Program-made: the position numbers and the translations under genes | Assembly (NCBI RefSeq): GCF_000009365.1 | Contig: NC_008260.1 | Coordinates: 2,761,001-2,825,000 of the forward strand | Origin: Alcanivorax borkumensis SK2 | GTDB lineage: Bacteria; Pseudomonadota; Gammaproteobacteria; Pseudomonadales; Alcanivoracaceae | Reading direction: 5' to 3' | Length of the DNA stretch: 64,000 bases | Shown here: piece after piece, positions 1 through 64,000 of the stretch | How positions within the stretch are numbered: the first letter of the stretch is position 1 | How the letters are laid out: each line of letters begins with the position of its first letter | Notes under the pieces: model-generated | What the model was told of the DNA's origin: nothing | Seen by the model: the letters and a program-made list of their open reading frames with translations, nothing else | The model's database searches: none

Positions 1-28
1 TAAAGCGCGGAGAGGTGTGGCGAAAAAA

Positions 29-57
29 GCCCGCGATATACCATCGTGCGTGGAGGG
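29..57 (+). repeat. 29-bp inverted repeat, left arm
   Basis: This arm matches the reverse complement of 707-735 at 27 of 29 positions. The pair encloses only the flavodoxin-like gene. The flanks outside and the sequence just inside the arms do not match each other, so the repeat has sharp edges. It could be the remains of a small mobile unit or a pair of dispersed repeats. Confidence 0.7.
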
Positions 58-187
58 TTCTTCAGAACTCATCGGCCCTATGGTGTGCATTTAAACTTTC
101 AACTGATTCCCTGCCGCCAGACACACCTACAGATACCCCTGTCTTACCTGCTATGCTGCCCCTATCGACCCCGTTGATTTGCGAACC

Positions 188-649
188 ATGAAGAAACTGT
201 TGATCGTTGCCCATGCCCCTTCACCCAATACACTCAAGCTCCGCGACGCTGCCGCGCGAGGGGCCTGCCATGATGATATCGAGAACGTTTCGGTAACGGT
301 AAAGGCTCCGTTGGATGCGGGGCCTGAGGACGTGATGACCTGCGACGCCATCCTGCTGGGCACCACCGAAAACCTAGGCTATATGAGCGGCGCATTAAAA
401 GACTTTTTTGATCGAAGCTATTATCCAGTACTGGAAGAAAAGCAGGGGCTGCCTTGCGCACTCTACATTCGTGCCGGCCACGACGGCACCGGCACACGCC
501 GGGCAGTGGAAACCATTGTCACCGGCCTGCGCTGGAATTGGGTTCAAGACCCTCTAGTGCTAAAAGGCGCATGGCAAGACGCATTCGAGGATCAGCTGGA
601 AGAAATGGGGATGTATCTGGCCGCGGGGCTGGATGCGGGGATTTTTTGA
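188..649 (+). CDS. Flavodoxin-like / NADPH-dependent FMN reductase-like protein
   Basis: The 153-residue product begins MKKLLIVAHAPSPNT, a first beta strand followed by a Ser/Thr-rich phosphate-binding loop as in flavodoxin-fold proteins. Near residues 56-65 it has a GTTENLGYMSG segment, typical of the FMN-binding loop of NAD(P)H-dependent FMN reductase-like families. I infer a small soluble FMN-binding redox protein; the partner is unknown. The ATG at 188 is preferred over an in-frame TTG at 179 because the fold starts directly at the ATG. The gene stands alone between the two arms of a 29-bp inverted repeat. The family is likely; the specific reaction cannot be named. Confidence 0.75.
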   Translation: MKKLLIVAHAPSPNTLKLRDAAARGACHDDIENVSVTVKAPLDAGPEDVMTCDAILLGTTENLGYMSGALKDFFDRSYYPVLEEKQGLPCALYIRAGHDGTGTRRAVETIVTGLRWNWVQDPLVLKGAWQDAFEDQLEEMGMYLAAGLDAGIF

Positions 650-706
650 GTTGAACGTTCAAAGCAAAAACAAAAACGCGCTATAGCACTGATACGCTCT
701 AAAGGC

Positions 707-735
707 CCCTCCACACACGATGGTAAATCGCGGGC
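707..735 (-). repeat. 29-bp inverted repeat, right arm
   Basis: This is the reverse-complement partner of 29-57 (27 of 29 identical). It lies between the flavodoxin-like gene and the 3' end of the crotonase-family gene. Confidence 0.7.
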
Positions 736-781
736 AGGCGCCTGAGCCCTTACCACGCGATTCCGTATTTCAACTTACCCT

Positions 782-1555
782 TTACTTCGAGCCTTTACTC
801 TTGTTCACCATAGCCGCAATAACGCCTTTTGCCTCATCGCCCTGAAGCATTTCGGCAAACAGCGCCAGGTCTTCCTTGATCACCTGATGCAAAGGCTTAT
901 TGATGGATTCTCGCATCAATCGTTTACTGGCTTGCAATGCGCGAGGAGGTTTCTTCGCCAATATCGCCGCCATATTACGCGCGGTGGCATCCAGCTCTTC
1001 ACGCTCGACAACCTTGGCCACCAGGCCTATTTCCAGCGCTTCCTGAGCCAGCATGGGCTCACCCAGCAATAGCATCCGCGCGGCACGCTGATAACCGATC
1101 CACGCAGGTAGCAGCTTGGAGGAACCCGCTTCTGATGCCACCCCCAGATCCACAAAAGGAGTAACCAATTTGGCATCCGCGGACGCCACCACCAAGTCCA
1201 TATGCAACAACATGGTGGTGCCTAGGCCCACCGCATTACCCTGCACCGCCGCAACGACCACCTTGGGGAAATCATGAATGGCCTGAATGAAATGGGCGGC
1301 CCCGCCGGCCTCACCCGGTGTCGCGTTGAGGAAATCCACCAAGTCGTTACCCGCACTGAAGGACTTTCCCTCACCACGGAACAGCACGACATGAATAGCC
1401 TCATTCTGCTCAGCGGCTTTCAACAGCTTAACCAGATCCCGATACATGGCATTTGTCAGCGCATTCAACTTGTCCGGCCGGTTCAGGGTAATTTCCATTA
1501 CCGATTCGGTGTTATTCACCAGAACCAGATCACTTTCCAGTGTCGGCATCGTCAC
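782..1555 (-). CDS. Enoyl-CoA hydratase/isomerase (crotonase) family protein
   Basis: The 257-residue product has a full crotonase fold. An oxyanion-hole segment SAGND is at residues 67-71 and VQGNAVGLGTT at 104-114. The first hydratase glutamate (Glu144 of rat crotonase, normally in GGGCE) is missing: the sequence reads GLGTTML. An acidic residue is present at E142 in ASEAGSS, where delta3,delta2-enoyl-CoA isomerases carry theirs. I therefore lean towards an isomerase acting in unsaturated fatty-acid oxidation, but the substrate is unproven. It is a single gene; the start ATG at 1555 gives a normal family length, and ATG two codons downstream is equally possible. Confidence 0.85.
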   Translation of the reverse strand: MTMPTLESDLVLVNNTESVMEITLNRPDKLNALTNAMYRDLVKLLKAAEQNEAIHVVLFRGEGKSFSAGNDLVDFLNATPGEAGGAAHFIQAIHDFPKVVVAAVQGNAVGLGTTMLLHMDLVVASADAKLVTPFVDLGVASEAGSSKLLPAWIGYQRAARMLLLGEPMLAQEALEIGLVAKVVEREELDATARNMAAILAKKPPRALQASKRLMRESINKPLHQVIKEDLALFAEMLQGDEAKGVIAAMVNKSKGSK

Positions 1556-1807
1556 AACAGCTCTCCCAGTATTTTTCTTTAGTACTTAACCGCAATCCGC
1601 ATTACCGTTAACTATGTATCCGGTAAGGCGGTGCATAGGTCGTAGGCAAGCAAGGCTAGCGGGCGCACCACAACCTGCCAAGGGTGAATAACGACAAAGA
1701 CAATTAAAAAACGTACCTTCGTCGCGATCCCTACATTGAAACGGGTTACTTACAACCCTTTGCGTCGCCTCGTACCCCGAGTGTTCACTATAACAAGCCA
1801 TACACAA

Positions 1808-3043
1808 TTACTGACTGGCCTCAACACTGCCACCGCCCTCAGACAGCAAAGTTTGCGCCTGAGTGCGTAACAGCGACTGATAGCGATGGGCTAGCTGCTC
1901 CACCGGCTGCAAACGGACCCTGTGATCCCCCGCACAGACGACCTGAGCCTTCTCTGGTTGGTAGAGCGCTTTCACATCTAGCTCGGCCAGGGTCAACTGG
2001 CTATCCGGCACATTCAGACGACCGGGCACGCCGGCCACACATAAAGCCCAAGCTTCCTCCTGATCCGGCTCCGCGGTTACCAATGCCTTGAACTCGAGAG
2101 AGATTTTTCCCGCTTGTTTACGCTGCGGCGCCAACAAGCGCACCACACGCAGAAACAATAAGCCCGCACACAAAGCCGAAAACGCCGCTTGAGAAACCGG
2201 GGTTTGATAGAAATACAAACCCGCCTGTTTGCCAATTACCGGCCCTTGATGGCCTCCGTAAAGGGTTGCCACCTGGTCCAACAGTTGCTGGTATTCCGCC
2301 AGCACCTCTTTCAGAGCGTCTTCAGTGTAGCGTTGCTTGATATGGGGAAAATTCACAACACTAAGGCGCAGCTGGGCCTGTATTTTTTCCCCCTCTGGCA
2401 CCGTCCATTTCCCCATTGGCGAGGCCGGGGCACCCATAGGCTGAAACAGAGACGGTGAGTCCATAGATTTCACCGTCTCAGTGGTCCCTGGTTGGACTGG
2501 CAAAGGCCGCAGGCGCTGCTGAATCAGTGCCGCGGCTAACCGAAGCAGCAGCAGACTCAACACCGCCAGCACAAACCCCGCTTCAATCTGTTTGCGCGGC
2601 AATAGCGCATCGTTACCCAGTAAGATCAAGGTACCCGCCAATTCACCGTCCGGTAGGGCCGCCGGCACCGTGACGCGCAGCGAGGAGGTTTTCCTACCGC
2701 TCGCTCCCACGTTATCTCCAGCCGTATTTTCGAAACGGATACCCGCCACCGGTTTCAGCTGTACGGTTTCCCGGCCAATCAAGTTGATGCTAATAGAGTC
2801 GTCGCTGGCCAGCGCCTCTGCCGCACGACGCGCCGTTTGTTCGGCTAGTGCCTCCAGCTGCACTTTACGCTCCTGCTCCAGGCGGGCAGAAAAATGCTCA
2901 AGAAAATAAACGCCGACCACCAGCATCGCTAGCAACATTAGAATCAGCTCACGTAGCAAACTCCGTTGCTCACGGATCCATGGCCGCCATTGTTCCCACA
3001 GGGACATAAATTCGGTTTCCATATCTTGGCGCCAAGGGCTCAC
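1808..3043 (-). CDS. Membrane protein next to serB (YtjB/AhpA-like)
   Basis: The product is up to 411 residues with two strongly hydrophobic segments, near 33-50 and 156-173, separated by a region likely to be periplasmic, and a long C-terminal cytoplasmic part. It diverges from serB, the place taken by ytjB/smp in enterobacteria and by an AhpA/YtjB-family gene in Pseudomonas. The family assignment rests mainly on this position and topology, since no catalytic motif is visible. The first codon given is GTG at 3043; ATG codons 7 and 12 codons further in are alternatives, both before the first membrane segment. Function is unknown. Confidence 0.7.
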   Translation of the reverse strand: MSPWRQDMETEFMSLWEQWRPWIREQRSLLRELILMLLAMLVVGVYFLEHFSARLEQERKVQLEALAEQTARRAAEALASDDSISINLIGRETVQLKPVAGIRFENTAGDNVGASGRKTSSLRVTVPAALPDGELAGTLILLGNDALLPRKQIEAGFVLAVLSLLLLRLAAALIQQRLRPLPVQPGTTETVKSMDSPSLFQPMGAPASPMGKWTVPEGEKIQAQLRLSVVNFPHIKQRYTEDALKEVLAEYQQLLDQVATLYGGHQGPVIGKQAGLYFYQTPVSQAAFSALCAGLLFLRVVRLLAPQRKQAGKISLEFKALVTAEPDQEEAWALCVAGVPGRLNVPDSQLTLAELDVKALYQPEKAQVVCAGDHRVRLQPVEQLAHRYQSLLRTQAQTLLSEGGGSVEASQ

Positions 3044-3334
3044 TCACTGCGCGCTCCGGGTGACCTGCAGTGACACCGGTTGCCCCGTGCCGTCTTGGGC
3101 TCACTGTCATCATTATGATTGCGGCAGCAGTATACCGTGCTCAGCAGAACAGGACTTGTCCCATTAACGTACTCGTATGACGCTGGGGCCGCTTTCAAGC
3201 ACAAGAACCTCCCTCTCAAGCCGCTATTTCTGCTACTCTTACATCGCCGTTTCGGCTCGAATACGACGCCGACTATCTAGCTAACATTTTTCACCTTCTG
3301 GCACTTTTTATTTTCTGGCACTGGGAGCCCACGC

Positions 3335-4570
3335 GTGCGCGAGATCATTCTGATCCAGGTATCTGGTAATGACCGGCCGGGTTTGACCGCCGCCTTCACC
3401 GGCATTCTTGCCCGTTATCGGCTCAACATTCTGGATATCGGCCAGGCCGTCATCCACGACACCTTGTCGCTGGGGATTTTGGTGGAAACGCCTCAGGATG
3501 CTGACTCTTCATCAGTCCTCAAGGATCTGCTTTTCGAGGCGCACAAGCTGAATATCAATGTGCGCTTCCGGCCCATCGACGAGGACCGCTACGAAGAGTG
3601 GGTCGCAGGCCAAGGCAAGGACCGCCATATCATCACCCTGCTAGCGCGCAAGATCACCGCCGAGCAACTAGCCGATGTCACCACTACCGTGGCCGACAAT
3701 GGACTCAACATTGATAGTATAGCTAGGCTATCTGGACGTGTTCACCTAGAAGGGGAAGCCCTTAACGAGGACAACCGCGCCTGCATTGAAATTTCCGTGC
3801 GCGGCGAACCCCAGAACGGTGAGGCTATGCGTGCAGCCTTCCTGAGCATTGCCAACGAACGCAACTTGGATATCGCTTTCCAGCGCGACAGTGCCTACCG
3901 GCGCAACCGGCGCTTGGTGGTATTCGATATGGATTCCACCCTGATTCGCTCCGAAGTGATCGACGAACTGGCGACAGAAGCCGGCGTCGGCAAACAAGTG
4001 GCCGAGATTACCGAGCAGGCCATGCGCGGCGAGCTAGACTTTAATGAGAGCTTTAAAGCTCGCGTCGCCCTGCTTAAAGGCTTGGACGAAGGCGCCTTGG
4101 AACGAGTGCGTGAACGCATCCAGCTCACCGAAGGTGCTGAACGGTTAATCTCTACACTACGCGCCCTAGGCTACCGAACCGCCATCCTTTCCGGCGGTTT
4201 CACTTGGTTTGGGCAATGGCTACAAGAACTATTGGGGATTGATTATATCCACGCCAACGAGCTGGAAATCGAAAACGGCCAGGTCACGGGTCGGGTGGTA
4301 GGGCAGATCGTCAACGGCCAGCGCAAGGCGGAACTGTTAAGAGGTATCGCGGCTCAAGAAGGTATTAGCCTGGAACAGGTTATCGCCGTAGGTGATGGTG
4401 CCAACGACCTACCCATGCTTGGTGAAGCAGGCCTGGGTATTGCTTTTCGCGCCAAGCCCTTGGTCAAACAGAATGCGGAACAGGCCATTTCCACCCTAGG
4501 TCTGGACGGCATTCTTTATTTAATCGGGGTACGCGACAAGGACCAAGCGGAACTATTGAAGGGTAACTGA
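3335..4570 (+). CDS. serB: Phosphoserine phosphatase SerB
   Basis: SerB removes phosphate from L-phosphoserine, the last step of serine synthesis. The 411-residue product has two ACT-like regulatory segments (about 1-85 and 97-180) and a C-terminal HAD phosphatase domain. HAD motif I is FDMDST with D198 as nucleophile and D200 as acid/base, motif II is SGG at 286-288, and motif IV is GDGAND at 353-358. The double-ACT architecture is the long form found in Pseudomonas. The start is GTG at 3335, preceded by GGGAG. A strong hairpin terminator follows at 4622. fimX converges on it from the other strand. Confidence 0.97.
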   Translation: MREIILIQVSGNDRPGLTAAFTGILARYRLNILDIGQAVIHDTLSLGILVETPQDADSSSVLKDLLFEAHKLNINVRFRPIDEDRYEEWVAGQGKDRHIITLLARKITAEQLADVTTTVADNGLNIDSIARLSGRVHLEGEALNEDNRACIEISVRGEPQNGEAMRAAFLSIANERNLDIAFQRDSAYRRNRRLVVFDMDSTLIRSEVIDELATEAGVGKQVAEITEQAMRGELDFNESFKARVALLKGLDEGALERVRERIQLTEGAERLISTLRALGYRTAILSGGFTWFGQWLQELLGIDYIHANELEIENGQVTGRVVGQIVNGQRKAELLRGIAAQEGISLEQVIAVGDGANDLPMLGEAGLGIAFRAKPLVKQNAEQAISTLGLDGILYLIGVRDKDQAELLKGN

Positions 4571-4621
4571 GAATAGCTGAAACTCGATCGCGCTCGCCAG
4601 CTTAGGCCTGTGACTATAAGT

Positions 4622-4660
4622 GTAAGAGGCCGCGCCCATGTTTTGGGCGCGGCCTCTTAC
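4622..4660. terminator. Bidirectional terminator between serB and fimX
   Basis: A perfect 17-bp inverted repeat (4622-4638 and 4644-4660) with a 5-base loop and GC-rich core lies between the two convergent genes. The outer arms are A/T-rich, so it can end transcription from both sides. Confidence 0.85.
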
Positions 4661-4709
4661 GTTGCACAATCGTCTTAGCGTTTTTCACACGTTATCCGCT
4701 ATCAATACA

Positions 4710-6797
4710 TTACGCCGACTCAGGAATCTCAAGTACATCCATGGGGGGCTGCAGGTAATACCCCTGCAAATAATCCACACCGCCCAAGGTCCACAACGCC
4801 TGCATCTGCGCCGCAGACTCAACAAACCCAACCACGGTTTTACGGTTGCCCTCTCTCACCTTTTGAATGATGGCAGTAAGACGCTCACGACCTTCCGCCT
4901 TGGACAGCTCCTGGGTAAAGGACCCTTCAAACTTCACCATGGTGACAGGAATATGCTGGAACAGCTTGAACGGATCTAACCCGCCACCAAAACGGCTAAT
5001 AGAAATACCACACCCCAACGCTTTGACCTTCTCGGCAAAGGCGCCCGCCTGTTTCAGGTAAGTGGCCGCATCTGCTTCGCTAAACTGGAAAGTCACCCGA
5101 GACCCGTCCATCTTGGCCGCGCGCATGGCCTTGGCTAGCCAATCGACTAGGGTCGCGTCAGCCAGAGAGGCACCGTTAAGGTTCAACACCAGATTTACCG
5201 GTTCGCTGAAAACCGACGCTGCCCGCATGGCGTTAAGCACCACCCAGCGGTCGATTTTACCCACCAAACCCTGCTCGGCAGCCACCGGCATAAACTCTGT
5301 CGCCTCCATGTCATCACCCTGTTTCTGGGGCAAATTAACGAACACTTCAAAGGTATGGTCGGATTGGTCTTCCAGGCACACCAGTGGCTGATAACGCAAG
5401 CTAAATTTGGCCTGTTCCAGCGCTTGGCGCACCTGCATGGTTACCGCTTCGGAAGAACCCGCTGCCACGTCATCCATGGGATCGTGAACCTTAACACTGC
5501 TGCCTTTGCCCCCGTTTTCACGCTGGGCTTGATTACAGCATTTCAGCGCGGTGGTGAGAATCCCCTGACTGCTACGAGCATCTTCACGCACAAAGGACAC
5601 TCCCACACTGGCAGTAACATGAACGGTCTTAGCGGCAACTTCTGGCATCAGGCTTTCGATACCCGCACGCAGGTTTTCCGCCATCTCTGCCGCTTCCTCC
5701 GTATCGTCAACCGGCTGCAAAATCGCAAAATCCTCACCATCCACTTTGGCCAACCGTGCCTCACCCACCTCCGCACGTAGCCATTCGGCCACGCTTTTCA
5801 AGATGCCATCCGCGCCATCAATACCCAACTCAGACTGATGATGCTCAAAGTCATCCAGACGCAAATACAACACGGTAGCCAGCCGTCCTTCGTTAGCGGC
5901 CAGTGCCACACTTTCATCTAGGCGATCCATAAACCAGCTGCGACTGAACAACCCGGTCACTTGGTCTTTCTGGCTCATTTCCTGGAGCCGTTCTTCCATT
6001 TCGCTTTCATTCACACCCGTGGTGCGAATCACGATTTGGGTGCAAGCCTCACCGTCATAGGTGCTGGCTGAAAAAGTGAAGGTGGCGTCAAATTCGCCTC
6101 CCTCAGTGTTCACTCCCTTACACTCCAGCTCCTGGGTCTGGCTCTCATCTTGCGCGCGGCTGCGCAGCAGCTGCTTAAGTTTGGCATGGTCCGAGGCCGA
6201 GACCATATCCATAATCGGCACGCCGGCCAAATCATCGGCACTCTCATAACCAAACATTTCAACGTAATTATCATTCGCGTGAATATGCATGCCATCCAGC
6301 ACATAGGCGATGGCATCACGGCTCTGGTCCATCAGCAGCGACAGACGCTTCTCGGCATCGTGAAGTGCAATTTCAGAATGTTGCAGCTCTTTACGCAGAC
6401 GAAGATTCTCAATGACTCTGTCCACCATCAGAGATAACAATTCACGATCATCATTTGGCACGACACCACGGGCACCCAACGACATGCCCACTTTAATGGT
6501 ATCGGCACTGAAATTATCTTCGAGAAGGATCACGGGAATCGCTTTACCCAAGCGATTGAGGTGACTCATGGCATTTTCAAAACTGCTATCGCCGAACGTG
6601 GGGCGACACAGTATTAGTTCCCAGGCACCGCCTTTCAAGGCCCGCAACAGATCATCCTCACCCAACGCCAATTGCGCCCGGGTTGCGCGGCCAGCGTTGC
6701 GCAGGCTATTCATCAACTGTTCAGCTTCATCCTGTGACTCATGGGCGATCAGAAGACGTAAATTATCCAGGGCATAGCTCATGGGGCGATGACTCAT
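4710..6797 (-). CDS. fimX: FimX-like c-di-GMP effector (REC-PAS-degenerate GGDEF-degenerate EAL)
   Basis: FimX binds c-di-GMP and controls type IV pilus assembly and twitching. The 695 residues are close to the 691 of P. aeruginosa FimX and show the same order: a receiver-like domain (about 11-125), PAS (150-265), GGDEF (278-437) and EAL (450-690). The GGDEF signature is DGEDF at 353-357 and the EAL signature is EVF at 484-486. The DDFGTG loop of active phosphodiesterases reads SRFGGG at 601-606. Both enzyme sites are thus degenerate, as in FimX, which binds but hardly turns over c-di-GMP. The neighbours (serB, a PilZ-like gene) match the Pseudomonas fimX locus. The start is ATG 6797; the Met five codons in is possible. 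Confidence 0.93.
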   Translation of the reverse strand: MSHRPMSYALDNLRLLIAHESQDEAEQLMNSLRNAGRATRAQLALGEDDLLRALKGGAWELILCRPTFGDSSFENAMSHLNRLGKAIPVILLEDNFSADTIKVGMSLGARGVVPNDDRELLSLMVDRVIENLRLRKELQHSEIALHDAEKRLSLLMDQSRDAIAYVLDGMHIHANDNYVEMFGYESADDLAGVPIMDMVSASDHAKLKQLLRSRAQDESQTQELECKGVNTEGGEFDATFTFSASTYDGEACTQIVIRTTGVNESEMEERLQEMSQKDQVTGLFSRSWFMDRLDESVALAANEGRLATVLYLRLDDFEHHQSELGIDGADGILKSVAEWLRAEVGEARLAKVDGEDFAILQPVDDTEEAAEMAENLRAGIESLMPEVAAKTVHVTASVGVSFVREDARSSQGILTTALKCCNQAQRENGGKGSSVKVHDPMDDVAAGSSEAVTMQVRQALEQAKFSLRYQPLVCLEDQSDHTFEVFVNLPQKQGDDMEATEFMPVAAEQGLVGKIDRWVVLNAMRAASVFSEPVNLVLNLNGASLADATLVDWLAKAMRAAKMDGSRVTFQFSEADAATYLKQAGAFAEKVKALGCGISISRFGGGLDPFKLFQHIPVTMVKFEGSFTQELSKAEGRERLTAIIQKVREGNRKTVVGFVESAAQMQALWTLGGVDYLQGYYLQPPMDVLEIPESA

Positions 6798-7053
6798 ACA
6801 GTTTTCTTACGGCCCACCATTGTGCCTGACTACCCTGCCTTGGCAACCATCAAAGAGAGTGCAGAAAAAACGCCGCACTGCAGCCGTTATCCGACTCGCA
6901 GACCGCTAATGAAACATTACGACTCAACCGTGGGGGCATAGGCATTTCGCGACATCCTGACAACAATATCGTTGTTGTTACCCTAATAGCGGATATGGAC
7001 AACAATCCGTGAAGCCGAATTATCAATAAGATTGCCTGATTCCACACCTGCGC

Positions 7054-8811
7054 CTACAAACTGGACCAGATGAAGTCTAGAGCATCATCCTCTTCCGAGG
7101 GATTAATCGGCGCCGGCGTAGCCAGATCCTTAAACGGATACTGGTTGAACCCGGATACGCTCTGGATACTGCGCAGCAATTGCACCCTACGCAGCTCTTC
7201 TCCCTCCAGCAGCTCGACTTTCATGCCCTCATTAAAGCCCACCGTAGGCAACAACAAGGTTGCTGGCTGCCCAGTAGCAGCCAGTTCAGACAGAATCACA
7301 CCGCGCATATAGTCACTGTCGACCCCTAACTTGCGCAGCGCACGCGCGGCCACAGGGCGCCCACCTGGGGCCAACAACTCCACGCCGAAGCGCGCACCAT
7401 AGTTCGGCAACTGCGTCACCCAGCGGACCACCGCCACAGACCAATCACTGTCTGGGCAGTCACGCAGGGCCAGCAATTCTCCTGTGCGCATCAGGCTCGG
7501 TGTATTGCCCTGCCAAGACAGGCAATAGCCGCCCGGGCTCACATTGACTTTCTGGCAGTGATAGCTCACAGGCAAGGGCGTTTCTTTACGCTGCCCACCC
7601 GTCTTCACGTTCATCTCAATAGCTTCATCAGCATAATGGGACTGATAGGCCGTGGCCCAAGGGTCCGCATTTTGCTGTTTCTGTTTAGTGCTCTTCTTGA
7701 TGTTGGCCAGGAAGGGGTTGCTCTCGTCTTCAGACCGCAACATCGACAGACTGCCCCGCGCCACAATCGTTTCGAAAGCGACTTTGTTAGACAGAAAGTA
7801 ATGCACCCCCACCAAACCAAAACACAACTCCACTTCACCGCTTTCCGGCATCCGCTTAAACGCCCGCTCGGTCAAGGCTCCCCACACCTGCTGCAGGTGG
7901 TTAAGCAGCCTTTCATCCAGGCTTTTGGGAACGATCAGCGTGCTCTCATCAGAGGCGGCCAACCAACCAGCAATGGCTTCTACCAAGCGAGAGGAATCAA
8001 TATAACGCCAGCTCTGTGATGCCTGGGACGCATGGGTACGATAAATGGGGGGGCGATCCGCCTGCAGATCAAAAACGAACAGGTCATCCTCATCACTGGC
8101 AGTGCTGATTTCAATCAGCGGTGCCCAAGCGAATGCAGCCTTGTAGATCCCCGCCAGTTCCTGCTGGCGCAACTGGTTAGGTTTTGCCGTAGCCAGTAAT
8201 AGGCAACGGGCATAAGCAGATTCAATACTGCTTTCGACTTCGCCATCCAACACTGCAATACCACTGATGCCCTGCTGTTGAGCCAACAGAAACAGTTGAT
8301 GGAGCTCCAGCCACAAATTGCTAGGGCTGGGCAAATAGAGTTGGTAGCAACGCAACAATGTATCGCCTAGGGCCGTTACCGCCCGATGAATAGCAATTGC
8401 CACCGCTCGCCTTACGGCTTTGTCCTTGATCTTACGAATGCCTCGCACCGCCACCAGCTTATAACCATTCGCTAGGTGCCCTTGCAGGGCCTGGGCAAGG
8501 CTGGCCACACGACGAGCCTTCTCGGGCAATACCAGTGACTGGTTCAGGTAATGTTTTTGTAGCGACTCGCTGACTTGAAGAATCGATGGGCGCACAACTT
8601 CCAGTAACTGAAAGCGGAGTTTGGAATCAATCTGGAGCCGGTTAAGTTCCTGAATAAACTTATACAACTGGCGAGCAGTTTCTCCCATATTCATGATTGG
8701 GAGAGACTCAACCCACTGTTCCAGCTTTTTCGGCTGAGCAGCGCCAAGTGTCAGGTGCGGCAGATCCTGCTCAGGCAGTTTCAATCGCACCGTCGGGTCT
8801 GGTTGCTCCAT
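7054..8811 (-). CDS. PilZ-like c-di-GMP-binding protein, partner gene of fimX
   Basis: The 585-residue product has a long, mostly helical N-terminal part of no recognised function and a C-terminal beta-rich segment (about 415-500 of the longest reading) with an NVSPGG motif matching the D/N-x-S-x-x-G signature of PilZ domains. A complete RxxxR element is less clear. In Pseudomonas a similar large protein sits next to fimX, so I infer a conserved partner in c-di-GMP signalling. ATG at 8811 is chosen because AAGGA lies 8-9 bases upstream; a GTG at 8835 would add eight residues. It lies upstream of fimX on the same strand with a 256-bp gap, so co-transcription is possible but not certain. Confidence 0.75.
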   Translation of the reverse strand: MEQPDPTVRLKLPEQDLPHLTLGAAQPKKLEQWVESLPIMNMGETARQLYKFIQELNRLQIDSKLRFQLLEVVRPSILQVSESLQKHYLNQSLVLPEKARRVASLAQALQGHLANGYKLVAVRGIRKIKDKAVRRAVAIAIHRAVTALGDTLLRCYQLYLPSPSNLWLELHQLFLLAQQQGISGIAVLDGEVESSIESAYARCLLLATAKPNQLRQQELAGIYKAAFAWAPLIEISTASDEDDLFVFDLQADRPPIYRTHASQASQSWRYIDSSRLVEAIAGWLAASDESTLIVPKSLDERLLNHLQQVWGALTERAFKRMPESGEVELCFGLVGVHYFLSNKVAFETIVARGSLSMLRSEDESNPFLANIKKSTKQKQQNADPWATAYQSHYADEAIEMNVKTGGQRKETPLPVSYHCQKVNVSPGGYCLSWQGNTPSLMRTGELLALRDCPDSDWSVAVVRWVTQLPNYGARFGVELLAPGGRPVAARALRKLGVDSDYMRGVILSELAATGQPATLLLPTVGFNEGMKVELLEGEELRRVQLLRSIQSVSGFNQYPFKDLATPAPINPSEEDDALDFIWSSL

Positions 8812-8977
8812 GAAGGCAATCCTTATCTTGGCCACACCTCGGCCACTGTCATTATTTGATATTAATTATTTTTACTTATGTGCCCTATGTCACATTACCC
8901 TACGATACTGTTGCAATTCTGTAAACGCCATGGAGACCTAGACGTACGGTGTTCATTGGCCGGCAGGCAGCAGGCTA

Positions 8978-10006
8978 CTAGCCCGCTAATACCGTCTTGG
9001 CGGGCTCCCCAGGCTCTTCCCGCGTTAGCCTGGGGACCAGGAAACCCGGCAGTCGAGCACGCAAGGCCGCATGGATCTCCCTGGCGGCTTCATCAGACAC
9101 CGCGAAATGCGCCGCTCCTTGCACCGCATCCAGCTGGTGCAGGTAATAAGGCATCACCCCAGCGTCAAATAATCTGTCGGACAGCTCTGCCAGCGTGTCG
9201 GCCCGGTCATTCACTCCGGCCAGCAGCACGCTCTGGTTGAGCAGGGTGATGCCAGCACTACGCAAGTCCCGACAACGCTCTACCAGCGCCGGGCTAATTT
9301 CGCGGGGGTGATTACCATGAAGCACCAGCACGGTCTGCCAACGACGCCATGTCAACAGCGCTTTTAGCCCCACCTCTAGCCGCTCGGGGATCACCACGGG
9401 AGTGCGGCTATGAATCCGTAACCGACGCAGGTGCGGAATGCTCTCCAGGGCATCCAGCAATTGCTCAAGGCGCTGATTACTCAAAGTCAGAGGATCTCCA
9501 CCACTGAGTATTACCTCATTAATATCCGGCCGGGCCGCTAGCCACTCCAGGGCCTGCTTCCAACGTTTGCCGCTCAGATGTGTCTGGTAGGGAAAATGAC
9601 GCCGAAAACAGTATCGGCAATGCACCGCACAAGCCCCGGTGACCACCAACAACGCCCGCCCATGATATTTGTGCAACAACCCCGGCACCGCCGTATGTTC
9701 AGCTTCATCTAGCGGGTCAGCACTAAACCCGGGCTGCGCTACCATCTCATCGGCCACACTCAATACCTGACGCAACAGCGGATCATGGGGGTTGCCCCGC
9801 TCCATCAGTGCCACGTAGCTACGCGGTACCCGCAGAGGGAAATCCGTGGCCGCCGACAACGCATCCGGCAGGCTCTCCACCGGCAGATCAAGCATCGCCA
9901 ATAGCTCTGCCGGGTCGGTTATCAGGTCCGCCTGCTGGCGCTGCCAGCTGGGCAACTCCCAACCAGACGCTTCCTGCGTTATCATGAGGGTCTGTTGATG
10001 TTTCAT
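8978..10006 (-). CDS. epmB: EF-P beta-lysylation protein EpmB (lysine 2,3-aminomutase family)
   Basis: EpmB is a radical-SAM, PLP-dependent enzyme that turns (S)-alpha-lysine into (R)-beta-lysine, which EpmA then attaches to elongation factor P. The radical-SAM cluster motif CAVHCRYC is at residues 126-133. The N-terminal stretch with LRVPRS and GNPHDPLLRQVL matches the family. The ATG at 10006 gives 342 residues, the length of E. coli EpmB; an upstream GTG would add an unrelated 47-residue tail. The first seven codons lie inside an inverted duplication whose other arm is in the efp leader. The gene is divergent from efp-epmA, so the pathway is clustered here. Confidence 0.95.
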   Translation of the reverse strand: MKHQQTLMITQEASGWELPSWQRQQADLITDPAELLAMLDLPVESLPDALSAATDFPLRVPRSYVALMERGNPHDPLLRQVLSVADEMVAQPGFSADPLDEAEHTAVPGLLHKYHGRALLVVTGACAVHCRYCFRRHFPYQTHLSGKRWKQALEWLAARPDINEVILSGGDPLTLSNQRLEQLLDALESIPHLRRLRIHSRTPVVIPERLEVGLKALLTWRRWQTVLVLHGNHPREISPALVERCRDLRSAGITLLNQSVLLAGVNDRADTLAELSDRLFDAGVMPYYLHQLDAVQGAAHFAVSDEAAREIHAALRARLPGFLVPRLTREEPGEPAKTVLAG

Positions 10007-10017
10007 CTGCGTCTCTG
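9987..10017 (-). repeat. Inverted duplication epmB/efp, outer left arm (31 bp)
   Basis: This segment, covering the start of epmB, equals the reverse complement of 10224-10254 with one mismatch in 31. It is separated by 108 bp (10018-10125) from the inner left arm at 10126-10146. Confidence 0.9.
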
Positions 10018-10125
10018 CTGGAGTTTCATTTTTTCGCCCGGCAAGGCGGAGTGAGTGCAGCATAGTCATGCTTATGTCAGCGACCGACAATACAGCTGGG
10101 CGGAAAAAGGGGCCCAGTTCTTCGG

Positions 10126-10146
10126 GTTGCGCCTGCACGCTCGCCA
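10126..10146 (+). repeat. Inverted duplication epmB/efp, inner left arm (21 bp)
   Basis: This is a perfect reverse complement of 10204-10224. In the right arm it is contiguous with the partner of the 31-bp repeat. Confidence 0.9.
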
Positions 10147-10203
10147 CTCGTCGTTACACGTCGCTCATTTGATGCAACCAAACATCTCTTCCTTTGCCTA
10201 GAT

Positions 10204-10254
10204 TGGCGAGCGTGCAGGCGCAACAGAGATGCAGATGAAACATCAACAGACCCT
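10204..10254 (+). repeat. Inverted duplication epmB/efp, unsplit right arm (51 bp)
   Basis: The 51 bases pair with 10126-10146 and then with 9987-10017. The arm contains a copy of the first codons of epmB (ATGAAACATCAACAGACC at 10235) placed 64 bases upstream of the efp start and out of frame with it. Confidence 0.9.
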
Positions 10255-10298
10255 ATCAACCGCTCAAGTTGCATACATCAACTCTTTGGAAAAGTTTT

Positions 10299-10868
10299 AT
10301 GGCCAACTATTCTACCAGCGAATTCAAGTCTGGCTTGAAAGTGATGCTCGATGGCGATCCCTGTTCCATCATCGAAAACGAATTCGTCAAGCCGGGCAAG
10401 GGTCAGGCGTTCAGCCGCGTAAAGCTACGCAACCTGCGTAACGGTAAGGTTTGGGAACGTACCTTCAAGTCTGGTGACTCCTTGGAGGGTGCTGACGTAA
10501 TGGACGTTTCCATGCAGTACATCTACAGCGACGGCGAATTTTGGCACTTCATGGACCAAACCTCCTTCGAACAGAAGCAAGCCGACGAAACCGCGGTTCG
10601 CGACGCCAAGCAGTGGCTCAAGGAAGAAGACATCTGCGAGGTTACTCTTTACAACGGTGAGCCCTTGTCCGTTAGCCCCCCCAATTTTGTTGAGTTGGAA
10701 ATCATCGAAACCGACCCAGGCCTCAAAGGCGACACCGCCGGCACCGGTGGAAAGCCCGCCACACTGAGCACCGGCGCAGTGGTACGTGTCCCGCTGTTCG
10801 TACAGACCGGTGAAATCGTCAAAGTCGACACCCGTACCGGCGATTACGTGGGCCGCATCAAACAGTAG
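10299..10868 (+). CDS. efp: Elongation factor P
   Basis: EF-P enters the ribosome and rescues stalling at consecutive prolines. The 189-residue product aligns throughout with E. coli EF-P: an N-terminal KOW-like domain followed by two OB-fold domains. The modified lysine is K34 in KPGKGQAF, the form lysylated by EpmA. The long [26 protein letters not shown] block (near 128-150) is intact. The start is ATG at 10299 with GGA nine bases upstream. An earlier in-frame TTG at 10269 would add ten unrelated residues. The epmA gene follows after 2 bases, so the two form an operon. Confidence 0.98.
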
Positions 10869-10870
10869 CC

Positions 10871-11806
10871 ATGAGCAACTGGCAGCCCACCGCCTCTTTG
10901 CAGGCCATCAAGGCGCGCGCTGAACTACTAAGCACAGTGCGCGCCTTTTTTGATGCCCGCCAAGTACTGGAAGTGGACACCCCGCAGCTGGCCCGTTACG
11001 GCGTCAGCGACCCACACATCCAGTGTATTGCCGTGCCCGGCTACGGTTATCTGCAAAGCTCGCCGGAATACCATATGAAGCGTCTGCTCGCCGCTGGCAG
11101 TGGGCCTATATACCAGCTGTGCAAAGCCTTCCGCGAGGGCGAGGCTGGGGGGCGCCATAACCCTGAGTTCACCATGTTAGAATGGTACCGGCCCGGTTTT
11201 TCCCTGAATCAGTTAGTTAGCGAATGCCTAGCGTTGTTTGCTGAACTGTTTCCCGGCATCAGGGCAAAGAAATACCCCTTTCGTGACCTGTTCAAGAACA
11301 TTACAGGCTTGGACCCACTTACCGTCGATGACGCAGAGCTAATCCATTACGCGGTATTCCACGGCGCGCCTACTGGCCTGAACAAAACCGCCGCGGTGGA
11401 CTATCTGATGGCCACTCAGGTGGAAACGGCCCTCCCTGCCGAACAACTGTCTGTGGTGACCGACTTCCCCGGCTGGGCCGCTGCGCTGGCCCAGACCCAT
11501 AAGGACAAAGACGGTGCCATCGTGGCCAAGCGATTCGAGGTTTACTACCGGGGCCTGGAGCTGGCCAATGGCTACCAGGAACTCACTGACGCGCAAGAGC
11601 AGTCACAGCGCTTTCAACGGGACAATGCTCTGCGGCTCGAACAAGGATTGCCCCCCATGGCTCCCGATGCTTATTTGCTCGACGCCATGACATCCGGACT
11701 TCCAGAATGTAGTGGTGTCGCCGTTGGCGTTGAGCGGCTACTCATGGCCCAGCAGCCGCCCCTGACCATCGACCAGGTGCTGACGTTCCCCCACCCAAGA
11801 GCGTAA
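10871..11806 (+). CDS. epmA: EF-P lysine aminoacylase EpmA (GenX/PoxA)
   Basis: EpmA is a paralogue of the lysyl-tRNA synthetase catalytic domain that ligates beta-lysine to EF-P Lys34. The 311-residue product lacks the anticodon-binding domain, as expected. Class II motif 2 is visible as LCKAFREGEAGGRHNPEFT (about 83-101) and motif 3 as GVAVGVERLLM near the C-terminus. The gene begins 2 bases after the efp stop codon, so it is translated from the same message as its substrate. No hydroxylase EpmC is seen in the window. Confidence 0.96.
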   Translation: MSNWQPTASLQAIKARAELLSTVRAFFDARQVLEVDTPQLARYGVSDPHIQCIAVPGYGYLQSSPEYHMKRLLAAGSGPIYQLCKAFREGEAGGRHNPEFTMLEWYRPGFSLNQLVSECLALFAELFPGIRAKKYPFRDLFKNITGLDPLTVDDAELIHYAVFHGAPTGLNKTAAVDYLMATQVETALPAEQLSVVTDFPGWAAALAQTHKDKDGAIVAKRFEVYYRGLELANGYQELTDAQEQSQRFQRDNALRLEQGLPPMAPDAYLLDAMTSGLPECSGVAVGVERLLMAQQPPLTIDQVLTFPHPRA

Positions 11807-11883
11807 CGTCGCCCTCTCGCTTTTTGCTTAGTCATCGAACCCAACACAAGGAACGCTTGGCCATTGTGATAAAGTAGCCATCA

Positions 11884-12270
11884 ATGTCCGAACCGGTAAG
11901 CACTATGCATCTGTACCTCCTCGTCGCCTGTGACCGCCTTGATGAAAAGCAGGAAAAAAAGCTCAAGCGAAACCTGCCCGATTTGCAAGCAGCCCTACAG
12001 GCCTATGCGGACGCTAACGAAGGCGTAACACTGATAAATGAATGTGAGAGCGAGGGCTGCGAAGACTGGCACCTGGGCATCTCTCAGCCGGTGAAGAAAA
12101 AGGCTCAACTCAAGCTTCCGGTGAATCTTTTCAACGATCTTGCCCGGCAATACAACATTGATTGCGAGGTGGGCGCCATCGAGAATGAGCGCTTTGATCC
12201 GGTCAGTTATTTTGGCAAAAACGAAGGGCAAGGAGATGCGTTTTTGATTGGTGAGTACCTGGGCCTGTAG
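11884..12270 (+). CDS. Conserved hypothetical protein, acidic
   Basis: The product is 128 residues, acidic, with no signal peptide or membrane segment. I recognise no family. It has CESEGCEDWHLG in the middle (two Cys five residues apart) and ends in FLIGEYLGL. ATG at 11905 (MHLYLLVACDRL), with GGTAAG upstream, is a good alternative start that removes seven residues. It follows epmA by 77 bases and may be co-transcribed with it; a terminator-like hairpin follows at 12358. Confidence 0.65.
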   Translation: MSEPVSTMHLYLLVACDRLDEKQEKKLKRNLPDLQAALQAYADANEGVTLINECESEGCEDWHLGISQPVKKKAQLKLPVNLFNDLARQYNIDCEVGAIENERFDPVSYFGKNEGQGDAFLIGEYLGL

Positions 12271-12357
12271 CCCGCTTCAGCTTTTCCGATTTTGCTGTAT
12301 CGTGCCGCCAGCCATACGCTTATCGCAAAATAAAACCATCAGAAAGTCATAAAAAAA

Positions 12358-12394
12358 CCGCGCCCAATTTCTGCGCACGGCCTCTTTTTATTTA
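12358..12394 (+). terminator. Probable terminator
   Basis: An imperfect GC-rich hairpin (12358-12366 with 12372-12380, two mismatches) is followed by CCTCTTTTTATTT. Its sequence resembles a decayed version of the 4622-4660 hairpin. Confidence 0.5.
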
Positions 12395-12447
12395 GCCCGT
12401 ACCGCTCCCTGCGTTGCGGCTGTTAACTTTTTGCTTACAACGGCATT

Positions 12448-13365
12448 TCACCCTACCGCCGGCGGCACTACGGAATTGGCTCGCCCGGCAGTTTCCGCAA
12501 TCAGCTCACCGATGCGATCAATCACCGATGGCGGAAAATCATGGCCCATGCCGGGAATAATAACCAGCTTGGCACCGCGAATAGCGCGGGCAGATGCCTT
12601 GCCACCGGCAGGACGAATTAACGGGTCAGCGCCGCCATGGATCACCGTGGTCGGGCATTGGATCTGCTTCAAGGTTTTGCTTAAAGAACCGGTGGCCGTG
12701 ATCGCCAGAAACTGGTTGCGGATACCTCTCGGGTTAATGCCTCGCGCCCAGGCAGCCCGATACATGGCCGCCAGCTCCTCCTTACCCTGGGGCAAGGTAC
12801 CGGCCAGCTTACTCATCATTTCCAAGCCGAAGGTAACGAACTGCTCTTCGGTTTCCACTTTCACGCGCGGGGCAATTAAAACTCTTAACGCCGAGGGTTT
12901 CGGCGGTGGCAGTAATGAGCTGTTATTACTGGACATGATTGAGGTGAGGGACAGCACCCGCTCCGGGTGAGTGCCCGCCATCAACTGGCTGATCATCCCG
13001 CCCATGGAGGCACCAACAAAATGCGCCCGCTCAATATTTAATGCATCTAGCAGGCCCACCGTATCGGCAACCATATCGTGCAAGGTGTAAGGGCTCTCCA
13101 CCGGCAGACCGATTATGCGGCGCAGGATCGCCGACACCGGCCCCTGCTTTATCGGCTTGCGGATTTGGGTGGATTTACCCACATCACGGTTATCAAACCG
13201 GATCACCCGATAGCCTTTTGCCGCCAACGCATCCAGCAAGGTATCCGGCCAGAACACCATCTGCGCCGACAGCCCCATGACGAAGACCATGGGCTCCCCG
13301 TTTTCCGGACCACGGCTCTCATAAAAAAGCTCGATGCCATTACTCGCGACCGTACCTGACTGCAT
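12448..13365 (-). CDS. Alpha/beta hydrolase
   Basis: The 305-residue product carries the full alpha/beta-hydrolase core. The oxyanion region is near VFVMGLSAQ (27-35), the nucleophile is S120 in GASMGG, the acid is D247 in GGADPLI and the base is H275 in PGMGHD. No signal peptide is present, so it is cytoplasmic. The nearest kind of relative is the esterase/epoxide-hydrolase-like group that processes small esters or acyl compounds. The neighbouring tetR-fadI-fadE block suggests a link to lipid metabolism, which is inference. The start is ATG 13365 with AAAGGG upstream. Confidence 0.85.
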   Translation of the reverse strand: MQSGTVASNGIELFYESRGPENGEPMVFVMGLSAQMVFWPDTLLDALAAKGYRVIRFDNRDVGKSTQIRKPIKQGPVSAILRRIIGLPVESPYTLHDMVADTVGLLDALNIERAHFVGASMGGMISQLMAGTHPERVLSLTSIMSSNNSSLLPPPKPSALRVLIAPRVKVETEEQFVTFGLEMMSKLAGTLPQGKEELAAMYRAAWARGINPRGIRNQFLAITATGSLSKTLKQIQCPTTVIHGGADPLIRPAGGKASARAIRGAKLVIIPGMGHDFPPSVIDRIGELIAETAGRANSVVPPAVG

Positions 13366-13504
13366 ATGCGTACCCTTTATGCTCGCCTATTCTTGTGATG
13401 CAGTGTCGAAACCGAGCCACCGCCAATAGATCAACATAAAAAAGGGTGCCTCAAACCTCAAGCGCCAGCATGAGAATTACGCGGCGATTGGCCTGTTCGG
13501 CGGT

Positions 13505-14125
13505 TCAAACCGTGATTGCCCGCCACAACATATCAAACAGCACACCGTGCTGATCTGCCATACGCCCAGGCCGACCACGCAACAGGTGCATCTGAGCAAT
13601 ACGCAACAACACGCCATAGAAGAAATCCAACAGGATCGGAGCCGTCACCTGATCATTCAGAATGCCCGCCTCCTGGCCTTCTCGTAGCCCGCTGAGAAAA
13701 AGCTCCGTGAGCCGTTGCTGCCCCGAGGTAGTATCACTGCCCCAGCGACCCGGATAAACCGAATTGATCATCATACGGCCCATTTGCGGGTTGCGGTCAA
13801 AGAAATCCAGCACCACCCAAAACACCTTGCTGAGCCGGTCACGAAATGTATCGATACCGGCAAGGTGATCCAGCATGCGCTCGGCCAGCTGCTCCAGGCC
13901 ATGATGCAAGCAGGCGTTAAGTAGTGCTTCCTTACTGCCCAGCCTCTCATCCCCGTAATACCGATAAATCGTTTGCAAACTGCAGCGGGCCGCCCGAGCT
14001 ATCTCCTGCAACGTCACTTGATGGAACGCCGAATCGGCAAAAACCTGCACCGCAGCCCACTCAATACGCTCTCTTACCACCGGATCCTGCCGGGACAATG
14101 CCATTGTTCCAATACCTTTTTGCAT
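13505..14125 (-). CDS. TetR-family transcriptional regulator
   Basis: The 206-residue product has an N-terminal helix-turn-helix (about 16-62) with the TetR pattern VTLQEIARAARCSLQTIYRYYGD, followed by an all-helical ligand domain. It is divergent from fadI across 204 bp that hold two copies of the dyad TGTAA-N6-TTACA, its likely operators. By context it is expected to repress fadI-fadE and respond to an acyl-CoA or fatty acid. That role is inferred; it is not an obvious PsrA or FadR. ATG 14125 is used; the Met seven codons in is possible. Confidence 0.88.
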   Translation of the reverse strand: MQKGIGTMALSRQDPVVRERIEWAAVQVFADSAFHQVTLQEIARAARCSLQTIYRYYGDERLGSKEALLNACLHHGLEQLAERMLDHLAGIDTFRDRLSKVFWVVLDFFDRNPQMGRMMINSVYPGRWGSDTTSGQQRLTELFLSGLREGQEAGILNDQVTAPILLDFFYGVLLRIAQMHLLRGRPGRMADQHGVLFDMLWRAITV

Positions 14126-14175
14126 AATCAGACCCTACGCTCTCTGATTATTCATTCGCCTAGCCAATGCCTATC

Positions 14176-14191
14176 TGTAATCCATCTTACA
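14176..14191. promoter_or_regulatory. Putative TetR operator 1 (TGTAA-N6-TTACA)
   Basis: This dyad lies 51 bases upstream of the tetR start. The same half-sites with the same 6-base spacer recur at 14284-14299. Confidence 0.55.
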
Positions 14192-14281
14192 CCCATGTCG
14201 GACAGTGTCTCCTCGGCAATTGACTCAACCAGTGCAGCCTTCTAGGCTCCACCCACGTTATCACCAATGAATGTCACATTA

Positions 14282-14301
14282 GGTGTAAAACAGATTACAC
14301 C
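14282..14301. promoter_or_regulatory. Putative TetR operator 2 (GGTGTAA-N6-TTACACC)
   Basis: This is a perfect 7-bp dyad 28 bases upstream of the fadI start. Its core TGTAA-N6-TTACA equals operator 1, so one protein dimer could read both and control both divergent genes. Confidence 0.6.
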
Positions 14302-14329
14302 GTGACCGGCACCCTGCAAGGAGTCTGCA

Positions 14330-15631
14330 ATGCCTGTTCGCAAAATGAAGCTGGCTGGCCGTGGCGGCCGCGTCGCCATCGTAGATGGTCTGCGCACCCC
14401 GTTTGCTCGCATCGCCACCCATTACCGAGATTTGAATGCCATCGATCTAGGCGCAATGGCCGTCAAGGAGCTGATGGCCCGCAATAACCTGAGCCAAAAT
14501 GAAATTGAGCAGCTGGTGTTCGGGATGACGGTGATGATTCCCGAAGCCCCCTTTATTGCCCGCGAGATCGCTCTGGCGCTGGGCATGGACACGGTGGATG
14601 CCTACTCCATTACCCGTGCCTGTGCCACCAGTTTCCAGACCACCGCCAGCGTGGCGGACAACATCGTTGCCGGTTACACCGACATGGCCATTGCTGGCGG
14701 GACTGACTCCACCAGCTGCGCTCGAATTCCCTTGTCTGCCAAGCTAAGCGCGGTACTGCGCGATGTGAGCTTCGCCAAAACCCTAAAAGATCGCATCAAG
14801 CTGCTTAGCCAGCTCAAAGCCCGCGACCTGCTTCCCCAAGCCCCGTCTATCACCGAATACTCAGTGGGGGAAACCATGGGCGAGAGCACCGAGAAAATGG
14901 TGAAAAAATGGGGGGTTAGCCGTCAAGAACAAGACGATCTAGCCCATGCTTCCCACAGCAATGCAGCCCGCGCCTGGGCCGAAGGCCGTCTGGATCGCCA
15001 GGTGATGACTGCCCATTTACCCGATGGCAGCGCCTTGAAAGATGACAACCTGGTGCGCAAACAATCCGAACGTGAGAGCTACAGCAAACTCAATCCGGTG
15101 TTTGACCGGGAGACCGGTTCCGTTACCGCCGGCAATAGCAGCCCCCTCACCGATGGTGCCGGCGCCCTGTTGATGATGAGCGAGAAAAAGGCCGCCGCAC
15201 TGGGTTACACCCCGCTAGGTTATATTCGCTCCTATGCCTTTGCCGCCCGCACGCCCCAGGACGACCTATTAATGGGCCCGGTACTGGCCGCCCCCGCCGC
15301 CATGACCCGCGCCGGGCTCACCTTGAGCGACCTGACCCTGGTAGACATGCACGAAGCGTTTGCCGGCCAAGTAGCCTGCAACCTGCGTGGCTTGGCCGAT
15401 GACGACTATGTACGCAGCCAGACTGGGCTCGCGGCTCTCGGCGAAGTAGATCGCAGCAAGCTCAACGTCAACGGCGGCTCCATTGCCTACGGCCACCCCT
15501 TTGGGGCCACCGGTGCCCGAGTCATCAGCCAGACCTTACACGAACTGCAACACCGCGGCGGCGGGCTGGCGTTAACCACTGCCTGTGCCGCCGGCGGTAT
15601 CGGCGCCGCCATGGTGCTGGAAACCGAATAA
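14330..15631 (+). CDS. fadI: Acetyl-CoA C-acyltransferase (3-ketoacyl-CoA thiolase) FadI
   Basis: The thiolase cleaves 3-ketoacyl-CoA to acetyl-CoA and a shortened acyl-CoA in beta-oxidation. The 433-residue product is close to E. coli FadI (436). The nucleophile is C98 in RACATSFQT, a histidine lies in the GHPFGATGAR block near 388 and the second catalytic cysteine is C419 in TTACAAGGIG. AAGGAG lies just upstream of ATG 14330. Unlike the usual fadIJ operon, no fadJ follows; fadE follows after 55 bases, so fadI and fadE probably share a promoter read by the adjacent TetR protein. Confidence 0.93.
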   Translation: MPVRKMKLAGRGGRVAIVDGLRTPFARIATHYRDLNAIDLGAMAVKELMARNNLSQNEIEQLVFGMTVMIPEAPFIAREIALALGMDTVDAYSITRACATSFQTTASVADNIVAGYTDMAIAGGTDSTSCARIPLSAKLSAVLRDVSFAKTLKDRIKLLSQLKARDLLPQAPSITEYSVGETMGESTEKMVKKWGVSRQEQDDLAHASHSNAARAWAEGRLDRQVMTAHLPDGSALKDDNLVRKQSERESYSKLNPVFDRETGSVTAGNSSPLTDGAGALLMMSEKKAAALGYTPLGYIRSYAFAARTPQDDLLMGPVLAAPAAMTRAGLTLSDLTLVDMHEAFAGQVACNLRGLADDDYVRSQTGLAALGEVDRSKLNVNGGSIAYGHPFGATGARVISQTLHELQHRGGGLALTTACAAGGIGAAMVLETE

Positions 15632-15686
15632 CCCGCGTTAGCCACATTACTTAGCGCACCACACAACCACCCACAGGAACAGACCC

Positions 15687-17981
15687 ATGTTTAACCTACT
15701 GATGAATTGGATGCGGGATAACAAGATCCTGCCACAGATTTCCGATACCGAACGCCAAGCGCTAGAAGCCGGCGACGTGTGGATCGACGGGCAATTTTTT
15801 GGCGGCAAGGTCGATTTTGAAAAAATCCTCGCTGAAAACTACGACACCCTTCCCGAACACGAACAAGCCTACATTGATGGCCCTGTGGAAGAACTGCTGA
15901 GAATGGCCGACAGCTACGCTCTGTCGCGCACCCGCAAACTGCCCGATCATCTGTTTACCTTCATGGCAGAGAATGGCTTCTTCGGCATGCAGATCGCCAA
16001 AGAGTACGGCGGCAACCCCATGTCCACCCAGGCGAAGTCCTGCATTATGGCCAAAGTCAGCTCTCATTCAGGGCTCATCAGCGCCATGGTAGTGATTCCC
16101 AACTCCCTCGGGGCAGCGGAACTCCTCGGCCATTACGGCACCGATGAGCAAAAGCAGTATTACCTGCCAAAGCTGGCCAACGGCGAATTCATTCCCTGCT
16201 TCGGCCTCACCGAGCCCACCGCCGGCTCTGACGCGGCGTCCATCAAGGCGGAAGGCGAAGTATTCAAAGACAGCGACGGCGAGATCAAATTCAAACTTAA
16301 CTTCCGCAAGCGTTACATCACCCTTGCGCCGGTTTCCAACCTGATCTCGCTGGCCGTGCGCCTGCACGACCCGGAAAACCTGCTGGGCAAAGGTGAAGAC
16401 GCAGGCATCACCGTCGTGCTACTGGAAAAAGGCTTGGACGGGCTGCATATCGGCGACCATCACCAACCCATTGGCGAGCACTTCCCCAACGGCCCCATTG
16501 TCGGTCGCGATGTAATCGTACCCGCCAGCAATGTGTTGGGGGGCGTGGAACACACCGGCATGGGCTGGAAGATGTTAATGGAAGCTCTGGCAGGCGGGCG
16601 CATGGTGTCACTGCCCGCCACCGGCATTTGCGGCATTCGCCATGGTGCCATGATCGCCGGCGCCTATTCCATGGTGCGCCAACAGTTCGGCATCCCCGTG
16701 GGCCGCATGGAAGGTGTGGAACACAAGATTGGTAAAGCCGCCGGCATGACCTACGCCTTTGATGCTGCCCGCGTGTTTGGTTGCTCCGCCGTGGACAAGG
16801 GTATCCAGCCCCCTGTGACCTCCGCCATCATGAAGGCCTACTCTACAGAAATGGGACGCGATACCGGCACCGACGCCATGGATGTGACCGCCGGCTACGG
16901 CGTCATGCAGGGCCCCAACAACACCATGGGTCGCCTTTACAACTCGGCCCCGGTGAGCGTCACCGTGGAAGGGGCCAACATCATGACCCGCACCCTGATG
17001 ATCTTTGGCCAGGGCGCCACCCGCTGTCACCCCTACGCTTACAATGTAGTGCAAGCCGTGGAAAACGACGACGCTGACGCCTTCCGTAAAAACCTCACCG
17101 GCTGGATGATCCAGTTCTTGCTGGGCTTCGTTATGAGCCTGGTACGCGGCGTCACCCGCGGTTTCTTGACCGTAAAAGTGCCCAACGTGGAACCAAAAAC
17201 GAAAAGCATTTATCGCCGCCTGGGCTGGGCCGCCACCCGCTTCGGCCTGCTCACTAACCTGGCCATGTTCTTTGTCGGCGGGAAACTGAAAGCCCGTGGC
17301 AACCTGACTGGCCGTTATGCCGACGCCGTTGCCTGGTTGTACATTACCACCTCGGCGCTGCGCCGCTTTGAAGCGGAAGGCCGCAAGGCAGAAGATCTGG
17401 CGCTCGTGCAATACGCTGGTGAATACGGCCTCACCCAGATCCAGCAGGCCTTCGAAGGCATCTATGAAAACTTCGACGGCCCGGTGGGCGTGATATTGAA
17501 AACCATTGGCCGTATCGGCTTGGGTCTGAACCCGCTGGCCAAGCTACCGAACGATCAGCTTAGTCACCAAGCCGCGCAAGCCCTGCAAAGCTATGGCGAC
17601 CAGTACAAACGCTTAGTTGGCGGCAACTACATGCCAGAGGAAAGCGATCAAGGACTGGGACGCCTACTCAAGGCCTTCCGGCTGACCACCGAAGCCGAAC
17701 CAGTACGTGAAAAAATTCGGGCGGCGCAAAAAGCTCGCAAACTAGGCAAAGGCAAAGTAGAAGCGTTGGCCGCCGAGGCCGCTTCACTGCAGCTAATTTC
17801 CGACGCTGAGCTGGCCACGCTGAACGCCGCTACCGAAGCGTGCCTACTGGCCATCGAAGTGGATGTCTTCACTAAGGATGAGTACTACGGAGCAGGCGGC
17901 ATACCCGCCATGAGTGCCACCGGTGATGGCGGCCTGCAACCCGCCGCCAACTCCGAGCCGGCAAAGACTTCCGGCGAATAA
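15687..17981 (+). CDS. fadE: Acyl-CoA dehydrogenase FadE
   Basis: FadE oxidises acyl-CoA to trans-2-enoyl-CoA using FAD, the first step of beta-oxidation. The 764-residue product is of the long FadE type (E. coli 814), with a standard dehydrogenase core (about 75-480) followed by a long C-terminal extension typical of this group. The flavin-contact motif GLTEPTAGSD is at 173-182. An AGGA ribosome site precedes ATG 15687. A GC-rich hairpin follows at 17995. It sits directly after fadI, making a two-step beta-oxidation unit. Confidence 0.95.
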   Translation: MFNLLMNWMRDNKILPQISDTERQALEAGDVWIDGQFFGGKVDFEKILAENYDTLPEHEQAYIDGPVEELLRMADSYALSRTRKLPDHLFTFMAENGFFGMQIAKEYGGNPMSTQAKSCIMAKVSSHSGLISAMVVIPNSLGAAELLGHYGTDEQKQYYLPKLANGEFIPCFGLTEPTAGSDAASIKAEGEVFKDSDGEIKFKLNFRKRYITLAPVSNLISLAVRLHDPENLLGKGEDAGITVVLLEKGLDGLHIGDHHQPIGEHFPNGPIVGRDVIVPASNVLGGVEHTGMGWKMLMEALAGGRMVSLPATGICGIRHGAMIAGAYSMVRQQFGIPVGRMEGVEHKIGKAAGMTYAFDAARVFGCSAVDKGIQPPVTSAIMKAYSTEMGRDTGTDAMDVTAGYGVMQGPNNTMGRLYNSAPVSVTVEGANIMTRTLMIFGQGATRCHPYAYNVVQAVENDDADAFRKNLTGWMIQFLLGFVMSLVRGVTRGFLTVKVPNVEPKTKSIYRRLGWAATRFGLLTNLAMFFVGGKLKARGNLTGRYADAVAWLYITTSALRRFEAEGRKAEDLALVQYAGEYGLTQIQQAFEGIYENFDGPVGVILKTIGRIGLGLNPLAKLPNDQLSHQAAQALQSYGDQYKRLVGGNYMPEESDQGLGRLLKAFRLTTEAEPVREKIRAAQKARKLGKGKVEALAAEAASLQLISDAELATLNAATEACLLAIEVDVFTKDEYYGAGGIPAMSATGDGGLQPAANSEPAKTSGE

Positions 17982-17994
17982 CCGGCCGTCCTCA

Positions 17995-18016
17995 CGGGCC
18001 AGTGCCAACTGGCCCG
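17995..18016 (+). terminator. Hairpin after fadE, possible terminator
   Basis: A perfect 9-bp stem (17995-18003 with 18008-18016) has a 4-base loop. There is no T tract after it, so intrinsic termination is uncertain. Confidence 0.4.
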
Positions 18017-18096
18017 ATCAACCCTGCCAATACGCCCCCTCACTCGCTAGTGTTGGGGCGCCATAACACAACAACGAACCAGATAACGGACAAACT

Positions 18097-18987
18097 ATGA
18101 GCCTTCAAGCCCGCCTCATCAAAGCCGTGACCAAGCGCACCATCAAACGCTCCGGTCTCAACCAAGACCAACTAGTACGGCATCTGCGTAAGGTATTCAA
18201 CGAAACCCCTGTTCTGACCCTATTACCCCGTGGAGTAAAACTCAGTCGCGTGGAGCACCCCGCTTTTACCGGTGATCGAATCAGCGTGCAGCGTCCAGAA
18301 ATGGCGGTGCTTTACCTGCATGGCGGCGCCTACATTGGCGGCATCACCAAGACCTACCACAACTTAGCCGGGCGGTTGGCAAAAAAATTAAACGCTGAGG
18401 TATTTTTACCCGTCTATCCGTTTGCCCCAGAGCATCCTTACCCGGCCGCAGTGAATCGAGTCATGGAGGCCTACGAATACCTATTAAGCCTAGGCAAGCA
18501 ACCGCAGGATATCGTTATTGCCGGCGATTCCGCCGGTGGTGGGCTCACCTTGGCCACGCTGCTGCATATCCGCGACAAAGGCCTGGAACAACCCCGCTGC
18601 GCGGTGACATTTTCGCCCGCCAGCAACGCCTTTCCTGACGACAGTATCCTGGAGGCCCTAGACCCCAGCGATGCGATGCTGTCTGCAGACATCATTCGCA
18701 CTGCTATCGAGATCTATACCCCCAACCCAGAAGACCGCAGCCAGCCCTACGCCTCCCCCTGCCTAGGAGACTACACCAACATCTGCCCGCTACTGATCAC
18801 CGCCAGCACCGACGAACTGCTTTATGCGGATGGCAAGCGAGTGAAGCGCGTGGCGGAAAAGGCGGGCGTCAAGGTGACATGGATAGAGCGCCCCGGCGTA
18901 TTCCATGTATGGCCGGTCATGGTGCCCTTCCTGCCAGAGGCGAACAAAGACCTGAAACGGATTGTCGCATTCATTAAAGAAGCATAG
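18097..18987 (+). CDS. Alpha/beta hydrolase, hormone-sensitive-lipase (HSL) group
   Basis: The 296-residue product has the HSL-family oxyanion motif HGG at 75-77, the nucleophile S145 in GDSAGGG, an acidic residue in TASTDE near 239 and H270 in GVFHVW. These enzymes hydrolyse carboxyl esters of short to medium acids. No signal peptide is present. It lies downstream of fadI-fadE on the same strand, 115 bases after fadE, which fits release of fatty acids for beta-oxidation. The natural substrate is not visible. Confidence 0.88.
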   Translation: MSLQARLIKAVTKRTIKRSGLNQDQLVRHLRKVFNETPVLTLLPRGVKLSRVEHPAFTGDRISVQRPEMAVLYLHGGAYIGGITKTYHNLAGRLAKKLNAEVFLPVYPFAPEHPYPAAVNRVMEAYEYLLSLGKQPQDIVIAGDSAGGGLTLATLLHIRDKGLEQPRCAVTFSPASNAFPDDSILEALDPSDAMLSADIIRTAIEIYTPNPEDRSQPYASPCLGDYTNICPLLITASTDELLYADGKRVKRVAEKAGVKVTWIERPGVFHVWPVMVPFLPEANKDLKRIVAFIKEA

Positions 18988-19129
18988 GCGCGAGCGCTTA
19001 AGGCGATAAAAACCAAGCCCGCAGTGCTCCAACCCTGGTTGAAGTTTTCGGCATTAATCATTGAACGTTTCTGTCATTGCTCTGCCGCCTTCAACCTTTT
19101 TTACTTGCGTTTACTCACAAGGAGGTGGC

Positions 19130-20353
19130 ATGAGCGACTTACTGCCCCGTATTCACCCAGACGATTACTGCAACGAAGACCTACCGACCCTCAGCCAACC
19201 CTGGTGGCAAACGTTGCCGTCCAGCTTTCACAGCATGCCGGATCATTTCCTAGCAGATAACGATACCAGCTGGCGCATCAGCAGTACCGCGGCTGTCGAT
19301 ACAGTGGCCCGTACCGGCCTGGCCTTAATGGCCGGCGTGGCTGCTCTGCCTGCCACGCTCAACGCCGCACGACTCAACGACGAGCGGGCGCTTACAGATT
19401 TCTATCGCCCCTTCCTAGCTGAGAGCGATCCCAATACTTTTTTCACACCGCCCACCGTATCGGCAAAAATCAAGCACACGCCGGTATCCAGTTACCATTT
19501 TCAACCGGAAGACGGCGACGCCCATACCCTACATTTCACTTCGCCTTTTGTGCCTAAAAACCCGGACCTAAGGGAGCGTTATCTGGACCATACCCGTAAC
19601 GGCACCGCCTGGGCGCAGCACTGGCGTCACCACGACGGCCCACGCCCTACACTGGTGATGATTCATGGGTTTGTGGCCGACCCTTACTGGCTGAATACTC
19701 GCTGGCTGGCGCTGCCCTGGTTCTACAAGCAGGGCTTCGATGTGCTGCTCTATACGCTGCCGTTCCATGGCCGGCGCAAAAGCCGTTTCGCTCCGTTCAG
19801 TGGCGCCGAGTTTTTCAGCCAAGGCATGGCGTTACTCAACGAAACCTTTGCACACGCTATTCATGACTTGCGTTTGTTCATGCAAATGTTACGCGAACAA
19901 GGATCACCGGCCATCGGCGCCACCGGCATATCACTGGGCGGTTACACTACTGGCTTACTGGCCGCACTAGAAAAAGACTTAGCCTTTGCGATCCCCAATG
20001 TGCCGTTGGTCAGCGTGATTGATTTGATGAAGAGCTGGTTCCCGATCAACCAACAAGTGAAGCTGCTAAACCGCATCTATGACACCGATACCGCAGGCCT
20101 TCGTGAAATCACCGCCCTGCACTCGCCCCTAACTTGGCCCTGCCAAATACCGCAAAGCGGGCGCATGATTATCGGCGGTGCCGGCGACCGATTCGCTCCT
20201 CCCAAACATAGTCACCTGTTACGCCAACACTGGAACAACTGTGATGTGCATTGGTTCCCAGGCAACCACCTGCTACATCTGGATCAAGGCTTATACCTGA
20301 AAGCCATGCGGGACTTTATGCGCCAGGCGTTTGCCGCAAAAGGGGTGAGCTAA
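19130..20353 (+). CDS. Alpha/beta hydrolase
   Basis: The 407-residue product has a nucleophile elbow GISLGGY in its second half and a strand-plus-oxyanion segment VMIHGFVADPYW, with a late histidine in FPGNHLLHLD. A perfect AAGGAGGT ribosome site fixes the start at ATG 19130; an earlier in-frame ATG at 19061 would add 23 residues unlike the rest. The N-terminal 130 residues have no family I recognise. No signal peptide is seen. It belongs to the same lipid-related block as the previous gene. Confidence 0.83.
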   Translation: MSDLLPRIHPDDYCNEDLPTLSQPWWQTLPSSFHSMPDHFLADNDTSWRISSTAAVDTVARTGLALMAGVAALPATLNAARLNDERALTDFYRPFLAESDPNTFFTPPTVSAKIKHTPVSSYHFQPEDGDAHTLHFTSPFVPKNPDLRERYLDHTRNGTAWAQHWRHHDGPRPTLVMIHGFVADPYWLNTRWLALPWFYKQGFDVLLYTLPFHGRRKSRFAPFSGAEFFSQGMALLNETFAHAIHDLRLFMQMLREQGSPAIGATGISLGGYTTGLLAALEKDLAFAIPNVPLVSVIDLMKSWFPINQQVKLLNRIYDTDTAGLREITALHSPLTWPCQIPQSGRMIIGGAGDRFAPPKHSHLLRQHWNNCDVHWFPGNHLLHLDQGLYLKAMRDFMRQAFAAKGVS

Positions 20354-20422
20354 GCACCGGAAGCCCGCAAACACCACTTGTTTTATAGGAGCACGTGGCT
20401 TTCGCGTGGCAAACCAGACTCG

Positions 20423-20457
20423 GCGTCCTAGCGGCTTCGATGAAAATGCTAGGGCGC
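20423..20457. terminator. Possible terminator between convergent genes
   Basis: A 10-bp stem with one G-T type mismatch (20423-20432 with 20448-20457) lies between the hydrolase and DUF502 genes and is followed on the plus strand by TTT. The right arm overlaps the DUF502 stop codon. Confidence 0.4.
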
Positions 20458-21084
20458 TTTGGGGGTATCCGTCTTGAACAAGTGCGCGGTACCCGCCCCG
20501 CAAGAGACCACCGTTTTCATCATGCTTTCCACACCGATTTCTGGATGCAGCTCCACCAGTGATGCATCTAGGTGGTAAATGAATCCGCTGGTGGGGTTGG
20601 GCCCAGTGGGGACGAACACAGTGACGTGACCATCCGCGTGCCGGGACGTGACCAGCGCAGTAACAGACACGTCCGTATCTCTCCCATAGAGCCACACCCG
20701 CGCCACCTCGCCCCGGCTGAATGGGCTATCTGCGCTACTCCCCATCAACTGGGCAATCACTTCACGGACAGTGGTGTATCCGGGTAAGCGAGTCATCACA
20801 TGTTCTTCCCACTGCTGCCAGGCCCAGCTTCCCACTCGGGTTGCCACCAGAGTGCCAACTAGAAAACACAGCACCATGACCGCCAGCACCGATAGCCAAT
20901 CTGCGACAAACTTTGGCAACCCGAAAGCACTGATAAACACTGAGGTAAAAGGAGAAATCAGCTCGGTCACGGTCTGATAAATCCATTTGAAGAAGAACAC
21001 GATAATGGAAATCGGCAACAGGATGGTGAGCCCACCCAGCAGCGACTTACGAATAAAAAACCAGATACGGTTGTTAGCGCTCAT
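20449..21084 (-). CDS. DUF502 family membrane protein
   Basis: The 211-residue product has two hydrophobic segments near 13-35 and 62-85 and a soluble C-terminal part with the conserved VFVPTGPNPTSG block of DUF502. The biochemical role of this family is not known. It is the last gene of a minus-strand run VOC-greB-DUF502. A convergent hydrolase gene ends 95 bases away. Confidence 0.88.
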   Translation of the reverse strand: MSANNRIWFFIRKSLLGGLTILLPISIIVFFFKWIYQTVTELISPFTSVFISAFGLPKFVADWLSVLAVMVLCFLVGTLVATRVGSWAWQQWEEHVMTRLPGYTTVREVIAQLMGSSADSPFSRGEVARVWLYGRDTDVSVTALVTSRHADGHVTVFVPTGPNPTSGFIYHLDASLVELHPEIGVESMMKTVVSCGAGTAHLFKTDTPKAP

Positions 21085-21158
21085 CGGCGGAGAATTCCTC
21101 TATTATTTCGGCAAGCGAGCCTGCCCACCAGCTCATACGCGCCTGTACAAGCCTAGGC

Positions 21159-21674
21159 TCAATCCCGACGTGCAGGCTCTTCGTACCAAATGCGGTTGAT
21201 AAACAGACAACGCTCGCCAGCAGGGGTTCGCACCTCCACTTCGTCATCCACCTGTTTCTTGAGCAAGGCTCGCGCCAATGGCGCATCAATACTGATATAG
21301 CCTCTTCCCGCATCGGTTTCATCTGGCCCCACCAACCGGTAGGTTTCAGTGTCCCCTGTGTCATTTTCCAGCTCTACCCAAGCACCAAAGAACACCCGAC
21401 TTTGGTCTTCCGGCACCCGATCCACCACCGTCATGTCATCCAGGCGCTTGCTAAGAAAACGCACCCGCCGATCAATCTCCCGCAGCTGTTTCTTGCCGTA
21501 GATGTATTCTGCGTTCTCCGAGCGATCGCCCTGGGCCGCCGCCTCCTGCACCGACTGGGTGATCTCAGGGCGCTTCTGCTTCCATAAATATTGCAGCTCA
21601 TCGTTGAGCTTATGGTATCCCTCAACGGTGATGTACTTGGAGGCAGGTTTGCCCTTCGGTCGCCAGCGGCCCAT
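21159..21674 (-). CDS. greB: Transcript cleavage factor GreB
   Basis: GreB enters the RNA polymerase secondary channel and stimulates cleavage of backtracked RNA. The 171-residue product has an N-terminal coiled coil (about 15-80) with the acidic tip in GDRSENAEY near 49-57, and a C-terminal FKBP-like domain with VGPDETDAGRGYIS. It is slightly longer than E. coli GreB (158) because of a basic N-terminal tail. The stop of the upstream VOC gene is only 3 bases away, so both are on one message. Confidence 0.95.
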   Translation of the reverse strand: MGRWRPKGKPASKYITVEGYHKLNDELQYLWKQKRPEITQSVQEAAAQGDRSENAEYIYGKKQLREIDRRVRFLSKRLDDMTVVDRVPEDQSRVFFGAWVELENDTGDTETYRLVGPDETDAGRGYISIDAPLARALLKKQVDDEVEVRTPAGERCLFINRIWYEEPARRD

Positions 21675-21677
21675 GGG

Positions 21678-22100
21678 TTATACCTCGAAGATCCGGTGCA
21701 ATTCGCGCAGCCCCTTGAACTCCAAGGTGTTGCCAGAAGGGTCCTGAACAAAGAACGTTCCTTGCTCCGCGGGCTGCCCCGCGAATCGCTCACGAGGCTT
21801 AAGCAGAAACGGCCACTGGTGCTGGTAAATCCGCTCCACTAGGGCCTCCCAGCGGGCAAAGCTGAGCACCACGCCAAAATGAGGCATCGGCACTGGATGG
21901 CCGTCCACCTCACTGTAGCCCTGGATCGGCGTTAAATTTTCGCCTTTATGCAAGGAGAGCTGATGTCCGTGCAGGTCCACATCCACCCAGTTCGGAGCAT
22001 CGCGCCCACGACGCCCACCCAGCACGCGGCAATAAAAATCCGCAGCGTCTTCCAGATCATTCACCAGAAAAGCCAAATGAAAGGCCGGTTGTTTTTCCAT
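21678..22100 (-). CDS. VOC (glyoxalase/bleomycin resistance) family protein
   Basis: The 140-residue product has the paired beta-alpha-beta-beta-beta fold of vicinal-oxygen-chelate proteins. Possible metal ligands are H8 near the N-terminus, H72-H78 in DGHPVPMPHFG and E in TLEFKGL at the end. The FFVQDPSGNTLEFKG end is typical of the family. The reaction cannot be assigned. It is the first gene of the run leading to greB and DUF502. Confidence 0.85.
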   Translation of the reverse strand: MEKQPAFHLAFLVNDLEDAADFYCRVLGGRRGRDAPNWVDVDLHGHQLSLHKGENLTPIQGYSEVDGHPVPMPHFGVVLSFARWEALVERIYQHQWPFLLKPRERFAGQPAEQGTFFVQDPSGNTLEFKGLRELHRIFEV

Positions 22101-22189
22101 CGTCTACCGCTCTTGCTAAACTCACGTGATTCAGCCTGATGCCAACACATCCATAGGCGTGTTGTTTGTAATGCGATTGGATGCATTGA

Positions 22190-23317
<1,128 letters not shown>

Positions 23318-23348
23318 CCGAAGGCGACACGCGCTTCAATGTAAGCAA

Positions 23349-23394
23349 AACAGGAACGACCCGTGCTTGCCGTTCCTGTTCTGCCTGCCTTTTT
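23349..23394 (+). terminator. Intrinsic terminator after hemB
   Basis: A perfect 10-bp stem (23349-23358 with 23371-23380) is followed by CTGCCTGCCTTTTTAA. Confidence 0.75.
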
Positions 23395-23639
23395 AACACC
23401 CTGTGGCCTGCCTATTGATCGTGCTCGGCCTTTCGGTATCCGCCCTAACCTGCGACCACCGAAATCCGCACCCCGGCGAAAAAGATATACCCTCCGAATT
23501 TTTTGTTTTTTTGTCTCCTACCGAATTTACTTCCTCCTACAGCCTTTCCTTAGCAGCCTTTCCTTAATCGCGATAGTCTTAGTCATGGCTCGTCACGGAC
23601 AAACGGGCCCAACAGCCGAATCGCCGATTCATTTTCCGG

Positions 23640-23668
23640 CTGTCATTACTGCGTAACATTAATGTCAT
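23640..23668 (+). promoter_or_regulatory. Putative Pho box upstream of ppk
   Basis: Three 7-base units with 4-base spacers stand in an exact 11-base period: CTGTCAT, GCGTAAC and ATGTCAT. The first matches the PhoB unit 7 of 7, the third 6 of 7, the middle only 3 of 7. The site is 41 bases before the ppk start. The rest of the 391-bp hemB-ppk gap holds the hemB terminator and nothing else I can support. Confidence 0.6.
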
Positions 23669-23708
23669 GGAATAGGGCCTACATGCCGGCTCCAGTCAGG
23701 ACGACACT

Positions 23709-25823
23709 ATGAATGCTTTATCCAATGAACAGGGTGACAACGAGCACAATGTCATTGATTCCAGCAACGGCGAGTTCAGTAATCCGGACTATTATTTGAA
23801 CCGGGAACTTAGCTTGCTGCAGTTCAATCTGCGTGTGCTCGAGCAAGCCTCGGATGAAAACCACCCATTGATGGAACGGCTGAACTTTTTATTGATTTTT
23901 TCCAGCAACATGGACGAGTTTTTCGAAATTCGCGTAGCGGGTTTGAAGCACAAACTGGAAACCCATACCGGGCAGCCCGGTCCCGATGGCCTGCTGCCCG
24001 AAGAGCTGCTGGAATCCATCAGCGCCATTACGCACGAAGCGGTAGAGCGCCAGTATCGTATCCTCAATGACGTACTACTCCCTGCCCTGCGTGAAGAAGG
24101 TGTGGATTTTCTGCGCCGCGAAGATTGGACCGAAGCCCAAATCGAGTGGGTAAAGAAGTATTTTCGCGAGCAGATATATCCGGTTCTCACTCCAATCGCG
24201 CTAGACCCTTCGCACCCCTTCCCACGCTTGGTAAACAAAAGTCTGAACTTCATCGTACCCTTGGACGGCAAGGATGCGTTCGGTCGCTCCACAGGGCTCG
24301 CCATTGTACCCGCACCCCGGTCCCTGCCCAGGCTCATTCGCATCCCCGATGAAATCAGTGAAAGCGGTGACGATAACTTCGTTTTCCTCTCCTCCATGAT
24401 CCACGCTCATGTGTCCGACCTGTTTCCAGGCATGAAGGCCACCGGCTGTTACCAGTTCCGAGTAACCCGCAATGCGGACATGGAAGTGGACGAAGAAGCA
24501 GAGGATTTGGCCAGCGCCCTGAAAGGTCAGCTGCTATCACGCCGCTATGGAGACGAAGTGCGCCTGGAAGTAGCCGACAATTGCCCACAGCACCTGATGC
24601 ACTATCTGCTAGAGCAGTTTGAGCTTACCGAAAAAGACCTGTACGAAGTAAATGGCCCGGTAAATCTGGCCCGCATGTTCACCAGCGTAAACCGGCCGCG
24701 TCTGCACTACCCACCCTTCACCCCCAAATTAGCGCCAGTGGTGAAAAAGAGCGAAACCATTTTTGATGCCATCGACCAAGGCGATATCCTGCTGCATCAC
24801 CCCTATGAGTCCTTTCAGCCGGTGATTAACCTGCTGGCCGAAGCCGCCCGCGATCCCAAAGTGCTAGCCATCAAGCAAACGCTATACCGCACTGGCACCA
24901 AGTCAGAAATCCTCGACCATTTGGAAACCGCTGCCCGCAATGGCAAAGAAGTCACCGCCATTGTCGAGCTCCGCGCCCGCTTTGATGAAGAGTCCAATAT
25001 TGAAGGAGCCCGCCGCCTACAGGAAGCCGGCGCCATCGTGGTCTACGGCGTGGTGGGTTATAAAACCCATGCCAAAATGCTTCTGGTGGTGCGCCGGGAT
25101 GGTGACGGCATCAAACGGTATGTGCATCTAGGCACCGGCAATTACCACACAAAAACGACCAAGCTATACACAGATTATGGCCTGATGACCTGCGAAAAGA
25201 GTATGGGCCAGGACGTGCACAAGATATTTCAGGAATTGACGGGTATGGGTAAGGCGGCCCGGCTGAAGCAGCTCAAGCATTCGCCGTTCACCCTACACCC
25301 CTCGATTATCGAGTGGATCGACTTTGAAACCGCACAAGCCCAGGCCGGTAAACCTGCACGCATTATTGCCAAGTTCAATTCCCTGACAGAAAAAAATATC
25401 ATGCAGGCCCTGTACCGGGCCAGCCAAGCGGGCGTGGAAATCGACCTAATCATACGGGGCATATGCTGCCTGAGGCCCGGAATTCCTGGCCTGTCGGAGA
25501 ACATTCGCGTGCGTTCTATTATCGGCCGCTTTCTGGAACACACCCGCATCTACCATTTCCACCACGGCGGTGACGAACTGGTGTATTGCTCCAGCGCCGA
25601 CTGGATGGAGCGCAATCTGTTCAACCGTGTGGAAACGTGTTTTCCGATCAATGACCCCGCTCTCAAGGCACAGATCTTGGAGCAGGGCCTGCATATCTAT
25701 TTGCGAGACAACTCTCGCGCCTGGGAACTGCAGCCAGACGGCCACTACCAGCGGGTGCAACCACAAAACGGCGAAGAGCATTTCATTGCCCAACAGAGCC
25801 TGCTCGATACACTAGGGGGATGA
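23709..25823 (+). CDS. ppk: Polyphosphate kinase 1
   Basis: Ppk1 reversibly polymerises the ATP gamma-phosphate into polyphosphate. The 704-residue product shows the N-terminal domain with [13 protein letters not shown] (28-40), the head domain, and two phospholipase-D-like catalytic domains. The autophosphorylated histidine is H454 in YKTHAKM, preceded by [10 protein letters not shown] at 391-400. An AGGA site lies upstream of ATG 23709. The gene is convergent with ppx, which breaks polyphosphate down. A Pho-box-like triplet upstream suggests induction under phosphate starvation. Confidence 0.97.
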
Positions 25824-25918
25824 ACAGCTTCTAACTTTAAAGGGGTTGCGCCGGCTAAAGCGCGCCCCCCCATTTTAAGGCTATTTTCCTCATCGCTAGC
25901 GGCTCGCAGCGATTCCTT

Positions 25919-27409
25919 TCACGCCAACACCAGCTGGTACCCTGCCGCCTGAAAGTAATCGAGTTCCTGCTCCAGGTCCGCTTGGGTAAGCGGGTGCTGC
26001 TCCAACCAGCCAACCGGAAAGGTAATGGCAAGACGATTACCCGTTGCCTGCACGTGAATTTCAGGCACCTTTTCATCACTACGGGCATGGTGCAACCGCA
26101 CCGCTAAACGCAGTACCAAACATAGTCGCAGCAAGCAGGTTTGTTCATCCTCCGGCAATTCCGCCAGCGCAGCCAAGGGCACCTTGCGACGATGACCGCG
26201 CACCATCAACGCCACCATTTGCTGCTCCTGACGAGAAAAACCGGGCAGATCCGAGTTAGTCACCAGATAAGCACCGTGTTTGTGAAACTGGCTATGAGAC
26301 ACCGCCAATCCCACCTCATGGAGCAAACAGCCCCAACGGAGCGTATCCGCGGCCTCGTCTCCCTCGATCTGCCAATCACTGGCTACCTGCTGGTATAACG
26401 TCTGGGCTGTGGCACACACTCGCTCTGCTTGGCTGCTTTCCACATGATGGCGATTCATCAGCGCTTGAATACTGCGATCACGCACATCCTCGTGACCAAA
26501 GCGCCCCAGTAAGTCGTACAGTAACCCTTCACGTAAAGCGCCACTGGAAACATCCATTTGTTCAATGCCTAACTGCTCGAAAATGCCGTACAAAATGGCC
26601 AGACCAGAAGCAAAAATAGGCTGTCGATCCTCACGTAACCCCTTCAATCCCAGCTTGTCTGCGGCACCAGCTTTAATCACCCGTTTACGGGCTTTTTTCA
26701 TCCCTTCCATGCTAATGCCGAATTCCGACCAACCGTTCTCCACACACACAAGGCTGATTGCCTTGATCGTGCCCGAGGCCCCCACCACCTGCTGCCAGCC
26801 AAGGCGCTGATAATTGGCATGGATTGATAACACTTCCTGGCGTGCCGCCGTCACCGCCCGATCAAAGGCTTTTTCCGTGATCTCGCCATTGGGGAAAAAA
26901 CGCTGGGCAAAGCTAACACAGCCCATATGCAACGACTCGGTTTCCGTGGATTCAAACCGCTCACCAATGATCAGCTCAGTGGAACCACCGCCAATATCCA
27001 CCACCAGCCGCTGCCCAGCGTCATCAGCCAAGGTGTGGGCCACCCCCAGGTAAATCAGCCGCGCTTCCTCTCGTCCGGCTACCACCTCAATATCGTGGCC
27101 CAACACGGCTTCCGCGCGGCGGATAAAATCCCGGGCATTACGGGCTTGGCGCAGGGTATTGGTCCCCACCACCCGCACGCTACCGCGTGGAATTCCGGCA
27201 ATCCGTTGGGCAAACCGGCCAAGGCACTCCAGCGCCCTCTCCACTGTTTCCTCATCCAAGCGATTTTCCCGGTCTAGGCCGGCCCCCAATTGCACCTTCT
27301 CCGACAACCCGTCGAGAATCTGGATTTCTCCCTGCGCTTGTCGGGCTACCACCATATGAAAACTGTTCGACCCCAAATCAATGGCAGCCAGATGTTCGCC
27401 ATGCTCCAT
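25919..27409 (-). CDS. ppx: Exopolyphosphatase (Ppx/GppA family)
   Basis: Ppx removes terminal phosphates from polyphosphate. The 496-residue product begins with the ASKHA-type phosphate loop AAIDLGSNSFHM, has a second phosphate loop VDIGGGSTEL in the first third, and a C-terminal HD-like domain with RWGCLLHEVG. AAGGAG a few bases upstream fixes the start at ATG 27409; an earlier in-frame codon would add 11 residues. It faces ppk with 95 bases between the stop codons. Ppx and GppA are hard to separate by sequence; the ppk neighbour favours Ppx. Confidence 0.94.
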   Translation of the reverse strand: MEHGEHLAAIDLGSNSFHMVVARQAQGEIQILDGLSEKVQLGAGLDRENRLDEETVERALECLGRFAQRIAGIPRGSVRVVGTNTLRQARNARDFIRRAEAVLGHDIEVVAGREEARLIYLGVAHTLADDAGQRLVVDIGGGSTELIIGERFESTETESLHMGCVSFAQRFFPNGEITEKAFDRAVTAARQEVLSIHANYQRLGWQQVVGASGTIKAISLVCVENGWSEFGISMEGMKKARKRVIKAGAADKLGLKGLREDRQPIFASGLAILYGIFEQLGIEQMDVSSGALREGLLYDLLGRFGHEDVRDRSIQALMNRHHVESSQAERVCATAQTLYQQVASDWQIEGDEAADTLRWGCLLHEVGLAVSHSQFHKHGAYLVTNSDLPGFSRQEQQMVALMVRGHRRKVPLAALAELPEDEQTCLLRLCLVLRLAVRLHHARSDEKVPEIHVQATGNRLAITFPVGWLEQHPLTQADLEQELDYFQAAGYQLVLA

Positions 27410-27596
27410 AGTCACTCCTTCTTTTGGGCCAATTCTATCCAAAAATCATGGCGTTACGATGTCATAGGCAGCGACTACAGCGATAATTAACGACCTCGCT
27501 TGAAATTCTTCACCCGCAACCTGATATTATTCATCATCACAGAGGCCGGTAAGCAACCGTGACAGGTCTTTGAAACCTTTATATCAGGAGAATTCA

Positions 27597-27923
27597 ATGA
27601 GCGGCGAGATTATTAACGTGACCGATGCGGACTTCGAAGCCAAGGTCATCAACGCAGACGGCCCCGTGCTGGTCGATTACTGGGCTCCTTGGTGTGGCCC
27701 CTGCAAAATGGTCGCGCCGATCCTTGAGCAACTGGCCGGAGAGTACGGCGACAAGCTGACCATTGCCAAAATCAATATCGATGATAATCCGGAAACACCG
27801 AAGAAATACGGCGTTCGAGGCATCCCTACCCTGACTGTTTTCAAAAATGGCAACGTGGAAGCCACCAAAGTGGGCGCCCTGTCTAAAAGCCAACTGACCG
27901 CATTCTTGGACAGCACGCTTTAA
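27597..27923 (+). CDS. trxA: Thioredoxin 1
   Basis: The 108-residue product is a standard cytoplasmic thioredoxin that reduces protein disulfides. The active site is WCGPC with C33 and C36, and the cis-proline is in GIPTL. CAGGAG upstream fixes ATG 27597. As in E. coli, trxA stands just before rho. An intrinsic terminator follows at 27946. Confidence 0.98.
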
Positions 27924-27945
27924 GCACGGATGTAATAACCTGTTA

Positions 27946-27975
27946 CCCCTTCGTCGCCCGGCGAAGGGGTTTCCT
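27946..27975 (+). terminator. Intrinsic terminator after trxA
   Basis: An 8-bp stem CCCCTTCG/CGAAGGGG (27946-27953 with 27962-27969) with an 8-base loop is followed by TTTCCTT. Confidence 0.75.
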
Positions 27976-28210
27976 TACCCTGCCACGACCGACGGGCTAG
28001 ACAGCCCCAACCATGAGTGATAGATTCCAGAACCAGCTTTAATAAAGCACCCCCTTTAGTTAGTCCTCGGAACCTCTGGTTACCTATTTTCCTTATGGCC
28101 CCCTTTAGGCTTGCCGGGCCAGATTCCGAAAAAACCGGATTATCAAAACAACTGCAACACTGCGGTGGTGCATCCTCTCAATTCATCCAAAGACACCAAA
28201 TTAGACGCCA

Positions 28211-29470
28211 ATGAATCTTTCTGAACTGAAGCAGAAGCCGATTGGAGAACTTCTGGACATTGCCAAGGAACTCGGTCTCGAGAACCTGGCAAGAACCCGT
28301 AAACAAGACGTTATCTTTTCCATCCTTAAACGCGCCGCCAAAAATGGCTCCGACATTTACGGCGATGGCGTGCTGGAAATCCTGCAGGATGGTTTCGGTT
28401 TCCTTCGTTCCGCTGAAGGATCTTATCTTGCCGGCCCGGACGACATTTACGTTTCGCCCAGCCAGATCCGTCGCTTCAATTTACGCACCGGCGACACCAT
28501 CGCCGGAAAAATCCGGCCCCCCAAGGATGGCGAGCGTTACTTCGCCATGCTCAAGGTCAACGAGATCAACTTTGACCGCCCGGAAAACGCCAAGAACAAA
28601 ATCCTGTTCGAGAACCTGACCCCGCTGTTTCCTACTCAGCGATTGGTCATGGAAATCGGTAATGGCTCCACCGAAGACATTACCACTCGGGTAATCGATC
28701 TGGTGGCACCCATCGGTAAAGGGCAGCGTGGCCTAATCGTCGCGCCGCCCAAAGCCGGTAAGACCATGCTGCTGCAGAGCGTGGCCCAGTCCATTGCCCG
28801 CAACAACCCCGAAACTCACATGATTGTGCTGCTCATCGACGAGCGCCCGGAAGAAGTGACAGAAATGTCCCGAACCGTGCGCGGTGAAGTGGTGGCCTCC
28901 ACCTTTGACGAGCCACCGGCCCGTCACGTTCAGGTGGCTGAAATGGTGATCGAGAAAGCCAAGCGGCTGGTCGAGCACAAACAGGACGTGGTAATCCTGC
29001 TGGACTCCATCACCCGTCTGGCGCGCGCCTACAACACCGTGCAGCCCAGCTCCGGCAAGGTGCTCACCGGTGGTGTTGACGCCCACGCCCTGGAAAAGCC
29101 CAAGCGCTTTTTCGGTGCCGCGCGGAACATCGAGGAAGGCGGTAGCCTGACCATCCTCGCCACCGCTCTGGTCGACACCGGTTCCAAAATGGACGAAGTG
29201 ATCTACGAGGAATTCAAAGGCACCGGCAACATGGAACTGCATCTGGACCGCAAGGTGGCAGAGAAGCGTGTGTTCCCGGCCATGAATATCCGCAAATCCG
29301 GCACCCGTCGTGAAGAACGTCTGGTGAGCGAAGACGAACTGCAGAAGATGTGGATCCTGCGCAAGGTGCTGCACCCCATGGACGAAATTGGCGCCATGGA
29401 ATTCCTCATCGACCGCATGAAGCAGACCAAGACAAACCTGGAATTCTTCGATTCCATGAAGCGCAAATAA
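28211..29470 (+). CDS. rho: Transcription termination factor Rho
   Basis: Rho is the hexameric RNA helicase that ends transcription at unstructured C-rich RNA. The 419-residue product has the N-terminal Rho-N helical domain (1-45), the cold-shock-like RNA-binding domain (about 50-125) and the RecA-type ATPase with Walker A PPKAGKT at 179-185. It has the normal length without insertions. The 287-bp leader after trxA carries the trxA terminator and is otherwise featureless by eye. A UUCG-loop terminator follows. Confidence 0.98.
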
Positions 29471-29505
29471 GCGGCGCAACGCGCCGCACGCTTCAAGCAA
29501 CATGC

Positions 29506-29531
29506 AAAACCCCGCTTCGGCGGGGTTTTTG
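29506..29531 (+). terminator. Intrinsic terminator after rho
   Basis: A perfect 10-bp stem (29506-29515 with 29520-29529) has a TTCG tetraloop and a T run. Confidence 0.92.
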
Positions 29532-29658
29532 TTATCCGCCACCGGCGCTTGCCTGCCGATCAGCGGCTACGCTATCTTTCTATTAATCTCGTGACATCAG
29601 CACTTTCAAACATCATTCCCCTGGGACCTATATCTTCAGGTGCTGGGGGAAGCATCAC

Positions 29659-31119
29659 ATGGACACCTACTTACATGTATTGCGAAAAGCGGCCTTTATC
29701 CTGCTCTCTACACTACTCCTGAGCAGCTGCCTGACTTCCGCCGTTAACATCTCCAGCACGCCTCCCTTCGCTGCGCAAACACCAGCCCCAGGCAAAGCAT
29801 TGCTTTACGTTTTCTACGCCAAATACTGGCAAGAAAACATCAGGGAATACGAGCTACAGTTACTGGTGGATGACGAAATCATTGGCACGATTGGTACCTC
29901 AGATTACTACCTGCTGGAACTCTGGCCAGGCGACTATGATATCGCTGTCGAGCTACTGCCCTACACCGCACTAGGCAAACGCCGCCAAGGGGGTGAGATG
30001 GCGACTAAAGGCATTAGTATCGATGCCGGTGAAATCAATCTGCTTGGAATGGGCTATGTCGACGCCAGCAGCAACCCCCTGAATTTTTACACGGCCTGGC
30101 CATTCAAGGCCGGTGCGCTTGAAGGTCGCACTCTGACAAGACAGGTTCCCCATACCGAAACCGCCCAAGCAATAAAAACCTACGGCGGGCAATGGCAGGG
30201 GCCTGCACGCGAGCTCCTCGCCCACGGCGAAGGCACGCTACGCCTGCCGAACGGCATGACCTACCAAGGACGCATGGAGCGAGGGGATTACACCACTGAT
30301 GGCGTGCTTATTTACCCTGATGGCAAACGCTATAAAGGGGAGTATTCCAGCTATTTTGGCAAGCCAGAAGGGAAAGGTTTGCTCACCGACGCCGATGGCA
30401 ACGTAGTCTTTGCGGGCACCTTCTACGACGGCAAGCCCTATGAAAAAGGCGTCAGCTCTCGCAATGGCCAACTCCATTACGAAGACTATGGACGCTATGG
30501 CACAAAGCAGGAAACCGACCCCGCGACCCTCGCAGAACAATCCATCACGAATCAGGACAAGCGACGCCTTGCCTCGATAAGCAAAGAAGCCGAACCCTTC
30601 AATGCAGAAGTTTCCCGGTATCAACGCATGCAGCGTGATGCCCGGGAAGAGTTCGAGGAAAAGGAAGCCAGCTACCCCTCTCAATGCACCTGCGCGTTCA
30701 AGCTTTGCTTGGAGAGCAACCCTTCAGATGAAAGCCTAGAAGAACGCAGAGCCCGCAAAAAAGCGCAATCTCGCCGCGATGCAGCCTGCCGAGAATGGCG
30801 CGCCACAGGCGGAACCTACGCAGAACGCAAGGCCCAACTGGACCGTGAACTGGCAAACATAAGCGGGAACCTGGCAGACGCACTGGCACAACTCAAACAA
30901 GCAGAACAGCGCGATGCCGCCGTCCGCAAACAGAAAGCCGCGGCACTTGCCCGCACTAGAGCAGCCAGAACCGCTGAACTAGAGCAAAAAATCCGGCAAC
31001 AACAGCGTGACAACCTGGAAGAACAGCGTCTGGCCTGCCAGGGCAAAGAAACCTACTGTAGCTGTTATGCTTTTCGTCCCCCCTCACAAACGTCTGGCAG
31101 CCTGACCTGCACCCAATAA
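29659..31119 (+). CDS. Lipoprotein with MORN repeats and a charged coiled-coil tail
   Basis: The 486-residue product begins with a lipoprotein signal; the lipobox LSSC puts the acylated cysteine at C24. Residues 45-135 look like a beta-rich domain of the kind found in DUF2846-like lipoproteins. MORN-type repeats lie at about 190-260 ([46 protein letters not shown]). Residues 310-460 form a charged coiled coil interrupted by a CTCAFKLC cysteine cluster, and the C-terminus has another (CSCY). MORN repeats usually touch membranes or partner proteins. The function is unknown. It is a single gene with its own terminator. Confidence 0.8.
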
Positions 31120-31148
31120 GCCTGCCGCTGATGAAAAGCGAATAGGAA

Positions 31149-31191
31149 AAAACACGGCAGGCTTCGCCTGCGGTGAAGTCTGCCGTGTTTT
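31149..31191 (+). terminator. Intrinsic terminator after MORN lipoprotein
   Basis: A perfect 12-bp stem AAAACACGGCAG/CTGCCGTGTTTT (31149-31160 with 31180-31191) encloses a smaller hairpin around GGCTTCGCC. A/T-rich outer arms allow function in both directions. Confidence 0.85.
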
Positions 31192-31315
31192 GTTGGCTCC
31201 CTTCCCTCTGTTTATTTATTTTTCTTTGCTTCATGTTCCTGCCGTCCAGCGTTTGCCGTCCTTACTGTTATACTCGCCGCACAACCCGCTCGGTTACCGG
31301 ATCAAAAGGAAGGCC

Positions 31316-32791
31316 ATGAAATACCGCGATCTTCGAGACTTCATTAGCCAACTGGAACAGCTCGGCGAGCTTAAGCGCATCACTGTGCCGGTGGATCCTA
31401 AACTGGAAATGACGGAAATTTGCGACCGCACTCTGCGAGCCGGCGGGCCAGCCTTGCTGTTCGAAAACCCGGTGGGGTTTGGCACTCCGGTGCTGGGCAA
31501 CCTGTTCGGCACTGAACGGCGGGTGGCACTGGGCATGGGCCGTGACTCGGTGGCAGAGCTTCGCGAGCTGGGTGAGCTGCTGGCGTTTCTCAAGGAGCCG
31601 GAGCCGCCCAAGGGTTTCCGTGATGCCTGGGAAAAACTGCCGGTATTTCGCAAGGTCCTGAGCATGAGCCCCAAGGTGTCCAGCTCCGGCCCCTGCCAGG
31701 AAAAGGTGCTGGAAGGCGACGAGGTGGACCTGTACAAACTGCCCATCCAGACCTGCTGGCCTGATGATGCCGGCCCCCTGGTGACCTGGCCGCTAGTCAT
31801 CACCCGCGGCCCTAACAAGGAACGTCAGAATCTGGGGATTTACCGCCAACAACTGATCGGCCGCAACAAGCTGATCATGCGCTGGCTGAGCCACCGGGGC
31901 GGAGCACTGGATTTCCAAGAATGGCAACAGCAACATCCTGGCGAACCGTTCCCGGTGAGCGTGGCACTGGGCGCCGACCCGGCCACGATTCTGGGCGCTG
32001 TCACCCCAGTGCCGGATACCCTCAGCGAATACGCCTTTGCCGGTTTGCTGCGCGGCTCCAAGACCGAGCTGGTGAAATGTATCGGCAATGACCTGCAAGT
32101 GCCCGCCAGCGCCGAATTCGTTTTGGAAGGCTTTCTTTATCCAGGTGACATGGCTGACGAAGGCCCCTTCGGCGACCACACCGGCTATTACAATGAAGTG
32201 GAGCGTTTCCCAGTATTCACCGTGGAGCGCATCACTCACCGTCGCAACCCGATTTATCACAGCACCTATACGGGCCGGCCGCCGGATGAACCCGCGGTAC
32301 TCGGCGTGGCCATGAATGAAATCTTCGTGCCCATCCTGAAAAAGCAGTTTCCCGAGATCGTCGACTTTTACCTGCCGCCGGAAGGCTGCTCCTACCGCAT
32401 GGCCGTGGTCACCATGAAGAAGCAGTACCCCGGCCACGCCAAGCGCGTGATGATGGGCGTTTGGTCATTCCTGCGCCAGTTCATGTACACCAAGTTCGTG
32501 ATCGTCTGCGATGACGACGTGAATGCCCGTGACTGGAAAGATGTGATCTGGGCCATGACCACCCGCATGGACCCGGCCCGCGATACCGTGATGATCGAAA
32601 ACACGCCCATTGATTATCTGGATTTCGCCTCTCCGGTGGCCGGCCTTGGTTCCAAAATGGGAATGGATGCCACGAACAAGTGGGCAGGCGAAACCACCCG
32701 CGAGTGGGGCCGCGCCATCGCCATGGATCCCGCTGTAAAAACCCGGGTGGATGAAATGTGGTCCTCACTGGGCATCGACACCCCGGAATAA
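31316..32791 (+). CDS. ubiD: 4-hydroxy-3-polyprenylbenzoate decarboxylase UbiD
   Basis: UbiD uses prenylated FMN (made by UbiX) to decarboxylate the ubiquinone precursor. The 491-residue product aligns in length and order with E. coli UbiD (497). It has the N-terminal [10 protein letters not shown] start, the conserved [13 protein letters not shown] segment, and the ending [25 protein letters not shown] upstream fixes ATG 31316; an earlier in-frame codon would add 42 hydrophobic residues. ubiX is not in the window. Confidence 0.97.
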
Positions 32792-32878
32792 TCCTAGAAT
32801 GGGCGCCGGCTCACAGAGCAGGGTGGCGCCCAAATTCCAGCGTGGTACGATCGTACGAAAAATACAACAAGGTCGCCC

Positions 32879-34237
32879 ATGCCTGTTTTTTCGTCACTGA
32901 ACCGCCGTGCTTTTTTGAAATCCCTGGCCGCCACTGGCGCTCTAGGCTCAATGAGCCCTAGCCAACTGCTCGCCGACACGAGCAAAGCCGCCACCTGGCA
33001 AAATTGGTCAGGGAATCAGCAAGCCAAGCCCAGCCAGTTACTGTTCCCCCGTAACCAGGACGAACTTCGCGATGCGGTTACGTCTGGCACCGGTACCCTG
33101 CGCGCCTTTGGTGGCAGCGACTCATTCAGTGCGGTGGCCCCCTCTAACGACACCATGATTTCGCTTGAAGCCATGGGGGGACTACGCCACCAAAATGAAG
33201 ACCTGTTTACCTGGGGCGGCGGCACCCGGCTGGCCATAGCCAGCGCCCAGGCCCATAGCCTGGGCTACAGTTTCAGCAATGAACCGGACATTAATTTGCA
33301 GTCCCTTGCTGGGGCCATTGCCACCAGCACTCACGGAACCGGTACCGGCCTTACCAGCATATCCGGGCAAGTGGATGCTATTCGCCTGATGCTGCCCAGT
33401 GGCGAACTACTGGAATTAAACGCCGATGGCGGGGATCACTTCCTTGCCGCCTGCTGTAACGTCGGCGCACTGGGTATTGTCTCAGACATCACTTTGCGCC
33501 ATCAGCCAGCCTATCGACTCAAGGAGCGAACCTGGACTCTGCCCCTTCGTGAGGCCATGGATTATGTGCAGAAGGAGAAAGACAACTACCGCCATATTGA
33601 AATCTTCCCCTTCCCGCTCGGCAAGCAGGCCATCGTCAAAACATTGGAAATCACCGACGACCCGAAGAATGGCCCGCCACGCCAGAATGAAAATGACATC
33701 CTGGAAATGGCCTGCAATCTGGCCATGCATGCCGGCTGGCTGACCCCAACCTTGCAAACGCTCGCCACGAAATTTGTCGAAGAAGCCACCTTCACCGGGC
33801 CGTCCCACAAGGTGTTTGCCAACCATCGCACCGTACGTTTCAACGAGATGGAATACAGCGTGCCTGCTGAAGACGGCATGGCTTGCCTGGAAGAAGTGTG
33901 CGACGCCATTCGTCAGCATGACATCAATGTTTTCTTTCCCATTGAATTTCGCTATGTGGCCGCCGACAACAACCTGCTATCCATGTTCTATCAGCAACCC
34001 AGCGCCAGCCTGTCTATACACCAATACTACGAACAGGACTATCAGCCCCTCTTCGGTGTGGTTGAACCTATTCTGCGCCGCTACGCCGGACGCCCCCACT
34101 GGGGCAAAATTCACAGCCTGGAACGCGAAGAATTGACGGAGTTGTACCCCGCTTTTGAGCGCTTTCAAGCGGTACGTCGTGAGCTGAACCCACAAGGACG
34201 CATGCTGAATGACCATCTCAAGACGCTGTTTACGTAG
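32879..34237 (+). CDS. Tat-exported FAD-linked oxidase, D-arabinono-1,4-lactone oxidase-like
   Basis: The 452-residue product has a twin-arginine signal (NRRAFLKSLAATGAL, residues 8-22), so it is exported folded. A PCMH-type FAD-binding domain follows (about 45-215, with STHGTGTGL) and then an ALO-type substrate domain ending in WGKIHSLEREEL. In covalent-flavin members a histidine stands in the GxxHSFS motif; here it is D81 in GGSDSFS, so the flavin is probably not covalently bound. It forms a unit with the next gene, 48 bases downstream, which a transposon has interrupted. Substrate is presumably a sugar lactone or polyol; this is family-level inference. Confidence 0.87.
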   Translation: MPVFSSLNRRAFLKSLAATGALGSMSPSQLLADTSKAATWQNWSGNQQAKPSQLLFPRNQDELRDAVTSGTGTLRAFGGSDSFSAVAPSNDTMISLEAMGGLRHQNEDLFTWGGGTRLAIASAQAHSLGYSFSNEPDINLQSLAGAIATSTHGTGTGLTSISGQVDAIRLMLPSGELLELNADGGDHFLAACCNVGALGIVSDITLRHQPAYRLKERTWTLPLREAMDYVQKEKDNYRHIEIFPFPLGKQAIVKTLEITDDPKNGPPRQNENDILEMACNLAMHAGWLTPTLQTLATKFVEEATFTGPSHKVFANHRTVRFNEMEYSVPAEDGMACLEEVCDAIRQHDINVFFPIEFRYVAADNNLLSMFYQQPSASLSIHQYYEQDYQPLFGVVEPILRRYAGRPHWGKIHSLEREELTELYPAFERFQAVRRELNPQGRMLNDHLKTLFT

Positions 34238-34285
34238 TGCGAGGTTTGCCTGCACCGTCTTCATTGATAGCAAAAGGGGGCGTTT

Positions 34286-35333
34286 ATGAAACGCCGTGAA
34301 CTTCTAATCGCGATGGCCACCCTGGCCGCCAGTGGCTGGCTGCTAAGGCCGAGCAATCAGGGCCAACCCCACGGCGATTACTTTCAAACCATCAACGACT
34401 ACCTGCGTCGCGCCGGACCGGGCCGCCCCTTGATGCTCATCGATCGCCAACGACTGGCCGCCAACTGCAAGACACTGATGAGCATGATGCCCCGCCACTG
34501 CCAGCTTCGCATCGTGGCCAAATCCCTACCCAGCGTCCCCCTTATTCAGGAAGTAATGACCCACACCGGCAGCCGGCGGATAATGGTATTCCATCAACCT
34601 TTTATGAACGCTCTGGCCGATGCCGAACCCGGCTGTGACATGCTACTGGGTAAACCCATGCCGATTCGGGCAGCACGACGTTTCTATTCTGAGTTGAGCC
34701 ACAATGAACAGAGCCATCCCAGCCCGTTCAAACCGGACCAACAACTGCAGTGGCTGATTGATTCCTCCTCTCGCCTAGAGCAATACCTGAGCCTTGCCCG
34801 CGAGCAGCAACGACATCTCAACATCAACATTGAGATCGATGTGGGCCTGCACCGGGGCGGGCTTACCGACCCCCAGCAACTGGACGCCATGATCGCGCTG
34901 ATTGAGGCCCACCCCGAGCAGCTACGCTTTAGTGGCTTCATGGGCCACGACGCTCACGTGGGTAGACTACCCAGTTTTGTACAGAGCGCAGAAGAAGGCC
35001 ACCGGGAAACCGAGGCCCTCTACCAGCAGTATATCCACAGGTTGTACCACCTGAATCCGACCTATCGAAAACAAGACCTGTGCTTTAACGGTGCCGGCAG
35101 CCCAACGCTAGCGCTCTATGACGACAGCACCGTGGTCAACGAACTCAGTGCCGGCTCCTGCCTAGTCAAAGCCAGCGACTTCGATCTGCCACTACTGCAA
35201 CGCTTCCAACCCGCGGCCTTTATTGCCGCCCCGGTGATCAAGCAACTGAATGGCCTCGCCCTGCCCGGCCCACTACCACTGGGCGAACTCTGGCAAAGCT
35301 GGGACACCAATCGCCGGCAAAGCTATTTTATTT
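34286..35333 (+). pseudogene. Fold-III PLP enzyme (D-threonine aldolase/alanine racemase-N-like), 5' part, interrupted
   Basis: The first 349 codons of a 431-codon gene are here; the last 82 codons (codon 350 split) are at 48945-49192 beyond the transposon. PLP would bind K79 in RIVAKSLP, and EIDVGLHRGG near 190 is typical of the D-threonine aldolase/DSD1 group of fold-III PLP enzymes. A hydrophobic N-terminus with RR at 3-4 suggests export, perhaps Tat. As it stands, translation runs 7 codons into the insertion and stops at 35356, losing the conserved C-terminal domain, so the product is likely inactive. It is the partner gene of the preceding oxidase. Confidence 0.9.
35326..35333. repeat. 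8-bp target-site duplication, left copy (TTTTATTT)
   Basis: The octamer directly abuts the left inverted repeat at 35334. The same octamer directly abuts the right inverted repeat at 48937-48944. Confidence 0.93.
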
Positions 35334-35391
35334 GGGTATACGGATTTAATGGTTGATGGGGCACCTTCACCCCACCAACCTGATACCACCC

Positions 35392-36675
35392 TCAGATGGT
35401 TGATAGATCGACCCCGTAGTTGAGTTCCTCTGCGAAGTCCGGCAGTCCGTAACCGATGGTGTAGAACGGAGAGACCTTCGCAGTCGGGGCCTTCTTCTTG
35501 TGCTTCGTGGTGTAGAGCATTCGTGCCCGCATCACCTCGAACGAGTAACCACGCCCTTCACGGTTCTTGTCCTTGGCCAGTCGGTTGATGGACTCCGTGT
35601 AAGCGTTGGTGACGGGCATGTCCGTCTCGAAGTAGGTCATGATCTCTTCGCGCCAGTTGCCCACTGCCCTGACCAGATCGCTCCAGACTTCCTTCTGGCC
35701 CTTTGGAATGGTGGCTATCCAGTCATCCAGGGCGGCTTCTGCCTGTGGCCGGGTGGTGGCGTTCCAGATGCCGTAGAAGCGTTCCTTGTGCTCGTAGGCG
35801 GCCAGCAGTTGCGGGAATGCGCCTGTCCAGGTCTCCATGATGAGTCGCTCCCGGTCTGAGACTTCGTGAGCGCGTTTCAGCAGGATTTTCCGGTCTCCTT
35901 TGAGGGTTCGGCTCTGGGAGGGTTTCAGCTCCTTTCTGAGGCCCTTGCGCACCTTCTCCAAGGCATCGTTGGCCATGCGCACCACATGGAACTTATCGAC
36001 CACGATACGGGCCTGTGGCAGCACCGCCTTGACCGCTGCCCGGTAGGGGTTCCACATGTCCATGCTGACGATCTCGACCTTCTGCCGGTCTTTCAGCTTC
36101 ATCAGGTAGTTGGTCACCACGTCCTGACGGCGGGTGGCCAGCAGGTCGAGCAGGGTTCGCTCCTCGATGTTGGTCAGGATGCAGCGGTAGCGCTTGTTCA
36201 GGTACAGCTCGTCGATGCCCAGAATGCGGGGCGTCTCGAAGCGGTGCCAGCGCCCCAGAAACTCGGCGCGGGCGTTGAAGATGTCACGTACCGTCTTCTC
36301 GTCCAAGCCGGTCTGTGCCGCCACAAAGGTGTAGGGGTGGTTGAAGGATTCCTTCTCCACGTATTCATGCAGCCGCAGCGTCATGCGGAAGCCGTCCACC
36401 ATCTCCGGTAGCTGGGGCCTGAAGGTGGTCTTGCAGGCCCGGCAGGTGTACCGGCGGCGGACCACCCAGAGGGTGACCCGCTTGCCGTGGATGGGCAGAT
36501 CACGATAGGGAACATCACGCTTGCCGAACCGCACGAACTCACCCTGCACGCCGCATTCCTCGCAGGCGATGGGATCGGGCGCGTCCACCTGGAAGTGCAT
36601 TTCGTCGTCGGTGGATTTGCAGCCCAGCACCTGGTACTCAGGCAGGTGCAGGATGTTGTCGGGCATTTCGGTCAT
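35392..36675 (-). CDS. ISL3-family transposase, copy 1
   Basis: The 427-residue DDE transposase has an N-terminal zinc-finger-like set C38/C41 and C78/C81 and a helix-turn-helix region near 115-135. The likely catalytic residues are D155 (GIDE), D206 (SMDMWNPY) and E361 (AYTESINR). Compared with copy 2 it lacks two residues near the C-terminus (a 6-base in-frame deletion, FYTIG against FYKKTIG) and differs at several other positions. It lies at the left end of the element, transcribed outward, with dmeR divergent from it across 140 bp that hold metal-sensor operators. Confidence 0.95.
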   Translation of the reverse strand: MTEMPDNILHLPEYQVLGCKSTDDEMHFQVDAPDPIACEECGVQGEFVRFGKRDVPYRDLPIHGKRVTLWVVRRRYTCRACKTTFRPQLPEMVDGFRMTLRLHEYVEKESFNHPYTFVAAQTGLDEKTVRDIFNARAEFLGRWHRFETPRILGIDELYLNKRYRCILTNIEERTLLDLLATRRQDVVTNYLMKLKDRQKVEIVSMDMWNPYRAAVKAVLPQARIVVDKFHVVRMANDALEKVRKGLRKELKPSQSRTLKGDRKILLKRAHEVSDRERLIMETWTGAFPQLLAAYEHKERFYGIWNATTRPQAEAALDDWIATIPKGQKEVWSDLVRAVGNWREEIMTYFETDMPVTNAYTESINRLAKDKNREGRGYSFEVMRARMLYTTKHKKKAPTAKVSPFYTIGYGLPDFAEELNYGVDLSTI

Positions 36676-36748
36676 GCGGCGTGCTCCTTACGGCTGGCGA
36701 GTGTCACGTTGGTGAGCTTCACCTACCTCTCCTCTCTTGCAAACAAGC

Positions 36749-36786
36749 ATACTACCCCCTAGTATTTATATACTACCCTCCAGTAT
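36749..36786. promoter_or_regulatory. Tandem DmeR/RcnR-type operators, copy 1
   Basis: Read on the minus strand the two sites are TACTAGGGGGTAGTA and TACTGGAGGGTAGTA, 21 bases apart. Both fit the TACT-G-tract-N-AGTA operator class of RcnR/DmeR/InrS-type sensors. They lie between the divergent transposase and dmeR genes, so they could control both. Confidence 0.75.
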
Positions 36787-36815
36787 AGTTTTTGGGCCAC
36801 TAAAGAGACGACTGC

Positions 36816-37085
36816 ATGCACACGATCAAAGACAAAGCGAAGCTATTAACCCGCGTTCGGCGCATTCAGGGGCAGACGGCCGCACTGGAAAGGCAGCTTG
36901 ACGAGGAGGGCGACTGCACGGCCGTGCTGCAACAGATCGCCGCGATTCGTGGGGCGGTGAATGGACTGATGGCAGCCATCATTGAGGGGCACTTGACTGA
37001 TCACGTCGTCAGGGAACCCGAGTTGGAGCAGCGGCAACAAGACTTGGAAGCGGTGCTGCAGGTCATCAAGTCCTACCTCAAGTAG
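36816..37085 (+). CDS. dmeR: RcnR/DmeR-type (CsoR family) metal-sensing repressor, copy 1
   Basis: This family forms all-helical tetramers that release DNA when metal binds. The 89-residue product has the Ni/Co-sensor ligand set of RcnR: H2, C34, H59 and H63, within blocks nearly identical to E. coli RcnR (AVLQQIAAIRGAVNGLM). Two matching G-tract operators lie just upstream, and a DmeF-type exporter follows 180 bases downstream. I infer a Co/Ni-responsive repressor of the exporter. The protein sequence is identical in copy 2. Confidence 0.92.
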   Translation: MHTIKDKAKLLTRVRRIQGQTAALERQLDEEGDCTAVLQQIAAIRGAVNGLMAAIIEGHLTDHVVREPELEQRQQDLEAVLQVIKSYLK

Positions 37086-37265
37086 AACATCACGAGCTAC
37101 AGCGTGGGTACCCTAGCTGTAAGAGGCGAACTTTGGCAGTGATTTAATATCCGCGCCCCTGAAGTTCTTGCGGAACCGGAGCTGTTAGCAGGGCTTCGCC
37201 ATCAATCGCCACCACTTTCATTGGTCTTGCTGACCATAATTTTTATCAACTCGGAGTATTACAGT

Positions 37266-38222
<957 letters not shown>

Positions 38223-38263
38223 GCTGATTGAGCGGGCTGGGCCGAAATAGTCGGTTTTGGTAC

Positions 38264-38302
38264 GGGCGAGGGAGTTGCTCTGCATTCAGCTTGGCCTCGC
38301 CC
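38264..38302 (+). terminator. Hairpin after dmeF copy 1, possible terminator
   Basis: An 8-bp stem GGGCGAGG/CCTCGCCC (38264-38271 with 38295-38302) lies downstream of dmeF. No T run follows. The rest of 38223-38433 holds only an internal ATCAACCA repeat at 38378-38395. Confidence 0.35.
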
Positions 38303-38433
38303 TCTCTCCAAGCCATGTAAGTGTCATTGTCCATACACGTTCCAGGCTTTGTAGGTACCTTAATGGCCTGAGTGACATATCAACCAAGGAATCCGATGAA
38401 GTGGGGAGTTGTTACCTCCCCATGATACCCAGA

Positions 38434-38458
38434 GATCAACCAGATATTCCGGATACCC
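38434..38458. repeat. Right inverted repeat of ISL3 copy 1
   Basis: The 25 bases match the reverse complement of the left end (35334-35358) at 19 positions and end in CCGGATACCC. A related subterminal repeat lies 56 bases inside, at 38378-38395. Confidence 0.85.
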
Positions 38459-38584
38459 AATTTTTACTCGGACTTTTCTTGCATCTGCTTCTCTGAAAAA
38501 TCACTTTATCTCAGCAACTTACAAAAATCTGTAAGCCATATCCTACATATTCAACTTGCGCGCTGGTGAAAAACGGGAAGAATT

Positions 38585-38605
38585 CCCCGGCCTTAAAAGC
38601 CGGGG
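38585..38605 (-). terminator. Probable terminator of the czc operon
   Basis: A 7-bp stem CCCCGGC/GCCGGGG lies 12 bases after the czcA stop codon (minus strand), followed by AATTCTTCC. The T tract is weak. Confidence 0.5.
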
Positions 38606-38616
38606 AGCCCGCATTA

Positions 38617-41600
38617 TCAGCGTAATTCGGCGACTTCCTCCCTAGAAAACACCCCATAAAGACTCGGCAACACCAACAAGGTCAACGCCGTGGCCGACAC
38701 CAACCCACCCACAATCACCACCGCCAGTGGCCGCTGCACCTCACTGCCTACTCCCGTCGCCAGCAACATGGGAATCAGCCCCAGCATGGAAGTGAGCGCG
38801 GTCATCAGTACCGGTCGCAGGCGTGACACCGCGCCTTCAAAGATCGCCGTCTCCAGTGCTTCGCCATCGCGCAGGCGGTGATTGATGGCTTCCACCATGA
38901 CTACCCCATTGAGCACCGCCACGCCGAACAGGGTGATAAAGCCCACGGAGCTAGGCACGGACAGGTACTGGCCGCTGAGGGCTAATGCGAGGATGCCGCC
39001 GATGAGGGCCAGGGGGACGTTGACCAGAATGAGAGCAGCCTGGGCCACGGAGCCGAAGGCGAAGTAGAGCAGCAGGGCAATCAGGCCCACAGCCACGGGT
39101 ACCACCATGGCCAGACGTTGCTGGGCGCGCTGCTGGTTTTCGTACTGGCCGCCGATGTCCACGCTGTAGCCGGCGGGCAGGTCGACTTCGCTGTCGATGG
39201 CCTGCTGGATGTCGGCCACCACTGAGCCCATGTCACGACCGGCCACATTGGCCTGGATAACCACGCGGCGTTGCACGTCGTCGCGGCTGATCTGGGGCGG
39301 GCCGGAGACCAGGGAGACGTCCGCCACATCCATGAGCCGCACCCAGGCACCGTCGGCGGCTTTGAGGCGCAGGTTGCGAATGGCTTCGGCGTCCTTGCGG
39401 GCGTTCTGCTCCAGGCGCACGTAGATGTCGTAGCGCTCGTTGCCATTGATCACCTGCCCGGCGCTGCCGCCGCCCAGGCCATTGCTGACCAGATCCATGA
39501 CCTGATCCACGCTCAATCCATAGCGGCTGAGGGCGTTGCGGTCCGGAGTGACGACCAGTTGGGCTTCACCGGCGATCTGTTCCAGTTGCACGTCGGTGGC
39601 GCCGTCGACTTCCTTGACGGCCTGGGTGATGGCTTCGCCTTTTTCCTGCAGCACGTCGAGATCCGGGCCAAACAGTTTGATGGCGAGCTGGGCTTTTACA
39701 CCAGAAAGTAATTCGTCCACGCGCATGGCGATGGGCTGGGAAAAGTTGAGTAGCAGGCCGGGATGTTTTTCCAGTTTCTGCTGAATTTTTTCCTGTAGCT
39801 CCAGGCGATTGCTGGCGCTCTCCCATTCATCTACAGGCTTGAGACCGATATAGATTTCCACGTTGCTCACCGGTTCCGGGTCGCCACCGATTTCGGCACG
39901 CCCTACCCGGCTAAGCGCGTAGGTGACTTCCGGGAAGGTCATGATTTCCTTCTCCAGTTTTTGCCCCACGTCCAACGCAGTATCGAGGCTGGAGGATGGG
40001 GCCAGCGTTACGCGTAACGCCAACGTCCCCTCTTCCAGCACCGGCACAAATTCAGTGCCAATAAACGGCGTGGTTGCCAGTGCCAGGGCAAACAAACCCA
40101 CCGCGCCACCGACCACCACTTTACGGGCCTGCATGGCTTTGCCCAGCAGGGTGCGATAGCGGGCTTCCAGCCAGCGCATCAGCTTGTTGGGCTTTTCTTC
40201 CACGCCATTGCGGAACAGGAACCCGGCCAGTGCCGGCACCACGATCAGCGCCACCAGTACGGCGGCGGTCATGGCGAGCATGATGCTGATGGCCATGGGC
40301 ACGAACATCTTGGCTTCCACCCCCTCGAAGGCGAACAGGGGCAGGAACACCACCAGGATAATGCTGGCGGCGAAGAACACCGGCCGCGCCACTTCCTGGG
40401 CTGCGTCTTTTACCCTCAAGGCGATGCCGCCTTGTTGATCGTGACCGCCCTCTTTCTGGCTCAGGTGTTTAAAGATGTTTTCCACCATCACCACGGAGCC
40501 ATCCACCAGCATGCCGATGGCCACGGCCAGGCCACCCAGCGACATCAGGTTGGCGGACATGCCCAGGCTGGCCATCGCCAACAAGGCCAGGCCAATGGAA
40601 AGCGGAATGGACAGCAAAACCAAGGCCGTGGCACGCAGGTTCATCAGGAACAGGGCCAGCACGATGACGATAAAGACGAAGGCCAGCAGCAAGGCGGTGA
40701 CCACTGTGCTGACGGCTTTTTCCACCAGATCTGCCTGGTCGTAGAACACCTCAAACTGCACACCGTCCGGCAGGGCCTGCTGGATGCGCGCTTCGCGTTC
40801 CTTGATGCCATCGATGGTGGCCTTTGTATTGGCGCCCATGCGTTTGAGCACGATGCCGGCTACCACTTCGCCGAGGGCTTCCGGTTCGCCGCTGGCATCA
40901 CGGCGGGTCATGGTGAGGGCGCCCTGTCGAATTTCGCCGCCGAACTCCACCTTGGCCACATCACTGACGCGCACCTGGGTGCCGTCCACTTCCTTGAGGG
41001 GAATGGCGGCAATGTCACCGAGCCCTTGCTCGCCGCTGCCGACCCAGCCCATGCCGCGGATGACCAATTGCTCGGCACCGCGATCCAGATACCAGCCGCC
41101 GGCGTTGCGGTTATTGGCGGCGATGGCATCCATGACCTGTTGCAGGCTCAGGTCGTAGGCCAGCAAACGGGTAGGGTTCACGTTGACCTGATACTGGCGC
41201 ACTTCACCGCCATAGCTGAGCACATCGGTGACGCCGCCCACGGGCATGAGTAGCAGTTTCACCACCCAGTCGTTGAGGCTGCGCAGTTGCATGGCATCCA
41301 CATTGGAGCCCGGCTCGGCGGTGAGCAGGTATTGATACACCTGACCCAGGCCGGAGGTGTTGGGGCCCATTTCCGGGGTGCCGACGCCGTCGGGAATATC
41401 TTCCCGTGCGGCCTGCAATCGCTCGAACACCAGCTGGCGGGCGAAATAGATATCGGTGCCTTCCTCGAACACCACGGTGACGATGGACAGGCCGGTCTTG
41501 GAGATGGAACGCACCTCGGCCACCTGCGGCAATGCATACATCACTGCCTCGATGGGATAGGTGATCAGCTGCTCCACTTCTTCCGCTGCCAGGCCTTCGG

Positions 41601-41757
41601 CTTCGGTGTTCACCTGTACCTGGACGTTGGTCACGTCCGGGAAGGCATCCAGTTTCAGGTTGGGCAATTGCCAGCCGATCACGCCAATGGTGATGACCAG
41701 TAACAGCAACACAATGAGGCGGTTGTTCACCGCCCAATCGACAAGTCGATTAAACAT
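38617..41757 (-). CDS. czcA: Heavy-metal RND efflux pump, inner-membrane subunit (CzcA-like)
   Basis: The 1046-residue proton-driven pump has the usual RND plan: one N-terminal membrane helix, a large periplasmic porter domain, helices 2-6, a second porter domain and helices 8-12. The proton-relay segment is AIGMLVDGSVVMVEN at 413-427 with D419. CzcA itself has DFG...DGAVV here, so this belongs to a different heavy-metal RND subgroup and the exact metal cannot be assigned. It is the last gene of czcI-like/czcC/czcB/czcA on the minus strand, 11 bases after czcB, inside the composite transposon. Confidence 0.93.
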   Translation of the reverse strand: MFNRLVDWAVNNRLIVLLLLVITIGVIGWQLPNLKLDAFPDVTNVQVQVNTEAEGLAAEEVEQLITYPIEAVMYALPQVAEVRSISKTGLSIVTVVFEEGTDIYFARQLVFERLQAAREDIPDGVGTPEMGPNTSGLGQVYQYLLTAEPGSNVDAMQLRSLNDWVVKLLLMPVGGVTDVLSYGGEVRQYQVNVNPTRLLAYDLSLQQVMDAIAANNRNAGGWYLDRGAEQLVIRGMGWVGSGEQGLGDIAAIPLKEVDGTQVRVSDVAKVEFGGEIRQGALTMTRRDASGEPEALGEVVAGIVLKRMGANTKATIDGIKEREARIQQALPDGVQFEVFYDQADLVEKAVSTVVTALLLAFVFIVIVLALFLMNLRATALVLLSIPLSIGLALLAMASLGMSANLMSLGGLAVAIGMLVDGSVVMVENIFKHLSQKEGGHDQQGGIALRVKDAAQEVARPVFFAASIILVVFLPLFAFEGVEAKMFVPMAISIMLAMTAAVLVALIVVPALAGFLFRNGVEEKPNKLMRWLEARYRTLLGKAMQARKVVVGGAVGLFALALATTPFIGTEFVPVLEEGTLALRVTLAPSSSLDTALDVGQKLEKEIMTFPEVTYALSRVGRAEIGGDPEPVSNVEIYIGLKPVDEWESASNRLELQEKIQQKLEKHPGLLLNFSQPIAMRVDELLSGVKAQLAIKLFGPDLDVLQEKGEAITQAVKEVDGATDVQLEQIAGEAQLVVTPDRNALSRYGLSVDQVMDLVSNGLGGGSAGQVINGNERYDIYVRLEQNARKDAEAIRNLRLKAADGAWVRLMDVADVSLVSGPPQISRDDVQRRVVIQANVAGRDMGSVVADIQQAIDSEVDLPAGYSVDIGGQYENQQRAQQRLAMVVPVAVGLIALLLYFAFGSVAQAALILVNVPLALIGGILALALSGQYLSVPSSVGFITLFGVAVLNGVVMVEAINHRLRDGEALETAIFEGAVSRLRPVLMTALTSMLGLIPMLLATGVGSEVQRPLAVVIVGGLVSATALTLLVLPSLYGVFSREEVAELR

Positions 41758-41768
41758 GACGGTGATCC

Positions 41769-42995
41769 TCAGTGATTGTGAATATCGAAACCGGACTTGG
41801 CCATTTCACTGGCCAGAAAAAACGCCCCGCGAGTGACCACGCGCGTACCCGGTTCAAGACCCGTAACGATGCGGCGGTTTTCCAGCTGGCCATTGAGTTG
41901 GATTTCCACGGGTTTGTAGTGGCCAGGCTCTTCTTCCACGAACAGTTGCCAATCGCCATCGGCGCTACGGGTGAGCGCCTCTTCCGGCACGGTGAGGGTG
42001 TTCTCCGGTGCCGCCAACGCCAGTGCCACATCGGCAAACATGCCGGGGTGCAACAGATGGCCCGCATTGGGAATCGCCACTCGCACCGCAAGGGTACGGG
42101 TGACGGGATTGAGGCGATGGCCAGACTGGATCACCTTGCCGTCCACGGATGTGCCACCCACGATGACGCGGGCCGGGGTGCCGGTGCTGATCTGCAAACC
42201 GGGGCTCGGCGGCAGGGCGGCTTCGGCCCACAGTTCGGATTCATCCACCAGCGTGACCAGGGCGCTGCCCGCGGTTAACCATTGCCCTTGCTGGAAGGCA
42301 TCTTCCAGCACCAGGCCATCGTCCGGCGCTGTGAGGGTATAAACCCCTTTTTCATTTTTTCCGGCTTCGATATCAGCGATGGCGCTGTTACTGAGGCCAT
42401 AACCCTTGGCCCGGGCTCGCAGGGACTGGTACTGACTTTGCGCGTCCAGATAGCGCTGGTTGCCCACGGTACGCCGGCCGAGGTTTTTAACCCGCCGCCA
42501 GCCGTCCGCTGCCACTTGCAGATCACTTTGTAACTGCGCCATGGCCGGGCTGAACAGGGTGGCAATGGCATCCCCTTTTTCCATGTGCTGGCCAAGCGTG
42601 GCACTGCGAGACTGCACCTGGGAATCGATACGCACCGGCACCACCCAGGTGCGGTACTGGTTGCTGATAATTTCCGCCGGCACGGTCAGGGTCCGGGTAG
42701 CGTCGGCATCAGGCTGCAGGGTAATGACCTGCAGGTTAAGCGTCTTTTGTTGTTCTGCGGTCAGCTCCAGTGCCGCTTCTTCACTATGGGACGCTGCGCT
42801 CCCAACCTCCTTCCCATGAGCGTGCTCATCATGGTCACCGCTATTATCCGGAGCAGCCTGTTGTGCATGCTGTTCGGCTTCGTTGCTTTCGTTGTGGGCA
42901 TGGTCATGATTTTCATCCGCCCAGCCCGGGTTCGCCAGGGTTGCCAGCAAGAAGATGGCCAGAGGCGTCTTTTGAAATGTCATTTTCGGTTTCAT
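41769..42995 (-). CDS. czcB: RND periplasmic adaptor (membrane fusion) subunit, CzcB-like
   Basis: The 408-residue product has a signal peptide (1-26), then a His/Asp/Glu-rich mature N-terminus (about 28-72, HDHAHNE and HDEHAHG) likely to bind metal, followed by barrel-sandwich, hairpin and beta-barrel parts. The C-terminus ends in DIHNH. It links the pump CzcA to the outer-membrane CzcC. A 192-bp gap with a REP-type palindrome separates it from czcC. Confidence 0.92.
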   Translation of the reverse strand: MKPKMTFQKTPLAIFLLATLANPGWADENHDHAHNESNEAEQHAQQAAPDNSGDHDEHAHGKEVGSAASHSEEAALELTAEQQKTLNLQVITLQPDADATRTLTVPAEIISNQYRTWVVPVRIDSQVQSRSATLGQHMEKGDAIATLFSPAMAQLQSDLQVAADGWRRVKNLGRRTVGNQRYLDAQSQYQSLRARAKGYGLSNSAIADIEAGKNEKGVYTLTAPDDGLVLEDAFQQGQWLTAGSALVTLVDESELWAEAALPPSPGLQISTGTPARVIVGGTSVDGKVIQSGHRLNPVTRTLAVRVAIPNAGHLLHPGMFADVALALAAPENTLTVPEEALTRSADGDWQLFVEEEPGHYKPVEIQLNGQLENRRIVTGLEPGTRVVTRGAFFLASEMAKSGFDIHNH

Positions 42996-43013
42996 AAAAA
43001 ATTTTCCATTTTT

Positions 43014-43094
43014 TGTAGGAGCGCCGTTCAGGGCGCGAAGAAGTTGGCACCGCGTGTCGCAGAAACCATTCGCGCCTCAAGTGGCACTCCTACA
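43014..43094. repeat. REP-type palindromic pair between czcB and czcC
   Basis: A REP-like sequence TGTAGGAGCGCC...GGGCGCGAA (43014-43039) is followed by its inverted relative ending GGCACTCCTACA (43069-43094). The TGTAGGAGCG head is typical of Pseudomonas-type REPs. A third partial copy (GGTTCCTACAG) lies near 43172. Confidence 0.75.
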
Positions 43095-43187
43095 GTAATT
43101 TTTCGCTTAATTTCTCGTTTCAAGCGGTGTTATTCGCTTCGCTCACCCTGCGGCTGTTACCTCGCAAGCTCGGTTCCTACAGAACAA

Positions 43188-44429
43188 TCATTCGTTGGCC
43201 AACTGGTTCAGCCAGTCGTTGAGCTGGGCGCTTTCATAGAGCCACTGCACCCAGGCCTGCTGCATGGCATCGCGCAGGGCGATGCCAGCCAGCCGGGTAT
43301 CGAGCCGCTGATTCAAGGCCTGCAGATAGTTCTGGGTGGTGAGTTCGCCCTGCTGCCAGACGCGCTTGAGCAAGGTGTCGCTGCGCGCCAGGCTATCGCC
43401 GGTGAGTTGTTGCCAGGTTTCCCAGCGCTCGCGCCGCTGCTGGTAATCGCTCAACGCTCCGTCCAGCCGGGCCTGAATGTCGTTGCGGGTTTTCTCCAGC
43501 AGTGCACGCCGCTCTTCACTGTCCGCCAGGGCAGCTTCATAGCCTGGCTTGCCGGTATTGAAGAACTTCAATGGCAGGCTGAAATCCACGCCCCACAAAT
43601 TTTCGCCACCTTCCTGGCCCACGCGCAGGCCCAGGGTCGGGTCGGTGTTGCGTTGTTTGTCTGCCACCGATACCCCTCGCTCAGCCAGCGCCAGTTGCTG
43701 CTCGGCCAACTGCAAATCGAAGCTGGTGGGGAGCCGTTGCACGACACCATGGGTGAGTGACGGGGCCTGCCAACGGTCCGCCGCCGGCAAGGCCACCGCG
43801 GGTTGTTGGCTGGCCAGTTGCTGGCGCAATGTGGTGGCAGCACGGGTGGCGGCACTTTCCGCATCCGCCAGGGCCTGCTGGGCCTGCCCCAGTGACAGGT
43901 AGGCCAATTGCGCATCCACCTGCCCCACATCCCCCGCCTGTTCGCGGCGGCGAATCAGGTCGGTGAGATCGCGCAGCTGCTGTTCCTGCTCACGGGCGGC
44001 CGCCAATTGCTCGCGGGCGGCGGCATGGGCCACCAGCGCATTGAGGCTGTCCGCCAGCAGGCGGGCGCGGGCCTTGTCGCCACGCAGCTGCGCCAGCTGA
44101 TCCCGTACGGCCACGGCATCACGGCGGGCGCGGGCCTTGCCGGACCAGTCCAGCGTCTGGCTGAGGCCCACGGTCTGGGTGATATCGAGGCTGTCTTCGT
44201 AGTCGATATTCAATGAAGGGTTATAAAGCGGCTGCGATAAAGCCCGGCTTTGCGCCAGCAACCGTTCCTGCTCCGCCTGGATGGCCCGGCTGGCCGGTAG
44301 CTGGCTGACCTGGCGCTGCACCCATTGCGCCCACTGCGCGGGCGAGGAAGAAGAATCGGCCGACGCGCTGGCATACGCGCACACGGCCAGTAACAGTGCG
44401 GCCATGCGCACTGGGGTCTGGATTCCCAT
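43188..44429 (-). CDS. czcC: Outer-membrane efflux subunit, CzcC-like (TolC family)
   Basis: The 413-residue product has a signal peptide (about 1-24, ending ASASA) and the two-fold repeated long helices of TolC-type proteins (OEP domains about 60-230 and 245-405). It completes the tripartite pump with CzcB and CzcA. It is shorter than TolC but usual for CzcC-type proteins. It precedes czcB on the same strand. Confidence 0.9.
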   Translation of the reverse strand: MGIQTPVRMAALLLAVCAYASASADSSSSPAQWAQWVQRQVSQLPASRAIQAEQERLLAQSRALSQPLYNPSLNIDYEDSLDITQTVGLSQTLDWSGKARARRDAVAVRDQLAQLRGDKARARLLADSLNALVAHAAAREQLAAAREQEQQLRDLTDLIRRREQAGDVGQVDAQLAYLSLGQAQQALADAESAATRAATTLRQQLASQQPAVALPAADRWQAPSLTHGVVQRLPTSFDLQLAEQQLALAERGVSVADKQRNTDPTLGLRVGQEGGENLWGVDFSLPLKFFNTGKPGYEAALADSEERRALLEKTRNDIQARLDGALSDYQQRRERWETWQQLTGDSLARSDTLLKRVWQQGELTTQNYLQALNQRLDTRLAGIALRDAMQQAWVQWLYESAQLNDWLNQLANE

Positions 44430-44539
44430 GGGGAAACTCCTGATGTCTCAAAACGTTACGTCAAGAACAATGCCGACGCTCGCCACGGCGCACATTCACC
44501 GATGGACAAGGCAACAAAGTCGGGGAAACGAAGAAACGA

Positions 44540-44839
44540 TCAGGCTATAGGAGGACGGAAAGGGTTATCGGCCGGGGCATCCGGCAGGAAGGGGCGCAAC
44601 GCCATTTGACCTGCAGAGGGCGGGGCCAGGCGCAGCGGCTCACAATCGGTGGAGGCCATGAAACCATGGCATTGACAGCAATGGTCGCCGCCTTTGTCCA
44701 GCACATCCGCACTGACCAGATCCTGCTGGACCTGTTCCAGCGAGGCAGCTGCGCCACCATCGTGCTGGTGATGCATGGCATCCAGCACCAGTACATGAGT
44801 ACTGATGACAAGCAGCAATGTGTAGACCAGTGCTTTCAT
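44540..44839 (-). CDS. Small secreted Cys/His-rich protein, CzcI-like
   Basis: The 99-residue product has a signal peptide-like start (1-20) and then metal-ligand-rich stretches HHQHD (23-27) and HCCQCH (53-58) plus C66. Small proteins of this kind, CzcI or DUF2946-like, often open czc operons. It is the first gene of the minus-strand czc run, 110 bases before czcC. I infer a periplasmic metal-binding or regulatory role. No two-component or MerR regulator lies nearby. Confidence 0.65.
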   Translation of the reverse strand: MKALVYTLLLVISTHVLVLDAMHHQHDGGAAASLEQVQQDLVSADVLDKGGDHCCQCHGFMASTDCEPLRLAPPSAGQMALRPFLPDAPADNPFRPPIA

Positions 44840-45055
44840 GGGATGCCCGCTAACGAGGGAAGAGTCGCAACCTTGCGATACCCATAGACCGCCGTCAAGA
44901 CAATCGGTTCCCCGTCACCTGTGGGTACGATCCGGTCATCCCGTTTTCCGAATCGGCATCGTATAGTGTCGGCTCCGTTTCGCCGGAATGAAAAAGGGGG
45001 TATACGGATTTAATGGTTGATGGGGCACCTTCACCCCACCAACCTGATACCACCC

Positions 45056-46345
45056 TCAGATGGTTGATAGATCGACCCCGTAGTTGAGTTCCTCTGCAAA
45101 GTCCGGCAGTCCGTAACCGATGGTTTTCTTGTAGAACGGAGAGACCTTCGCAGTCGGAGCCTTCTTCTTGTGCTTCGTGGTGTAGAGCATTCGTGCCCGC
45201 ATCACCTCGAACGAGTAACCACGCCCTTCACGGTTCTTGTCCTTGGCCAGTCGGTTGATGGACTCCGTGTAAGCGTTGGTGACGGGCATGTCCGTCTCGA
45301 AGTAGGTCATGATCTCTTCGTGCCAGTTGCCCACCGCCCTGACCAAATCACTCCAGACTTCCTTCTGGCCCTTCGGGATGGTGGCTATCCAGTCGTCCAG
45401 GGCGGCTTCTGCCTGGGGCCGTGTAGTGGCGTCCCAGATGCCGTAAAAGCGTTCCTTGTGCTCGTAGGCGGCCAGCAGTTGCGGGAATGCGCCTGTCCAG
45501 GTCTCCATGATGAGGCGCTCCCGGTCTGAGACTTCGTGAGCGCGTTTCAGCAGGATTTTCCGGTCTCCCTTGAGGGTTCGGCTTTGGGAAGGTTTTAGCT
45601 CCTTTCTGAGGCCCTTGCGCACCTTCTCCAGGGCATCGTTGGCCATACGCACCAAATGGAATTTATCGACCACGATGCGGGCCTGTGACAGCACAGTCTT
45701 GACCGCCGTCCGGTAAGGGTTCCACATGTCCATGCTGACGATCTCGACCTTCTGTAGGTCTTTCAGCTTCATCAGGTAGTTGGTCACCACGTCCTGACGG
45801 CGTGTGGCCAGCAGGTCAAGCAGGGTTCGCTCCTCGATGTTGGTCAGAATGCAACGGTAACGCTTGTTCAGGTACAGCTCGTCGATGCCCAGAATTCGGG
45901 GCGTCTCGAAGCGGTGCCAGCGCCCCAGGAACTCGGCGCGGGCGTTGAAGATGTCGCGTACCGTCTTCTCGTCCAGGCCGGTCTGTGCCGCCACGAAGGT
46001 GTAGGGGTGGTTGAAGGATTCCTTCTCCACGTATTCATGCAGCCGCAGCGTCATGCGGAAGCCGTCCACCATCTCCGGTAGCTGGGGCCTGAATGTGGTC
46101 TTGCAGGCCCGGCAGGTATACCGGCGGCGGACCACCCAGAGGGTGACCCGCTTGCCGTGGATGGGCAGATCACGATAGGGAACATCACGCTTGCCGAACC
46201 GCACGAACTCACCCTGCACGCCGCATTCCTCGCAGGCGATGGGATCGGGCGCGTCCACCTGGAAGTGCATTTCGTCGTCGGTGGATTTGCAGCCCAGCAC
46301 CTGGTACTCAGGCAGGTGCAGGATGTTGTCGGGCATTTCGGTCAT
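45056..46345 (-). CDS. ISL3-family transposase, copy 2
   Basis: The 429-residue product is nearly the same as copy 1, with the same zinc-finger-like cysteines and D155, D206 and E361. It keeps FYKKTIGYG near the C-terminus, which copy 1 has shortened by two residues. Other differences include L197 for R, T213/T217 for A, and D for N at 305. Both copies look intact, so either could drive movement of the whole unit. Confidence 0.95.
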   Translation of the reverse strand: MTEMPDNILHLPEYQVLGCKSTDDEMHFQVDAPDPIACEECGVQGEFVRFGKRDVPYRDLPIHGKRVTLWVVRRRYTCRACKTTFRPQLPEMVDGFRMTLRLHEYVEKESFNHPYTFVAAQTGLDEKTVRDIFNARAEFLGRWHRFETPRILGIDELYLNKRYRCILTNIEERTLLDLLATRRQDVVTNYLMKLKDLQKVEIVSMDMWNPYRTAVKTVLSQARIVVDKFHLVRMANDALEKVRKGLRKELKPSQSRTLKGDRKILLKRAHEVSDRERLIMETWTGAFPQLLAAYEHKERFYGIWDATTRPQAEAALDDWIATIPKGQKEVWSDLVRAVGNWHEEIMTYFETDMPVTNAYTESINRLAKDKNREGRGYSFEVMRARMLYTTKHKKKAPTAKVSPFYKKTIGYGLPDFAEELNYGVDLSTI

Positions 46346-46418
46346 GCGGCGTGCTCCTTACGGCTGGCGAGTGTCACGTTGGTGAGCTTCACCTACCTCT
46401 CCTCTCTTGCAAACAAGC

Positions 46419-46456
46419 ATACTACCCCCTAGTATTTATATACTACCCTCCAGTAT
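46419..46456. promoter_or_regulatory. Tandem DmeR/RcnR-type operators, copy 2
   Basis: These are identical to the pair at 36749-36786, again between divergent transposase and dmeR. Confidence 0.75.
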
Positions 46457-46485
46457 AGTTTTTGGGCCACTAAAGAGACGACTGC

Positions 46486-46755
46486 ATGCACACGATCAAA
46501 GACAAAGCGAAGCTATTAACCCGCGTTCGGCGCATTCAGGGGCAGACGGCCGCACTGGAAAGGCAGCTTGACGAGGAGGGCGACTGCACGGCCGTGCTGC
46601 AACAGATCGCCGCGATTCGTGGGGCGGTGAATGGACTGATGGCAGCCATCATTGAGGGGCACTTGACTGATCACGTCGTCAGGGAACCCGAGTTGGAGCA
46701 GCGGCAACAAGACTTGGAAGCGGTGCTGCAGGTCATCAAGTCCTACCTCAAGTAG
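46486..46755 (+). CDS. dmeR: RcnR/DmeR-type metal-sensing repressor, copy 2
   Basis: The 89 residues are identical to copy 1, and the surrounding DNA is identical too. Ligands H2, C34, H59 and H63 are present. With two identical repressors and operators in the cell, both dmeF genes should answer to the same metal signal. Confidence 0.92.
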   Translation: MHTIKDKAKLLTRVRRIQGQTAALERQLDEEGDCTAVLQQIAAIRGAVNGLMAAIIEGHLTDHVVREPELEQRQQDLEAVLQVIKSYLK

Positions 46756-46935
46756 AACATCACGAGCTACAGCGTGGGTACCCTAGCTGTAAGAGGCGAA
46801 CTTTGGCAGTGATTTAATATCCGCTCCCCTGAAGTTCTTGCGGAACCGGATCTGTTAGCAGGACTACGCCATCAATCGCCACCACTTTCATTGGCCTTGC
46901 TGACCATAATTTTTATCAACTCGGAGTATTACAGT

Positions 46936-47880
<945 letters not shown>

Positions 47881-47885
47881 AGAGA

Positions 47886-47919
47886 TTTCGTGGCTCCAGC
47901 CCATTGTGGAGCCTCGAAA
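47886..47919 (-). terminator. Hairpin between dmeF copy 2 and mntP
   Basis: The stem TTTCG-x-GGCTCCA pairs with TGGAGCC-x-CGAAA around an 8-base loop. It lies between two convergent genes; the T run is on the mntP side only. Confidence 0.5.
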
Positions 47920-47925
47920 AAAAAC

Positions 47926-48486
47926 TTACAGTTGACCGTATAAAATCCATGCGCCCACTGCAATCAGCGTTAGTCCGCCAAAAATTTCTGCTCTGTGTCC
48001 CATGACCGACCCTATAGCACGCCCTAGCATTATGCCAATAGTCACCATGAGGGTCGTTGCAAGCCCAATCAAAGCTGAAGCTATCCATATGTTGACATTG
48101 ATGAAGGCCAGACTAACACCCACCGCCATAGCATCAATACTGGTACTAAATGCCGTTAGACAGGTCCGGAGCAAAGACATTTTTTGGGCCTTATGCTCCT
48201 CACTACCCCCATCAGGCCTTGTACCCTCATAAATCATGTGAAGACCCAGGACCGTCAGGAGTGAAAAAGCAATCCAGTGATCCCAGGCCTCCACATAGCT
48301 TGCTGCTGATTTTCCAATTAGCCAGCCTACAAGCGGCGTAATTGCTTCGATAGAACCAAAGATGATTCCTATTCTGAAAGCTTCAGTGAGGCGTGGTTTT
48401 TTAAGGATTGCGCCTTTACCAATCGCAGCAGCGAAAGCATCTGTGGACATGGCAAAGGCAAGCAAAAGAAGGGCTATTGGGTTCAT
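47926..48486 (-). CDS. mntP: Manganese efflux pump MntP
   Basis: The 186-residue inner-membrane exporter has six hydrophobic segments in two related halves, each with an acidic motif: D16 in MSTDAFAAA and D118 in TSIDAMAVG, as in E. coli MntP. It removes excess Mn2+. A yybP-ykoY riboswitch and a sigma70-like promoter lie upstream on the same strand, so it should be turned on by Mn2+. It is found only in copy 2 of the ISL3 element, which makes it mobile cargo. Confidence 0.95.
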
Positions 48487-48498
48487 CTAACTGACTCC

Positions 48499-48540
48499 GG
48501 TCGGGCATATCGAGTCCACGATATATCCACACGCCCGACC
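48499..48540 (-). promoter_or_regulatory. Riboswitch expression-platform hairpin before mntP
   Basis: An 8-bp stem GGTCGGGC/GCCCGACC lies between the aptamer and the mntP ribosome site; GGAG (48495-48498) touches its base. This fits control of translation start. Confidence 0.6.
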
Positions 48541-48544
48541 TTAG

Positions 48545-48660
48545 GCATGGATATATCGATGGTCTCGCCAACCGAGAGGTGTTCGCACCATGGCATCTGG
48601 CCAATTATGTTGACACGAACTCTTCCGAGTTTCGGAAGCAGGCTACTCCCCAAAGAGGGT
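48545..48660 (-). ncRNA. yybP-ykoY manganese riboswitch
   Basis: On the minus strand the leader has the class signature GGGGAGTAGCC, then a TTCCGAAACTCGGAA stem-loop, a GTTCGTGTC/GGTGCGAAC pairing and GTTGGCGAGACC. This is the same order as in the E. coli mntP leader. It begins right after a promoter and ends about 60 bases before mntP. An apparent reading frame across it (48483-48818) is not credible as a gene. Confidence 0.88.
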
Positions 48661-48662
48661 GC

Positions 48663-48691
48663 AATATAACAACTATCCTGAACGATCACAA
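48663..48691 (-). promoter_or_regulatory. Sigma70-like promoter for the mntP riboswitch
   Basis: On the minus strand TTGTGA and TATATT are separated by 17 bases, with the riboswitch beginning about 7 bases downstream. Confidence 0.65.
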
Positions 48692-48911
48692 ATGTTTGAT
48701 AGTTGACGTGTATATTCTCTGATCTATAAAGCGCCCTAGGGTGGTGCCACGTTTGCCGGAATATGCAAACGTCCCAGCCATCATTAAATCCGCATCCATC
48801 AATCCAGGAAATCGTCATTTCCCAACTTGACAGACACCTTAATCGTATTGGGGCACATCAACCAATAAATCCGTTGAGATGAGGGATTGCGACCTCCCCA
48901 CAATACCTAGA

Positions 48912-48936
48912 GATCAACCAGATTTTCCGGTTACCC
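48912..48936. repeat. Right inverted repeat of copy 2 and of the composite transposon
   Basis: The 25 bases end in CCGGTTACCC and match the complement of the left end at 17 of 25. A subterminal relative (CATCAACCAATAAATCCG) lies 56 bases inside, at 48856-48873. Nothing else is seen in 48692-48911. Confidence 0.85.
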
Positions 48937-48944
48937 TTTTATTT
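48937..48944. repeat. 8-bp target-site duplication, right copy (TTTTATTT)
   Basis: It abuts the right inverted repeat and equals 35326-35333. Confidence 0.93.
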
Positions 48945-49192
48945 ACGGGGGTTACTGGAAAGCCGAGCCGATCTCTCCGCCTGGCATCCAGGCCAACCCG
49001 CTATACGGCGCCAGCAGTAACCAGATGATGTACAACGCCAGCGAAGACACCGCACTACAGGTCGACGATCAATTATTCCTCCGCCCCACACAAAGCGAAT
49101 TTGTATTGCTGCAATTCGGAGACTTGGCGGTATGGGAAAACGGCGCCGTTAGCGACTGGTGGCCCCCGCTTCCCCAAGCCAACGGGGCCTGA
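48945..49192 (+). pseudogene. 3' part of the interrupted fold-III PLP enzyme gene
   Basis: Joined to 35333, the frame continues through a split Tyr codon into YGGYWKAEPISPPG, LYGASSNQ and DDQLFLRPTQSE and stops at 49190-49192. These blocks resemble the C-terminal domain of D-threonine aldolase/DSD1-like proteins. The fragment has no start of its own. It completes a 431-residue protein with the 5' part at 34286-35333. Confidence 0.9.
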
Positions 49193-49408
49193 TGGCCAGG
49201 CCGGTCTCCATACTGCAAAGTGAACAAGAACAGCTGAAGAGACCGTCCACGGCGTGCTGCCTCCTTATGATCCTCCCCCACCCCTGTGTGACAGCTTACC
49301 CCCCCCCCCCACCCATAGCATGCTTTAACTGAACTTTTACAAACACCGGGAACGATCCCCCCTTATCCGCCACTAACTTAGTGAGACATCTACCAAGGAG
49401 GATGATTC

Positions 49409-49774
49409 ATGAAGAAATTGATTCTTGCATCAATACTATTGGGTGCTACCGCCACCGTTACCGCTGGCGAGACCATTACCACTGACAGCGCAGCGATCAC
49501 TCAGGGCATCAAGGAAGGTACTGAGGTGCGCATGGAAGGTGAAGTAGTTCAGGCACTCGGTGATGAGCGTTATTTGCTGCGCGACATCAAAGGCCAAGTC
49601 GAGATCGAGTTAGATGAAGATCTCACTGCAGAACGTCCGCTGAAAGCCGGCACCCGACTTTCCTTTACCGGCGAAGTGGACCATGACGATGGCCGTAGCA
49701 TCGTAAAGATAAACAAGGTTCATTCTGTAAAAGGTGCGCCTGACAGCGCCCCAAACGCAACGATCAGTAATTAA
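49409..49774 (+). CDS. Periplasmic BOF (YgiW/YdeI-type OB-fold) protein
   Basis: The 121-residue product has a clear signal peptide (1-19, cut after VTA) and an OB-fold domain of the bacterial BOF family, with EGTEVRMEGEVVQALGDERYLLRD and FTGEVD. Family members are periplasmic stress-tolerance proteins (hydrogen peroxide, cadmium, antimicrobial peptides). A strong AAGGAGG site lies upstream and a terminator follows. It lies just outside the transposon. Confidence 0.88.
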   Translation: MKKLILASILLGATATVTAGETITTDSAAITQGIKEGTEVRMEGEVVQALGDERYLLRDIKGQVEIELDEDLTAERPLKAGTRLSFTGEVDHDDGRSIVKINKVHSVKGAPDSAPNATISN

Positions 49775-49801
49775 TCCCTGATCCACTGCTCCAACCTTAC
49801 T

Positions 49802-49830
49802 AACGGCGGCCTACGGGTCGCCGTTTCTAT
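49802..49830 (+). terminator. Intrinsic terminator after the BOF gene
   Basis: A 10-bp stem with one G-T pair (49802-49811 with 49816-49825) and loop TACG is followed by TCTATTTT. Confidence 0.75.
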
Positions 49831-50202
49831 TTTCTCACCCCTTCATTTCGCACCAGCCCACCTTCCAGCGTCTTTGCCCGCCAAGCATTCATTCTTGTGT
49901 CATAAGGCGCATATTGACCGTTACACTGGCCACTGATACATTCCCAACTTGACGTCGTCTAGATACGGCCCCGTCCTGTTTTGGGAGCCCATATGACCAC
50001 CACCGTTCACAGCCAAGGCGCTTAGAATGCCTACACTATCGGCGATGACGGAAAATGGGGAATGCAGCTGTATCGAGCTAACGCTGGGCACAAGCGAATC
50101 AATCCAAAAAACACGACGCAGGCTGGCCGGTACAATTGGTCGTGCCTACCCACGGTAATTATGTCGGTACACAGTTATACACTCTCACGGAGACCGGACA
50201 TC
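49831..50202. other. Intergenic region, no gene supported
   Basis: About 370 bp hold only short frames without credible starts or ribosome sites. The promoter of the next gene is presumably here but no clear -35/-10 pair stands out. Confidence 0.5.
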
Positions 50203-51102
50203 ATGAACAACGCTGTTCGCCATCAAATTAAAGCTCGGCGGGTGCAATTCGATTTTGACGATACACCACTGCATTGGCTGCGCGATGACCCGTTCTCTAC
50301 TCATATCATCAACGGTATTCACTTGTTACTACCGGAAGGTGAGCTGTGGTTCTGCCGAGTTTATAACCAGGCGCTTCCTTTAATTAAAGACGATCAACTT
50401 CGAGCAGATGTAGAAGGCTTTATTCGTCAGGAAGCCGTGCACTCGCGTGCCCACAGCAAAGCGCAGATGTATCTTGAGCGTCATGGCTTACGTGTGGCGC
50501 CCTTCCTGAATAAAGTGGAATGGTTGTTTGGAACGGCTTTGGCAGATGCGCCCTTCGGTTTAACACTGCTAAAGCGCAAGCCCCTGAAAAAAAACTGGCT
50601 GGTATTGCGTGTTGGCATCATCGCCGCCATCGAGCACTTCACTGGTGTGCTTGGCCAATGGGCCATGGATAACGAAAGCTGGGAACAAAACGGCGACGCC
50701 ACCATGGTCGACCTATTCAAGTGGCACTTGGCCGAAGAAGTAGAGCACCGCACTGTTGCCTACGACCTGTTTGAACATCTGTGCAAGACTCAACTAGGCT
50801 TTTACGTCAGCCGCCAGGCATTAATGGCACTGGTATTCCCCTTGTTCATTTATTTCATTGCGGAAGGCGGCAGGAGCCTGGCAGGTCAAGACCCAGATAA
50901 AGAAACCCGTAAGTTAGCTCGCAAGCTGCTTCCTCAGCTCCTCATTCAACTGCAGCAAGTCGGCCAGAAAACACAAAACGTGCCCACCTTTAGTTTCTTA
51001 TTCAACGCCACCCTGCGTTGGGTATCGCCGCGGTTTCACCCAATCAATGAAGGCGATACTCAACAGGCCCTAGATTATCTGGCACGCTCTCCGGCAGCCT
51101 AG
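50203..51102 (+). CDS. Metal-dependent hydrolase-like protein (PF10118 type)
   Basis: The 300-residue product has helical segments with Glu/His motifs: FIRQEAVHSRAH near 78-89 and HLAEEVEHRTVAYDLFEH near 177-194. These ferritin-like E...ExxH patterns mark the PF10118 family, common in hydrocarbon-degrading and related proteobacteria. The reaction is not known. ATG 50203 is chosen for the family-like N-terminus MNNAVRHQIKARRVQFDF; in-frame starts at 50161 and 50062 would add residues without homology signal. A bidirectional terminator separates it from the convergent receptor gene. Confidence 0.8.
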   Translation: MNNAVRHQIKARRVQFDFDDTPLHWLRDDPFSTHIINGIHLLLPEGELWFCRVYNQALPLIKDDQLRADVEGFIRQEAVHSRAHSKAQMYLERHGLRVAPFLNKVEWLFGTALADAPFGLTLLKRKPLKKNWLVLRVGIIAAIEHFTGVLGQWAMDNESWEQNGDATMVDLFKWHLAEEVEHRTVAYDLFEHLCKTQLGFYVSRQALMALVFPLFIYFIAEGGRSLAGQDPDKETRKLARKLLPQLLIQLQQVGQKTQNVPTFSFLFNATLRWVSPRFHPINEGDTQQALDYLARSPAA

Positions 51103-51168
51103 GCAGCTGCCGTTTTGTAACGGGAGTATTAGTCTCCAGCTTCCAAGAGAGAGGCTGTCGCGCAATAG

Positions 51169-51206
51169 TAAAACGGCATGGCGAATTCCTTCACCATGCC
51201 GTTTTA
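51169..51206. terminator. Bidirectional terminator
   Basis: A 17-bp stem with one mismatch (51169-51185 with 51190-51206) has A/T-rich outer ends and lies between convergent genes. Confidence 0.85.
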
Positions 51207-51257
51207 TTTTCAATCTCACGACGACACTTGAGTGCAGCCCAGTTTTCGGAACATCAC

Positions 51258-53531
51258 TTAGAAGGTCGCTTGCAGACCCACCCAGAAGTTACGACGGGCA
51301 TCCTTATTGTTGTAGTCATCGTAGTACTCCACATCATAGCCACCGCTACCGTCATCCACGAAGCCCACATCATAGGAAGTAAAGTCTTCATCCAGCAGGT
51401 TGTTAATCCGGGCATGCAAGGTAACAGATTTGTTGAGCGCCAAACGGGCACCAAGGTGATAAATCTCATAGTTCTTCCAGTATTCACCACCGCTGGCATC
51501 TGTACTGCCAAAGCCCCGGAAGCGATCTTGGCGCCCTTCTACCGTCAGAAACATGGCAAACGCCTGGGTGGTTTGCCAATCCAGCGTGCCGTTAAACATA
51601 TGCCGAGCGGTGCCCGTAAGTGAGTAACCTTTCTCTTCACCACTTGTCTGTTCACTGTCGATATAGGTGTAATTGGCACGTAATGACCAGCGGGAAGAGA
51701 TCTGGTAGCGCCCTGCCACTTCCACACCTTGAATCACCGCTTCATCCACATTCATTGGCCAGGTAACAATGCCGTCCACCGTGTCATAGTCCCCTAGGTC
51801 CACACAGGGCGTTTGTCCACCAGTGGCTGAACACAACGCGCTGTCTTGGCGAACAATCTTGTCTTTAAAGTCGTTATGGAACACCGTCAGGTTAGCGCTA
51901 TGTCGGTTCGGACTTTCCCAATAAAGAGCGATTTCAGAATTGACGCTGGTTTCCGGCTCCAAATCCGGGTTGCCCACCCAGGGGCGTGTGCCCTGCCCGC
52001 CAAAGCCGGTAATGCCGTCGTATAAGTCAATGGTTTTGGGGGTCTTATAGCCCGTGCTGACACCGCCTTTCACTGTCCAGCTTGGTGAAAGCGTATAAAC
52101 ACCATAGAGGCGCGGGCTAATCTGATCGCCAAAGGTTTCATGGTTGTCGTAACGCACACCCGCTGTCAGCGTAAACGGCTCCACCGGCGTCCAGTTATCT
52201 TCGGCATACAGCGCCCAGAAATTATTCTCAAACACCTCGCCCGCGTCACCACTCTCTAGGCCGAACACGCCATCTTCCAACTCACCGCGAAGAATCTGGG
52301 TACCTACCACCACAAAGTGCTGATCATTGATGGGCAGGTCCAGCTTACCGTCCAGGCGCAGCTCGCTGCTTTCCAAAGTCCGCTCCGGGCGTGGTAAGAA
52401 AGTGGAGCCTAGCACGGCAAGGCAGGCGTCACTGCCGGCATCCGCAACACAATCCGCATTGGTCGCAACGATATCGTCATATTGCTGACGCTCATCCGCG
52501 GTTAGTGGCAAGGTGCGCCCTTCATTATTGGTGGACAAATAGGTCAACGAAACATTGCTCAAACCAAAGCCCCACTCGCCCTCGTGAGTCAGCGCTATTT
52601 GCTCACGGGTGAACTCCTGGTCTTGTGCATAGCCCGCCCGAGGTAGGCGGTCAGCGCTATCATGGGTACCCAACTGACTCTCTGAGTTGTCGTAGGTTTG
52701 CACGGAATCATCATAATCGAGCGAGATACGCTGATTATCCGTGGGGGTCCATCTCAAAGTGAAACCCAGAGCCGTGTCCTCATTGTCTACAGTACGACCA
52801 CCACTGCCGAAACCCAGTTCTCGCTCCTGAAGTACCCCACTAGGATCGGTCACCGGATCGTATTCCGGGCTAGATGCATCCTGGTCGTAGAGACTGCCTC
52901 GCAACGCCAGGCCAAACTGATCGCCCAACGGGCCAGACACGGAGAAATCCGTTGAGGTCGCATCACCGTACTGGTCATATTCCTGAATAGTGCGACTCAC
53001 GTTGATGCTGCCGCCCCATTTTTCATACTCTTTTTTGGTGATGATATTAATCACCCCACCAATGGCATCCGCACCATAAAGAGTGGACGACGGCCCACGG
53101 ATAACTTCGATGCGCTCAATGGCTTCTAGCGGCGGCATATGATTAAACTGGTTGCCGCCAAAATTGTTGGGGTAGATATCGCCGTGGTTATTTTGCCGGC
53201 GGCCATCAATGAGGATTAGCGTATAGTCCGCCCCCATGCCGCGCATGGAGATAGTGGACTGGCCCGTCTTGTCACGGGTTTCCCCCACGTCGACCCCTTC
53301 CAGCTCACGCACCGCATCCACCACGGAGGTGAAAGGCCGGCTATGCAGTTCCTGTTGGCTAATTACCGAAATACTGGCTGGGGCATCGGTAATTTTCTGC
53401 TCGAAACCAGCGGCAGAAACTACCGTGACCGCACCCAGTTCATGGACCGTATTCTCTTGCGCAACCGCCGGCATAGCTAAGCCGTTAGCCACAACACCTA
53501 CCAGAATTGGCATTCCCAAAGACCGCTTCAT
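51258..53531 (-). CDS. TonB-dependent outer-membrane receptor (CirA/FepA-like)
   Basis: The 757-residue product has a signal peptide (1-24), a plug domain (about 40-165, with LVDAVRELEGV-like and RIEVIRGPSSTLYGADAIGGVINI blocks) and a 22-strand-type barrel ending in the terminal aromatic WVGLQATF. Receptors of this type import ferric siderophores with energy from TonB. The Fur-box-like site at 53580 supports an iron role. The ligand, perhaps a catecholate, is inference. Confidence 0.92.
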   Translation of the reverse strand: MKRSLGMPILVGVVANGLAMPAVAQENTVHELGAVTVVSAAGFEQKITDAPASISVISQQELHSRPFTSVVDAVRELEGVDVGETRDKTGQSTISMRGMGADYTLILIDGRRQNNHGDIYPNNFGGNQFNHMPPLEAIERIEVIRGPSSTLYGADAIGGVINIITKKEYEKWGGSINVSRTIQEYDQYGDATSTDFSVSGPLGDQFGLALRGSLYDQDASSPEYDPVTDPSGVLQERELGFGSGGRTVDNEDTALGFTLRWTPTDNQRISLDYDDSVQTYDNSESQLGTHDSADRLPRAGYAQDQEFTREQIALTHEGEWGFGLSNVSLTYLSTNNEGRTLPLTADERQQYDDIVATNADCVADAGSDACLAVLGSTFLPRPERTLESSELRLDGKLDLPINDQHFVVVGTQILRGELEDGVFGLESGDAGEVFENNFWALYAEDNWTPVEPFTLTAGVRYDNHETFGDQISPRLYGVYTLSPSWTVKGGVSTGYKTPKTIDLYDGITGFGGQGTRPWVGNPDLEPETSVNSEIALYWESPNRHSANLTVFHNDFKDKIVRQDSALCSATGGQTPCVDLGDYDTVDGIVTWPMNVDEAVIQGVEVAGRYQISSRWSLRANYTYIDSEQTSGEEKGYSLTGTARHMFNGTLDWQTTQAFAMFLTVEGRQDRFRGFGSTDASGGEYWKNYEIYHLGARLALNKSVTLHARINNLLDEDFTSYDVGFVDDGSGGYDVEYYDDYNNKDARRNFWVGLQATF

Positions 53532-53579
53532 CCTCTACCCCCGTATTGCCATATCAATCAAAACGGGGGAGAGCATTCC

Positions 53580-53599
53580 CTAAACAATAACCATTATCA
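53580..53599 (-). promoter_or_regulatory. Fur-box-like site upstream of the CirA-like receptor
   Basis: On the minus strand it reads TGATAATGGTTATTGTTTAG, matching 12 of 19 positions of the consensus GATAATGATAATCATTATC, 49 bases before the start codon. Confidence 0.55.
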
Positions 53600-53717
53600 A
53601 ATGCGAACAATATTTATTTTGTGATGTTTGTAAGCTTTCCTCTGATTGTTGACCAACGAGGAGAGCAACATTCGGGAACCTTGCGAACCATCTCTTGCGA
53701 TACGTTCCGACAGGGCA

Positions 53718-55214
53718 TTACATCGGCACCTTATTGAACCACGGAGCCGCCTCTTCCAGTTGCGCCGCCAGCGCCAGCAGCTTGCCTTCATCCCCATGGC
53801 CACCAACAAACTGGGAACCCAGCGGCAGGCCCACGTTTCCTGAAGAAGAATCACACCAGTGCAGTGGCACCGACATGGCAGGCACACCAATGACATTGGC
53901 AAACTGGGTGAACGGCATGTATTTGAAGTTCTCTATGGCCACCTGCTCAATCATGCCGGTCTTCATTAACAGCTTTTCCCCGCCGACCTTGAGCAACACC
54001 TTCAGAGCGGTCTGCTGCCACGGCGGTGTCGCCATAGCGCCGATACCGACAGGGGGGGACGCCAGAGTAGGGGTCAACCAGAAATCGTACTGCTCCAAGA
54101 AGGTATCCATGGCGATCATGTATAACTGCCAACGGGTCTGGCACTTCACATATTCATGGGCCGGGGTAGCACGGCCAAAAGCGGCAATGGCCAAGGTATC
54201 CAGCTCAAAGCCCTCATCACCGCAACCGGTCATAGTTTTCACCTCATCCACCTCGGCAGCACACTGGCCAAACCAAACCGATAGCCAATCCATGCACATC
54301 TGTTTGGCGTCCATCTGTGGCTCAGCCTCTTCCACTTCGTGGCCCAAGTCCCGTAACAACGCCACGGTTTTCTCCACCGCCCGGATCGCCTCCGAATCCA
54401 CATCGGTGCCTAGCGGCGAGCGAGTAGAAAAACCGATACGCAGCTTGCCGGGGCGGCTAGCCGCAGACAGGGCGTAAGCTTGCTCCGGCGGAGCAATCTG
54501 AAACAGACTACCGCGCTCGTCACCCTGGGTAATATCCAACAGCAACGCACTGTCACGCACGCTGCGGGTCAGCGCGTGGTTTACCGCTATTCCATGCATG
54601 GCCTCAGTGAATTCGGGCCCCCAGGGGGTGCGCCCACGGCCCGGCTTGAGCCCGAACAGACCACAACAGGCAGCGGGAATCCGGATACTACCGCCACCAT
54701 CATTAGCGCCGGCCACCGGTACCACACCTGCAGCCACCATAGCCGCCGAGCCCCCGGACGAACCACCGGGAGTGTGATCTACGTTCCAGGGATTACGCGC
54801 CGGCCCGAACGAATCCGGCTCGGTAACGCCCTTGGCGCCAAACTCCGGGGTATTGGTGCGGCCGAATGGTACCAGCCCGCCCTGTTTCCAGCGTGCCACC
54901 AGGGTAGAATCTCTTTGCGCATGGACATCACGAGCCTTGCGCGCTTTATTGCCCTGATAGTTGGGCGCACCGCCGATTTCCTGAAAAAGATCTTTTACCA
55001 GCATGGGCACACCCGCCAACGGTCCGCTCAATGGCCCCGCGGCGCGTTTTCGGGCCATGTCATACAATGGAATAATCAAACCATTTAATTGCGGGTTCAC
55101 CGCATCGGCACGGGCAATCGCCAGCTCCAGCAATTCCATTGCCGTGACCTCCCCCCGCGCCACCAGCTCGGCAAGCCCGATGGCATCAAACTGGCGGTAT
55201 TCTGCAAACTTCAT
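53718..55214 (-). CDS. Amidase (amidase-signature family)
   Basis: The 498-residue hydrolase has the Ser-cisSer-Lys triad of the family: K74 in VKDLF, S152/S153 in GGSSGGSAA and nucleophile S176 in GGGSIRIPA. No partner GatB/GatC gene is near, so it is a free amidase acting on a small amide and not the tRNA amidotransferase. AAGGGAG upstream supports ATG 55214. It is divergent from the oxidoreductase gene. Confidence 0.93.
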   Translation of the reverse strand: MKFAEYRQFDAIGLAELVARGEVTAMELLELAIARADAVNPQLNGLIIPLYDMARKRAAGPLSGPLAGVPMLVKDLFQEIGGAPNYQGNKARKARDVHAQRDSTLVARWKQGGLVPFGRTNTPEFGAKGVTEPDSFGPARNPWNVDHTPGGSSGGSAAMVAAGVVPVAGANDGGGSIRIPAACCGLFGLKPGRGRTPWGPEFTEAMHGIAVNHALTRSVRDSALLLDITQGDERGSLFQIAPPEQAYALSAASRPGKLRIGFSTRSPLGTDVDSEAIRAVEKTVALLRDLGHEVEEAEPQMDAKQMCMDWLSVWFGQCAAEVDEVKTMTGCGDEGFELDTLAIAAFGRATPAHEYVKCQTRWQLYMIAMDTFLEQYDFWLTPTLASPPVGIGAMATPPWQQTALKVLLKVGGEKLLMKTGMIEQVAIENFKYMPFTQFANVIGVPAMSVPLHWCDSSSGNVGLPLGSQFVGGHGDEGKLLALAAQLEEAAPWFNKVPM

Positions 55215-55364
55215 TGTGCTCTCCCTTTCACTATCCCGAAGCGCAGGAATGGCCTGCTACCAGACGATCAATCCATACTGTGGCATAGTCTGCGCAGCCA
55301 AGTATGCTTAATCATTGTGAACAGCATTTGAAAGAATACGTTAGCGATCCACGAGGGAGCCAGA

Positions 55365-56375
55365 ATGAAAGCCATTGGATTCAATCGGCCCAGAGCCATA
55401 GAAGATGTACACGCCCTGGAGGACATCCAGCTGGACCTTCCCTCGCCCGCCCCCCGGGACCTACTGGTGGCCGTACACGCTATCTCGGTCAACCCCATTG
55501 ATACCAAGCTTCGCCAACGCCCCCTGGAGCAGCCCGGTTACCGGGTACTGGGGTTTGATGCTGCCGGCGTGGTGGAAGCGGTGGGCGAGGAAGTGGAAAA
55601 CTTCAACGTCGGCGACCGGGTCTGGTATGCCGGCGCCGTGCAACGCCAGGGCAGCAATGCCCAGTACCAGTGTGTTGATGAACGGCTAGTGGCAAAAAAA
55701 CCGAATAGCCTGGGCATGCAAGAAGCGGCTGCACTCCCCCTCACCACACTAACCGCCTGGGAGGCCCTGGAAGATCAGCTCGGTTTTCAAGCCGGAGAGT
55801 GTGAGGGGAAAAGTGTGCTGGTGATCGGTGGCGCAGGAGGAGTGGGGTCCATCGCTATCCAGCTAGCCGCCCACTATTTTGGTCTTAAGGTGATCACCAC
55901 TGCGGGTCGCGAAACCTCTGCCAACTGGTGTCAAAGCCTCGGCGCTCATCATATCGTGGACTACCGCAAGCCATTACTAGCACAGCTGGACGCCATTGGT
56001 TGCCCGCAGATTGACGGCATCTTCATTACCCAAAATCTGGACGACTATTGGGCCACTGCCTGCCAAGCCGTCGCACCGCTGGGAGGCATCTGCGCTATCG
56101 TCGACGCCCGTGCGCCTCTCGACCTGAACCCCCTTAAGGCCAAGAGCGCGCGCTTCAGCTGGGAATTCATGTTCACCCGCGCCATGTTCGCTACCGACAT
56201 GCAGCATCAAGGCGACATCCTTACCCGGCTCAGCGAACTAGTGGATCAAGGCACAGTCCAGACCACCGTCAGCGAAGGCCTGGGCACCATTAATGCCGCC
56301 AACCTGAAAGAAGCCCACCGGCGGCTGGAGTCTGGCAACACAGTGGGGAAACTGGTTCTTGCTGGCTGGGACTAA
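55365..56375 (+). CDS. Zinc-independent alcohol dehydrogenase / quinone oxidoreductase family protein
   Basis: The 336-residue MDR-superfamily enzyme has a GroES-like N-terminal domain (1-125) without the cysteine/histidine zinc ligands and a Rossmann domain with the NADPH motif GGAGGVGS near 156-163. This fits the zinc-binding-alcohol-dehydrogenase-like quinone oxidoreductase group. The substrate is unknown. It is divergent from the amidase with 150 bp between. Confidence 0.9.
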   Translation: MKAIGFNRPRAIEDVHALEDIQLDLPSPAPRDLLVAVHAISVNPIDTKLRQRPLEQPGYRVLGFDAAGVVEAVGEEVENFNVGDRVWYAGAVQRQGSNAQYQCVDERLVAKKPNSLGMQEAAALPLTTLTAWEALEDQLGFQAGECEGKSVLVIGGAGGVGSIAIQLAAHYFGLKVITTAGRETSANWCQSLGAHHIVDYRKPLLAQLDAIGCPQIDGIFITQNLDDYWATACQAVAPLGGICAIVDARAPLDLNPLKAKSARFSWEFMFTRAMFATDMQHQGDILTRLSELVDQGTVQTTVSEGLGTINAANLKEAHRRLESGNTVGKLVLAGWD

Positions 56376-56468
56376 CCCCGATAATGCCCGGGTTGAATGG
56401 CTCTGCCACCATCACCAGCGACGAAAGAAACCGTTACAGCCGCATCCATGAGCGCCTTTACTGTGGGA

Positions 56469-57503
56469 TTAACGGCAACCGCGACCATCCACCGCCGCTG
56501 ACAAGGTAGACAAACACAACCCCGGCGGACGCGACAGGGTGCGAGACAACAGTGCCGGCCAGGCCTGCGGATGTGTCATCGGTCGAAGTACCCGGCGGGT
56601 GGCCATTAAGGGCTGCCACTCTGCCCCTTGGCGGGTAGCCAAAACAAACTGGAATGGATGCAGCCCAGGTAGCCCAAGACGAATATCCGTGGCCAGCAGC
56701 TCATCACCATGCACCTCTACCGCCACAAAACCTCGGGTAAAGTGCAATAGAGCTTGCCCCGCGGGAAGCGCCTCAATCGCTGCCAACCGTGACGCATCGC
56801 GGGGAAATGATTCCACCTGCAACGGCACATCCTGATCGAGAAGGCCGGTGAGAATTTCTAGCCTCTGTTGCTCACCCAGCACGGTGATCCGCCACAGCAA
56901 AGTGGAGAACGGCATTGGCTGCACTAATCGTGGCGCCTCTGAAAGTCCGCGTTCAGCCAGGGCCGGCATGACTCGCTGGGTCATCGCATACTGGGCAACC
57001 AGGCTCCAGACCAGATACAACGAGGACAGCACCAAGCCGCCGATCAGCACCCGTGACGACGACGGTTTTGCTATCGTCCACAGCACGCCAATCAGCAGCG
57101 GCAAGGTATAAAACGGATCGATAATGAAGACACTACTAATGGCCACCGGGTCACCTAGGGGCCAGAATAGTTGCGTGCCATAGGTAGTGAATGTATCCAG
57201 CAACGGATGGGTTATCAGGCACAAGCCGGTGAATAACCACCAACGCCATAGGGAAATCCGCGTCTGCCAGCGAGCGAGGCAAACGGCCAGTAAAAAAGAG
57301 ACGGGCAGCAACACCAACAGGGAATGACTGAAGCCGCGATGTTCAGTGAAATTAACTACCGCATCGCCGTAGTCAATCAACACATCCAGATCGGGTAAGG
57401 TCCCCAGCAGTGCACCACCGAGTAAAGCCCAGCGACCCAGAGGCCGGGAAAGAACGGCGCCGCCCACAGAGGCGCCCAACACGGCCTGTGACAATGAATC
57501 CAT
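56469..57503 (-). CDS. Inner-membrane metal-dependent hydrolase-like protein (DUF457/YdjM type)
   Basis: The 344-residue product has several hydrophobic helices in the first 180 residues, with the family motifs LPDLD (36-40), HRGFSHS (55-61) and HPLLDTFTTYG (near 98-108). These resemble the zinc-hydrolase-like site of the YdjM group. A long soluble C-terminal part follows. Function is not established; phospholipid or membrane stress roles have been suggested for relatives. Confidence 0.82.
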   Translation of the reverse strand: MDSLSQAVLGASVGGAVLSRPLGRWALLGGALLGTLPDLDVLIDYGDAVVNFTEHRGFSHSLLVLLPVSFLLAVCLARWQTRISLWRWWLFTGLCLITHPLLDTFTTYGTQLFWPLGDPVAISSVFIIDPFYTLPLLIGVLWTIAKPSSSRVLIGGLVLSSLYLVWSLVAQYAMTQRVMPALAERGLSEAPRLVQPMPFSTLLWRITVLGEQQRLEILTGLLDQDVPLQVESFPRDASRLAAIEALPAGQALLHFTRGFVAVEVHGDELLATDIRLGLPGLHPFQFVLATRQGAEWQPLMATRRVLRPMTHPQAWPALLSRTLSRPPGLCLSTLSAAVDGRGCR

Positions 57504-57593
57504 GAATTACTCAACAACGCAGACAAGGCGAAAGTCCCCACCCTGCCTGCCAACAGCCCGTCAATACGGCATAAGGCGCCGCTCAATCACACC

Positions 57594-58166
57594 TTAACCT
57601 GCCACACCCCACACACCTTTCAGGCTGTTCAAGGCAGTGGCGCCAACGCCTTCCCCATCCAGAAAGCCGAGAATTTTCGGTGCGAACTGGGAGATCATTT
57701 CCGGGCTCAGACCTAGGGCGCTAAAGGCTGTGGATACGCCCTGCAGGGACGAAATATTACCCAGCATGGAAGACGCCACGCCACCACCACTACCCAGCAG
57801 CGAATCCAAACCCGGCACCTTGTTCATGATGCCGCTGAACTGATCATCTGACAGGTTGCTCTGGGCCATAGCCAGCAAGGCACCGGCACCGCCTGCCGCC
57901 TGTTGCTGCGTGACGCCTAGGTCGGTTGAGAGAGAGTCCACTAATGCCTTGGCTTCACCGGTCACTGCCAGCTGACTGTTGGCGCTATCCATGGCACCGG
58001 TGGCAGCTTCATTGGCCTGATTCACGCTGGAGGAAGCCTTGTCAGAGGCGTCACTCACGGCCTTGTTAGCCGAATCAGTTATGGACTTCAGGTCAAACGC
58101 CTGGGCCGGCGCACTCAAAACCAAACACAAAGAGGCCCCCATCAGGCCAAAACGGAAAGCGTTCAT
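57594..58166 (-). CDS. DUF2780 (VcgC/VcgE-like) secreted protein
   Basis: The 190-residue product has a signal peptide (1-23, cut after AQA), a Ser/Ala-rich helical stretch (28-65) and a C-terminal DUF2780 domain with DLGVTQQQAAGGAGALLAMAQSNLS and LLGSGGG. It is likely periplasmic or outer-membrane-associated. Function is unknown. Confidence 0.85.
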   Translation of the reverse strand: MNAFRFGLMGASLCLVLSAPAQAFDLKSITDSANKAVSDASDKASSSVNQANEAATGAMDSANSQLAVTGEAKALVDSLSTDLGVTQQQAAGGAGALLAMAQSNLSDDQFSGIMNKVPGLDSLLGSGGGVASSMLGNISSLQGVSTAFSALGLSPEMISQFAPKILGFLDGEGVGATALNSLKGVWGVAG

Positions 58167-58354
58167 AGTTACTCCTTAATTATCGTCAATCATCTCTATT
58201 CAGAGAGAAATAGTATGGCAAACCTTACCCATGCAAAAAGGCGAGGGCCATCACTTTGTGGCAGGGCTTCTGCGCTTATCTCCGCCGCTACAGCGCCTAC
58301 AGCATAATCATCGTCCCGGCCTCACAGATAGCTCCATGGCTACTTTGATTTAAA

Positions 58355-58379
58355 AATGTAAACCATTATCATTTACATT
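58355..58379 (+). promoter_or_regulatory. Fur-box-like site upstream of the second receptor
   Basis: A dyad AATGTAAACCATTATCATTTACATT carries the CATTATCATT core of Fur boxes, about 100 bases before the start. The rest of the 58167-58476 gap shows nothing else. Confidence 0.6.
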
Positions 58380-58476
58380 GAGTGATTCTCGCCAGGCTCC
58401 CCCCAGCTATCACCTTCCCGATGTCCGCATACCCTGCGTGCATCGCTACTGCATACTATTCATTACTGGGGGAACC

Positions 58477-60662
58477 ATGTTTGATTTGCGTTTTTCCACC
58501 CTGGCCAGCCTTATGCTGGCATCCGGCGCGGCATATTCCGACACCATAACCGATAGCGAGGCACATACACTGGGCGATATCCATGTCAGCACCAGTGGCA
58601 TGGATAAGCATGATGCCAGTATGACCACCGAAGGCACCGATCGATATGGCACCAACGCCACCAATACCGCGACCCGCATGGTGCTGTCACCCCGTGAAAC
58701 ACCGCAATCCGTTTCCGTGATAACCCGCCAGCAAATGGACGACTTCAACCTCAACAGTGTGGCTGATGTCATGCGACGCACCCCGGGGGTGACCGTAAAA
58801 ACACTGGACACAGAACGCCTGCAACTGTCTGCCCGTGGCTTTGACATCACCAACTTCCTCTATGACGGCATTCCCTCCACGCGGGCCGGCCAGGCGAAAC
58901 AAGCCGTCCTTTCCGATACGTTCATCTACGACCGCATCGAAGTATTGCGCGGCGCCAGCGGGCTGCTCAACGGCATTGGCGAGCCCTCTGCCACCGTGAA
59001 CCTGGTACGCAAAAAACCTACCCGTGATTTTACTGGCCAAGTGGGTGTGGAGCTAAACAGCTGGGATGGTTATCGCGGAGAATTCGATGCCAGCGGATCA
59101 CTGTCCAACAATGGCCGGGTTCGGGGCCGCTTCGTCAGCGCCTACGAACAGGGCGACTCTTTTTTGGATCACTACGAAAACGACAAACAGATCTTCTATG
59201 GGGTGGTCGAAGCTGACCTGTTCGACAACACCTTGCTCACCGTGGGCATGGACTACATGGATCATGACCCCAGGGGCTCCACCTGGGGCGGCATCCCGCT
59301 GTTCTACAGCGACGGCGGCATCGCCGACCTGGACCGCGACCTGAACCCGGCCACCGACTGGAGCCGTTGGGCCCGGGATACCCAGACGATTTTCCTGAAC
59401 CTGGAGCACCATTTCGAAAACGGCTGGTACAGCAAGTTTGCCTACAATAATCAGCAGAGCAACTACGACGCTCAGCTAGCCTCCGCCGGTGGCGGCCAGC
59501 TTAATCGCGATGGCAGCGGCAAGACACTATGGGCCGGACGCTATGTAGAGACAAAACCCAGGACACTTTCGATGTCTACGCCAACGGGCCCTTCGCACTG
59601 TTTGGCCGCCAACATGAACTGGTGGTGGGTGCCAGTTATTCGGACGCCGAGAGTGATTACACCGGCCAGTCACCGGTCAGTATCAATAACGTGGTACCGG
59701 ACCTGCTTAATTGGAATGGCGACATTCCAAAACCGGCCTGGGCCGCGCCAACCACCGTGGAGGACCAGAGCAGCAGCCAAACAAGCCTGTACGCCACCGC
59801 CCGCTTCAAACCCACTGATCGTCTTGCTGTTATTGCCGGCGGGCAAGTTGTGGACTGGAAACAAGAAACCACAGGCTTTAACGGGCGAGGCCCGATTGAC
59901 GACGAATCCTATCAGGAAAATGGCGAAGTGGTTCCCTACCTGGGGGTGGTCTATGACCTAACCGATCACCACTCGGTGTACGCCAGCTACACCCGCATCT
60001 TTCAACCGCAAACCGTGCGCGACATCAACAATCAAATTCTTGCCCCGGAAGAAGGCAACAGTTACGAAGCCGGCCTGAAGAGTGAGCTCAATGAGGGCCG
60101 TCTAAACACCACCGTCGCGGTGTTTCGTATCAATCAGGATAACCTGGCCGAATCCACCGGCCAGCCCATTCCCGGCGGGCCAGCCAACGCCGAGGCCTAC
60201 CGCGCCGTGGATGGCGCCGAAACCAATGGCGTTGAGCTGGAAGCAGCCGGCGAGATTCTGCCTGGCTGGCAGGTACAGGCAGGCTACACCTACCGCATTA
60301 CTGAAGATCCGGATGGCGACGAGCTAAACACCACCTCACCGGAAGACATGATTCGTCTGTCCACCCAGTACCGTTTCCGCGGTGACCTGAACGGCCTGAC
60401 TATCGGCACAGCAGTATCTTGGCAGAACAAAACCTATGCGTTCGTAACCCGCCCCGGGGCCAGCGCCGACTACAAGTTCGTTCAGGAAAGCTACACGCTG
60501 GTGGATTTGATGGCCCGCTACCAAGTCACCGCCACCTTGTCCGTGGGCGCCAACGTGAGCAATCTGACGGACGAAAAGTACTTCAATAACCTGGGGTTTT
60601 ATAACGGGGGTTACTACGGAGATGCTCGCAAATACAGCCTGAACATGGACTATCGATTCTAA
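58477..60662 (+). pseudogene. TonB-dependent siderophore receptor (FpvA/FhuE/FoxA-like) with one frameshift
   Basis: The gene would encode about 728 residues: a signal peptide, a plug (ETPQSVSVITRQQMDDFN, RIEVLRGASGLLNGIGEPSATVNLVRKKP) and a barrel ending in YSLNMDYRF. The frame breaks at 59553-59559, in AAAACCC. Upstream the frame reads ...WAGRYVETK and downstream ...TQDTFDVYANGPFAL, which join if one base is added. Both halves are otherwise clean, so it is either a recent inactivation, a phase-variable homopolymer or a sequencing error. ATG 58477 follows GGGGG and a normal signal peptide. The Fur-like site indicates iron control. Confidence 0.88.
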
Positions 60663-60671
60663 TTGTCACGC

Positions 60672-60709
60672 GGATAGCGCCCCGGATGGAATACGTCGGG
60701 GCGCTATCC
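60672..60709. terminator. Terminator between convergent receptor and S1-domain genes
   Basis: A perfect 13-bp stem (60672-60684 with 60697-60709) with a 12-base loop. The T tracts are short. Confidence 0.65.
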
Positions 60710-60710
60710 A

Positions 60711-61559
60711 CTATTCGCCTTCAGGAAAGAAGATACGTTCTTTCTCAATGACAATCCGGCGGGCCTTGTAGAGGCCGCCAATGGCTTGCTTGAAGGCATT
60801 CTTGCTGCAACGGAAGGTCTGAAAAATGACTTCCGGCGAACTCTTGTCACCCAGTGGCAACTCGCCGCCGGCGTTTTCCAGCGCCGCCAGAATCTGTTCC
60901 GTTAGCCCATCACTCTTGGCCGCCCCCGGCGCATTCAGGGAAAGGCTCAGTTTCTGATCCTCACGCAAACGCTGCACATAGCCGGTCACCCGCTGGCCCG
61001 GACGCAGCGGGGCGCGTAACTCGCTGGCCGCAATCATCCCCCAGGCATGATCATCCACCACCACCTTGTAACCCAGATCGGTGCTGTGCGCCGCTACCAA
61101 CGACACCTCATCACCCTGCTGATACGCCTGGCAGGTATCTGATAGGAAACGGTCCAGTTGGGCGCTGACCATCAGTCGTCCTTCCCGGTCCGTGGTCAAC
61201 ATCACCAACACCCAGCTTTCTTCCCGCACTGGACCTTTCTGTTCGGCAAACGGCAGCAGCAAATCCTTAGGCATGCCCCAATCGACAAACGCACCGATCT
61301 TGCTGGTGGACACCACTTTCAATAACGCCACCTGCCCAAGCTGTATTCTCGGGGTCCGCAAGCTCGCCATGGGGCGAGCTTCACCGTCACTGTACAGCGT
61401 CACCATGACACTGTCCCCGGGAGCCAGAGACTGGTTTTCCACTTCCCGCGACGGCAGCAGCACCTCGCCCAGCTCGCCGCCATCGAGCAGCAAACCATTG
61501 CGGATGACCTTTAGGATTTCAAGGGAATGGCGGGTGCCCAGTTTAGGGGTTACGGTCAT
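60711..61559 (-). CDS. S1-domain RNA-binding protein, CvfB-like
   Basis: The 282-residue product has consecutive S1-like domains (about 5-60, 72-135 and 145-210; the second with GAFVDWGMPKDLLLP) and a C-terminal winged-helix domain (about 225-280). This is the CvfB/YitL plan. Such proteins bind RNA and affect expression of other genes in some bacteria. The exact role here is unknown. Confidence 0.9.
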   Translation of the reverse strand: MTVTPKLGTRHSLEILKVIRNGLLLDGGELGEVLLPSREVENQSLAPGDSVMVTLYSDGEARPMASLRTPRIQLGQVALLKVVSTSKIGAFVDWGMPKDLLLPFAEQKGPVREESWVLVMLTTDREGRLMVSAQLDRFLSDTCQAYQQGDEVSLVAAHSTDLGYKVVVDDHAWGMIAASELRAPLRPGQRVTGYVQRLREDQKLSLSLNAPGAAKSDGLTEQILAALENAGGELPLGDKSSPEVIFQTFRCSKNAFKQAIGGLYKARRIVIEKERIFFPEGE

Positions 61560-61641
61560 GGCTCTGGCCTGCTTGGTTGAAAACGTGAGTGGAGGAATCT
61601 GCGGAACCCTGGACTGTCGCTTGTAGCAGGTACAGCACGCC

Positions 61642-62178
61642 TTACCACATCAAATCGTCAGGGATCGGAAAGTCCTTATAGGGATCATCTTCGTCCACCG
61701 TTTCAGTGCCACGCTCATTGAGCAACAACACCGCAGCTTCGTCCCGTTGACGAATCTTTTCCGCTACCACAGTGGGCACCAACTCGAAGCTCTCACCTAA
61801 GGCGACAATGGCGATCTGCCCCCGTTCCAATTGCTTCTGCTGGTTACCGGTTACGTAGGCTTTTTTTATCTTCTTGTCCTGCACGAACTGGAAGGCGACC
61901 TCTCCATTTCGCTCTAGCCGACTTTGCTCGATCATCTGCTTGATCTGTGCGGCGATTTCTTTCTTTTCACGCTCGGCCTTACGCTGGGCCTCACGCTGGC
62001 GGTCTGCCTCGGCCTTTTCCTCGCGCAGGCGGCGGGCACGATCTGCTGGATCTTCCATCTCGATTTCGCCGCGCTTGGCTTTGTTTACATCCTCGCGCTT
62101 CTGCTGCTTGGCCTTGCGGGCTTTTTTCTCGTCCGCCAGCCCCGCTTTCATTAATTGCTTCTGCAGTGAGTTCGCCAT
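61642..62178 (-). CDS. DUF2058 (YaiL-like) protein
   Basis: The 178-residue product has a highly charged, lysine/arginine-rich N-terminal helix (1-90) and a compact C-terminal part with VQDKKIKKAYVTGNQQKQLERGQIAIV, ending PIPDDLMW. Relatives are annotated as nucleoprotein or polynucleotide-associated. It begins near the end of the DUF4262 gene on the same strand. Confidence 0.88.
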   Translation of the reverse strand: MANSLQKQLMKAGLADEKKARKAKQQKREDVNKAKRGEIEMEDPADRARRLREEKAEADRQREAQRKAEREKKEIAAQIKQMIEQSRLERNGEVAFQFVQDKKIKKAYVTGNQQKQLERGQIAIVALGESFELVPTVVAEKIRQRDEAAVLLLNERGTETVDEDDPYKDFPIPDDLMW

Positions 62179-62238
62179 GATGCTCTCTCTTTCTCCATAA
62201 ACAGATACCCCCTCTCAGGAAGGGCCGTCCACAGACTA

Positions 62239-62763
62239 TTAACGCTGGCCTAGCGGCGAGGCCGGAGCCTTACCCAGCAACGGCTGAGCACGATGAAAAC
62301 GCGCATCATAACCGGGCTGCCAAGGGAACACGCCTTTCGGATCTGGCCAGACCATCTGCAACGCCGGATACGGTGCCGGCAGGCTCTGGTAGAACCAGTT
62401 AGCGAAACCCAGATATTCCTTGTAGTGCGGAAAAGCCACCGGCAAGAACATCACTTCAAGACCATCGGCAATGTCGTTATACAGGCGGTACGGCTGATAA
62501 GGTTTTTTCAGCCCACGAATACGAACCGCCGCGCTATCCAACAATTTGCTGGCCAGTGCGTCTTTCAGGCCGACCACAATCAATTCCGGGTGATTCAGAT
62601 TGAGAAAGTGCCCCACGCTGAACGTATAACCGGGCAGACCATCACCGCCGGAAACGGCAAAGTGGTGCCAGCCCTTGCGCTGGATATCGGCCAACAGCGT
62701 TTTATCTTCAGCATCTTCCGGCTGCGGGTAGCGAAATTTGCCAGGCATTTCATCAAGGAACAT
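62239..62763 (-). CDS. DUF4262 family protein
   Basis: The 174-residue product has the DUF4262 pattern: a strand with GWHHFAVSGGDGLPGYTFSVGHFLNLNHPELIVVGL, then a helix and LPVAFPHYKEYLGFANWFYQ. It has no signal peptide. Function is unknown. It may be co-transcribed with the DUF2058 gene 60 bases downstream. Confidence 0.8.
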   Translation of the reverse strand: MFLDEMPGKFRYPQPEDAEDKTLLADIQRKGWHHFAVSGGDGLPGYTFSVGHFLNLNHPELIVVGLKDALASKLLDSAAVRIRGLKKPYQPYRLYNDIADGLEVMFLPVAFPHYKEYLGFANWFYQSLPAPYPALQMVWPDPKGVFPWQPGYDARFHRAQPLLGKAPASPLGQR

Positions 62764-62911
62764 AGGGTCATCATCGGTTCAGGCAGCACCTTAAGGCACT
62801 AACAAACAATTAACACGGTATGTTCGTAATGATAGCAGACTCCGCATGGACTTGGTGCCACCCTCCACACCTGCAATACTGGAACAAATTCAGAATAATG
62901 AGGACTCCTTC

Positions 62912-63655
62912 ATGAAACGTGCCGGCTTACTCCTTACCGCGCTATTGACCACCGCCCCTTTCGCCCATGCAGCCCCCGGCCTGACCATTTATGGGGGTGG
63001 CTATACTTGGGACACCGAACTGGAAGGCCATGTAGCGTCTGGAGGATCGGACATCAGTATGCAAGATGAGCTAGGCTTCGATGAGGCGGACCAAAACGTA
63101 CTTTATTTGGGCGTGGAACATAGCGTACCGCTGGTGCCCAATGTTCGCCTGCGTTATATCGATCTATCCGATAGCGCCAGCAGTATCATCAGCAGAAACA
63201 TTGAATTCAACGGACAAACGTTTGTTGCCAATACTCGGGTAGCCACTGATTTCGACCTGGAAATGGTAGACGGAACCCTTTATTTCAGTCCTCTCAACAA
63301 CGCTATTAAGGTCGACCTTGGCCTCACCGTGCGGCGTATGGACGGCGATCTTCAACTCGACGGCCCAACGGAAGAAACCAGCCTGAGCATTAATGAAACC
63401 GTCCCCATGCTCCATGGCGGCATCCGAGCGAAGCTGCCCCTATCCGGCCTGTATATGGGAGGGGAAGTAAACGCCATTGCCTATGATGGCAGCAAAATGA
63501 ATGACTATAACGCTCGGATAGGCTGGCGCTCGGATTATCTGTTAGGGCTGGAGCTGGGGTACAGCCGCATGAATATCGTGCTCGATGACGTGAATGATCT
63601 GGATACCGACCTGGATATTGGCGGGCCCTACCTTGCCATTTCACTGAGTTTCTAA
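62912..63655 (+). CDS. Outer-membrane beta-barrel protein (TIGR04219 type)
   Basis: The 247-residue product has a signal peptide (1-20, cut after AHA), alternating beta strands and a terminal phenylalanine (AISLSF) typical of outer-membrane barrels. The TIGR04219-type ending DLDTDLDIGGPYLAISLSF is present. GAGGA upstream supports ATG 62912; an earlier in-frame ATG at 62846 would put 22 residues before the signal peptide. Function is unknown. Confidence 0.85.
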   Translation: MKRAGLLLTALLTTAPFAHAAPGLTIYGGGYTWDTELEGHVASGGSDISMQDELGFDEADQNVLYLGVEHSVPLVPNVRLRYIDLSDSASSIISRNIEFNGQTFVANTRVATDFDLEMVDGTLYFSPLNNAIKVDLGLTVRRMDGDLQLDGPTEETSLSINETVPMLHGGIRAKLPLSGLYMGGEVNAIAYDGSKMNDYNARIGWRSDYLLGLELGYSRMNIVLDDVNDLDTDLDIGGPYLAISLSF

Positions 63656-63855
63656 ACCGTTAGCCGCCCACGCCTGGGGCCTGAGCGGCCCTTGGCGTGC
63701 AAGCCGAATGAAACCTAGCATAACCGGACTGACAGCCGGCGTTACCCAAGAGCACGCTAACCTCAAAGACGTAACCCGACATCAGGCGGTAGCGCCGACG
63801 CGAAGGCAGGCCGAGGGCTGACACCTACGCCACCTACGGATGGCACCGCTGGCGG

Positions 63856-64000
63856 TTATTGAGCGTCTTGGAGCTCGCGACGAATCGCATCAATGCGCGC
63901 ATCTTTTTGCTGCCAGAGTTCGCTCACCCACTGCTGAATTTCTTCACGAAACACTGGATCTTCCTGGTAATCACTACGCCACAGGCGCGGCTCTAACGGG
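63856..64000 (-). CDS. Probable acyltransferase (YihG/PlsC-like), C-terminal end, partial
   Basis: The last 47 residues of a gene running off the right edge are visible, reading LEPRLWRSDYQEDPVF then EEIQQWVSELWQQKDARID, with stop TAA at 63856. The Trp/Lys-rich helical tail resembles the C-terminus of YihG-type lysophospholipid acyltransferases, but the catalytic HxxxxD motif lies outside the window. The assignment is tentative. Confidence 0.5.
   Translation of the reverse strand, partial: PLEPRLWRSDYQEDPVFREEIQQWVSELWQQKDARIDAIRRELQDAQ

What the first reader, a model, noticed from the sequence alone, without database searches (positions are those of the whole stretch)
35326..49192. Composite ISL3 transposon with a provable insertion event
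The octamer TTTTATTT flanks the 35334-48936 unit exactly at the two outer inverted repeats. Removing the unit and one octamer rejoins an intact 431-codon fold-III PLP gene, with a codon split across the junction read correctly. Inner ends of the two ISL3 copies show no such duplication. So the 13.6-kb block (tnp-dmeRF / czc operon / tnp-dmeRF-mntP) moved as one unit. ISL3-based composite transposons with passenger genes inside the IS copies themselves are unusual.
Basis: seen in the sequence. Interest (0 to 1): 0.85.

Follow-up and report, generated by a model that had tools for sequence, protein, structure and literature searches.

The report
Metal-efflux composite transposon, both ends traced
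A 13.6-kb block of metal-pump genes, bounded by two slightly different jumping genes that themselves carry metal-pump genes, jumped as one piece into a gene of a marine bacterium, and relatives show both the empty landing site and the place the middle piece resembles most.

Summary
Confirmed. The unit 35334-48936 (13,603 bp) is flanked by TTTTATTT on both sides; removing it and one octamer gives an intact 431-codon PLP gene. Of 45 other Alcanivoracaceae genomes, 34 hold the uninterrupted gene; one close relative has a single TTTTATTT there, and its alignments to the two flanks overlap by exactly 8 bp.

Two further results bear on the history. (1) The 6,539-bp interior lies uninterrupted in Alcanivorax sp. 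DG881, with homology ending exactly at the two inner IS ends, so both pre-insertion sites are seen. (2) The two IS are different elements, also found alone: IS1 in Halomonas (1 difference in 3,125), IS2 in Marinobacter (identical outside a 0.6-0.7-kb stretch that matches IS1).

The kind is known: the transposase arm is ~95% ISPpu12-type, and ISPpu12 composites (DEH, Tn6580a/b) are in print. New here: different passengers in each IS (dmeRF; dmeRF-mntP with a Mn2+ riboswitch), two RcnR/DmeR-like sites between tnpA and dmeR, and a pattern in which related tnpA arms are joined to four other metal-related modules (one further arm does not fit). Metal-controlled transposition is a testable inference, not shown.

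The parts
34286..35333 (+). 5' part (with one octamer) of the interrupted fold-III PLP gene (Ala_racemase_N)
   Evidence: actual ORF runs on to 35356
35326..35333 (.). left copy of target-site duplication TTTTATTT
35334..38458 (.). IS1: ISPpu12-group ISL3 element, 3125 bp, dmeRF cargo; 1 difference from the copy on a Halomonas plasmid (L116)
35392..36675 (-). tnpA of IS1, 427 aa, DDE_Tnp_ISL3
36750..36785 (.). two RcnR/DmeR-like sites TACTN7AGTA (36750-36764, 36771-36785) between tnpA and dmeR
   Evidence: motif identity recalled, binding inferred
36816..37085 (+). dmeR of IS1, CsoR/RcnR-family metal-responsive repressor
37266..38222 (+). dmeF of IS1, CDF Co(II)/Ni(II) exporter, 318 aa
38459..44997 (.). 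interior: 6539 bp of Alcanivorax-type DNA (95.5% to DG881), bounded by AATTTTTA and GAAAAAGG
38617..41757 (-). CusA/CzcA RND pump
41769..42995 (-). RND periplasmic adaptor (czcB position)
43188..44429 (-). outer-membrane efflux protein (czcC position)
44540..44839 (-). 99-aa small His/Cys-containing ORF upstream of czcC, no Pfam or NCBIfam match
44998..48936 (.). IS2: ISPpu12-group ISL3 element, 3939 bp, dmeRF-mntP cargo; identical to a Marinobacter MAG copy (L049) except one stretch
45056..46345 (-). tnpA of IS2, 429 aa
   Evidence: 96.1% DNA identity to IS1 tnpA
46119..46824 (.). stretch of IS2 identical to IS1 (706 bp maximum; 57 of 57 informative sites IS1-like), probable gene-conversion tract over the tnpA 5' end, operators and dmeR
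46420..46455 (.). two TACTN7AGTA sites of IS2 (46420-46434, 46441-46455)
46486..46755 (+). dmeR of IS2 (protein identical to that of IS1)
46936..47880 (+). dmeF of IS2, 314 aa
47926..48486 (-). mntP manganese efflux pump
   Evidence: Pfam Mntp above cut-off; NCBIfam MntP 194.8 bits, cut-off 214
48494..48663 (-). yybP-ykoY Mn2+ riboswitch upstream of mntP (52.7 bits, gathering 45)
   Evidence: also in L049 and L115
48937..48944 (.). right copy of target-site duplication TTTTATTT
48945..49192 (+). 3' part of the interrupted PLP gene

Best explanation
This is an IS-flanked composite transposon. Two different transporter-IS of the ISPpu12 group (ISL3 family), in direct orientation, inserted independently on either side of a czcCBA operon in the chromosome of an Alcanivorax close to strain DG881. 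The transposase then used the outermost pair of ends, the left end of IS1 and the right end of IS2, as if the whole 13.6 kb were one long IS. The block entered the present lineage and inserted into a PLP-enzyme gene, duplicating TTTTATTT. Shown: target-site duplication, empty target, unoccupied donor-type sites, near-identical single IS with their own duplications elsewhere, absence of czc at the corresponding site here. Inferred: the donor lineage and transfer route, the order of events, that the stretch of IS2 identical to IS1 is a local gene conversion, and that metals control tnpA through DmeR and the two operators.
For: Outer 8-bp duplication and rejoined gene. Uninterrupted gene in 34 of 45 other family genomes. 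Single octamer and 8-bp overlap in G009. DG881 interior contiguous, homology running from base 1 to base 6539 of the interior and no further, 95.6% identity. czcB 97.5% and czcC 98.1% to DG881 (czcA 94.4%), against 75.7-90.0% for five genes or stretches around the target site and 82% beside the czc site. IS1 = L116 with 1 difference, duplication CTAAATCC; IS2 = L049 outside positions 1100-1840, duplication AAAAAAAC. Exact 8-bp duplications at 51 of 67 loci with both ends recognised, of 80 loci; A+T 80%. Published kin: DEH, Tn6580a/b.
Against: The unit was found at one place only, so repeated transposition as a unit is unproven. The interior is uneven: 87-94% to DG881 in the left 2 kb, 96-98% in the rest, so the left part is not clearly more similar than the most conserved backbone gene (90.0%), and the donor lineage is only approximately DG881. 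No intermediate (czc with a single IS) was found. 11 of 45 family genomes lack a close homologue of the target gene (7 distant matches, 4 none), so they say nothing about the empty site.
Confidence: 0.93

Rival explanations
1. Stepwise assembly: a single IS sat in the PLP gene, and a circle carrying czc plus one IS recombined into it (a translocatable-unit or Campbell-type event), giving the same outer duplication.
For: It gives the same outer octamers and inner flanks; recombination between such IS does occur (tract; mosaic L115).
Against: A single crossover between unlike IS leaves reciprocal hybrids. Here IS1 is type 1 from end to end (1 difference from L116) and IS2 is the L049 type at both ends (44, then 76 informative sites with no exception), with only an internal type-1 stretch of 57 sites. 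Pre-existing complementary hybrids could still mimic this.
Confidence: 0.05
2. Metal-licensed transposition (a reading of function, compatible with the composite history): in this IS group tnpA is placed under metal sensors, so that metal stress switches on both efflux cargo and jumping. In the window, DmeR bound at two operators would repress dmeRF and tnpA, and Co/Ni would derepress both.
For: Two TACTN7AGTA sites in the 140-bp tnpA/dmeR gap of each copy, the only 4 in the window (100 Markov-1 simulations: mean 0.2, maximum 2). Both sites are kept in L049 and L115 although the DNA there is only ~83% identical to IS1 (L049 and L115 are 95.5% alike there, so this is little more than one comparison). 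Four other modules joined to related tnpA arms each hold a regulator of a metal-sensing type of family (MerR three times, ArsR once). A paper title says TnpR of an ISPpu12 isoform regulates transposition.
Against: No binding or expression data. No promoter passing the strict sigma-70 scan in the gap. The TnpR paper was not readable. One arm (L231) lies beside transporter-like ORFs with no metal regulator recognised by eye. Passenger regulators may simply control the passengers. A cloned ISPpu12a module gave no Cd/Co/Zn resistance (PMC4447125 passages).
Confidence: 0.4
3. Assembly artefact joining repeats.
For: The two IS are 95% alike over 2.85 kb.
Against: Single 3,120,143-bp contig; the two copies differ along most of their length; each boundary is independently explained by DG881 and G009.
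Confidence: 0.01

Closest known systems
DEH transposon of Pseudomonas sp. PP3 (PMC12060670; passages seen)
   Same: Passenger DNA between two almost identical ISPpu12 copies that each carry metal-related genes (lspA, czcD, cueR) besides tnpA
   Different: Here the two IS are unlike each other, carry dmeRF or dmeRF-mntP instead of the ISPpu12 passengers, and the interior is a czc operon with a donor-like locus identified
Tn6580a/Tn6580b, 'ISPpu12-composite' transposons (PMC8239412; passages seen)
   Same: Named ISPpu12 composites
   Different: 50-55 kb antibiotic-resistance regions in ICEs of Enterobacteriaceae
ISPpu12 / ISPpu12a (ISL3 family transporter IS; PMC4133298, PMC4447125 passages)
   Same: Left end and tnpA 94.6-95.0% identical over 1349 bp to a 3372-bp element of the ISPpu12 layout (L040); 8-bp AT-rich duplications
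   Different: Long homology stops at the tnpA start codon; everything to the right, with the right end, is another module
dmeRF Co/Ni efflux operon (NCBIfam NF033827 DmeF)
   Same: DmeF 418.8 bits against cut-off 250; CsoR/RcnR-family regulator
   Different: Carried inside an IS, divergent from its transposase
   Same: ISPpu12-group tnpA; outer 8-bp duplication TTTATAAG, inner ends without
   Different: Inverted outer copies with ArsR/ArsP-type cargo, a third copy inside, RND pump and a multicopper-oxidase-like gene in the interior

Membership tests
IS-flanked composite transposon | Two IS of one family flank non-IS DNA | tested here: met
IS-flanked composite transposon | Target duplication at the outer ends only | tested here: met
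IS-flanked composite transposon | Empty target site in relatives | tested here: met
   34 of 45 genomes uninterrupted; exact octamer in 5 of 29 junctions read
IS-flanked composite transposon | Interior comes from another locus, cut at the inner IS ends | tested here: met
   DG881; donor lineage approximate
IS-flanked composite transposon | Same unit at more than one site | tested here: not met
   not found in plasmids or family; one genome per species is held, so the search is weak. This is support for mobility, not required for the structural definition
ISL3 family | DDE_Tnp_ISL3 transposase with ISL3 zinc ribbon and HTH | tested here: met
ISL3 family | 8-bp target duplication, GGGTA-type ends | tested here: met
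   that these are the family's features is recalled
ISPpu12 itself | tnpR, czcD, lspA passengers and 3372-bp length | tested here: not met
   different right module, 3125 and 3939 bp
ISPpu12 itself | ISPpu12-like left end and tnpA | tested here: met
   94.6-95.0% over 1349 bp; related plasmid hits are annotated ISPpu12
yybP-ykoY Mn2+ riboswitch | Covariance match above gathering score upstream of a Mn exporter | tested here: met
yybP-ykoY Mn2+ riboswitch | Mn2+-dependent regulation | not testable with these tools
   needs reporter assay
RcnR/DmeR-controlled promoter | TACT-N7-AGTA operators between regulator and target | tested here: met
   motif recalled from literature, not from a call
RcnR/DmeR-controlled promoter | Regulator is RcnR proper | tested here: inconclusive
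   119 bits against RcnR cut-off 138; nearest solved relatives are FrmR
RcnR/DmeR-controlled promoter | Metal-responsive binding and control of tnpA | not testable with these tools
   needs experiment

The most novel reading that the evidence does not exclude
The ISPpu12-type transposase arm is a portable engine that has been re-coupled, at or near the tnpA start codon, to different metal-sensing modules (MerR-type with czcD; mer operon with MerR; heavy-metal P-type ATPase with MerR-type; ArsR with ArsP; RcnR-type DmeR with dmeRF, with or without a Mn riboswitch-mntP unit). Each coupling would put transposition under a different metal signal, so that metal stress mobilises efflux genes, including whole neighbouring operons by composite formation.
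Probability: 0.33. Interest if true: 0.72.

Novelty: new variant of a known kind. Interest (0 to 1): 0.46.

Why it matters
Composite transposons are usually inferred from IS-cargo-IS layout. Here the landing site, a donor-like source of the cargo and free-standing forms of both IS are all visible, so the history can be read and a rival (recombination into a resident IS) can be tested and disfavoured. It also shows a Mn2+ riboswitch and a Co/Ni-type repressor-exporter pair riding inside insertion sequences of marine bacteria, and it makes 'does metal stress switch on transposition?' a directly testable question.

Tried and rejected
Rejected: recombination of a czc circle into a resident IS (mosaic pattern); movement within this chromosome (czcB/C 97-98% to DG881 against 82% beside the corresponding chromosomal site; that site has no czc DNA within the 16 kb read and the genome holds no second long copy; a different RND system, 24-26% identical in protein, lies nearby); reading of the unit as ISPpu12 itself; an assembly artefact. 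Led nowhere: exact IS1-czc junction in viral contigs, 0 matches; strict promoter scan of the tnpA/dmeR gap, 0 found. Paper searches for this unit: 'ISL3'+'dmeF'+'transposase' 0 papers; 'Alcanivorax'+'ISL3' 1 paper, not opened; two Alcanivorax borkumensis mobile-element searches, of whose hits I saw listings and passages of PMC12128166 only: none seen to describe it. Passages on ISPpu12 also seen in PMC10871549, PMC7093585, PMC6723655, PMC11915867, PMC5034289: none describes a dmeRF form. Rows left out of counts: one search's duplication count covers 67 of 80 loci where both ends were recognised; of the 16 without an exact duplication one (L035) has 7 of 8 bases and 15 have two or more mismatches. 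Many of the 80 loci come from one genome (Pseudomonas bharatica), so they are not independent; several order-level loci repeat contigs.
Full report
OBSERVATION. TTTTATTT stands at 35326-35333 and 48937-48944, directly outside GGGTATACGG and CCGGTTACCC. Joining the flanks with one octamer gives a 431-aa protein; the TAC codon is split T|AC by the junction. The inner IS flanks AATTTTTA and GAAAAAGG are not duplicated. The contig is a single 3,120,143-bp genome, 100% complete in the table (from recall this is the size of Alcanivorax borkumensis SK2).

EMPTY SITE. A search of 46 family genomes, the own one included, with the rejoined protein gave full-length (at least 1-428 of 431), stop-free matches in 34 of the 45 others; 7 had only distant 26-28% matches and 4 none. 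The junction DNA was read in 29 of the 34: uninterrupted, coding Tyr-Phe-Ile/Val-Tyr, 5 of 29 with the exact octamer. In G009 one locus aligns to 34421-35333 and to 48937-49203, the two alignments overlapping by exactly 8 bp, with neighbouring stretches collinear on both sides; DG881 (G007) is likewise collinear, with variant codons at the octamer.

DONOR-LIKE SITE. The interior 38459-44997 matches G007, whose 3,800,634-bp contig has the length of NZ_DS989915.1, Alcanivorax sp. DG881. The match covers base 1 to base 6539 in one piece at 95.6% and stops at both ends where the IS begin...AACGGG|AATTTTTACTC on the left and ...GAATGAAAAAGG|AAAACC on the right; nothing else in the 16.5-kb DG881 stretch matches the window. 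Thus both target sites are seen unoccupied. Identity over 500-bp windows runs from 87% at the left to 98% at the right. czcA, czcB and czcC are 94.4%, 97.5% and 98.1% identical to DG881; five genes or stretches around the insertion site are 75.7-90.0%, and the region beside the czc site is 82%. I read this as horizontal acquisition from a DG881-like lineage; the left 2 kb (87-94%) is less clear. In G009 czc has the same right-hand neighbours as in DG881. Here the region right of that place is kept at 82%, but the 16 kb read around it holds no czc DNA and no homologue of the neighbouring DG881 gene at L164 11535-11957; the left-hand DG881 neighbours match only in pieces of about 100 bp; and the genome has no other long match to the interior, the eight further matches being 50-86 bp (40 of 78 candidates scored).

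THE TWO IS. IS1 (35334-38458) holds tnpA, dmeR, dmeF. IS2 (44998-48936) holds these plus mntP with a yybP-ykoY Mn2+ riboswitch at 48494-48663. Each type exists alone elsewhere: IS1 on Halomonas plasmid NZ_CP130702 (1 difference in 3,125; duplication CTAAATCC) and, with a 42-bp longer repeat, in Zhongshania (7 of 8 duplication bases match); IS2 in a Marinobacter MAG (duplication AAAAAAAC), and a 95% relative on a Methylophaga plasmid, where no duplication was found. The riboswitch is present in both IS2-type relatives. At 177 sites where IS1 and the Marinobacter copy differ, IS2 reads 44 Marinobacter-like, then 57 IS1-like, then 76 Marinobacter-like, with no exception. So IS2 is a Marinobacter-type element with one internal stretch (584-706 bp; window 46119-46824 at most) of IS1 type covering the tnpA 5' end, the operators and dmeR. 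This is best read as gene conversion between the two copies; since L115 is also mosaic, an older mosaic cannot be excluded. Recombination of a circle into a resident IS would predict reciprocal hybrids and is disfavoured.

FAMILY. The left end plus tnpA is 94.6-95.0% identical over 1349 bp to a 3372-bp element with the ISPpu12 layout (L040), and long homology then stops at the tnpA start codon (ISPpu12a is given as 3372 bp in PMC4447125). Of the 80 loci fetched with this transposase, 77 carry at least part of an ISPpu12-type right arm (some cut by contig ends; in L106 only 29 bp beyond the arm); the others are L035 (IS1 type), L049 (IS2 type) and L114. L068 and L073 hold in addition an ArsR/ArsP-type copy whose arm homology stops at 1240, inside tnpA. 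Right modules other than dmeRF: a MerR-type regulator divergent from czcD-lspA-tnpA (gaps 3 and 21 bp); an ArsR-like regulator divergent from arsP-tnpA (gap 12 bp); a MerR-type regulator next to tnpA (57 bp), with merT and a mercuric-reductase-like gene on the other strand, in a more distant arm (75-79%); and a heavy-metal P-type ATPase and MerR-type regulator with an MFS-like ORF upstream of tnpA. One further arm (L231, 88.5%) lies beside transporter-like ORFs; no right end was found and no metal regulator was seen by eye (its ORFs were not searched), so it does not fit the pattern. Gene names such as tnpR, merA and cueR follow published ISPpu12 annotation or domain hits, not tests.

REGULATION (inferred). 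In the 140-bp gap between tnpA and dmeR are two TACTN7AGTA sites per copy; these four are the only ones in the 64-kb window (100 Markov-1 simulations: mean 0.2, maximum 2). Both are kept in L049 and L115 although the DNA there is ~83% identical to IS1; those two are 95.5% alike there, so this is little more than one independent comparison. In two relatives of the dmeR region on Halomonas plasmids, without the tnpA arm, one exact site remains. The motif is recalled as that of RcnR/DmeR. DmeR matches the RcnR model at 119 bits, below its cut-off of 138, and its nearest solved relatives are FrmR proteins, so the sensed ligand is not certain; the DmeF neighbour is a firm match. No promoter passed the strict scan. 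That TnpR of an ISPpu12 isoform regulates transposition is known to me here only as a title in reference lists. PMC3812183 states that circular intermediates were shown for the ISL3-like ISPst9 (passage).

KNOWN KIND. DEH is described as dehI and its regulator flanked by two almost identical ISPpu12 (PMC12060670). Tn6580a/b are called ISPpu12-composite transposons (PMC8239412). Transporter IS are a recognised class (PMC9330008). I add G730: three ArsR/ArsP-type copies, the outermost two inverted and flanked by TTTATAAG on both outer sides, none of the three with its own duplication, enclosing an RND pump and a multicopper-oxidase-like gene.

VERDICT. The event is unusually well documented; the kind is known; the open and testable point is metal control of transposition. 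On checking, the number of other modules was mended from five to four, and the odds of the novel case lowered slightly for that.

Noticed in passing
window 38459-38576: The first ~118 bp of the interior recur, 81-92% identical and on both strands, at many places in Alcanivorax genomes (over 30 listed matches), including three partial copies elsewhere in this genome: a dispersed repeat.
   Followed up: no
L233+L234 (G730:C1:3659618-3681510): A 21.9-kb composite of ISPpu12-group IS with inverted outer copies, outer duplication TTTATAAG, and a third IS copy inside without its own duplication.
   Followed up: partly
L206, L207, L232: A ~5.1-kb ISL3 element with tnpA 75-79% like the window's DNA, next to a merR-type gene, with merT and a mercuric-reductase-like gene on the other strand, in three genomes (Pfam run on L207 only).
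   Followed up: partly
L181 (Halomonas sp. HAL1 plasmid) 3974-5673: dmeRF module with an ISPpu12-group-like right end but no transposase arm: a relic or a precursor of the cargo module.
   Followed up: partly
window 37734-37769 (dmeF of IS1): GGGCAT tandem repeat coding a His-Gly stretch; its length differs between IS copies (42 bp longer in Zhongshania L035, shorter in IS2).
   Followed up: partly
window 35392-36675 and 45056-46345: IS1 tnpA lacks two codons relative to IS2 and the ISPpu12-type copy in L040 (427 against 429 aa); a tnpA of the same length is in the Halomonas copy that has a perfect duplication.
   Followed up: no
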